Source: Deltaproteobacteria bacterium
GTDB taxonomy: Bacteria > Desulfobacterota > Dissulfuribacteria > Dissulfuribacterales > UBA5754
DNA: 34,561 nucleotides
Assembly: GCA_036574075.1 (NCBI GenBank)
Contig: JAINCN010000023.1
Location: forward strand, 1-34,561
Reading direction: 5' to 3'
The position numbers were made by a program, and so were the translations under genes. Shown in pieces: positions 1 through 34,561 of this stretch. Each line of letters starts with the position of its first letter. Within the stretch, counting starts at the first letter, position 1. Under the pieces are notes generated by a model, which saw only the letters and a list, made by a program, of their open reading frames with translations, did no database searches and was not told the origin of the DNA.

Positions 1-16
1 TTTCATTGGGCTTTAA

Positions 17-180
17 GCTGTGCCCATCTCTTGGGAGCGGCCCCAGGCTCTTCGTCTCTGAGTGGGGCACCGCATTGCCGAGCTTCGGGCCATGGATCTC
101 CAGACCGCAAGGGCATGGAGGATCAAGGAACAGCCAAGGCCCAGACAGAGAGGGCAGCAAATGGCGATTGACCTTTCCCT
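17..180 (+). pseudogene. Probable ISL3-family transposase fragment, degenerate
   Basis: The frame running through position 62 reads IAELRAMDLQTARAWRIKEQ, which closely resembles the conserved segment of ISL3-type transposases (leucine-rich stretch, then L-K/Q-T-A-R-A-W-x-x-K-E). An in-frame TGA at 59-61 and a TAA at 14-16 interrupt the frame, and the similarity is lost after about position 135, so it cannot make a working enzyme. No matching terminal inverted repeats are visible because the window starts here. The family assignment is from memory of the motif, not a search. Confidence 0.45.
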
Positions 181-351
181 GAATCCGCAAGCCAACGGAC
201 GGGGTATTTGTTCCGTGCGGCAAATCGCCTCCATCACAAAGGGGCAGATTTGCAGTTCGAGCCCCATCCATGGGCGCCTCCATCCACAAATATCCGGCTC
301 ATCGGCTTATGCTGTGAATTCGAAAGGTTGAGTGCATATCTCACGGATTCA
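180..351 (+). repeat. MITE-like dispersed element, copy 1 (most complete)
   Basis: This non-coding element of about 172 bp is bounded by TGAATCCG on the left and its reverse complement CGGATTCA on the right. Inside are an AAGCC...GGGGTATTTGT arm, a central part containing GGGCGCCTCCATCCACAAA, and a right arm with CGGCTTATGCTGTGAA and TTGAGTGCATATCTCACGG. The same blocks recur at 18904-19034 (opposite strand) and 27533-27622, and the last part recurs at 12493-12516. No ORF in it looks real. It lies 37 bp beyond the stop codon of the glycosyltransferase gene that begins the cluster. Confidence 0.65.
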
Positions 352-387
352 TGGATGGGAGGACGGCTTCGTGGCCCGATCGCCCGT

Positions 388-2889
388 TCAGGGACGTGTA
401 GTGCATGATTTGGGGTTATAGGTTGGCAACATGGCAAGTTTTTCTTTGTATGGCCTTGAAACTACAAGCCAATCGTATTTTTCCTTTGCAAGCTGGCTTG
501 CCAGCTTGGTCATCTGCTGTGTGTTATCAGAGCCAAGCTGCGATACAATCTTTTTAAGGATGGAGGCAAACTCATCCAGCTCAGCCTCATAAAGATGTAT
601 GCCATTTTTAAAAGCAAGTCCACGATTTCCGATCTTGGTAGTGAGGCAAACAAGTCCTGCAGCGGCATATTCCACAAGCTTTAAGTTGGTGCCTGAACCT
701 GAAACAACAGGATTTAATCCGATGTCTGAGGACCTTAGCACTATATTTTTTTCTTCATCATCAAGCCTGCCGAGAAACCACAGGTTTGAACCTGAGGGTG
801 CAGATTCAGCTTCGCAAACGCTTCCAAGTACCAGAAAAAGGATGTCAGGGCAGGCTTCAGAAAGAGAGCGAATAACAGGCAATGCCTCAATGTTGGGCTT
901 GTGAAGGCTTCCAATAAACAGGGCAACAGGCATATCTATGCCAAGACGGCGCTTAAGCGCTGCCTTTTCGTCAGATGAAAGCGGGGCAACACTGCTAAAA
1001 TCCACACCATTTGGGACAACAAGTATAACTTCTGGGCCTATGCCATAGAGCTTTACAAGGCGCATGGCATCTTGCTCTGAGCAGGCTATGATAAGTTGCG
1101 CCTCTTTGCAGGCACGCATCTCCACCTCAAAAACCTGTCTTAGATATGCACGGGCAGGTTCTGTATCCGGCAGCATTGCGGATTTGATGTCATATTCCAC
1201 ATTGTGCGCCTCGTACCATATAGGCCCACTCCAGCACCTTCTAACAGCATGAAACAGATATGGATGAGATAGTACCACTAAGCTGGCATGTCCAATGCGG
1301 GACGAGATGGCTTTTTCATAGGAGGAAAGGAGCTTAAAGCCCTCAATAGAGGCGATATCATCAGCAGATACACCAAGACAAGTAGATACTTCCACAGTAT
1401 GCCTATGGAAACGGGGGTTTCTTGGAACGATCAATTCTTCAAAATTAGGGGTGATAAAGGACTGAGAAGGAATGCCGGAGGTATTATGCGGGTCAAAACC
1501 TCCGATAGAAACAAGACTGATGTCTGCAATAGATGACAGCTCTTTGTAAATGTGAAATATGCGCTTTTGACCACCGCTTAGAGGCGGCTGAACCTGAAAG
1601 GTATTTACCACTACCACCTTAGGAATGAACACATTTGTTGCCACTTGGCTGCGTGAAGGCGACATAGAACTTGGGGCTAAAGCCTTGCGATTAGGGCCTT
1701 GAGGCTCAACCCCCTCAAGCAGGGCATCAACAGTATTCTGCCAGTTTATATGCCGGACAGACTCCTTTGCCCTTTTCCCCATTTCAATGGTTTTTTCTCT
1801 GTTTTCAATAAGCTCCTTCATGGCATCTGCGATTGAGCCTGGCCTTGGCTCAACACAAAGCCCTGTCTCATTGTGGGTCACCAACTCATTAACCCCGCCG
1901 GAGTCGAGGGTAGTTAGCACAGCCTTGCCTGAAAGCATTGCCTCAAGGGTAATCAACCCGTAATCTTCATCATACGGGACAAAAGGAACAAACAGGGCTG
2001 AAGAATAGGTCTCTACCAAAGAAGAATCATTAAGATAGCCCAAAAAATGTATCTGAGGGGTATCTGAAGCAAGTTTTTGAAGCGCCTCTTGTTGACCGCC
2101 TGTGCCAGCAATGTGAAATTCCACAGATGAACGCAGCCTTTGTGGCAACGATTTGAATGCCGTTATCAAAAGGTCAATGCGTTTAAGCCCCTCAAGCCTG
2201 CTAGCAGTAAATATATGACGATAATCACCTGTATGAAGACCACAAAGATCTGTAGGATGGTGTATGACCTTAATGACAATGGCAGACATGTCTGCATTTT
2301 TGGGAAAATATCCCTCTCTTAAAGCGACATTTCTGGAAATTGCACGCCAGTATCTGATCTGATCAGTAGTAAGGGCAGCACTATCAAGCCAATGAATAAT
2401 TGCCCTTGTCAAAGGTCCAGGAAATGCAAAGGTCAAGGGGTCTAATCTATCTTGAATATCTTTGAGCCTAAAGAGTTCTTGAAAGAATAAAGGCAACATG
2501 GCCCTGCTCGGTGTAGTCCTGAGCATATTGTCAAGTCTTTCAAGCTCTTTGTGATTAGGCGTAAAATCAACTGGCTGTCCTGTTTTGTGATACAGGTCAT
2601 AGACGCCGCGACACTTATGCTGCATGTAAACCATGTGATTTGGATGAGAAATAAGCCATGCGGGGTCTTTAGTTGTGATAACAAGGTCAAAATGATCAAG
2701 ATTTAACTGACTGAATCGATATGCTCCTTCTATTATCCCCCAAAAATGATTGCCGTTGCATGGGATTTTAATCAACTCTGCACTGTGGGGGGTAAGTTGA
2801 TTTATGGCGTTTAACAGGCCCCAAAAGAGTTTTTCAGCGCCACCGATAACAAAAGGTATGGGACTTGGCGTAACAATGGCAATGTTCAT
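388..2889 (-). CDS. Double-domain GT4 family glycosyltransferase
   Basis: This cytoplasmic enzyme of 833 aa probably adds two sugars to a surface glycan or glycoprotein. Two complete GT-B/GT4 units are visible. The first covers about residues 1-395, with an N-terminal GGAEKLFWGLL acceptor-domain motif and an EAMLSGKAVLTTLDSGG nucleotide-sugar motif. The second starts near residue 415, with SGGQKRIFHIY and, near the C-terminus, SGSGTNLKLVEYAAAGLVC. An ordinary GT4 has 350-420 aa, so this is a tandem fusion. The start codon overlaps the stop of the upstream methyltransferase by 4 bp (ATGA), so the two are translationally coupled. It is the last gene of the type I secretion cassette. Donor and acceptor sugars cannot be told from sequence. 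Confidence 0.85.
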   Translation of the reverse strand: MNIAIVTPSPIPFVIGGAEKLFWGLLNAINQLTPHSAELIKIPCNGNHFWGIIEGAYRFSQLNLDHFDLVITTKDPAWLISHPNHMVYMQHKCRGVYDLYHKTGQPVDFTPNHKELERLDNMLRTTPSRAMLPLFFQELFRLKDIQDRLDPLTFAFPGPLTRAIIHWLDSAALTTDQIRYWRAISRNVALREGYFPKNADMSAIVIKVIHHPTDLCGLHTGDYRHIFTASRLEGLKRIDLLITAFKSLPQRLRSSVEFHIAGTGGQQEALQKLASDTPQIHFLGYLNDSSLVETYSSALFVPFVPYDEDYGLITLEAMLSGKAVLTTLDSGGVNELVTHNETGLCVEPRPGSIADAMKELIENREKTIEMGKRAKESVRHINWQNTVDALLEGVEPQGPNRKALAPSSMSPSRSQVATNVFIPKVVVVNTFQVQPPLSGGQKRIFHIYKELSSIADISLVSIGGFDPHNTSGIPSQSFITPNFEELIVPRNPRFHRHTVEVSTCLGVSADDIASIEGFKLLSSYEKAISSRIGHASLVVLSHPYLFHAVRRCWSGPIWYEAHNVEYDIKSAMLPDTEPARAYLRQVFEVEMRACKEAQLIIACSEQDAMRLVKLYGIGPEVILVVPNGVDFSSVAPLSSDEKAALKRRLGIDMPVALFIGSLHKPNIEALPVIRSLSEACPDILFLVLGSVCEAESAPSGSNLWFLGRLDDEEKNIVLRSSDIGLNPVVSGSGTNLKLVEYAAAGLVCLTTKIGNRGLAFKNGIHLYEAELDEFASILKKIVSQLGSDNTQQMTKLASQLAKEKYDWLVVSRPYKEKLAMLPTYNPKSCTTRP

Positions 2890-4334
2890 AAAGATGGCTT
2901 TGTCCCTATCCAGACAAAGTCTCTTGAGACCTTGACATAATCCTCAAGTTTATCAAAACGATATAAATCCGCCTCTACAAGGCCATCTTGCTCTAAAAAG
3001 TAGGCCTTTGAAGGTCTAAAATCCCTTGCAGAGCCCAAAAACTGAAGTGTATCAGGAAAGACAGGACGTATGTGGTCAGGATCACGATAAAAATCACCTG
3101 AGCCAACGAGGATATTCCGAGGATTAGGGGTCTCAAAAATAGCTATGCCACCTGGGACAAGTACACGATATACCTCATCAAGCAGCAACAACTGAGAAGA
3201 AAAAGACAGATGCTCTATAAAATGAAAGGCCGTTACAACATGAAATGATGCCCCTTTTTGGACAGAAAGGAAATGAAATACATCATCAAAAACCACCTCA
3301 AACCCATATTCCATGGCCATAGCAGAAAGGTTAGGATTTTTATCCACACCAATGGCATCATAACCATGCCAACGAAGAAGCTCAAGCCACTCTCCTCTGC
3401 CACAGCCTAGATCAAGACATCTTGGTCTGGTTTCAGGCTTTGGCAGAAGTGGCAAATATCTCTTAAGTTTGTCCTCGATCTCTTCACGGCTTCCTCTAAA
3501 ACTGTCTTCAAAATCCACATACACAGAACTTAAAGAAGACAGTGATTCTTGCTGCACACTATAAGCATCGGCTTCATTTGATCTTAACGCCCGTAAAGCC
3601 TGGAGATTCAGCCTGCGGTCTAAATCTAAGGCGGTTCTGCGAATTCTTGCCACTTCGTCAGAAAGTGCTGATGCCTTTTGGAATGCAGCCTGCCTAAACT
3701 CATCTACACGTAAATGCAGATCCCGCTCAACTCTATCAGCGCGGCTTCCAACTGAATGCAATTCCTGCTCAAGTTTATCAGCGCGGCTTCCAACTGAACG
3801 CAATTCCTGCTCAAGTTTATCAGCGCGGCTTCCAACTGAACGCAATTCCTGCTCAAGTTTATCCAAAAAACCTTCGAGGATTTTTTTGTCTTTTTTTACT
3901 TGATAAAGCTCAAACTCAAGGGATTTCAGGTTTTTATATAGGCTAAGAGGGTTAAAAAAGCATTTGAGATAACGAAATAGCGGGCCAATTGCTGGAAGGT
4001 TTAAGACAAGACGGCTTATTCCAATTTCATCACTTTTAAAACCTGCCTTTCTTGCTTCTTTACTATATGCCAATCTGCAAAGAATGTCTTTTTTGTCAAG
4101 CCTTCCTTGGGCAAGGCAGGTACGATAGTATGACATGCCATATTCATCTGGGGTACGACTCAGTACATAACGATAAGCTGCATCTATAAATTCTTCTCCG
4201 TCAAGGCTGAGGATATCTGCAAGTGAGTCTGCATTTTTCTTGCTTTGGAGATAACCCATCTGCTTGGTCAACCTTTTGGTCTCTTGCTTTATGTTGCGTA
4301 AAAAAGCATCACGATCTACTTGCATTTTTTTCAT
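2886..4334 (-). CDS. SAM-dependent methyltransferase with N-terminal DUF4214 and coiled coil
   Basis: A 482-aa protein with three parts. Residues ~40-100 form a DUF4214-like domain (FIDAAYRYVLSRTPDEYGM). Residues ~145-225 form a coiled coil containing three 14-residue repeats (DKLEQELRSVGSRA). Residues ~275-480 form a class I methyltransferase, entered by DFEDSFRGSREEIEDKL and with the SAM-binding motif LDLGCGRGEW near residue 310 and FHFIEHL further on. Methyltransferases of this type cap or modify O-antigen chains in WbdD-like systems, where a coiled coil acts as a spacer or ruler; transfer of that role here is inference. It begins 5 bp after the protease gene and overlaps the glycosyltransferase by 4 bp. 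The same DUF4214 family occurs at the C-terminus of the protease. Confidence 0.8.
   Translation of the reverse strand: MKKMQVDRDAFLRNIKQETKRLTKQMGYLQSKKNADSLADILSLDGEEFIDAAYRYVLSRTPDEYGMSYYRTCLAQGRLDKKDILCRLAYSKEARKAGFKSDEIGISRLVLNLPAIGPLFRYLKCFFNPLSLYKNLKSLEFELYQVKKDKKILEGFLDKLEQELRSVGSRADKLEQELRSVGSRADKLEQELHSVGSRADRVERDLHLRVDEFRQAAFQKASALSDEVARIRRTALDLDRRLNLQALRALRSNEADAYSVQQESLSSLSSVYVDFEDSFRGSREEIEDKLKRYLPLLPKPETRPRCLDLGCGRGEWLELLRWHGYDAIGVDKNPNLSAMAMEYGFEVVFDDVFHFLSVQKGASFHVVTAFHFIEHLSFSSQLLLLDEVYRVLVPGGIAIFETPNPRNILVGSGDFYRDPDHIRPVFPDTLQFLGSARDFRPSKAYFLEQDGLVEADLYRFDKLEDYVKVSRDFVWIGTKPSL
3735..3860 (-). repeat. Three tandem 42-bp repeats inside the methyltransferase gene
   Basis: Three in-frame units of 42 bp start at 3735, 3777 and 3819 on the plus-strand numbering. 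Each encodes 14 residues, two coiled-coil heptads. The two higher-numbered units are nearly identical and the 3735 unit has a few changes. Because the unit is a multiple of seven residues, copy-number change would lengthen or shorten the coiled coil without breaking it. Confidence 0.9.
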
Positions 4335-4339
4335 TTAGT

Positions 4340-6424
4340 TCAGAATGCTTGGCAATAGCTATCTATACCTGCCTTTGCCTGTGCTACGGTGGTTGTGCTT
4401 GATGTTATGCCAGACAAAAAATATACACCTATCTGCTCAGAGTCATATGTACAACCAGCCCGTACCTTCTCTGTAAAATAGTTAGCTACTTCAAGTTTGT
4501 TATTTATAGTTATCAAGTCACTATTTTGAGCACCGTTTAGCACATCTAATGTGATAGTCTGCAATTTCATTAACCCGTTGTTTAGGTTATAAAGGTAGTA
4601 TTCCTTGCCACCTTCATCAGGGTTTCGGCTAAACATTTGTTGATAAATGGTGTCAATTAACTCGTCGTTAGTAAAACCGCCATATCTTTCTGTAAACTCA
4701 TTAGATGTGCCAAATGCCATGATAATTTGAGATAAATCGCCATTAGCATCAGCTAACCTGGCTGTCCAGTAATCCTGTCCATCAGGATCAGCAGGTCTGC
4801 CATAATAGGCAATATATATTTTTTGAACTTCATCAAGGTACTGGCTGTTTGATGTGCCAGACTGACTTACGCTAAGAGTCTTTCCTGCAATAGTGAGCGT
4901 ACCTGTACGGCTAATTGAACCGGTATTGGCTGCAACTGAATATTCAACTATCCCGTCTCCAGTGCCACTTGAACCAGAGGTGATGCTGAGCCAGCTGTTA
5001 TTGGAGGTAGCAGTCCATGTGCAGGTTGGAGATGAAGAAGACACTGAAACAGAGCCAAAGCCACCGGCAGCGGTAAAACTTTGACTTGTAGGATCTATGG
5101 AATATGTGCAGGTTGTGTCAGATGCAACCCTGTAGTTTGCAACAATCCTTCTTGTGTCATTAAAGGTCTTGGCATTATCCGCTCCGTTTGGGTCATTGGA
5201 ACTTACACCTGTTGGAAAACCGTTGTAACTCTTGGCGGGATTGGAATAGTAAAGTATCGTGTTTGCTTTTGTAAAACTGGTTTCATAAGCCATAATGGTT
5301 ACAAATTGATTGTCTATACCGTATCCACATGAATATGGATAGAAGCCTTGAGAACAACCTGTCCTTCTGTCATGATCGCCTCCAAGCAGATGCCCTATCT
5401 CATGTGCAAAGGAGGTGTCAGAACAATAATAATAACCTTCAGAGGCGCTTTTAAAGTCTGTAACGTTAAAGGCGTAATAGGGGTTGCAAAAACCTTCTTT
5501 TTTAAGTATCCAGCTAAGGCCACATGAGCCACCACCCTGATATACCCTGAAAAGTGCTACGATATCAGCCTTATACTGCTCTCTAAGACTACTTATGGTC
5601 TCAGGAGGTGCAGGTGGATTAAATGAACTACAACTTCCTGTTGTGCCAGTGATATAGTATAATACGTCATTTATTTTTGCACTTTCACTTGCTTGACTGT
5701 CTGTAAAGAGCGCACTATGTACCAATCTGAGCTGTGTGTTAATGCCGCTGTTGTTAAATGCCTCATTTGCAATGTCTATGGCATGTTGTATCTTAGATGC
5801 CAGTTGTGATGAGTATTTCGTGTAAAATTGCTGCGTATAGAGGACAAGAACATCAATATATTCGCCTGATTCAGTGGTGGTTGAATATGCCTGAGCAGCC
5901 TTGTATGGCAAATTTTCGTGTTCTATCATGGGGATCAGATAGTCATCTGGTGATGTCTTAATGTATGAACTATCCTCTTTTATTATGACATAATCAGCGC
6001 CATCTGGCTCAACTATGTAAGAGGCATTTTGAGTGACAATTTTACCATTCATAACGCCATCTACCACAGTCAGCACAACTGAGCTGAGTTCATCACCCTT
6101 AACCTTTCCAAACCATGTCCATGAGTTACGCGCCCTGTCAGTTACCCTCTTTTCAGCAATAATCATCTTTTGATCAGGCATAAGCAATGTGAACTCAGTA
6201 GAACTGATAGCACCAGGTCTTATGAGTTGGATATTGGCTGATACTCTAATACGATTAGCCCCACCTGAAGGCTCAGCACGTGATGACATGGCGCTTGGTT
6301 GCTGAATAATTTCAAAGAGATAGGGTGGCTCTAAATCGGAAAATGCAGACTCAGTAACAGTAAAAAGACACAACAGTGAAAAGAGAAGGACAACATACGT
6401 TTGGCGGAAAAGATTAAATTGCAT
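4340..6424 (-). CDS. Secreted reprolysin-like zinc metalloprotease with BACON and DUF4214 domains
   Basis: This 694-aa exported protease has a Sec-type signal peptide (hydrophobic VVLLFSLLCLFTV at residues 11-23), then a prodomain-like region. The catalytic domain has HEIGHLLGGDHD at residues 341-352, giving zinc ligands H341, H345 and H351 and the catalytic E342, with a Met-turn IMAY at 377-380. A BACON-like beta domain spans ~435-522 and DUF4214 ~525-620, with a tail to 694. I chose ATG 6424 over GTG 6433 because GGCGG lies 8 nt upstream of it. It follows the TolC gene by 22 bp, so it is the likely client of, or at least co-expressed with, the type I exporter, although a Sec signal is present. 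It carries five N-X-S/T sequons. Confidence 0.8.
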   Translation of the reverse strand: MQFNLFRQTYVVLLFSLLCLFTVTESAFSDLEPPYLFEIIQQPSAMSSRAEPSGGANRIRVSANIQLIRPGAISSTEFTLLMPDQKMIIAEKRVTDRARNSWTWFGKVKGDELSSVVLTVVDGVMNGKIVTQNASYIVEPDGADYVIIKEDSSYIKTSPDDYLIPMIEHENLPYKAAQAYSTTTESGEYIDVLVLYTQQFYTKYSSQLASKIQHAIDIANEAFNNSGINTQLRLVHSALFTDSQASESAKINDVLYYITGTTGSCSSFNPPAPPETISSLREQYKADIVALFRVYQGGGSCGLSWILKKEGFCNPYYAFNVTDFKSASEGYYYCSDTSFAHEIGHLLGGDHDRRTGCSQGFYPYSCGYGIDNQFVTIMAYETSFTKANTILYYSNPAKSYNGFPTGVSSNDPNGADNAKTFNDTRRIVANYRVASDTTCTYSIDPTSQSFTAAGGFGSVSVSSSSPTCTWTATSNNSWLSITSGSSGTGDGIVEYSVAANTGSISRTGTLTIAGKTLSVSQSGTSNSQYLDEVQKIYIAYYGRPADPDGQDYWTARLADANGDLSQIIMAFGTSNEFTERYGGFTNDELIDTIYQQMFSRNPDEGGKEYYLYNLNNGLMKLQTITLDVLNGAQNSDLITINNKLEVANYFTEKVRAGCTYDSEQIGVYFLSGITSSTTTVAQAKAGIDSYCQAF

Positions 6425-6446
6425 AGGTAGCACCGCCCAATGTTAT

Positions 6447-7889
6447 TTAATAAATTACCTTATCATTTAGCAATTTGTCAAGTTTTTTTATCTCATCAAC
6501 ACTTAAGCAACCGCTTGCAGCCTTAAGCCTGATTGATAGAATAAGGTCATTACATAAGGCATTTTTTAGCTCCACCTCTGCATTAAAATATGCTTGCTCA
6601 GCGTTTATAAGATCGGTTTGTGTGCGGGTTCCGATTGCACGCCCCTTTCTTACGCCTTTCAGTTGCACACATGCAGACTCCAACTGTTTTTTTAGGGCGG
6701 CATAAAGACGTTGGTTGGCTTTTACATTAGAGAAAGCAATCTCAGTCTTCTTAGAAAGATCATCTTCATAGGCCTTAAGTTTCTCGCTTGCCTCTTTTCT
6801 CATGGCAGCATAGGCAGATACTGTAGATTTAGTACGAAATCCTTCAAAGACAGGCATCTTAAGGGTTACGCCGTAAGCAAAATCTTCAGTCTTAAGCTCA
6901 GACAAAAAGGCATCACCTTTTCTTACTGAATAGCTACTATATAGTTGAGCCGTTGGAAGATATCCAGCATAAGCACGTTTGACCTCATTTTCAGCGACGG
7001 CAAGCTCGTTTCTTGCCTTTATGAGGACAGGATGGTTTTTAAGAGTATATGTTATCCATGCCGAAACATCTGAAGGTTCAGGGGAAGCAGGCTCAAAATT
7101 AGAAATTGCCTTAATCTGACGGGCTGAAATACGAATGCCTGCGATCCTACTAAGCTCGCTTTCAAAATTTTCCCTCTCTCCTATTGCCTTTTCAAGCTTT
7201 GCCTCTTGCGCATCAAGGGCAGCCTTTGCTTCATAAACAGATACTATATCTGTAGTTCTTTCGCGGAACTTTGTCTCTGCCTCCCTTAACACCTCAATGA
7301 GCCTATCTCGTTCCTTCCTCGTAAGATCTTCAGTATTGTACGCAATTATTACATTGAAAAAAGCCTCTGCAAGACGTTGAATGAGATTTTGTTCAGCATA
7401 TAGCACATCTGCCTCTGCAGACTGGATGCGCAAGTCAGCTGACTTAAAACCATACCAACTTTCTACATCAAAAAGTGGTTGGGTAAGCGTTACTGAATAA
7501 TTATAGGCTGAGTACAAGCCTTGCATTTTGGGCGTTGTTCCATAATTTAATAGTGTATGGTCAATTTTGCTTAAGCTTGCGCCTGTATCTATGTGAGGCA
7601 ATAGATTTGATCTTGCTATACCTTTCTCAGCATATTTTCCCTCTAGTTGTGCCTTAGCTGCTAGCAAAGTGCCGTCTCTTTCCTTTGCTAAGTTATAAAG
7701 CTCTAATAAACCATATTTATGCGTTAGTTGATCTGCTTTTTTGAGGTCTTCTAAGCAAGAAGGTTCTTTAGGAAAGGATTGATTAAATGGCAATTTAAAG
7801 TAATCAAAATCAGGGTCTTCAACCTCGTGTGCATGTGCAAGAGGTAATGTAAAAGCACAATAAAGCAAATAAAGAATAAAATAAAGCAA
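6447..7889 (-). CDS. TolC-family outer-membrane channel of the type I secretion system
   Basis: This 480-aa protein would form the outer-membrane and periplasmic tunnel of the tripartite exporter. It begins with a signal peptide ending LPLAHA and continues with the two helical repeats usual for the family, including TQPLFDVESWYGFKSADLRI and the C-terminal equivalent MPVFEGFRTKSTV. Length is normal for the family. The start appears to be TTG at 7889: no ATG occurs in the first 120 residues, and GGGAG lies 8 nt upstream, inside the end of the adaptor gene, whose stop is only 2 bp away. The weak start codon may set the ratio of channel to adaptor. Its partners are the two upstream genes. Confidence 0.85.
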   Translation of the reverse strand: MLYFILYLLYCAFTLPLAHAHEVEDPDFDYFKLPFNQSFPKEPSCLEDLKKADQLTHKYGLLELYNLAKERDGTLLAAKAQLEGKYAEKGIARSNLLPHIDTGASLSKIDHTLLNYGTTPKMQGLYSAYNYSVTLTQPLFDVESWYGFKSADLRIQSAEADVLYAEQNLIQRLAEAFFNVIIAYNTEDLTRKERDRLIEVLREAETKFRERTTDIVSVYEAKAALDAQEAKLEKAIGERENFESELSRIAGIRISARQIKAISNFEPASPEPSDVSAWITYTLKNHPVLIKARNELAVAENEVKRAYAGYLPTAQLYSSYSVRKGDAFLSELKTEDFAYGVTLKMPVFEGFRTKSTVSAYAAMRKEASEKLKAYEDDLSKKTEIAFSNVKANQRLYAALKKQLESACVQLKGVRKGRAIGTRTQTDLINAEQAYFNAEVELKNALCNDLILSIRLKAASGCLSVDEIKKLDKLLNDKVIY

Positions 7890-7891
7890 AA

Positions 7892-9289
7892 TTAGGACTC
7901 CCTGAAGGTATTTCTGAGCCTATCTCTAAGGGGTGAAAGTAAATAGTCAATTACCCTGCGCTCACGGGTTGCAATAGCCACCTGTGCATTCATCCCTGGC
8001 ATTAGTTTTATGTCCTTGACCTTTGAAAGGGTTTCTGAGTTTACCTCTATATATACCTTGTAATAAGGCATTTCTCCGTAGGCTGTTTTTTCTGTCAGCC
8101 TATCTGCTGAAACATATGAAACCGCACCATCAATTGGTGGATGAGTGCTTGGCTTAAAAGCGCTGAAAGTTATTTCTGCTTTTTGCCCTGGAGACACCTC
8201 ATTTATGCTATCTACACTTACTTTTGCCTCAATAATCAAACGATCCTCCAGTGGCACTATGTCCATTAAGGGCTCTTTGCCTGCAATAACTCCACCAATT
8301 GTAGCCACTTTAAGATCAACAACCTTGCCATCAATTGGCGCTCTGATAATGAGTCTTGAGAGGGCATCTTTAGGGGCTCTTATGCGTTCAGTCAGCTCAA
8401 GGAGATGGCTTTCTGATTCTCGTAGTTTAGCAGTGCACTCCTCAATGCGTTGGTCACGCAGAGCATTTAACCTAGTTTTATATTCAACTGCGCGTTCCTC
8501 ATTTGTTGTAATTTGAGAAAGAATGGCCATTTTATTCCTAAGTTTTTCTGCTAAAAGCCTTTCAAGATCAAGCACAACTGTCCTTGTTACATAACCCTCA
8601 TCAAGCAGAGCACGATGGCTCTTTAACTGTTCATTGACAGCGGCTATCTCGTTGTCTGCAGCGGCAAGCTGTTCCTTAAGCCCTGCCACCTCCTTTTCTA
8701 TCTGGCGAATCTGGGACAGTAACATCTCACGCTGCGAATTATAAGAGTCAAGCCGAGCATTAAAAAGCCTCTGCTCTGAGGTTATAAACTCTCTTAGTGC
8801 TTGCTCTTTTTCTGATCTCTCAAGCAAATCTTTTGGAAATGTGATGTGTTGGGCATCATTTTTCTCGGCAGTAAGCCTTGCTATACGTGCGTTTTCCTCA
8901 TCAATCTGTTTAGTTAAAAGCTCAACAGTTGCGCTAAGCATCTCATCGTCAAGGGCTATAAGTGGTGTATCTGTCTTTACTATATCCCCTTCTTTGACAA
9001 ATATTTTCTTTACGATGCCGCCTTCCAGGTGCTGAATGGTCTTTCTCTTGCTCTCCACAATCACGACACCATGTGCCATGACCGCGCCTTGAATATGAGC
9101 CAAAAAGGCCCATAATACGAAACCGCCAAAACATACAGCTAAAATTAGCAGCCCGATGCGTGAGATTTTGGAAGGTTCTGGAGCTGTAAGCCTTTTATCT
9201 TCCTTTTGAGGTAGGATTGTAATGATGTCAGCAACATTATCGGATCGTTTTTTATTGAATGATTGGACTTCCACCTGCTCCTCCAGCAT
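7892..9289 (-). CDS. HlyD-family periplasmic adaptor of type I secretion (PrtE/AprE type)
   Basis: This 465-aa membrane-fusion protein links the inner-membrane ABC transporter to TolC. After a ~45-residue cytoplasmic part comes one membrane segment (LLILAVCFGGFVLWAFLAHI). Next are a lipoyl half (QHLEGGIVKKIFVKEGD), a long helical hairpin of about 200 residues, the second lipoyl half (IRAPIDGKVVDLKVATIGGV) and a C-terminal beta domain ending near TRERRVIDYLLSPLRDRLRNTF. I chose the ATG at 9289, with AAGG a few bases upstream; the longer frame to 9349 would overlap the ABC gene by 98 bp, against 38 bp here. GTG 9274, preceded by GGAGGA, is also possible. TolC follows 2 bp downstream. Confidence 0.87.
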   Translation of the reverse strand: MLEEQVEVQSFNKKRSDNVADIITILPQKEDKRLTAPEPSKISRIGLLILAVCFGGFVLWAFLAHIQGAVMAHGVVIVESKRKTIQHLEGGIVKKIFVKEGDIVKTDTPLIALDDEMLSATVELLTKQIDEENARIARLTAEKNDAQHITFPKDLLERSEKEQALREFITSEQRLFNARLDSYNSQREMLLSQIRQIEKEVAGLKEQLAAADNEIAAVNEQLKSHRALLDEGYVTRTVVLDLERLLAEKLRNKMAILSQITTNEERAVEYKTRLNALRDQRIEECTAKLRESESHLLELTERIRAPKDALSRLIIRAPIDGKVVDLKVATIGGVIAGKEPLMDIVPLEDRLIIEAKVSVDSINEVSPGQKAEITFSAFKPSTHPPIDGAVSYVSADRLTEKTAYGEMPYYKVYIEVNSETLSKVKDIKLMPGMNAQVAIATRERRVIDYLLSPLRDRLRNTFRES

Positions 9290-10955
9290 GTATCCTTGAC
9301 TGGGACTGTTGAGGTACAAGCTGCTTGAAAACTTCATTCCTTGGCCCATAAAGTTTCACAGCACCATCTGTAACAAGCAGTATCTTGTCAACAATGGACA
9401 GAATGTTCAGCTTATGGCTTATGACAACTGTTGTTAGTTTTGCCTTTTTAGCAATCAAGATAGCATTTAAAAGTGCCTGCTCTCCCTCGGTATCTAAATT
9501 TGAATTAGGCTCATCCATGACTATGAGCTTTGGAAGCCCATAAAATGCCCGCGCTATGCCAATGCGTTGCCTTTGACCACCTGACAGGATCGTGCCTGTC
9601 TCGCCAATATCTGTATCATAACCATTTGGCAGCCTCAGAATCATCTCATGACAGCCTGCGATCATGGCTGCCTGAATGACCTTTTGAGAGTCAACCTCTT
9701 GAAGCCTTGCTATATTTTCTGCTACAGTGCCGGGAAAAAGCTCTATATCCTGAGGTAAGTAGCCGATATATTGCCCTATCTTGTCTTTCTGCCACTGACT
9801 AATGTCAGCCCCATCCAGTCTGACAGCGCCCACAGTTGGCTTGTAAACGCCCACCATCAAGCGCGCAACAGTGGACTTTCCTGCAGCTGAAGGACCTATG
9901 ATGCCCAAAGTCTCACCCGGCTGCAGGGCAAAGGACATCGCCTTGATAACAGAACGCTGCCCAATATTAAAATATACATTCTCAAACACAACATGGCCTT
10001 TGGGGGCAAGAAGATCCATCTGCTCAGCCTTTGTTGTATTGATGGTATCCATAAACTCTGATAGTCTTCGGTAAGCTTGACGAGCCTCGACAAAGTTTTT
10101 CCATCCAGATATAGCTAGGTCAATTGGACTAAGGGCCTTGCCAGCAATGATAGAGCCAGCAATCATGATACCACCTGTCGCCTCATTTTTAAGCACAAGA
10201 TAAGCGCCTACTCCAAGCATAGAGGACTGAAGAAACTGTCTTGCAAACTTGGACATATTAGTAAGAAGCCCTGCCTTTTTACTTGCAAGGGTCTGATAGC
10301 CAATACTCAGACTGTTATATTTTCCCCAATGTTTAAGTACACCCTTAAACATGCCCATCGCATTGATTGCTTCTCTATTTCTAAGGGAAATATCTACATA
10401 TCGTGAGGCGTCCCTGCCATATTTATTTGCATCTTTAAGTGGCTCGCGCGAGATTTTTTCATTGAGAATTGCTAAAGTAATCATAACAATAGCACCAAAA
10501 AAGGCAACGCTAAATAAAACTGGATGCATGTAATAGAGAATAAGCATGTAGATAGGAAACCAAGGGGCATCAAAGATAGCAAATATGCCTGTTCCTGTCA
10601 AAAAGGTCCGAATGATACCCATGTCTTTAAGACCATATGGATAGGTTTTGCCTATCTGAGCGCCATCAAGCCCTATCATACCCCTCAGAATATCTTCAGA
10701 AATCATGTCGTCAAGCTTGGCATTGATGCCAACAAGTAGACGAGAACGAACAACATCCAATCCAAGGGCTGTAAGCAAAAGAGCAGCCAGCAGGATTGTA
10801 AGCATAACTAAGGTCTCTACACTGCGGCTGTTTATCACGCGGTCATAGACCTGAAGCATATAAAGTGATGGCGCTAATTGCAGTAGATTACTTACAAGAC
10901 TGAAGAGACCAACGTATAAAAAATAATTAGAAAATTTTAAAAGAAATTTTTTCAT
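9252..10955 (-). CDS. Type I secretion ABC permease/ATPase (PrtD-like)
   Basis: This 567-aa inner-membrane half-transporter powers one-step export through HlyD and TolC. The membrane domain (about residues 1-310) opens with SLVSNLLQLAPSLYMLQVYDRV, typical of the PrtD/AprD group, and there is no N-terminal C39 peptidase or C39-like domain. The nucleotide-binding domain has Walker A GPSAAGKST (~355), signature LSGGQRQRIGIARA, Walker B LIVMDEP and an H-loop histidine in VVISHKL. It is the first gene of the cassette and overlaps the adaptor gene by 38 bp. There is no clear Shine-Dalgarno before the ATG. Group members export proteases and lipases with uncleaved C-terminal signals. Confidence 0.9.
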   Translation of the reverse strand: MKKFLLKFSNYFLYVGLFSLVSNLLQLAPSLYMLQVYDRVINSRSVETLVMLTILLAALLLTALGLDVVRSRLLVGINAKLDDMISEDILRGMIGLDGAQIGKTYPYGLKDMGIIRTFLTGTGIFAIFDAPWFPIYMLILYYMHPVLFSVAFFGAIVMITLAILNEKISREPLKDANKYGRDASRYVDISLRNREAINAMGMFKGVLKHWGKYNSLSIGYQTLASKKAGLLTNMSKFARQFLQSSMLGVGAYLVLKNEATGGIMIAGSIIAGKALSPIDLAISGWKNFVEARQAYRRLSEFMDTINTTKAEQMDLLAPKGHVVFENVYFNIGQRSVIKAMSFALQPGETLGIIGPSAAGKSTVARLMVGVYKPTVGAVRLDGADISQWQKDKIGQYIGYLPQDIELFPGTVAENIARLQEVDSQKVIQAAMIAGCHEMILRLPNGYDTDIGETGTILSGGQRQRIGIARAFYGLPKLIVMDEPNSNLDTEGEQALLNAILIAKKAKLTTVVISHKLNILSIVDKILLVTDGAVKLYGPRNEVFKQLVPQQSQSRIHAGGAGGSPIIQ

Positions 10956-10964
10956 AGAGGGGAA

Positions 10965-10989
10965 TTTATACCCTTTCAGATATTGTCAA
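10965..10989 (-). promoter_or_regulatory. Possible promoter of the type I secretion cassette
   Basis: On the minus strand a perfect TTGACA (10984-10989) is followed by TATAAA (10965-10970), but the spacer is only 13 bp, or 15 bp if TAAATT is taken as the -10. Either is shorter than the usual 16-18. It sits just before the ATG at 10955 and downstream of the remnant gene, where a new promoter would be needed. It would leave almost no untranslated leader. Confidence 0.25.
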
Positions 10990-10997
10990 CCTGATAA

Positions 10998-11054
10998 TCA
11001 GTTCTGCCCATTCTCCCTAATCACATCCCAAACCGAGTACCAGTAATTCTTCAT
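10998..11054 (-). other. Short ORF or decayed gene end, unassigned
   Basis: An 18-codon reading frame, MKNYWYSVWDVIRENGQN, lies between the truncated methyltransferase remnant and the T1SS operon, in a different frame from the remnant. Its aromatic, polar composition resembles a protein C-terminus more than a free peptide, so it may be what is left of the far end of the deleted gene. No family is recognised. Confidence 0.2.
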
Positions 11055-11067
11055 ATATTTTTAAGCG

Positions 11068-11166
11068 CTACTTAAAAAACAGGTTAACCTTCAACCGCTC
11101 CCGAAACAATTCACGGCTGCCACGATGCTTTGTCTCAAAAGCATAATAAAATTTCTTCTCATTCAT
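11068..11166 (-). pseudogene. Truncated O-antigen-type methyltransferase gene (N-terminal 32 codons)
   Basis: An ATG overlaps the wzt stop region and opens a frame reading MNEKKFYYAFETKHRGSREL and onward to a stop after 32 codons. The part AFETKHRGSRELFRERL aligns with DFEDSFRGSREEIEDKL in the methyltransferase encoded at 2886-4334, exactly the segment that precedes the SAM-binding motif there. The frame stops before any SAM motif, so it is not functional. Position directly after wzt is where WbdD-like chain-terminating methyltransferases are often encoded. The alignment is by eye. Confidence 0.6.
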
Positions 11167-12403
11167 CGTAGAGTTTACCGGATTTATTCCGTGTCATCTG
11201 AATTCTCACAGGTAGGTTGCAGACACCTGTAAAAAGAGGTGCACTGTCCGGAATACACTGAAACACCAGTGCTCTATCCCACCAATCATAGTTATTGACT
11301 ACATGTACATCTTTGGTGTGGAGCGCTGCTGTCACGCTGTAACTTCCATACCCCAAAAAAAGCCCGGGAAAACAAAAATCCACATAAAATGATTCTGCTG
11401 CAGACATGCCTTTAAGAGTCAAGCCGTGATGAAAGGTATTGGTGCCGAAGACGTCGTTTCCCAACCGATCACGAATAAGAATACCTACTGTTAGTTCCTC
11501 AAGACTGTCATTTGTTTGGACATGAACACGAAACGTTGCACTTTCACCGGTTTGAATGGCCCTTACCGGCTTGCCATCGGACAACAGTTCAACAGCTGTG
11601 ATGGAGGCGCGGCCGTTTCCAGAACGGGTTTTTTTTCTGCCAGATGTCGTTTCTTCCTGCAGTATCTTTTGATTTTCCTGCTGTCTGGCGATCATGGCAT
11701 TGTAATAGTCCAAAGTGTTATCTGGCATATCATCTTTGACGAGTAGACCACCATCCAGAAGGATTGCCCTTTTACAGAGAGTCTTTATAGCACCAGGACT
11801 GTGCGAGACAAATAGCAGCGTGGTGCCTGCATCCCGAAACCGGCGTATGCGATCAAAACTCTTATGCTGAAAGTAGGTATCACCCACCGACAGCGCCTCA
11901 TCCACAATCAGGATGTCCGGCCTTACGCAGGTAGCCACGCTGAAGGCAAGTCTCATCTGCATGCCGCTGGAATAGACCCTTATAGGCTGATCTATATATT
12001 CCCCTATCTCGGCGAAGGCCTCGATCTCTGGCATCAGGCGCGCGATTTCCTCGGCGCTGCAGCCAAGCAGTTGCCCAGCCATGAACACATTCTGCCTTCC
12101 TGTGAAGTCGGGATGAAAGCCCATACCCAGTTCCAGCAGGGCGGCGACGCGGCCGGTGATCTGGACGCTTCCGGTGGTGGGCTGGGTGGTACCAGTGATT
12201 ATCTTGAGAAGGGTGCTCTTTCCTGCGCCGTTGACCCCGATGATGCCGACTGCCTCACCGGGCTGGACGGTGAAATTGATGTCCCTGAGCACCCAGTGGA
12301 GCTGATGGCGGGGTTTTCCGCGTGGGTCCATCCATTCCGCCAGCCGGGCCCATTGGCTGGGGTATCGTTTGTAGGCCTTTCCTAGCTTGGAGACTATGAT
12401 CAT
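11159..12403 (-). CDS. wzt: Polysaccharide ABC exporter ATPase with C-terminal carbohydrate-binding domain
   Basis: This 414-aa cytoplasmic ATPase drives export of a lipid-linked polysaccharide with the Wzm permease. Walker A is GVNGAGKST at residues 56-64, followed by an A-L-L-E-L-G-M-G-F-H-P segment, the signature YSSGMQMRLAFS and Walker B ILIVDEALS, all typical of the Wzt/TagH group. About residues 265-410 form an extra beta domain (ITAVELLSDG ... FGTNTFHHG ... YGSYSVTAALH), as in O9a/O8-type Wzt proteins that recognise the modified end of the glycan. The partner permease gene is upstream, separated by 218 bp of repeats. No Shine-Dalgarno precedes the ATG: heptamer repeat begins 7 bp before it. 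Confidence 0.9.
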   Translation of the reverse strand: MIIVSKLGKAYKRYPSQWARLAEWMDPRGKPRHQLHWVLRDINFTVQPGEAVGIIGVNGAGKSTLLKIITGTTQPTTGSVQITGRVAALLELGMGFHPDFTGRQNVFMAGQLLGCSAEEIARLMPEIEAFAEIGEYIDQPIRVYSSGMQMRLAFSVATCVRPDILIVDEALSVGDTYFQHKSFDRIRRFRDAGTTLLFVSHSPGAIKTLCKRAILLDGGLLVKDDMPDNTLDYYNAMIARQQENQKILQEETTSGRKKTRSGNGRASITAVELLSDGKPVRAIQTGESATFRVHVQTNDSLEELTVGILIRDRLGNDVFGTNTFHHGLTLKGMSAAESFYVDFCFPGLFLGYGSYSVTAALHTKDVHVVNNYDWWDRALVFQCIPDSAPLFTGVCNLPVRIQMTRNKSGKLYDE

Positions 12404-12409
12404 AAATAA

Positions 12410-12444
12410 AGCTATCAGCTATCAGCTGTCAGTTTTCAGCTATT
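12410..12444 (+). repeat. Heptamer array AGCTATC, forward arm (5 units)
   Basis: Five consecutive 7-bp units (AGCTATC, AGCTATC, AGCTGTC, AGTTTTC, AGCTATT) begin immediately upstream of the wzt start. Reverse-complement units occur at 12601-12621, so the pair can form an imperfect hairpin enclosing the rest of the wzm-wzt gap. Confidence 0.75.
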
Positions 12445-12492
12445 ATTTGTCATGTTTGGGGAGAGGGGTTGTTTTTGGCGATGAGGTCTTGA

Positions 12493-12516
12493 GAGTGCAT
12501 ATCTCACGGATTCAGG
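12493..12516 (+). repeat. Solo end of the MITE-like element
   Basis: Twenty-four bases are identical to the right end of the element at 27599-27622 and, apart from the last two bases, to 330-351. They contain GTGCATATCTCACGGATTCA. No clear remainder of the element is visible on either side, so this is a remnant or a minimal copy in the wzm-wzt gap. Confidence 0.6.
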
Positions 12517-12565
12517 TTCCTCTTGAATTCGCCAAAATAAGGCTTCAGCCGGGGTAACGGGTTCT

Positions 12566-12594
12566 GTAGGGGCGGGTTCTGAACCCGCCCCTAC
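12566..12594. repeat. Perfect 29-bp GC-rich palindrome
   Basis: The two arms GTAGGGGCGGGTTC and GAACCCGCCCCTAC flank a single base, forming a very stable hairpin on either strand between wzm and wzt. It has no T-run, so it is not a standard intrinsic terminator. Its sequence resembles REP-type dispersed palindromes. It could attenuate transcription or protect the wzm 3' end. Confidence 0.75.
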
Positions 12595-12600
12595 ACGGCA

Positions 12601-12621
12601 GCTGATAGCTGCTAGCTTTTT
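12601..12621 (-). repeat. Heptamer array, reverse arm (3 units)
   Basis: Units GCTGATA, GCTGCTA and GCTTTTT run up to the base next to the wzm stop codon. They are the reverse complement of the AGCTATC family at 12410-12444 and close the inverted pair. Confidence 0.6.
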
Positions 12622-13440
12622 TCATAATTCGTCTACCATTTCGCCTGCGTGTTTACGGAATAGCCAGATGCCCAGTGCGCACAGTAGCACGGACAGCATG
12701 GTTACGAGCCACAGGCTACGCCAATGCGGCCATTGGCCTTTGACAAGTATGGTCTGATATCCTTCCATGAGGTTGGCCAAAGGGTTCAGGCCTATGATCG
12801 GCCTGGCCCATTCGGGGAGGACCGAGGCTGGGTAAACGATTGGGGTCAGCCAGAACCAGAACTGCAGGAGCACGCCGAACAACTGGCCGACGTCACGAAA
12901 GAAGACATTGAGTATGCCCAGGGTGATGCCAAGGCCGATGGAGAAGGCGACCAGGATGGCCAACAGGGGGATGAGTGCGAGAAAGGCCAGGCCGGGAAAA
13001 TTGCCGGAGATCAGCAGAAAGACAGTAAAGAGGCCAAAGATGATTGCAAAATTTAGACCGGCGTTGAGCACGACCACAGTAGGCAGGCACAGGCGCGGGA
13101 AGCTGATCTTCTTGAGCAGGTTTGCGTGTTCGATAAAGACGTTGAGTGAACGGCCTGTTATCTCTGCAAACAGGCCCCAGGTCAGGACGCCTGCGCAGAG
13201 ATAGATGCTGTAGGAATAGACATTTTCTGCCCCTGGAAGACGAGCTCGCATGACCTGCGAGAAGACGACCGTGTAGATCAGGATCATGGCAAGGGGATTG
13301 AGGACCGTCCAGGCGGCTCCCAGGAGTGAGTTCTGGTATCTGGATTGAAATTCGCGCTTTACGCTGCCAAGGATGAAGCCGCGATAGGCCCAGACCGCAT
13401 GCAGATGAGAAGGGGAGATCCCGAAAGGCAGTTGCGTCAT
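12622..13440 (-). CDS. wzm: Polysaccharide ABC exporter permease (ABC-2 family)
   Basis: This 272-aa inner-membrane protein carries the lipid-linked glycan across the membrane with Wzt. It shows about six hydrophobic segments (for example MILIYTVVFSQVM, IYLCAGVLTWGLFAEI and LQFWFWLTPIVYPASVLP). Motifs VKREFQSRYQNSLLGAAWTV and NVFFRDVGQ are typical of Wzm/TagG permeases, and the length is usual. It overlaps the upstream glycosyltransferase by 4 bp (ATGA). Its ATPase is the next gene downstream, but repeats now separate the two by 218 bp, which may reduce co-expression. Confidence 0.9.
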   Translation of the reverse strand: MTQLPFGISPSHLHAVWAYRGFILGSVKREFQSRYQNSLLGAAWTVLNPLAMILIYTVVFSQVMRARLPGAENVYSYSIYLCAGVLTWGLFAEITGRSLNVFIEHANLLKKISFPRLCLPTVVVLNAGLNFAIIFGLFTVFLLISGNFPGLAFLALIPLLAILVAFSIGLGITLGILNVFFRDVGQLFGVLLQFWFWLTPIVYPASVLPEWARPIIGLNPLANLMEGYQTILVKGQWPHWRSLWLVTMLSVLLCALGIWLFRKHAGEMVDEL

Positions 13441-14471
13441 ACCTCAGCCAGTACCTCTTCGTAGATCCTTGCGTATCCCTTCACCATATCTTCCACCTTG
13501 AATCTTTGGCGTACCCACGAGGCAGCCGCTGCTCTCATGTCCAGCCAGAGGTTCCTGTCTGATGCCAGGAGGCGCACTGCCTCTGCAAAGGCCCGAACGT
13601 CATCCATGGGGCAGAGGATACAAGTTGCCCCGTCGATGACAACCTCTGGAACGGATGAAGAGCGGGTGGCGATCACAGGGGTTCCACAGGCCTGGGCCTC
13701 GCAGGGTGCAAGGCCAAAACCTTCGAGGCGCGATGGAAGAAGCAGTGCGTCGGCCTCCTGATAATAACGCACCAGATCTGCCTGATCCTTCAGGCGTCCT
13801 ATCTGGAAGATACTTCCGCAACGGCCTTTTTTAAAGATGTTCCTGTGGTCGCCGACACAGAAAAGTTCATACCCCTTTCCCAATCGTTCCATGATGGGGA
13901 GCAGGAGATCCGCACCCTTTCGGCGTGTAAGGCCCCCCACATATAGGAGGCGAAAAGGGCTGTTGAATCCTTGCCGCGACACGGGTCTGAAACGTTCGGT
14001 ATCCACGCCGGGATGGATGACCTCTACATCCTTTCGTCCAAAGATCCTCATTGCCATGTGCGCGGTATGGTGGCTGACAGCAACGACCCTTGAGGCAGAC
14101 CCTATGATTTCCCGCTCCATGGGTGTGATCCAGAACCTGTGATAGACGGCCTGCAGAAGATTCCTGTAAGGAGAAAATGCCGGGTCCTGAACGCAATGAT
14201 GGAGCGTTGCAACGATCGGCACGCCCTTGGGAAGGAGACTGGCCGGAAGCCAGGTGTTCACATGGACGATGTCGGCCCTGAAAGGGCAGGCCAGGGATGA
14301 AAAGCAGGGGAGATATTCCGTCCGATGAGGGAGCCAGTCTACATGAACCCGATAACCTGTCTGTTCCAGCCCTGCGGCCAGGGTGCGGGTAAAGGTCTCA
14401 GCGCCGGTTTTTGTCCTTATGGCCGGAAACCAGATCGAAGGCCTCCGGCCAAGGGGTGGGGTGCGGCTCAC
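13437..14471 (-). CDS. GT4 family glycosyltransferase
   Basis: This 344-aa GT-B enzyme probably adds a hexose or deoxyhexose to the exported polysaccharide. The N-terminal domain shows RTKTGAETFTRTLAAGL and the C-terminal domain LLYVGGLTRRKGADLLLP, LLLPSRLEGFGLAPCEAQAC and GTPVIATRSSSVPEV, the glutamate-rich donor site of GT4. I chose GTG at 14471, which overlaps the previous gene's stop as GTGA, rather than 14534, which would add an implausible 21-residue leader and overlap by 67 bp. It overlaps wzm by 4 bp. Sugar specificity is not readable. Confidence 0.85.
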   Translation of the reverse strand: MSRTPPLGRRPSIWFPAIRTKTGAETFTRTLAAGLEQTGYRVHVDWLPHRTEYLPCFSSLACPFRADIVHVNTWLPASLLPKGVPIVATLHHCVQDPAFSPYRNLLQAVYHRFWITPMEREIIGSASRVVAVSHHTAHMAMRIFGRKDVEVIHPGVDTERFRPVSRQGFNSPFRLLYVGGLTRRKGADLLLPIMERLGKGYELFCVGDHRNIFKKGRCGSIFQIGRLKDQADLVRYYQEADALLLPSRLEGFGLAPCEAQACGTPVIATRSSSVPEVVIDGATCILCPMDDVRAFAEAVRLLASDRNLWLDMRAAAASWVRQRFKVEDMVKGYARIYEEVLAEV

Positions 14472-15625
14472 GGCGTTTCCATCCCGGCTGTGTTGTGTAC
14501 CAGCTCTCTCAGGCGCCTGCCGAAAAGCGACCACTCGAAATCTTGAGCGAATTGTCTGCAGGCGGTCCGGACGGCCATGTCTTGTCGATTCAGCAGAAAG
14601 TGGACGACCGCTTTTTCAAACTCCAGAAAATTTCCAGCAGGAATGAGGGAGCCGGAGATCCCGTCCATTACGGCGTCTGATACGCCTCCCGCATCAAAGG
14701 CAACTGTGGGAAGTCCATGCGCTGCGGCCTCCAGCGCAACCATCCCGAAGCCCTCGTTGTCGTAAGGTGTCGCCTGAACGGGAAAGACATGGACGTCAGA
14801 GGCAAAATACGCAGCAGTGAGCTGTGGGTTATCCAGTTTGCCGAGAAAGAGGACCCGGTCCTCCAGACCCAGCCTGCGAACGATACCTAAGGCGCGGGCC
14901 TTTTCATCTACCTGTTTTTTTACGGCCTCAGAAGCGTTGTCACCGATTACGAGCAGCCGGGCCTCTGGGACGATGTTCAGGACATGAGGGAGGATGCGCT
15001 CGATAAAGGTCGTCAGGCCCTTGCGCGGGGTGATCCGTCCCACAAAGAGCATGATGGGTGTCTGACCAAGGCCGTATCTATCCCGAAAGGTTTGGGCGAT
15101 TCGCTTTTTATCCGAGATGTCTGGGAGGCTCACTCCTGGCGGGAGGATAGAAAGCTTTGCATCCATGACGCCTTCGCGCAGCGCAAGGGCCTTCGTAAAC
15201 CGACTGTTTACGATCACCTGATCAGCCCTTCTTATAAAGGGTTTCCAGAAGAGATTGTACACTGGATGTCGATTTTCTATGTCCAGACCGTGCAGGTATG
15301 CACAGGTTCGGGCGTGACTGATCCGTGCAGAAAGATGCGCCATAGGGGCCGTCAACCCGCTCCCGGCAAGGACGACATGGGGCCTGTGCCGAAGCGCCTC
15401 AGCCAGCGAGTAAAAAAAGGCCCAGGCGATAAAGCAGGAGAGCGGACGGGCAGGGATTTCCCTGCCGCATATCCCCCTGGGGAGCAGCCCCAGGCATCCT
15501 TTCGGACCCACAACATGGACATGAAAGTCCATGGATAGCGCCGTTATCATGTTCCAGACCAGGCGCTCCATGCCACCCACAAGGGGAGGAAGATTTCTTG
15601 TGACAACAAGTATCCTGAGAGGCAT
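14468..15625 (-). CDS. GT4 family glycosyltransferase (PimB-like)
   Basis: This 385-aa cytoplasmic GT-B enzyme has the N-terminal acceptor motif NLPPLVGGMERLVWNM. In its C-terminal half it has LFVGRITPRKGLTTFIE, VFPVQATPYDNEGFGMVALEAAAHGLPTV-type donor-site residues and FDAGGVSDAV. The pattern matches PimB/mannosyl- or rhamnosyltransferase-like GT4 proteins. It is first in the string GT4-GT4-wzm-wzt and overlaps the next gene by 4 bp. An array of AGCTATC heptamers starts 6 bp before its ATG, so its original upstream region and ribosome-binding site appear to have been replaced. Confidence 0.85.
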   Translation of the reverse strand: MPLRILVVTRNLPPLVGGMERLVWNMITALSMDFHVHVVGPKGCLGLLPRGICGREIPARPLSCFIAWAFFYSLAEALRHRPHVVLAGSGLTAPMAHLSARISHARTCAYLHGLDIENRHPVYNLFWKPFIRRADQVIVNSRFTKALALREGVMDAKLSILPPGVSLPDISDKKRIAQTFRDRYGLGQTPIMLFVGRITPRKGLTTFIERILPHVLNIVPEARLLVIGDNASEAVKKQVDEKARALGIVRRLGLEDRVLFLGKLDNPQLTAAYFASDVHVFPVQATPYDNEGFGMVALEAAAHGLPTVAFDAGGVSDAVMDGISGSLIPAGNFLEFEKAVVHFLLNRQDMAVRTACRQFAQDFEWSLFGRRLRELVHNTAGMETP

Positions 15626-15631
15626 TTTATA

Positions 15632-15680
15632 AGCTATCAGCCAACAGCTATCAGCTATCAGTTATCAGCTTTCAGCTATC
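15632..15680 (+). repeat. Heptamer array AGCTATC, forward arm (7 units)
   Basis: Seven consecutive units of the AGCTATC family (four exact; AGCCAAC, AGTTATC and AGCTTTC variants) fill the gap between two glycosyltransferase genes. The stop codon of the GT2 gene lies in the last unit. The reverse arm is at 15705-15739, 24 bp away, giving an imperfect hairpin. Confidence 0.8.
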
Positions 15681-16602
15681 TGTTGTTATTTTGGGGTTGG
15701 GTTTGCTGACAGTTGCTAGCTGATAACTGACAGCTTTCTTTAGAACTTTTTTCATATCTTATCTGGCATATCTGTTCTGAGATCAACCCGAGAGAAAAAA
15801 TAATGGTCGAATTGATAAAAAGCAGGGCGCTCATGTTGGTAAAGCGTCCTTGTGTCATGTATGTGTAAAGATAATAAGCTAATCCTAAGAGAAAAAATAA
15901 AATACTTAATGGAAAAAAAATGCGCATGGGTGAATAGATGGTGCAAATGCGAACAATAATATAAAAAAAACGCGCTCCATCCTTAAAAAGACTTATTTTG
16001 CTTTTTCCTTTCTGGCGTTTATGGCTTGAAATTGGGATAAATTTGATTGTTCTACCACTCCTTAAAAACCCAAGGGTCAAGGTTGTAGGATACGAAAAGG
16101 TATTGGGTAAAAGATCAATGAACTCAAGGGCGATTTCCCTCTTCACCGCCCTGAAACCTGACGTCAGATCTTTTATGGGGAAATTTGAAACATATGATCC
16201 CAAAACATTGAAAACAGAGTTGGCTAATGATCGAAATAACGTAGCTTGATCCTTCAACGAGCGTGATCCTATAACCATGTCATAATCAGGGATATATTCA
16301 AGAAGTTTTTTTATATCATTTGGATCATGTTGACCATCGCCGTCTAAAAAAACAACAATTTCTCCGCTGGAAAACCTTAATCCGTTTTTTATTGCCGCTC
16401 CGTTGCCGATATTGTACGGATGCCTGTAAACCTTAACATTGCAAGAATCGGCAACTTTTGCCGTGTCATCTGTTGATCCATCATCTATGACTATTATTTC
16501 GCATGACGGATATTGTGTTTTTATAGTATTAATTAATTTAGGTAAATTATCTGCCTCATTATATGCTGGGATAACAATGGAAATATTTTGATTATCTGTC
16601 AT
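15676..16602 (-). CDS. GT2 polyprenyl-phosphate sugar synthase-like glycosyltransferase
   Basis: This 308-aa enzyme probably transfers a hexose from a nucleotide sugar to a polyprenyl-phosphate carrier on the cytoplasmic side. The GT2 fold shows IVIPAYNEADNLP, VIDDGSTDDTA, the metal-binding LDGDGQHDP (D87, D89) and SGFRAVKRE. Two membrane segments follow at about 228-250 and 258-277. This matches DPM1/GtrB-like synthases. The next gene upstream encodes an STT3 oligosaccharyltransferase, so the product may feed protein glycosylation. The last ~20 residues (from KESCQLSASN) are encoded by heptamer repeat, so the native C-terminus was lost. The gene is AT-rich, unlike the GC-rich genes on both sides of the block. 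Confidence 0.82.
   Translation of the reverse strand: MTDNQNISIVIPAYNEADNLPKLINTIKTQYPSCEIIVIDDGSTDDTAKVADSCNVKVYRHPYNIGNGAAIKNGLRFSSGEIVVFLDGDGQHDPNDIKKLLEYIPDYDMVIGSRSLKDQATLFRSLANSVFNVLGSYVSNFPIKDLTSGFRAVKREIALEFIDLLPNTFSYPTTLTLGFLRSGRTIKFIPISSHKRQKGKSKISLFKDGARFFYIIVRICTIYSPMRIFFPLSILFFLLGLAYYLYTYMTQGRFTNMSALLFINSTIIFSLGLISEQICQIRYEKSSKESCQLSASNCQQTQPQNNNR
15705..15739 (-). repeat. Heptamer array, reverse arm (5 units)
   Basis: Units GCTGACA, GTTGCTA, GCTGATA, ACTGACA and GCTTTCT are degenerate reverse complements of AGCTATC. They lie inside the 3' end of the GT2 frame and pair with 15632-15680. Confidence 0.65.
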
Positions 16603-16671
16603 TACAGCCCGCTCATTTGTCTGTGTGATTTATTTCATTCTGGGTGAGATATAAAGCTAATTATAAGAGTC

Positions 16672-18801
16672 TCACATAACTTGCCATATCTGATATATGG
16701 GAGTGTTTAATTCAACAGGCCTAAAGGATTCAGGAAATTGACTATTTGTGGAACCAAGAAAAAGTCTGTTGTAGGTTGAGTCCGCAAAATCGGCATCCTG
16801 CAGAAAACCCATCCCATTTTTGGGTAAGTAGTAGAAAACTGGTCCTGTCTGATGAAAATTTATCTCCTGTGTAGAGCTTATATTGTTTATGGCAATTTTT
16901 TTGAGAGAAACTAACCCATGAGATAGCGCAGCCATTCCGCTTTGCAAATCCATGTTTATATTTTGCCTATTTGTTAAATATTGTGAAATCAAGTTGTTTT
17001 TTGATTTTACTCCCATTATGGAAAGATTCCTATAATTTTCGTTAAGTTCGGGATGAATTCCTGTCTTTTTATCCAAATTGTATGTACCAAACCAGTACCA
17101 CCAGTGGGCGGTAAAAATCATCTTATAATCCAGAAACAAATAAATATCTCTATGAATCTTTGGGAAAAAAAACTTTAGCCATTTCTCATTGGAATCAATC
17201 GTACCTACGGATTTCAGATTTGCCTCTTGAATATGTTGTTCTGCTTCTTGAGGATCGCATGAAAGAATTTTTTTCATGAGCTCGAATCCCTTTGACACAT
17301 CATTTCCGGTTGCTTGATATAATTTATTTATTCCTTCTTCTCCTCTTTCTGTAAAAAAACGAATGAAATTGGCAGAAAATTTTGGATTATGATCGGCTAA
17401 TGGGAGTGCATTATAGACAATTCTAGCCGATCCATGATATGTGCCGTCACTAATAGTAGCTCGGTTTGACCAGTAGATAATGGGATATCCAAGGTCCCAC
17501 CACGCCCAAATGACAGAATCTTTGGGAGTTATGCGGGAAAGTGAATCAAGGCCTTTTATAACCTGAGCGGATAATTTAGGCCAGTAAACATTTTGAATAT
17601 CATATACTATCGCGGGTATTGTACTAACAAGGCAGATTATTATTACGGCAGGCCTGAAAATTTTAAATGTATTTTTCGATGCAAAAAGCCAGAGTTGTGA
17701 AATAAAAAAACCGAAGCCGAGAGCTATGACAGGTACGGCAAACAAAATAAAACGCTTGGCATAAAAAAGAGATAGAGCGCCTAATATTATTATGCTTATT
17801 AGTGTAATGCTTTGTCTAAATTTTTTAAGTAGCATTCCCAAAAGCCCAAGTATAGAGGCAGCAAAAACCAAGGAATTATTGGTTAGATAAGTGATTATTG
17901 TTTTAAGCGGATATTTTTGTTGTTCACCAATGCTTATTCCAGGATTTGGAAATAGTGATGGACTTTCTTTCGATATGTAACGAAAAAGTTCATGTATTTT
18001 GTTGTATATTTGTGCTGGGTAATCATGGCCTTTTATGACCAGGACGAATAAGATACACGTCAGAAGAAGGCCGTAAAAAATGATTCCCTCTTTTTTGGAG
18101 GGGCGATAAAGAAAAATAAGAGTTGATATGAGAGAAATTAGTGTTGTTGAAATAACTACTTCCGGAGTTGAATCCCACCACCACAAAAATATGATAAATA
18201 AACATATTCCTTCAATAAAATATGCAAATTTCTTTATGCTGTGTTCTGATCCAAACTTAAAAAAACAATATGCAATGCCTAACGTTAAAGTAGCATTTAA
18301 GCAATCAGTATCAAACCATCCAATCCCCCCACGATAGATATAATAAGGCGAAACAAGCGCAAGCATGGCTGCTGATATGCCCATACTTGACCCACCAATG
18401 ATTCTTCCATACAGATATATGGGAACGGCAATCGCCAAACTTAAAGCAGCAGGCAACATGACGCCTACCCAATTTAATGATATAGAAAAAAGACTGGCTA
18501 TATATGCTGCTAACACTGACAAAAGAGGCGGAGGAGAGGGCCGTGATGGATTTTCAGGCACCGCCCGTTTTTCGTAAGGTTGATGATACGAATTTTCTAC
18601 TATGTCCCGAGCCAAGGAAAGGTAATAATATCCGTCTATTGTGGTCAGAATGGGTTCACTATTGTAAAAACAGTGCTCTTTTTTATCTTCCCATTTCTGT
18701 AAATCCTCGATACGCAGCACAAATGCTGTTATTACAATAATGATTAATATAAATATATCTTTTTGAGTGGCCAAAAAGGAGATTATTTTGCTTTTATTCA
18801 T
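16672..18801 (-). CDS. STT3/PglB-family oligosaccharyltransferase
   Basis: This 709-aa inner-membrane enzyme would transfer a lipid-linked oligosaccharide to asparagine in N-X-S/T sequons of periplasmic proteins. All hallmark sites are visible: first acidic motif TIDGYYYL (D56), second GWFDTD (D164, D166), SIGE (E293; compare TIxE/SVxE), WWDLG (434-438) and MKKI (509-512; compare MxxI). About 11-13 membrane segments precede a periplasmic domain from ~residue 425. I chose ATG 18801, with GGGGAG 6 nt upstream; the frame continues to 18999, but that part translates a MITE copy. It lies 69 bp upstream of the GT2 gene. The family is known in Campylobacter and some Desulfovibrio; here it is AT-rich and looks acquired. 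Confidence 0.9.
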   Translation of the reverse strand: MNKSKIISFLATQKDIFILIIIVITAFVLRIEDLQKWEDKKEHCFYNSEPILTTIDGYYYLSLARDIVENSYHQPYEKRAVPENPSRPSPPPLLSVLAAYIASLFSISLNWVGVMLPAALSLAIAVPIYLYGRIIGGSSMGISAAMLALVSPYYIYRGGIGWFDTDCLNATLTLGIAYCFFKFGSEHSIKKFAYFIEGICLFIIFLWWWDSTPEVVISTTLISLISTLIFLYRPSKKEGIIFYGLLLTCILFVLVIKGHDYPAQIYNKIHELFRYISKESPSLFPNPGISIGEQQKYPLKTIITYLTNNSLVFAASILGLLGMLLKKFRQSITLISIIILGALSLFYAKRFILFAVPVIALGFGFFISQLWLFASKNTFKIFRPAVIIICLVSTIPAIVYDIQNVYWPKLSAQVIKGLDSLSRITPKDSVIWAWWDLGYPIIYWSNRATISDGTYHGSARIVYNALPLADHNPKFSANFIRFFTERGEEGINKLYQATGNDVSKGFELMKKILSCDPQEAEQHIQEANLKSVGTIDSNEKWLKFFFPKIHRDIYLFLDYKMIFTAHWWYWFGTYNLDKKTGIHPELNENYRNLSIMGVKSKNNLISQYLTNRQNINMDLQSGMAALSHGLVSLKKIAINNISSTQEINFHQTGPVFYYLPKNGMGFLQDADFADSTYNRLFLGSTNSQFPESFRPVELNTPIYQIWQVM

Positions 18802-18903
18802 TTTGTGCTCCCCTGCTTCTTTATTCAGGCGCAGGCCGAAATCCGGGCAACTCGCGCACATCCCCTGGGTGCCTGCTTCCGTAGGCATGATGATAACTCC
18901 AAA

Positions 18904-19034
18904 ATAAGCCGACGTTCGGGGTGTTTGTGGATGGAGGCGCCCATGGACGGGGCTCGAACGGCAAATCCGCCCCCATGGACAAGAGGCTATTTGCCGCACG
19001 GAACAAATACCCCGAACGTCGGCTTATGGATTCA
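18904..19034 (-). repeat. MITE-like element, copy 2, with perfect inverted ends
   Basis: The 124-bp core 18904-19027 begins with ATAAGCCGACGTTCGGGGT and ends with its exact reverse complement; the inverted repeats extend to 25 bp with one mismatch. GGATTCA follows at 19028-19034, as at the ends of the other copies. The element lies between the divergent STT3 and gmd genes, in the opposite orientation to copies 1 and 3. The right arm (CTGTGAA...CTCACGG) seen in the other copies is missing here. Confidence 0.75.
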
Positions 19035-19043
19035 AGGTTTTGG

Positions 19044-19072
19044 TTGAAATCGCTCAACTTGGGTTCTAGTAT
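19044..19072 (+). promoter_or_regulatory. Candidate sigma-70 promoter for gmd-rmd-GT4
   Basis: TTGAAA (19044-19049) and TAGTAT (19067-19072) are separated by exactly 17 bp. Transcription would start near 19079, about 70 nt before the gmd start codon. It lies just outside the MITE copy. No operator-like palindrome is seen in the leader. Confidence 0.5.
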
Positions 19073-19126
19073 CCTCCAGGCCTTGCAACAGATTAACCCA
19101 GATCCCCCAGCTCGCAAGGCATTTAA

Positions 19127-20242
<1,116 letters not shown>

Positions 20243-20243
20243 G

Positions 20244-21146
20244 ATGGGAGTCGCCAAACGTGTCCTCATAACAGGTGTTTCGGGTTTTACCGGAGGTTAT
20301 GTCCGGGCCGAGCTCGAGGCCTCTGGCTGGGAGGTCTATGGCACGGGCATGCATGAGGTCCCGGAAGACCATCATTATCGACGGGCGGATCTCTCCTCCG
20401 AAGGGGAGGTACGCGAGGTGGTGGCCGAGATCCAGCCGCATGCCGTCGTTCACCTTGCCGGAATCGCCTTTGTGGGGCACGGGGATGCCGAGGCCTTTTA
20501 CCGGGTGAATCTCCTGGGTACGCGCAACCTCCTGGCTGCCCTGGCGGGCGAAGGAAGGGGCCTTGAGTGTGTCATCCTGGCAAGCAGCGCCAATATCTAC
20601 GGAAACGCCACGGGTGGCATGCTGGACGAGGACACGTCCCCAAATCCGGCCAACGATTACGCGGTGAGCAAGCTTGCCATGGAATACATGGCGCGTCTGT
20701 GGATGGACAGGCTGCCTGTCGTCATAGTGCGGCCTTTCAACTACACGGGGGTCGGGCAGGCCGAGGTCTTTCTCATCCCCAAGATCGTATCCCATTTTAT
20801 CCGCCGGGCCGATACCATCGAGCTCGGGAATGTGGACGTATCAAGAGATTTTTCCGATGTGCGCGACGTAGCCCGCGCCTATAGGCGCCTTCTCGATGTG
20901 TGTCCGGCGGGAAAGACCGTTAATATCTGCTCCGGCCGGGCCTATTCCATCCGCCATATCCTCAAAATGTGTAAAGACATCACCGGGCATTCCCTGCACA
21001 TCAAGACCAATCCTGCATTTATCCGTGCAAACGATGTAAAGACGCTCTGCGGAGATCCGGCCAAACTGCGTGAGGTCATAGGGGATTGGACTCCGCGTCC
21101 GCTTCGGGAGACGCTCGTCTGGATGCTGGATCAAGGTGCCAGATGA
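20244..21146 (+). CDS. rmd: GDP-6-deoxy-D-mannose (GDP-4-keto-6-deoxymannose) reductase
   Basis: This 300-aa SDR enzyme would reduce the Gmd product to GDP-D-rhamnose. It has the N-terminal TGVSGFTGGYV, ASSANIYGN, the catalytic NDYAVSKLAMEYMAR (Y-x3-K) and VRPFNYTGVGQAEVFLIPKI, the last typical of RMD rather than of GDP-fucose synthase. It follows gmd with a 1-bp gap and overlaps the next gene by 4 bp. The order gmd-rmd-glycosyltransferase recalls the D-rhamnan A-band loci of Pseudomonas. A 4-epimerising reductase giving another 6-deoxyhexose is less likely. Confidence 0.87.
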   Translation: MGVAKRVLITGVSGFTGGYVRAELEASGWEVYGTGMHEVPEDHHYRRADLSSEGEVREVVAEIQPHAVVHLAGIAFVGHGDAEAFYRVNLLGTRNLLAALAGEGRGLECVILASSANIYGNATGGMLDEDTSPNPANDYAVSKLAMEYMARLWMDRLPVVIVRPFNYTGVGQAEVFLIPKIVSHFIRRADTIELGNVDVSRDFSDVRDVARAYRRLLDVCPAGKTVNICSGRAYSIRHILKMCKDITGHSLHIKTNPAFIRANDVKTLCGDPAKLREVIGDWTPRPLRETLVWMLDQGAR

Positions 21147-22288
21147 GGGTTATCCTCTCCGTTGACCCTGTCAGATGGCCGCTGACAGGGATCGGCAGGT
21201 ATACGTACGAGCTCTCTCTTAGGCTTCCTGACATACCCGAGATCGAGGGCATTCGGTTTCTTAAGGGGGGGCGCCTCCTCAATGCCGTCCCTTACCCTGC
21301 GCCCGGCAGGGACACACACAGCAGGATTCCTGCCTGGCTCAAAAAAAGCGGACTTGTGGTAGGTTTATATCGTCGCATGGCCTCAAGGCGCAAATCGAAC
21401 GCACTTAAAGGGAGCGAAGATTGCGTCTTCCACGATCCTAACTATACCCTGCCGCCATTTGGCGGGCGGAGCGTGGTGACCATCCATGACATATCCGTCT
21501 TCATCTGCCCGCAGTGTCATCCTCAAAGGCGTGTCCGGTACATGCAAGAGGTAATCCCACAGTCCCTGAGGCGGGCGACACGGGTGATCACTGTTTCCGA
21601 GTATGTGCGAAGGGAAATCGCCTCTTTTTGGGACTGGCCTATAGAAAGGATCCATGTAGTCCATCTTGCCTGTTCCAGGAACTTCCACCCCAGAGACCCG
21701 GAGGAAATCAGGCCGGTTCTCACGCGCCATGGGATCCCTGAGGGAGGTTATACCCTTTTTGTCGGCACCATAGAGCCTCGCAAGAATCTCCTCGCGTTGC
21801 TGGAGGCCTATTCCTCCTTGCCTTCCTCAGTCAGGCGCGCGTGGCCACTGGTCCTTGTGGGACACAGGGGCTGGGAAAGTACCAAGATACACGAGCGCAT
21901 GGCTGAGGCCGAACGCAAAGGGTGGGCCATATACCTGGACTATGTGGCAGAAGAGGATCTGCCCTTTCTCTACGCCGGAGCAAGGCTTTTTGTCTATCCA
22001 TCCCTCTATGAGGGCTTTGGTCTGCCGGTTCTTGAGGCCATGGCTTCTGGCGTACCGGTCGTGTGTTCAAATACCTCCGCCCTTCCAGAGGTGGCCGGGG
22101 ATGCGGCCTTGATGTGCGATCCGGAGGATGTGGAGGCACTTGCCAGATGTGTTCGGTCCGGGCTTGAGGACGACATCTGGCGGGCTTTTGCCGTTAAGAA
22201 GGGGCTGGAGAGGGCGGTACGGTTCAGTTGGGAGCGTTGTGCCCGGGAGACCGCAGCCGTGTATCAACGCGCACTCGACTCCCCGTGA
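21143..22288 (+). CDS. GT4 family glycosyltransferase, probable D-rhamnosyl- or mannosyltransferase
   Basis: This 381-aa GT-B enzyme has the N-terminal DPVRWPLTGIGRYTYELSLR, which resembles WbpY/WbdB-like enzymes. Its C-terminal half shows LFVGTIEPRKNLLALLEAY, LYEGFGLPVLEAMASGVPVV and CSNTSALPEVAGDAALMCDP. The start ATG overlaps the rmd stop as ATGA; the frame extends 19 codons further upstream, but those codons lie inside rmd. Sharing a transcript with gmd and rmd makes GDP-D-rhamnose (or GDP-mannose) the likely donor; that is inference from context. It is the last gene of the plus-strand operon. Confidence 0.85.
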   Translation: MRVILSVDPVRWPLTGIGRYTYELSLRLPDIPEIEGIRFLKGGRLLNAVPYPAPGRDTHSRIPAWLKKSGLVVGLYRRMASRRKSNALKGSEDCVFHDPNYTLPPFGGRSVVTIHDISVFICPQCHPQRRVRYMQEVIPQSLRRATRVITVSEYVRREIASFWDWPIERIHVVHLACSRNFHPRDPEEIRPVLTRHGIPEGGYTLFVGTIEPRKNLLALLEAYSSLPSSVRRAWPLVLVGHRGWESTKIHERMAEAERKGWAIYLDYVAEEDLPFLYAGARLFVYPSLYEGFGLPVLEAMASGVPVVCSNTSALPEVAGDAALMCDPEDVEALARCVRSGLEDDIWRAFAVKKGLERAVRFSWERCARETAAVYQRALDSP

Positions 22289-22289
22289 T

Positions 22290-22312
22290 CACGGCCTCGG
22301 CCGTTGGTTTTA
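22290..22312 (+). terminator. Possible terminator between convergent operons
   Basis: ACGGCC-TC-GGCCGT forms a compact GC-rich hairpin 2 bp after the GT4 stop, followed by TGGTTTTAG, a short imperfect T-run. The loop is very small (2 nt, or 4 if the inner pair opens). It lies in the 31-bp gap between converging genes, where a terminator is expected. Confidence 0.35.
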
Positions 22313-22319
22313 GCCCAGT

Positions 22320-23141
22320 TCAGAGGACATCCGCAAATCCATGCCGCGTCCTCTGAAACCACCAGAATCCTGCCCATGCGATCGTCAGGCTCGCTGTCGT
22401 GTAAAGGGCCAGACCCTGCCAGTCAGGCGGATTTCCCCATAAAAGGACCTTGCGCGCTTCTTCGATGATGAAGGTAAGGGGATTTATGAAAAGGAGCACA
22501 CGAAAGTCCTCAGGCAGGGCGGATGCCGGGTAGAAAACCGGTGAGAGAAAGAGCAGGACGGTCGTGATGAAGCCCGTTACCTGCGCGATGTCTCTCAGAT
22601 AGACGCCGCAAGCGGCAAGAAACCAAGCAAGGCCCATGGTCGCAAAAACGAGCGGCAGGGCAACGAGCGGAAAGAGGATCAGCGTCCACGGAAGGGAGAG
22701 GGTGAGGAGGAAGGACGCGGCCATGAGGACACAGAGGCTGACTGCCGCGTGAAACACGGCAGAACCCATGGCGACCCATGGTAGGATTTCAAGGGGAAAG
22801 ACCACCCTCTTGACATAGTTGACGTTGGAGAGGATGAGGCCTGGCGCGCGATTGACGCATTCGGCAAAGAGCCCGTGGACGATCATGCCCACAAAAAGGG
22901 CCATGGCGAACCCAAGCCTTCCTCCTTTGTCTTCCACCCCCCATCTGGCCTTGAAGACGACGGAAAAGACGAACGTGTACACCCCGAGCATGAAGAGAGG
23001 GTTGAAGAATGACCATGCAAGCCCCATGATCGACCCGCGATAGCGGCCGATCACCTCCCGTTTGGTCATCTGCAGGATGAGGTGCCTGTTCCGCCAAAGG
23101 CTTGCGAACATCTCGGCGGGGCTTGTAGCGTATCTTTGCAT
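22320..23141 (-). CDS. Second ABC-2 polysaccharide export permease, without an adjacent ATPase
   Basis: This 273-aa membrane protein of the Wzm/KpsM/RfbA group has MTKREVIGRYRGSIMGLAWS near the N-terminus, about six membrane segments and ACGVYLRDIAQ and LFLSPVFYPASALPEDFR near the C-terminus. It follows rmlA by 44 bp on the same strand, so it is probably the last gene of the rhamnose operon. The usual downstream ATPase is absent because the operon ends against the converging GT4 gene. It is clearly different from the permease at 12622-13440. It may share the Wzt encoded at 11159, or a partner outside the window. Confidence 0.85.
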   Translation of the reverse strand: MQRYATSPAEMFASLWRNRHLILQMTKREVIGRYRGSIMGLAWSFFNPLFMLGVYTFVFSVVFKARWGVEDKGGRLGFAMALFVGMIVHGLFAECVNRAPGLILSNVNYVKRVVFPLEILPWVAMGSAVFHAAVSLCVLMAASFLLTLSLPWTLILFPLVALPLVFATMGLAWFLAACGVYLRDIAQVTGFITTVLLFLSPVFYPASALPEDFRVLLFINPLTFIIEEARKVLLWGNPPDWQGLALYTTASLTIAWAGFWWFQRTRHGFADVL

Positions 23142-23185
23142 CTTAGCGGTGAGATGCGAGGCAGGGTGTTACAGGGCCTTCTGCC

Positions 23186-24073
23186 TCAGGGCGATCCCCC
23201 TTCTCCGAGTATCCGCATGAGGTACTGTCCGTAGCCGCTTTTCATAAGGGGCTTGGCCAGCCTCTCGAGGTCTTCGGCGTCTATCCAGCCCATGCGGAAT
23301 GCGATCTCCTCAGGGCAGGCGATCTTGAGCCCCTGGCGGTTCTCGATCGTCTCGATGAACCGGCTTGCGTCAAGCAGGGATTCATGGGTCCCGGTGTCAA
23401 GCCATGCGTAGCCCCGCCCCATGACAGTGACGTTGAGTCGGCCCTGTTCCAGATAGAGGCGGTTCAGGTCGGTTATCTCGAGCTCGCCCCTGGCCGAGGG
23501 CCTGAGTCTCCTGGCGAGATCGACTACCTGCCTGTCGTAGAAGTAGAGCCCGGTGACGGCGTAGCTGGAGCGGGGCCGGGTGGGCTTTTCCTCTAGGGAG
23601 AGGACCCGGCCGTGCGCATCGAATTCTGCCACTCCGTAGCGTTCAGGATCTCGGACGTGATAGACGAAGATCGTCGCCCCGTCCAAGCGTTCTGAGGCCC
23701 CTTTCAGAAGGTCCGGCAGGCTGTGGCCGTAGAAGATGTTATCCCCGAGCACAAGGGCCGACGGGGAGTCTCCCAGAAAGGTCTCCCCAATGAGAAAGGC
23801 CTGGGCAAGCCCATCAGGCGAGGGCTGGACCGCATAGGAGAGGTCGATGCCCCACTGGCTGCCGTCGCCCATGAGCTGCTGGAATCGCGGCGTGTCCTGG
23901 GGTGTCGAGATGACGAGGATCTCCCGGATGCCGGCCAGCATGAGCGTACTGAGCGGGTAGTAGATCATGGGCTTGTCGTAGACCGGCAGGAGCTGTTTGC
24001 TGATGGCCAGGGTCGCAGGGTGCAGGCGCGTCCCCGAGCCTCCGGCAAGGATGATGCCCTTTCTGACAGTCAT
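23186..24073 (-). CDS. rmlA: Glucose-1-phosphate thymidylyltransferase
   Basis: This 295-aa enzyme makes dTDP-glucose from glucose-1-phosphate and dTTP, the first step to dTDP-L-rhamnose. The nucleotide-binding loop is [13 protein letters not shown], followed by [20 protein letters not shown] and, further on, LGDNIFYGH and YAWLDTGTH, all diagnostic for RmlA. Length is typical. The start overlaps the rmlC stop by 4 bp (ATGA), and a Wzm-like permease follows. Confidence 0.95.
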
Positions 24074-24618
24074 TCAAAGTACTCCGCTTCGGTAAAGGGC
24101 CTGCCTTGCCGGTCCTTGTCTGAGAGGATCGGCGTGCCTGTGACGGGCCAGTTGATCCCGATCGTAGGATCGTTCCAGAGGATGCAGCGTTCGCATTCGG
24201 GCGCGTAGAAGTCCGTTGTCTTGTAAAGAAGATCGGCTGATTCGCTCATGACAAGAAATCCGTGGGCAAGGCCCGGAGGGATCCAGAGCATTCGGTGGTT
24301 GTCTTCTGTCAGCTCCATGCCTATCCACCTGCCAAAGGCAGGGGAGCCCTTTCGTATGTCCACTGCCACATCGAAGACCGCGCCTCGAACCACGCGCACA
24401 AGCTTGCCCTGGGCCTTCGGAGGGATCTGGTAGTGAAGCCCCCGGAGGACCCCCTTCATGCTTCGGCTGTGGTTGTCCTGGACAAAGGAGACATCCAGCC
24501 CAACGGCCTGGCGAAACGCCTTTTGGTTGTAACTTTCGAGGAAAAAGCCACGGGCGTCGCCAAATACCCGGGGTTCGAGAAGGAAGAGCCCTGGGATGGA
24601 GAGTGCTGTGGCCTTCAT
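24070..24618 (-). CDS. rmlC: dTDP-4-dehydrorhamnose 3,5-epimerase
   Basis: This 182-aa cupin enzyme epimerises dTDP-4-keto-6-deoxyglucose at C3 and C5. It has [36 protein letters not shown] with the catalytic histidine in [28 protein letters not shown], and [15 protein letters not shown]. Length is typical (about 180-185 aa). It overlaps rmlD and rmlA by 4 bp each, so the genes are translationally coupled. Confidence 0.95.
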
Positions 24619-25508
24619 GGCGTGCCCCTGCCTGCCATCTGTTCGATAACGCGATCCACGTGGACCGTCCAGTCCGGGAGGTAGAGATCCAGGGCGCGGC
24701 AGAGTTTTTTCGTATCAAGGAGGGAGTTTCGAGGTCTTCGGGCCGGGCTGGCGTATGCCTCGCTGGGGATGGGGCGGATCCCCTCTGGTGCGAGTGCAAG
24801 GCCTGGCTGTAGCGAGCGGGCCCGATCCACCACGCGGCAGGCAAGGCCGTGCCAGGTGGTGCCACCTCCGGGCGTCAGGTGGTAGATGCCAGGATCGATG
24901 AGCCCCTTGCGCAGGGCGAAGATGGCAAGGGCCGTGACATCTGCGATGAGCTCGGCGGATGTGGGCGCGCCGTGCTGGTCTGCCACCACGTCGATGGCAC
25001 TGCGCTCACGGGCGAGCCTGAGGATGGTCCTAATGAAATTGGCCCCGTGGGCCGAATAGACCCAGCTTGTCCGGAATATGAAGGCCGTGCAGCCGCTTTC
25101 CTGGATCGCCCTTTCCCCGGCCAGTTTGGTGCGTCCATAGGCGTTAATGGGGTTAGGCGCGTCCGTCTCTTCGTAGGCCCCGGCCTTTTCTCCGTCAAAG
25201 ACGTAGTCTGTGGAGTAATGCACCAGGACGGCGGCGTTTTCTGCGGCATATCGGGCCATCACGCCCACTGCCTCGGCATTTATCCGGCAGGCGGTCCCTT
25301 TGTCTGATTCCGCCCTGTCCACTGCGGTGTAGGCCGCGGCGTTGACGATGAAGTGGGGGGCATGGGCGAGAAGGACCTGGCGGAGCCCGTCCGGATCCGA
25401 GAGATCCGCCTCGGCGCGCCCAAGGGCCTTCACCTCACCCAGGGGGAGCAGGGTCCTGGAGAGTTCACGCCCGACCTGCCCGTTCCTGCCGAATAGGAGG
25501 ATCCTCAT
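24615..25508 (-). CDS. rmlD: dTDP-4-dehydrorhamnose reductase
   Basis: This 297-aa SDR enzyme performs the last step to dTDP-L-rhamnose, reducing the 4-keto group. Motifs are [14 protein letters not shown] at the N-terminus, [21 protein letters not shown], and the catalytic YGRTKLAGE (Y-x3-K), followed by [15 protein letters not shown] chose ATG 25508, which overlaps the rmlB stop by 4 bp; the open frame continues to 25586, but that part lies inside rmlB. The gene order rmlB-D-C-A is conserved in many Proteobacteria. Confidence 0.95.
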
Positions 25509-26563
25509 GCGTACTGTCTCTCCACCCAGCGGCGATACGCACCGCTGGTCACGCCCGCCACCCACTCGGGGTGGTCCAGATACCACCGGACGGTCTTTCG
25601 AAGACCGGTCTCAAAGGTCGTGGCAGGGGCCCAACCCAGTTCGCGTTCTATCTTTGACGTGTCGATGGCGTAGCGGCGGTCGTGTCCGGGCCGGTCCTTC
25701 ACAAAGGTGATCTGCTCGGCATAGCCCTTGCCGTCGGCACGGGGATGAATTTCGTCGAGGATGGCGCAGATCCTTTCTACTACCTCGAGGTTGGTCTTTT
25801 CGTTCCGGCCGCCGATGTTGTACACCTCTCCGAGCCTGCCCGCCTCGAGCACCCTCCTAAGGGCCTCGCAGTGGTCTGTAACGAAGAGCCAGTCACGGAT
25901 TTGGCGGCCGTCGCCGTAGATGGGAAGGGGGCTTCCGGCAAGGGCGTTGTGGATGCAAAGGGGGATGAGTTTCTCCGGGAACTGGTACGGGCCGTAGTTG
26001 TTGGAGCAGTTCGTGATGAGGGTGGGGAGGCCGTAGGTGTGGTGCCAGGCACGTACCAGGTGGTCGCTTGCCGCCTTGCTCGCAGAGTATGGGCTGTTCG
26101 GGGCGTAGCGGGTCGTTTCGCAAAAGGGCGGATCATTAGGTCCGAGCGAGCCATAGACCTCGTCGGTCGAGATGTGCAGAAACCGGAACCTCTCTCGTTC
26201 CGGGGTCGGCAGATCATTCCAGTAAGCCCGCGCGGCCTCCAGGAGCCGGAATGTGCCAGTGACGTTGGTCTGGATGAAATCCTCAGGGCCGTGGATGGAT
26301 CGGTCCACGTGGGACTCAGCGGCAAAGTTCACAACGGCGCGCACCCTGTTTTCCACAAGGAGCCGGGTGACCAGGGCCCGGTCTCCAATGTCGCCCCGGA
26401 TGAAGATGTGGCGGGGATCGTTTTGGAGCGCGGCGAGATTTGCCAGGTTTCCGGCGTAGGTCAGCTTGTCCAGGTTGACAACAGGTTCGTCATTTTGCGA
26501 GAGCCAGTCGCAAACGAAATTGGCGCCGATGAATCCGGCGCCGCCAGTGACGAGTATGGCCAT
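25505..26563 (-). CDS. rmlB: dTDP-glucose 4,6-dehydratase
   Basis: This 352-aa SDR enzyme converts dTDP-glucose to dTDP-4-keto-6-deoxyglucose. It has the NAD-binding [25 protein letters not shown] with the active-site D-E pair, [15 protein letters not shown] (Y-x3-K), and [19 protein letters not shown] chose ATG 26563 with GAGG 4-5 nt upstream, in preference to TTG 26584. It is the first gene of the rhamnose operon on the minus strand. No convincing promoter was seen in the 92 bp before it. Confidence 0.95.
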
Positions 26564-26655
26564 CTTTCCTCGGAGAAAACGCAAAGTATTTGGAACAAAT
26601 TACCTTCCTGACGTCGCCTCCGCAAGGAAGACAATGGTTACATGTGCCCAGGCCA

Positions 26656-27246
26656 TCAATCGGTAGAAAATATCGGCCCGAACTGGTCCCAGTCGATCTC
26701 GACCCCGGGGATCACCCCAACCTGCTGCCTTCCGGCGAGCTCGCGGATCTCGGGCACCCCGAAGCGGCCTCCTTCATCCAGGAGATAAACAATCACGATC
26801 CGGTCCACAGGATGCACGAGCCAGTATTCTCTGACGCCGCTTCGCTCATAGACGGAGCGTTTTATGATGTGGTCATGTCCGGCTGTGGCAGGGGAGAGCA
26901 CCTCCACCACCCAGTCAGGTGCGCCGCGGCAGCCCTGTTCGTCGAGCTTGGCCGGGTCGCATATCACGGAGAGGTCAGGTTGCACGACGGTTTCGATCTC
27001 GTCGTCCGGCTCATCCTCCCTCGGAAGGCGTACGTCAAAGGGAGCTATGAACGGGCGGCAGGTCTTTCCCGCCAGGGCGTTCGCCACCTGGCGCGCAAGT
27101 TCCAGAAGGATCTCCTGGTGACGGCGCGAGGGGGCGGGCGTCATGGCATAGGCCGCGCCGTCTATGAGCTCGTATCGCGCGTCCTCCGGCCAACGCCGGT
27201 ATTCGCCGTAGGTGTAGCGTGCCGTGTCTCGTCGTGGAAGGCCCAT
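26656..27246 (-). CDS. Uma2-family (DUF820) putative PD-(D/E)xK nuclease
   Basis: This 196-aa protein is of unknown cellular role. The core has YTYGEYRRWPEDARYELIDG, VQPDLSVICD and APDWVVEVLSPATAGHD, matching the D...ExL restriction-endonuclease-like core, then YERSGVREYWLVHP. Uma2 proteins are frequent in cyanobacteria and in some Desulfobacterota and Chloroflexi, often near mobile or repeat DNA. I chose ATG 27246, with AAGGA 7 nt upstream. It stands alone between the rml operon and a TonB-receptor remnant, and seems unrelated to glycan synthesis. Confidence 0.82.
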   Translation of the reverse strand: MGLPRRDTARYTYGEYRRWPEDARYELIDGAAYAMTPAPSRRHQEILLELARQVANALAGKTCRPFIAPFDVRLPREDEPDDEIETVVQPDLSVICDPAKLDEQGCRGAPDWVVEVLSPATAGHDHIIKRSVYERSGVREYWLVHPVDRIVIVYLLDEGGRFGVPEIRELAGRQQVGVIPGVEIDWDQFGPIFSTD

Positions 27247-27347
27247 ATTTCTTTCCTTGTCCACAGGAAAACACCCCAAAGCCTCCCTTGTCAATCAGGG
27301 TGCTGGCGGGAGCCCGCCCGTCATGGGGTCATCCATGTTTTAGCGTC

Positions 27348-27532
27348 CTACCAGGTCCACTCGAGGCTTGCGTAAAAAAACATCCCAGGTTCTTTGACAA
27401 TGGCTGGGGCGGAGCCGGTCCCGCCGCTGGTATGCGAGGCCGCCTTCCAGGGATAGACCTGGGGCAAGGTCCAGGGAGGCTGTGACGTCACCTCCCCAGA
27501 TGCGGGGGTCGATGTTGGCGTAGGTTTGATAT
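27348..27532 (-). pseudogene. C-terminal remnant of a TonB-dependent receptor, frameshifted
   Basis: On the minus strand one frame reads YANIDPRIWGGDVTASLDLA and GLSLEGGLAYQRR, typical of the last beta strands of TonB-dependent receptors. A different frame then ends EPGMFFYASLEWTW followed by TAG at 27350-27348, a classic C-terminal outer-membrane strand with a terminal aromatic residue. The frame change falls around 27420-27435, after AYQRR. The upstream end stops where the MITE arm starts (about 27533), so the rest of the receptor was deleted or displaced. Its place beside a Fur-family gene fits a former metal-uptake locus. Confidence 0.65.
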
Positions 27533-27622
27533 CCGTCCGTGGGCGCCTCCATCCACAAACACCCCGGCCGTAGGCTTATGCTGTGAAATCGAAAGGTTGA
27601 GTGCATATCTCACGGATTCAGG
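27533..27622 (+). repeat. MITE-like element, copy 3 (right arm only)
   Basis: This copy shares GGGCGCCTCCATCCACAAA, GGCTTATGCTGTGAA, TCGAAAGGTTGAGTGCATAT and CTCACGGATTCA with copy 1 at 270-351, differing mainly in a variable patch (CCCGGCCGTA here, TCCGGCTCATC in copy 1). The left half is absent. It joins the broken TonB receptor to the fur leader, and its last base is 26 bp before the fur start codon. Confidence 0.7.
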
Positions 27623-27648
27623 CTATACTGCATTGGAAGAGGCGCGAA

Positions 27649-28050
27649 ATGAGACGGAACACGACCCAGCGCATGACCATCGAAGAGGTCTTTCGGGAGA
27701 ATGACAGGCCCCTGAGTGTGGAAGAGATCCTCACTTTGGGCCGCGTACGCGTGGGGTCCTTAAACCAGTCAACGGTTTACCGGAATCTCAAGATCTTGGT
27801 CGCTGACGGACGGTTGAGGCGCATCTCCCACCCTACTTTCGGGACCCTGTACGAGCGGGCGGGCAAGGGGCACCATCACTACTTTTCCTGCCGCGTATGC
27901 CGTCGTTCCTACGAGCTCCCCGGTTGTGCCCTAAGGGAGGAGCACATCGCCCCTGAAGGGTTCGTCGTGGAGGACCACGAGATATTCATGGTCGGCGTTT
28001 GCCCGTCCTGTGGCAAGGTGGAGAAGCGCCAGGCTCCCCGCCGTATTTGA
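27649..28050 (+). CDS. Fur-family metal-responsive transcription regulator
   Basis: This 133-aa DNA-binding repressor has a winged helix with [19 protein letters not shown] and [20 protein letters not shown] (recognition helix S-T-V-Y-R). Its dimerisation domain has [13 protein letters not shown], a C-x2-C zinc site, and a second pair in VGVCPSCGK. This fits Fur/PerR/Zur, but the subgroup cannot be fixed by eye. I chose ATG 27649 with AAGAGG 6 nt upstream; the longer frame from GTG 27601 lies in MITE sequence. TATACT at 27624-27629 could be the -10 box, with no good -35. The 3' end overlaps uvrB by 65 bp, tail to tail. A neighbouring TonB-receptor remnant suggests a former iron or metal regulon. 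Confidence 0.88.
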
Positions 28051-30031
28051 CGGCGAACTCCTTGAGCCTCTTGATGGTGTCACGGAGTTCCGCCGCCCGT
28101 TCGAACCGGAGTTCCTTGGCAGCGGCCCGCATCTCATCCTCGAGTGCGTGGATCCGCTCTTCGAGCTCCGCCTGTGTGCCGTAGGCAGGGACGACCTCGG
28201 CCACCTCCTCCACGAGGCTTTTCTCCTCTGCGTAGAGCGTGGCGAGGGTCTCGTCGAGCCGTTTCTTGATGGACCGGGGCGTGATGCCGTGTTCCCGGTT
28301 ATGGGCGATCTGGATCCTGCGGCGGCGTTCGGTCTCGTCCAGGGTCCGGCGTATGGAGCCCGTGATCTCGTCGGCGTAAAGGATGCAGAGGCCGTCTGCG
28401 TTTCGGGCCGCCCGTCCTGCTGTCTGGATGAGGGAGCGCTCAGAGCGGAGAAAGCCTTCCTTGTCCGCGTCGAGTACGGCCACAAGGGAGACCTCCGGGA
28501 TGTCGAGTCCCTCACGGAGGAGGTTGATGCCGATGAGGACGTCGAAGTCCCCCTTTCGGAGCCCCTGGATGAGCTGGGTCCTCTCTACGGTCTTGATGTC
28601 AGAGTGGAGGTACCGGACTCGAACACCGAGGGATGCGAGGTACTCTGTGAGGTCCTCGGCCATGCGTTTCGTAAGGGTGGTGACAAGGACCCGCTCTCGG
28701 CGTTCGATGCGTATGCGGATCTCCTCGAGGAGGTCATCCACCTGGGTCCTGGCGGGGCGGACCTCCATGCGCGGATCCACGAGGCCTGTCGGCCGGATGA
28801 TCTGCTCAGCCACATGCCCGCCGGCCTTTTCCAGCTCGTAGGGGCCAGGGGTGGCAGAGACATAAACGGCCTGTGTGACGCACCTCTCGAACTCGTCGAA
28901 ACGGAGCGGTCGGTTGTCCAGGGCCGATGGGAGACGGAAACCGAACTCCACAAGGGTGTTTTTTCTCGACCGGTCCCCTTCATACATGCCCCGGATCTGC
29001 GGGATCGTGATGTGGCTTTCGTCAATGAAGACGAGAAAGTCCTCTGGGAAATACTCGAGGAGGGTGGGAGGGGGCTCGCCTGGGGCCCTGCCTGAGAGGT
29101 GGCGGGCGTAGTTTTCGATGCCGTGACAGTAGCCGAGCTCCCGGAGCATCTCCAGATCCAGGCGCGTGCGGCTCTCAAGACGCTGGGCCTCAACGAGCCG
29201 GTTTTGGGACTCGAGCTCGTGGAGCCGTTCATCCAGTTCGTTTTCTATGGAGACAATGGCCCGTTCAAGCCCGCTTTTTGCCGTGACGTAGTGGCTCGAC
29301 GGGTGCAGGACCACGTCTCGAATAGAGGATACGGCCGTGCCCTTCAGGGGGTCGATGACGCGGAGGGACTCGATCTCATCTCCGAAGAGCTCCACTCGAA
29401 TGGCCCGGTCGTCTTCGTGCGCAGGAAAGATCTCCACCACGTCTCCCCGGACTCGAAAGGTCCCGCGGTGGAAGTCCGTGTCGTTCCTTTCATAGAGCAT
29501 GGCCACAAGGCGGCTGATGAGCGCCTCTCGGCTCATGACCGCCCCGCGCTTCAGGTAGAGGTTCATGTCCTTGTACATCTCCGGGGAGCCGAGGCCGTAG
29601 ATGCACGACACACTTGCCACAATGATCACGTCCCTCCTCGTCAGGAGGGAGTGGGTGGCAGAATGGCGCAGTCGGTCAATGAAGTCGTTGATGGACGAGT
29701 CCTTTTCGATGTACGTGTCGGTCTGTGGGATGTAGGCCTCTGGCTGGTAATAGTCGTAGTAGCTCACGAAGTATTCCACGGCGTTTTCCGGAAAGAGGGC
29801 CTTGAATTCCCCGTAGAGCTGGGCAGCCAGGGTCTTGTTCGGGGCCATGACGAGGGTGGGCCTGCCGATCTGTGCGATGACGTTTGCCATGGTGAAGGTC
29901 TTGCCCGAGCCGGTGACACCGAGGAGGACCTGGTGGGGGACGCCGGCTGTGATACCTGCGACGAGGCTGGAGATGGCCTTCGGCTGGTCTCCGGCTGGGG
30001 CGAAGTCCGCATGAAGATGGAAGATACTCAT
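27986..30031 (-). CDS. uvrB: UvrABC excision nuclease subunit B
   Basis: This 681-aa DNA-damage-recognition helicase works with UvrA and UvrC in nucleotide excision repair. It has Walker [15 protein letters not shown], the beta-hairpin region with [20 protein letters not shown], the DESH-type helicase motif VFIDESHIT, motif [11 protein letters not shown], and a C-terminal UVR domain ([20 protein letters not shown]) for UvrC contact. Length is normal, but about 20 residues after the UVR domain run antisense into the fur coding region. The start overlaps the ABC ATPase stop by 4 bp (ATGA), so it is translationally coupled to an efflux operon, an unusual setting. Confidence 0.97.
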
Positions 30032-30699
30032 GAATCCACGATGCGTCCGTCTTCGATCCGGATAGTCCTTTGGGCGTGAGCCGCGATGGACGGGTCGTGG
30101 GTCACGACGACTACGGTCTTGCCCCTGGCGTTCAGGTCGGAGAAGATCCCCATGATCTCCCGGGATGTCGCGCTGTCGAGCTGGCCCGTGGGTTCATCTG
30201 CAAGGATGAGTTCCGGGTCGTTTACGATGGCCCTGGCGATGGCGACCCTTTGCTGCTGTCCGCCTGAGAGCTGGTTTGGCCGAAAGGGGGCCTTGCCTTG
30301 AAGACCCACGAGCTCAAGAAGTTCCATGGCCCGCTCTCTGTGGCTGTCCATGCGTTTCTGGGAGTAGACAGTGGGCAGAAGGACGTTTTCCAAGACGGTT
30401 ATGTAGGAAAGGAGCGAGAAGTTCTGAAAGACGAATCCTATATGGCAGTTTCGAATGGTGGAGAGCGCGTCGTCCGGGAGCGCCGATACCTCCTGGTCTC
30501 CGAGGCGGTAGCGTCCAGAGGTCGGGGTGTCCAGGCAGCCGAGGATGTTCATGAGGGTGGTCTTTCCAGATCCGGAGCTCCCCATGATGGCCACGAACTC
30601 ACCGCGTTCGATGGAGAGCGTGATCCCCTTCAGAACATGGACCACGTTTTCCCCGAGCTGGTAGGTCTTGTAGATGTCCTCCAGAACGCAGAGTGCCAT
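30028..30699 (-). CDS. ABC transporter ATPase, MacB/LolD type
   Basis: This 223-aa nucleotide-binding subunit has Walker [10 protein letters not shown] (40-48), Q-loop [10 protein letters not shown], signature [14 protein letters not shown], Walker [15 protein letters not shown] and H-loop VVVVTHDP. These are typical of ATPases that drive FtsX-like permeases for macrolide, peptide or lipoprotein export. It begins 4 bp after the adaptor gene and overlaps uvrB by 4 bp. A MacB-type permease would be expected next, fused or separate, but none is encoded in the window, so the ATPase must pair with a permease from elsewhere or be a leftover. Confidence 0.92.
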
Positions 30700-30703
30700 G
30701 TGA

Positions 30704-31921
30704 CTACAGGCGGTTGCCGGCCTTGGCCCCAGGTTCCTTCACCGGAAGGATGATCTTGGTCGCGACCTCGTCCCCATCGGAGAGGCCCGAGAGGATCTCC
30801 GTCTTTTCTTCGCCGCGAATGCCTGTCCTGACCGGAACCCTCTCCACCTTGCCCCTGTCCGTCACGCGGAAGACGACCTGATCTCCCTCATCGTACTTGA
30901 CCGCAGCGTTCGGGACCACCAGGGCGTCGGCCTTTTCTTCGGTGATGACCTTCGCGTTCGTGGTCATGGAGGGTTTGAGCAAGGTGGCGTCCTCCTTTTT
31001 GACCGGAACGATGGCGAGATAATAAGTGATGTTGTCCTTGACCACGGGCTGGGGGTAGATCCGATCCACTGTGCCGAAGAAGGTCCTGTCCAGATAGGTG
31101 TCAACGGTGAATTCGACCGCCTGGCCGACCCTGACCCTTCCGATGTCGCTTTCATCCACGTAGATCCACATCTCGAGGAGCGTAGGGTCGAGGATGGTCA
31201 CGAGGTTGGCCACCTGGAGCCCCGTGACCACGGTCTCTCCCTCGGTTATGGTGACCTCAGAGACGATCCCGTCTATGGGAGAGAGGAGCCGGGTGTAGCT
31301 CAGGCGCGTCTCCTGTTGCGCGACCTGCTCTTCCTTGTCCTTCAGGTTCGCCTCTGCGATGCTGAGTTCAGTCCGGTACTCCTCCTCAAGGGCCTTGAGG
31401 CGGGCGGCAGTGGCCTCGAACTGGTTTCGTGCCTGATCCACGGCATCCCGGGTGGTGTAGTCGTTCCGAATGAGTTCCTCGGCCCTTTCATAGGTTATGC
31501 GGGCATATTCGTGGTCGGATCGTGCCTCCTCGATGCGCTTTGGATAGGTGAGCCGGACCTGGCGGAGCCTTTCTTGCGCGGCCTTGAGCTCCGCCTTTTT
31601 CTGTTCAAGGACCTGGAGGATCTCCTCGTCGTCTATGCGGGCGATCATGTCTCCTGCCCTGACCCGGTCACCGACCTTGACGTGCATTTCCATGACCCGC
31701 CCGGTCGCCCGGGAACCGATCTTGATCTCGGCCCCGACCTGGGGCTTGATGATTCCGGTCTCGATGAGCACGTCCCTGAGAAAGGAACGCTCGGCGCGGG
31801 CGGTCTCGATGACCTGGGGGCCGTCCGCAGGGCGGAGGATCAGGTAGGCGAGGAAGACACAGACAGCGAGTAGGGCCGCGGCGGAGATGATCAGGACTCC
31901 CCTGGGGATCTTTTTCATCAT
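30704..31921 (-). CDS. MacA-like periplasmic adaptor (HlyD/RND family)
   Basis: This 405-aa membrane-fusion protein bridges an inner-membrane ABC transporter and TolC. One N-terminal membrane segment (VLIISAAALLAVCVFLAYLIL) is followed by the first lipoyl half (MHVKVGDRVRAGDMIARID) and a long helical hairpin (~95-205). Then come the second lipoyl half (LLSPIDGIVSEVTITEGE), a beta-barrel domain with MWIYVDESDIGRVRVGQ, and a membrane-proximal domain ending VATKIILPVKEPGAK. Its ATG overlaps the TolC stop by 4 bp. Together with the neighbouring TolC and ATPase it forms a MacAB-TolC-like exporter lacking the permease. Confidence 0.92.
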   Translation of the reverse strand: MMKKIPRGVLIISAAALLAVCVFLAYLILRPADGPQVIETARAERSFLRDVLIETGIIKPQVGAEIKIGSRATGRVMEMHVKVGDRVRAGDMIARIDDEEILQVLEQKKAELKAAQERLRQVRLTYPKRIEEARSDHEYARITYERAEELIRNDYTTRDAVDQARNQFEATAARLKALEEEYRTELSIAEANLKDKEEQVAQQETRLSYTRLLSPIDGIVSEVTITEGETVVTGLQVANLVTILDPTLLEMWIYVDESDIGRVRVGQAVEFTVDTYLDRTFFGTVDRIYPQPVVKDNITYYLAIVPVKKEDATLLKPSMTTNAKVITEEKADALVVPNAAVKYDEGDQVVFRVTDRGKVERVPVRTGIRGEEKTEILSGLSDGDEVATKIILPVKEPGAKAGNRL

Positions 31922-33231
31922 GGCGTGGGTCCTTGTGGGGCATTGGCGGAGGGCAGATGGCCTAAAGGGGCGCCGACCGCCCGCTCCAGGGCCGCGACAG
32001 AAATGGAGAGGTCAAAGAGGGCGGCCACATGCTGTTCCCGCGACCGGGCGAGATCCGTCTCCGCCTGGACGAGGGAGAGGATGTCTCCAGTGCCGACACG
32101 GTACTCCCCGAGGGCCTGGCGGTAGGAGAACTCGGCGTCCCTGAGCTGATCCTCTGCAAGGACGAGGCGTTCCTTGGCCGTTGCGAGGTCCTCCTGCGCG
32201 TTGCGCACCTCGAGAAGGACCTGCCTTTCGGTCTCGGCGAGGAGGTGGCGGGCCGCCTCGGTATCGGTCGTTGCGGCGCGTCTGCGGAAGATCTTGCCGA
32301 ACTCAAAGACGTTCCACGTGGCCCGGAGCCCGGCGATGGACTCCTCTGACGAGGTATCCGAAAGGGATCCTCCGGTCTCGAAAGAGGAATACCCGGCGTC
32401 CAGGGAGATGTCCGGGAGGAATGTCCCACGGACGAGATCCTCGTTTCGTTGGGAGATCTCCACTGCCTTGGCGGCCTGTTGGATCTCAGGCCTTTCTCGC
32501 GCTGCCTCCACGAGATCTTGTTCGTCGAACCTGGGTGCTGAGTTGAGAAGTGGGGTTTCAAGGTCGTCGGATGCACCTGGATCCCGGCCGATGAGGGAAT
32601 TCAGGGTGTTCAACGCCTTGAGATAGGCCCCTTCTGCGGCGCGGAGGTCATATTCCGCCTGTTTGAGGCGGACGGATGCCTTGAGGACGTCAGAACGCTT
32701 TGCCACGCCAAGCCTGTATCTGCCTGAGGCCACCTCGTGATCCGTGCGGGCGTGATCGAGCTGGAGCCGTCTCTGGTCACGGATGCCGCGCTGGGCCACC
32801 AGTGTGTAATACGCGGCCTTGACTTCGTATTCGAGATCGAGTCCGCTTCGTGAGACCTCCTCACGGGCGGTCGCGAGATTGAGAAGGGCGATCTGCCGGC
32901 CCGCCTGCCTCTTTCCAAAGTCATAGACGAGGTAGGAGACAGTGGCATCGAATCTGCGCGCGGAGTAGGAGTCGTCAAGGGGGCTCGTCTCGCGGATCCG
33001 GTTTTCCGAACCCGAGAGGTCGAGTCTGGGAAAATAGGGTGAGAGGGATTCTGTTGCCCGCGCCTCGGCCGAGAGGACCTGGGTCTTTACGGCCTGGTGG
33101 GCCGGTAGGTTCTTTCGGGCCAGGGCCACGGCCTCGTCAATGGTGAGGGCGTGGCACGATTCCCCTGCCGTGAGGCTGATGAGGAGCCCTGCGAGGGCCG
33201 AAATCAGAAGGTCTGATCGGTGGTGTCTCAT
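31918..33231 (-). CDS. TolC-family outer-membrane efflux channel
   Basis: This 437-aa outer-membrane protein has a signal peptide ending GESCHA, then LTIDEAVALARKNLPAHQAV and two long coiled-coil repeats typical of TolC (SLDAGYSSFETG and LVQAETDLARSREQHVAALFDL are seen). I chose ATG 33231, whose first base is the last position of the upstream stop (TGATG overlap), rather than 33297 inside the hydrolase gene. It is followed with 4-bp overlap by the MacA-like adaptor. It is distinct from the TolC protein at 6447-7889. Confidence 0.9.
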   Translation of the reverse strand: MRHHRSDLLISALAGLLISLTAGESCHALTIDEAVALARKNLPAHQAVKTQVLSAEARATESLSPYFPRLDLSGSENRIRETSPLDDSYSARRFDATVSYLVYDFGKRQAGRQIALLNLATAREEVSRSGLDLEYEVKAAYYTLVAQRGIRDQRRLQLDHARTDHEVASGRYRLGVAKRSDVLKASVRLKQAEYDLRAAEGAYLKALNTLNSLIGRDPGASDDLETPLLNSAPRFDEQDLVEAARERPEIQQAAKAVEISQRNEDLVRGTFLPDISLDAGYSSFETGGSLSDTSSEESIAGLRATWNVFEFGKIFRRRAATTDTEAARHLLAETERQVLLEVRNAQEDLATAKERLVLAEDQLRDAEFSYRQALGEYRVGTGDILSLVQAETDLARSREQHVAALFDLSISVAALERAVGAPLGHLPSANAPQGPTP

Positions 33232-34001
33232 CACGGCACGCTGAGGCGCATGAGGTCTTCGGCGAGGAGGATAGGGCCTCGGAAATGAGCGCTGCACGGG
33301 GTGATGAGGTCACTTTCGTCGCAGGCCGGGTAAAAATGTGTGAGGAGGAGCCTTGAGACCCCAGCAGCCTCGGCCATCCTTCCGGCCTCCGAGGGCATGA
33401 GGTGTTTCTTGACCTTTCTCCCCTCAGGGGCCGCGCACTCGCAGACAAAGAGGTCGGCCCCCCGGGCGAGCTCGATCAGGGTCTCTGAGTAGTCTGTATC
33501 GCCGGAAAAGACCACGGAGCCGCCTGATCTGGCATCAAGCCGGTATGCGAGGCTCGCCGGTGTGTGTTCGACCGGCGCAGTACGAATGGTGAAAGGCGGG
33601 ATCTGGAGCGCGGCAGGCATATTACAGGGGATCTCCTCGATCCGGACCATTGCCGGATCAGGGTCCACCCATTCCCCGAAGGCGGCCTTGAGTGCCGTGT
33701 GGAACTGGGCAAACCCCTCGCCGGCAAGTATCTGCACAGGACGGGATCGTGCGAAGTCCGGCGCGTATTTGGTGGCGAAGACAAATGGCACGAACTCGGC
33801 CACGTGGTCCGGGTGCCGGTGTGTGTAGAGGATGAGATCCACGGATTGATACGGGATCCCGGCTGCCAGGAGCTGGCGGAGGGTCCCAGCCGCGCTGTCC
33901 ACCAGGACGGTAAAGCCCTCGGAGCGGACGCAAGCGGCCGGTCCAGCCCTGCGAAGCGATGGGACACATGTTCCTGAGCCGATAATGATGATCTCGATCA
34001 T
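33231..34001 (-). CDS. MBL-fold metallo-hydrolase (RNase Z-like)
   Basis: This 256-aa protein has IIIGSGTCVPSLRRAGPA at the N-terminus, the metal motif THRHPDHVAE (H-x-H-x-D-H), FSGDTDYSETL and a late LLLTHFYPACDESDL, in the order of the RNase Z/arylsulfatase-like branch of the beta-lactamase fold. The exact substrate is unknown; a true tRNA-processing RNase Z would be longer and have an exosite arm. I chose ATG 34001; the frame stays open to 34484, but that part translates two repeat copies. It is the first gene of the operon leading to TolC, MacA, ATPase and uvrB. Confidence 0.82.
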   Translation of the reverse strand: MIEIIIIGSGTCVPSLRRAGPAACVRSEGFTVLVDSAAGTLRQLLAAGIPYQSVDLILYTHRHPDHVAEFVPFVFATKYAPDFARSRPVQILAGEGFAQFHTALKAAFGEWVDPDPAMVRIEEIPCNMPAALQIPPFTIRTAPVEHTPASLAYRLDARSGGSVVFSGDTDYSETLIELARGADLFVCECAAPEGRKVKKHLMPSEAGRMAEAAGVSRLLLTHFYPACDESDLITPCSAHFRGPILLAEDLMRLSVP

Positions 34002-34023
34002 GGTTACTTTGATTCTCACGGGC

Positions 34024-34052
34024 ATTCTAAGACAAGGGAAAGGGCAGGGCAA
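34024..34052 (-). promoter_or_regulatory. Candidate sigma-70 promoter for the MBL-TolC-MacA-ATPase-uvrB operon
   Basis: Minus strand TTGCCC (34047-34052) and TAGAAT (34024-34029) are separated by 17 bp. Transcription would begin near 34017, about 16 nt before the chosen start codon of the MBL gene. It lies between the gene and the first right-end repeat. Confidence 0.4.
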
Positions 34053-34066
34053 ATTTTGTATTCGGG

Positions 34067-34267
34067 ATTTGGATGAAAGGTGGGGAGGGGGTGCGGGGCA
34101 GTGCCTCATCGGCCGGATAACCGCTTTGGCGATGCAACTGCCTTTTCGGCCGTGGACGCGAGGTGCTAAGTGAGGCCCTGCGGCCGCCTGCCCTGGCTTT
34201 CTGGATCCGGCCTGATTCAGCACTACCCCGCACCCCCTCCCTGGATTACATGGGCGCACAGCAAACC
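34067..34267 (+). repeat. ~200-bp repeated element with inverted ends, copy A
   Basis: A 159-bp core (34083-34241) starts with GGGAGGGGGTGCGGGG and ends with its reverse complement; the inverted repeats are 22 bp with one mismatch. The repeat continues past the core on both sides (about 16 and 26 bp), with TGGATTACATGGGCGCACAG on the right. The interior has CGGCCGGATAACCGCTTTGG and another small palindrome around TTTTCGGCCGTGG. No coding frame in it looks real. Confidence 0.8.
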
Positions 34268-34316
34268 CTTCCAGATGATGCGGTGGTGAATCCGTGGGCC
34301 GAGGGATGTGCGATCC

Positions 34317-34518
34317 ATTTGGGATAAAAGGTGGGGAGGGGGTGCGGGGCAGTGCCTCATCGGCCGGATAACCGCTTTGGTGATGCAACGGCCTTTTCGG
34401 CCGTGGACGCGAGGTGCCAAGGGAGGCCCTGCGACCGCCTGCCCTGGCTTTCTGGATCCGGCCTGATTCAGCACTACCCCGCACCCCCTCCCTGGATTAC
34501 ATGGGCGCACAGCAAACC
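34317..34518 (+). repeat. ~200-bp repeated element with inverted ends, copy B
   Basis: Nearly identical to 34067-34267 in the same orientation, with only a handful of substitutions (for example GGTGATGCAACGG for GGCGATGCAACTG). Its core is 34334-34492. The 49 bp between the copies is not repeated, so this is two copies side by side rather than a plain tandem duplication. Nothing recognisable follows up to the window end. Confidence 0.8.
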
Positions 34519-34561
34519 TTACACGAGGGTTTGGACGGATGGGTGCACGGCGCAAGTGGAG

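Follow-up and report, generated by a model that had tools for sequence, protein, structure and literature searches.

The window, which is the whole stretch of 34,561 nucleotides analysed here, carries six open reading frames on the minus strand between positions 388 and 10955. Their presence, order and domains, as described in an earlier sequence-only reading, are borne out by the ORF calls and by Pfam and NCBIfam searches, and neighbouring frames are spaced by 13 bp or less or overlap. Three of them encode a type I secretion system (T1SS), namely a PrtD-type permease/ATPase (9252..10955; TIGR01842, 683 bits, cut-off 510), which is the only match above this cut-off in the genome, a HlyD-type adaptor (7892..9349; TIGR01843, 374 bits, cut-off 209), and a TolC-type outer membrane channel (6447..7889; OEP, 169 bits) that remains under the TIGR01844 cut-off (196 vs 225). 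The HlyD and PrtD frames overlap by 98 bp, a size set by the choice of start codon. These are joined by an exported metzincin protease (4340..6433), a DUF4214-bearing methyltransferase (2886..4334), and a double GT4 glycosyltransferase (388..2889), the last two overlapping by 4 bp. The same-strand run extends upstream to position 18801 and includes a Wzt ATPase with a C-terminal carbohydrate-binding domain (Wzt_C; 11159..12403; PF14524, E 2.5e-35), a Wzm permease (12622..13440; PF01061), two GT4 glycosyltransferases (13437..14534 and 14468..15625), an AglJ-like GT2 (15676..16602), and an STT3/PglB-type oligosaccharyltransferase with a WWDLG motif (16672..18801), which is a candidate member of the system only. 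The best NCBIfam matches of Wzm are the galactan-export Wzm and KpsM models, both below cut-off. The six genes are part of a larger, recurring surface-polysaccharide locus that adjoins a protein secretion system. A dispersed repeat is found at each end of the island.

The two modules of the double GT4 are confirmed by Pfam and NCBIfam, and the enzyme is proposed as a chain polymerase, WbdA-like in build. Its full-length relatives (36-55% identity) adjoin wzm-wzt-methyltransferase genes and/or T1SS genes. The methyltransferase carries DUF4214 at residues 44-95 (4050..4205), followed by tandem 14-residue repeats, KLEQELRSVGSRAD, encoded by 42-nt repeats (residues 159-214; 3693..3863), and by a SAM methyltransferase domain (PF13489, residues 284-406) at one end of the predicted coiled coil. 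The coiled coil is suggested by the 14-residue repeats and a weak SMC match, and the length of the linker differs among relatives. The best PDB match of the methyltransferase is 3dli, an uncharacterised methyltransferase (E 2.5e-72), and no WbdD is found among the best 60 of its 71 PDB matches that would point to homology beyond the generic methyltransferase fold. Wzm or Wzt is encoded in 53 of 67 long methyltransferase loci, and wzm, wzt with a carbohydrate-binding tail, and a dual-glycosyltransferase polymerase occur together beside the methyltransferase in the window and in L049, L060, L069, L125, L131, and L136. The sequence-only reading had the methyltransferase and the glycosyltransferase modify the protease. 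They probably do not, since their relatives lie directly 3' of wzm-wzt and the Wzt and Wzm genes of the window stand just upstream (11159-13440).

The linkage of T1SS genes to the DUF4214 methyltransferase and the double GT4, likewise claimed from this one stretch, recurs in other genomes. For example, the order TolC-PrtD-HlyD-methyltransferase-double GT4 is found in L059 and L142, and PrtD-HlyD-methyltransferase-double GT4 in L063; together with L139 these are the other Desulfobacterota with T1SS genes directly upstream of the methyltransferase or the double GT4, an arrangement seen in 5/8 genomes of the phylum with a near-full-length double GT4. The wider set with T1SS, methyltransferase, and double GT4 comprises L060, L069, L107, L109, L125, L129, L131, and L136, and the loci span Desulfobacterota, Gammaproteobacteria, and Alphaproteobacteria. 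The adjacency thus recurs, but the exact six-gene order including the protease is seen in the window only and in none of the other loci compared. A general separation of these enzymes from T1SS genes, as expected of a chance linkage, holds for the methyltransferase loci overall (T1SS nearby in 12/67) but not for those of the double-GT4 type (11/19, against 1/48 loci without a double GT4). A T1SS or another DUF4214 ORF is present in 15/19 double-GT4 loci and in 7/48 others, while 2/19 double-GT4 loci have a methyltransferase without DUF4214 and neither a T1SS nor an exported DUF4214 protein. DUF4214 on the methyltransferase, taken alone, was a weaker predictor of the T1SS than the double GT4 (3/14 vs 4/34 with double-GT4 loci set aside). 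The linkage to double-GT4 loci does not look like chance, but P values overstate it, as only about four independent lineages on the methyltransferase tree support the association, a number that does not allow a phylogenetic test.

The protease is Mep72/reprolysin-like, with Reprolysin_5 (75 bits), two DUF4214 matches, and BACON above cut-off, and it has the motif HEIGHLLGGDH at residue 344. Its C-terminus is a tandem DUF4214 module (4343..4849) supported by an alignment and modelled by AlphaFold with a pLDDT of 96.2, and its N-terminus is a Sec signal peptide recognised by eye, VLPMQFNLFRQTYVVLLFSLLCLFTVTESAFS (6338..6433); the relatives of the protease likewise have hydrophobic N-termini. The claim that the T1SS exports this protein does not hold up. 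It is probably not T1SS cargo, given its Sec signal peptide, the type II secretion system (T2SS) that the genome encodes, and the lack of any match to RTX repeats (PF00353) in the genome. The T1SS has no recognised cargo here, the protease being the sole exported DUF4214 protein in the window, and the other T1SS-bearing loci showed no protease.

DUF4214 is a frequent domain of predicted surface proteins. As a family (PF13946) it is suspected to be a surface anchor of such proteins (PMC12780176, PMC11970703). Its joint presence in exported proteins and in the methyltransferase, noticed in the sequence-only reading, is confirmed in the loci compared, and 1 to 33 matches per genome are found in 18 genomes with such loci. 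Signal-less exported DUF4214 proteins, some with RTX, are encoded beside the loci of L060, L107, L125, L131, and L136, and L152 encodes signal-less and Sec-signal DUF4214 proteins side by side. Signal-less proteins have the domain at the N-terminus, Sec-type ones at the C-terminus or internally, a difference in position that rules it out as a T1SS signal. Being present on both Sec-type and T1SS-type exported proteins as well as on the proposed terminator, DUF4214 is independent of the export route and is not a secretion signal. Homology to the N-terminal domain of RsaA (RsaA_NTD, PF19198), a separate Pfam family, finds no support: the RsaA probe, identical letter for letter to PDB entry 6t72, scored against both DUF4214 HMMs inside the range of its own shuffles; hhalign gave a probability of 1.3%; and RsaA_NTD was absent among the Foldseek matches listed for DUF4214. 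Among 289 genomes from the class to which L129 belongs, none gave an RsaA_NTD match. A single DUF4214 domain queried against the PDB returned only chance matches to antibodies.

The locus type shares features with several known systems. In E. coli O8/O9a, capped chains are selected by the C-terminal domain of Wzt, and the coiled-coil methyltransferase WbdD recruits the dual glycosyltransferase WbdA (PMC3482155, PMC11231755). The likeness to O8/O9a (K. pneumoniae O5/O3) lies in the ABC exporter, in a Wzt with a C-terminal carbohydrate-binding domain, and in a coiled-coil methyltransferase beside a dual-GT4-type enzyme. However, the putative terminator of the window has the reverse order, with DUF4214 and a hydrophobic stretch first and the methyltransferase last; it lacks a kinase, its sequence is not that of WbdD, and this locus type adds T1SS genes and exported DUF4214 proteins. 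In Caulobacter, the S-layer protein RsaA leaves the cell through a T1SS, and its N-terminal domain binds the O-antigen (PMC8828063, PMC6978808). As with RsaA/RsaDEF, T1SS and polysaccharide genes stand together, and relatives of the locus encode exported proteins that lack a signal peptide and carry a helical module at the N-terminus, some of them also bearing RTX repeats. The anchor module here would be DUF4214 rather than RsaA_NTD, and the window has no signal-less substrate, its DUF4214 protein being Sec-type with a C-terminal module. The PrtD, HlyD, and TolC genes also adjoin a secreted metalloprotease as in PrtDEF operons, but here the enzyme, a Mep72/reprolysin-like metzincin, has a Sec signal peptide and lacks RTX. 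What sets this case apart from other DUF4214 surface proteins is that a cytoplasmic polysaccharide enzyme encoded beside an exporter has the domain as well, which suggests a ligand.

The explanation we favour, at even odds (about 0.5), is that the segment belongs to an ABC-transporter-dependent, O-antigen-type surface polysaccharide locus whose glycan is read by DUF4214 to anchor exported proteins. The T1SS and protease genes would then sit within a wzm-wzt-methyltransferase-double-GT4 core. The double GT4 would polymerise the chain, and the coiled-coil methyltransferase may cap its non-reducing end at a set length, a step needed for export by analogy with WbdD; the capped chain would be picked by the carbohydrate-binding domain of Wzt and exported with Wzm. 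Our best guess for DUF4214, again by analogy, is a glycan-recognising, RsaA-like anchor, with which exported proteins may be held on the polysaccharide coat of the cell as the N-terminal domain of RsaA is in Caulobacter. They would be delivered by the T1SS in many relatives and by Sec, probably followed by the T2SS, in the case of the window protease. Hence, the anchoring of a surface protein survives from the sequence-only reading, but through a shared glycan and not through DUF4214-DUF4214 contact. We propose a functional reason for the linkage of the two gene sets, the sugar genes making the anchor and the T1SS delivering the proteins that it holds. DUF4214 on the terminator may help to engage the same chain. 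A two-sided role, with the domain recognising the O-polysaccharide both in the cell, within a mirror-image WbdD-type terminator, and on its outside, as the anchor of T1SS- or Sec-exported proteins, one locus thus supplying anchor and key, is a tentative extension and rather doubtful. Its presence on a proposed capping enzyme, beside a polysaccharide exporter and a secretion system, gives DUF4214 a specific ligand candidate. If correct, many Proteobacteria and Desulfobacterota would display enzymes and S-layer-like proteins by a route similar to S-layer anchoring in Caulobacter, and the O-antigen chain terminator would have a new topology.

The polysaccharide locus may also be correctly recognised while DUF4214 serves in protein docking, recruiting the double GT4 to the methyltransferase and forming oligomers or lattices on exported proteins. 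A double GT4 accompanies 17/31 methyltransferases with DUF4214 against 2/36 without, and the domain occupies the end opposite the catalytic end, which is where WbdD binds its polymerase (PMC11231755). The nearest fold, though a weak resemblance (TM 0.40, E 0.37), is that of the phycobilisome linkers, which are protein-binding. Yet 14/31 of the DUF4214-bearing methyltransferases have no double GT4, and docking leaves unexplained why exported DUF4214 proteins gather at these loci whichever of the two routes they take; we consider it unlikely, at perhaps one chance in four. Anchoring to a shared glycan is also to be weighed against the dedicated system of the sequence-only reading, where the protease leaves through the T1SS and is modified by the methyltransferase and glycosyltransferase. 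The tight gene order in the window, the protein-glycosylating STT3 in the same run, and five N-x-S/T sequons in the protease agree with such a system, but none of these sequons is of the bacterial D/E-x-N-x-S/T type, the export evidence (Sec signal peptides on the protease and its relatives, a T2SS, no RTX) points elsewhere, and the methyltransferase and double GT4 occur without such a protease everywhere else examined, which makes it highly improbable. Less far-fetched, although still improbable, is a chance assembly, a variable surface-structure island having brought the T1SS, protease, and polysaccharide genes together with no functional link. The restriction of the protease-containing order to the window, the few independent lineages, and the repeat at both island ends would fit this, whereas T1SS genes directly upstream of the methyltransferase or double GT4 in L059, L063, L139, and L142, and T1SS genes present in the same loci in Gamma- and Alphaproteobacteria, argue against it.

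The six ORFs at 388-10955 on the minus strand, which encode a PrtD-type ATPase, HlyD, TolC, a protease, a methyltransferase (MT; DUF4214, coiled coil and SAM methyltransferase, 2886-4334) and a double GT4, are present as first described, according to ORF reading and Pfam/NCBIfam profile scans. The minus-strand run extends beyond PrtD to 18801 and includes Wzt (with Wzt_C), Wzm, two GT4, an AglJ-like GT2 and an oligosaccharyltransferase, with Wzt ending about 200 bp from PrtD on its upstream side. The gene order is Wzm-Wzt-[PrtD-HlyD-TolC-protease]-MT-double GT4; since Wzm-Wzt lie on one side and MT-double GT4 on the other, the type I secretion (T1SS)/protease block is embedded in a polysaccharide core. 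The locus is best interpreted as a WbdD/WbdA-like polysaccharide system in which the terminator has a mirror-image layout, and which is coupled to the secretion of surface proteins that bear the terminator's own domain, DUF4214. The observation made in the sequence-only reading and its sense of a meaningful neighbourhood were borne out. Its mechanism, in which a dedicated T1SS secretes the protease and the MT and glycosyltransferase glycosylate or anchor it, is mostly not supported, as the protease is Sec-type and relatives of the MT and double GT4 follow wzm-wzt.

In related genomes, these relatives lie directly 3' of wzm-wzt. For example, one locus (L049) has the order Wzm-Wzt-MT(DUF4214)-GT4-double GT4, and Wzm-Wzt-MT is seen in two others (L050 and L052). 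In a scan that took a single genome for each species, 80 MT loci were found, and among the 67 of at least 12 kb with an assignable MT ORF, Wzm or Wzt was nearby in 53. In the window MT, a coiled coil made of 14-residue tandem repeats separates the catalytic domain at one end from DUF4214 and a hydrophobic stretch at the other; this layout is conserved in 19 relatives, with a variable linker length. The locus is modelled on the O8/O9a systems, in which a coiled-coil terminator recruits a dual-GT polymerase and caps the chain, and capped chains are chosen for export by the C-terminal domain of Wzt (PMC3482155, PMC11231755).

T1SS genes were nearby in 11/19 loci with a full double GT4 vs 1/48 without, and T1SS or another DUF4214 ORF in 15/19 vs 7/48. 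Likewise, T1SS was near 12 of the 31 MTs with DUF4214 and none of the 36 without. These counts were compared by Fisher tests on loci related by descent, and as the double-GT4 state changed only about four times on the MT tree, leaving too few independent pairs for testing, P values such as 6e-7 overstate the association. When 395 genomes of the phylum were searched separately with the double GT4, eight near-full-length matches were obtained, the window among them; this sample overlaps that of the MT scan, as G171 and L059 are one contig and G116 and L063 another. T1SS genes are immediately upstream of the MT or double GT4 in five of the eight (the window, G171/L059, G116/L063, L139/G369 and L142/G270), and in the window the protease is placed between the T1SS genes and the MT. 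Among the other T1SS-bearing loci of the MT scan, none showed a metzincin catalytic domain, and matches to the window protease span its DUF4214 end only. Hence, of the proposed six-gene linkage, T1SS-MT-double GT4 recurs in other genomes, whereas the full order with the protease is so far specific to the window genome.

The protease is a Mep72/reprolysin-like metzincin (HEIGHLLGGDH) with BACON and a C-terminal tandem DUF4214. On inspection it begins, like relatives elsewhere, with an apparently clear Sec signal peptide. As GspD scored above cut-off on contig C11 of the same genome with T2SS-like neighbours, and a profile search of that genome found no RTX protein, the simpler reading is that the protease is exported through Sec, probably followed by T2SS.

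DUF4214 occurs in the window genome in the protease, the MT and contigs C5 and C47. Near double-GT4 loci, the exported proteins with DUF4214 are either Sec-type or signal-less, the latter beginning with DUF4214, some with RTX (L060, L107, L125, L131, L136). Both kinds are adjacent on L152, a stretch from the genome of L063, where the C-terminal module of the Sec-type protein (1284 aa) shares 58% identity with that of the window. The domain is therefore independent of the export route, which is best explained by an extracellular ligand common to these proteins; the obvious candidate would be the polysaccharide made by the adjoining genes. RsaA of Caulobacter is a precedent for a polysaccharide-anchored exported protein (PMC8828063, PMC6978808), and kinship between DUF4214 and the RsaA anchor domain could not be shown with HMMs, hhalign, Pfam or Foldseek. 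A serious rival is that DUF4214 may be a protein-docking module, as the tandem module, confidently modelled by AlphaFold (pLDDT 96), weakly resembles phycobilisome linkers.

Other DUF4214 ORFs were also seen. On C5 (L047, 8138-10182), a Sec-type DUF4214 protein near the contig end has its reading frame broken between 8506 and 8632. C5 and C47 (L043/L147) have a common coding stretch, PNQITNVTYDDVVREVQQNIADPGD, which adjoins DUF4214 at the contig ends or close to them; the assembly may therefore have been interrupted by DUF4214 modules present in several copies. In a Smithella genome, an ORF with C-terminal DUF4214 (L150, 3804-4502) appears to resemble another SAM methyltransferase at its start; the DUF4214-methyltransferase fusion may thus have arisen more than once.

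The oligosaccharyltransferase (16672-18801, minus strand) is of STT3/PglB type with a WWDLG motif, and together with the AglJ-like GT2 of the same run could possibly represent protein N-glycosylation machinery adjoining an O-antigen exporter. Nucleotide-sugar genes at 19133-26584, assigned by sequence likeness, comprise a GDP-mannose dehydratase (Pfam), a second SDR and genes resembling rmlA/C/D/B (judged from translations); they suggest that the building blocks are rhamnose or related deoxysugars. At 22320-23141 there is another Wzm-like ABC-2 permease (PF01061), beside which no Wzt gene was recognised. A 200 bp direct repeat (34068-34518; 97% identity, spacing 251 bp) is inside or beside a metallo-beta-lactamase-fold ORF (33231-34484). 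A dispersed repeat of about 175 bp is found at 177-351, inverted at 18904-19037 and partially at 27524-27620. The window genome (about 2.0 Mb in 66 contigs, the window being 1-34561 of C23) carries some 40 copies or more that are 80-89% identical (of 249 first-look candidates, 40 were scored), and copies flank the polysaccharide/T1SS island on both sides.
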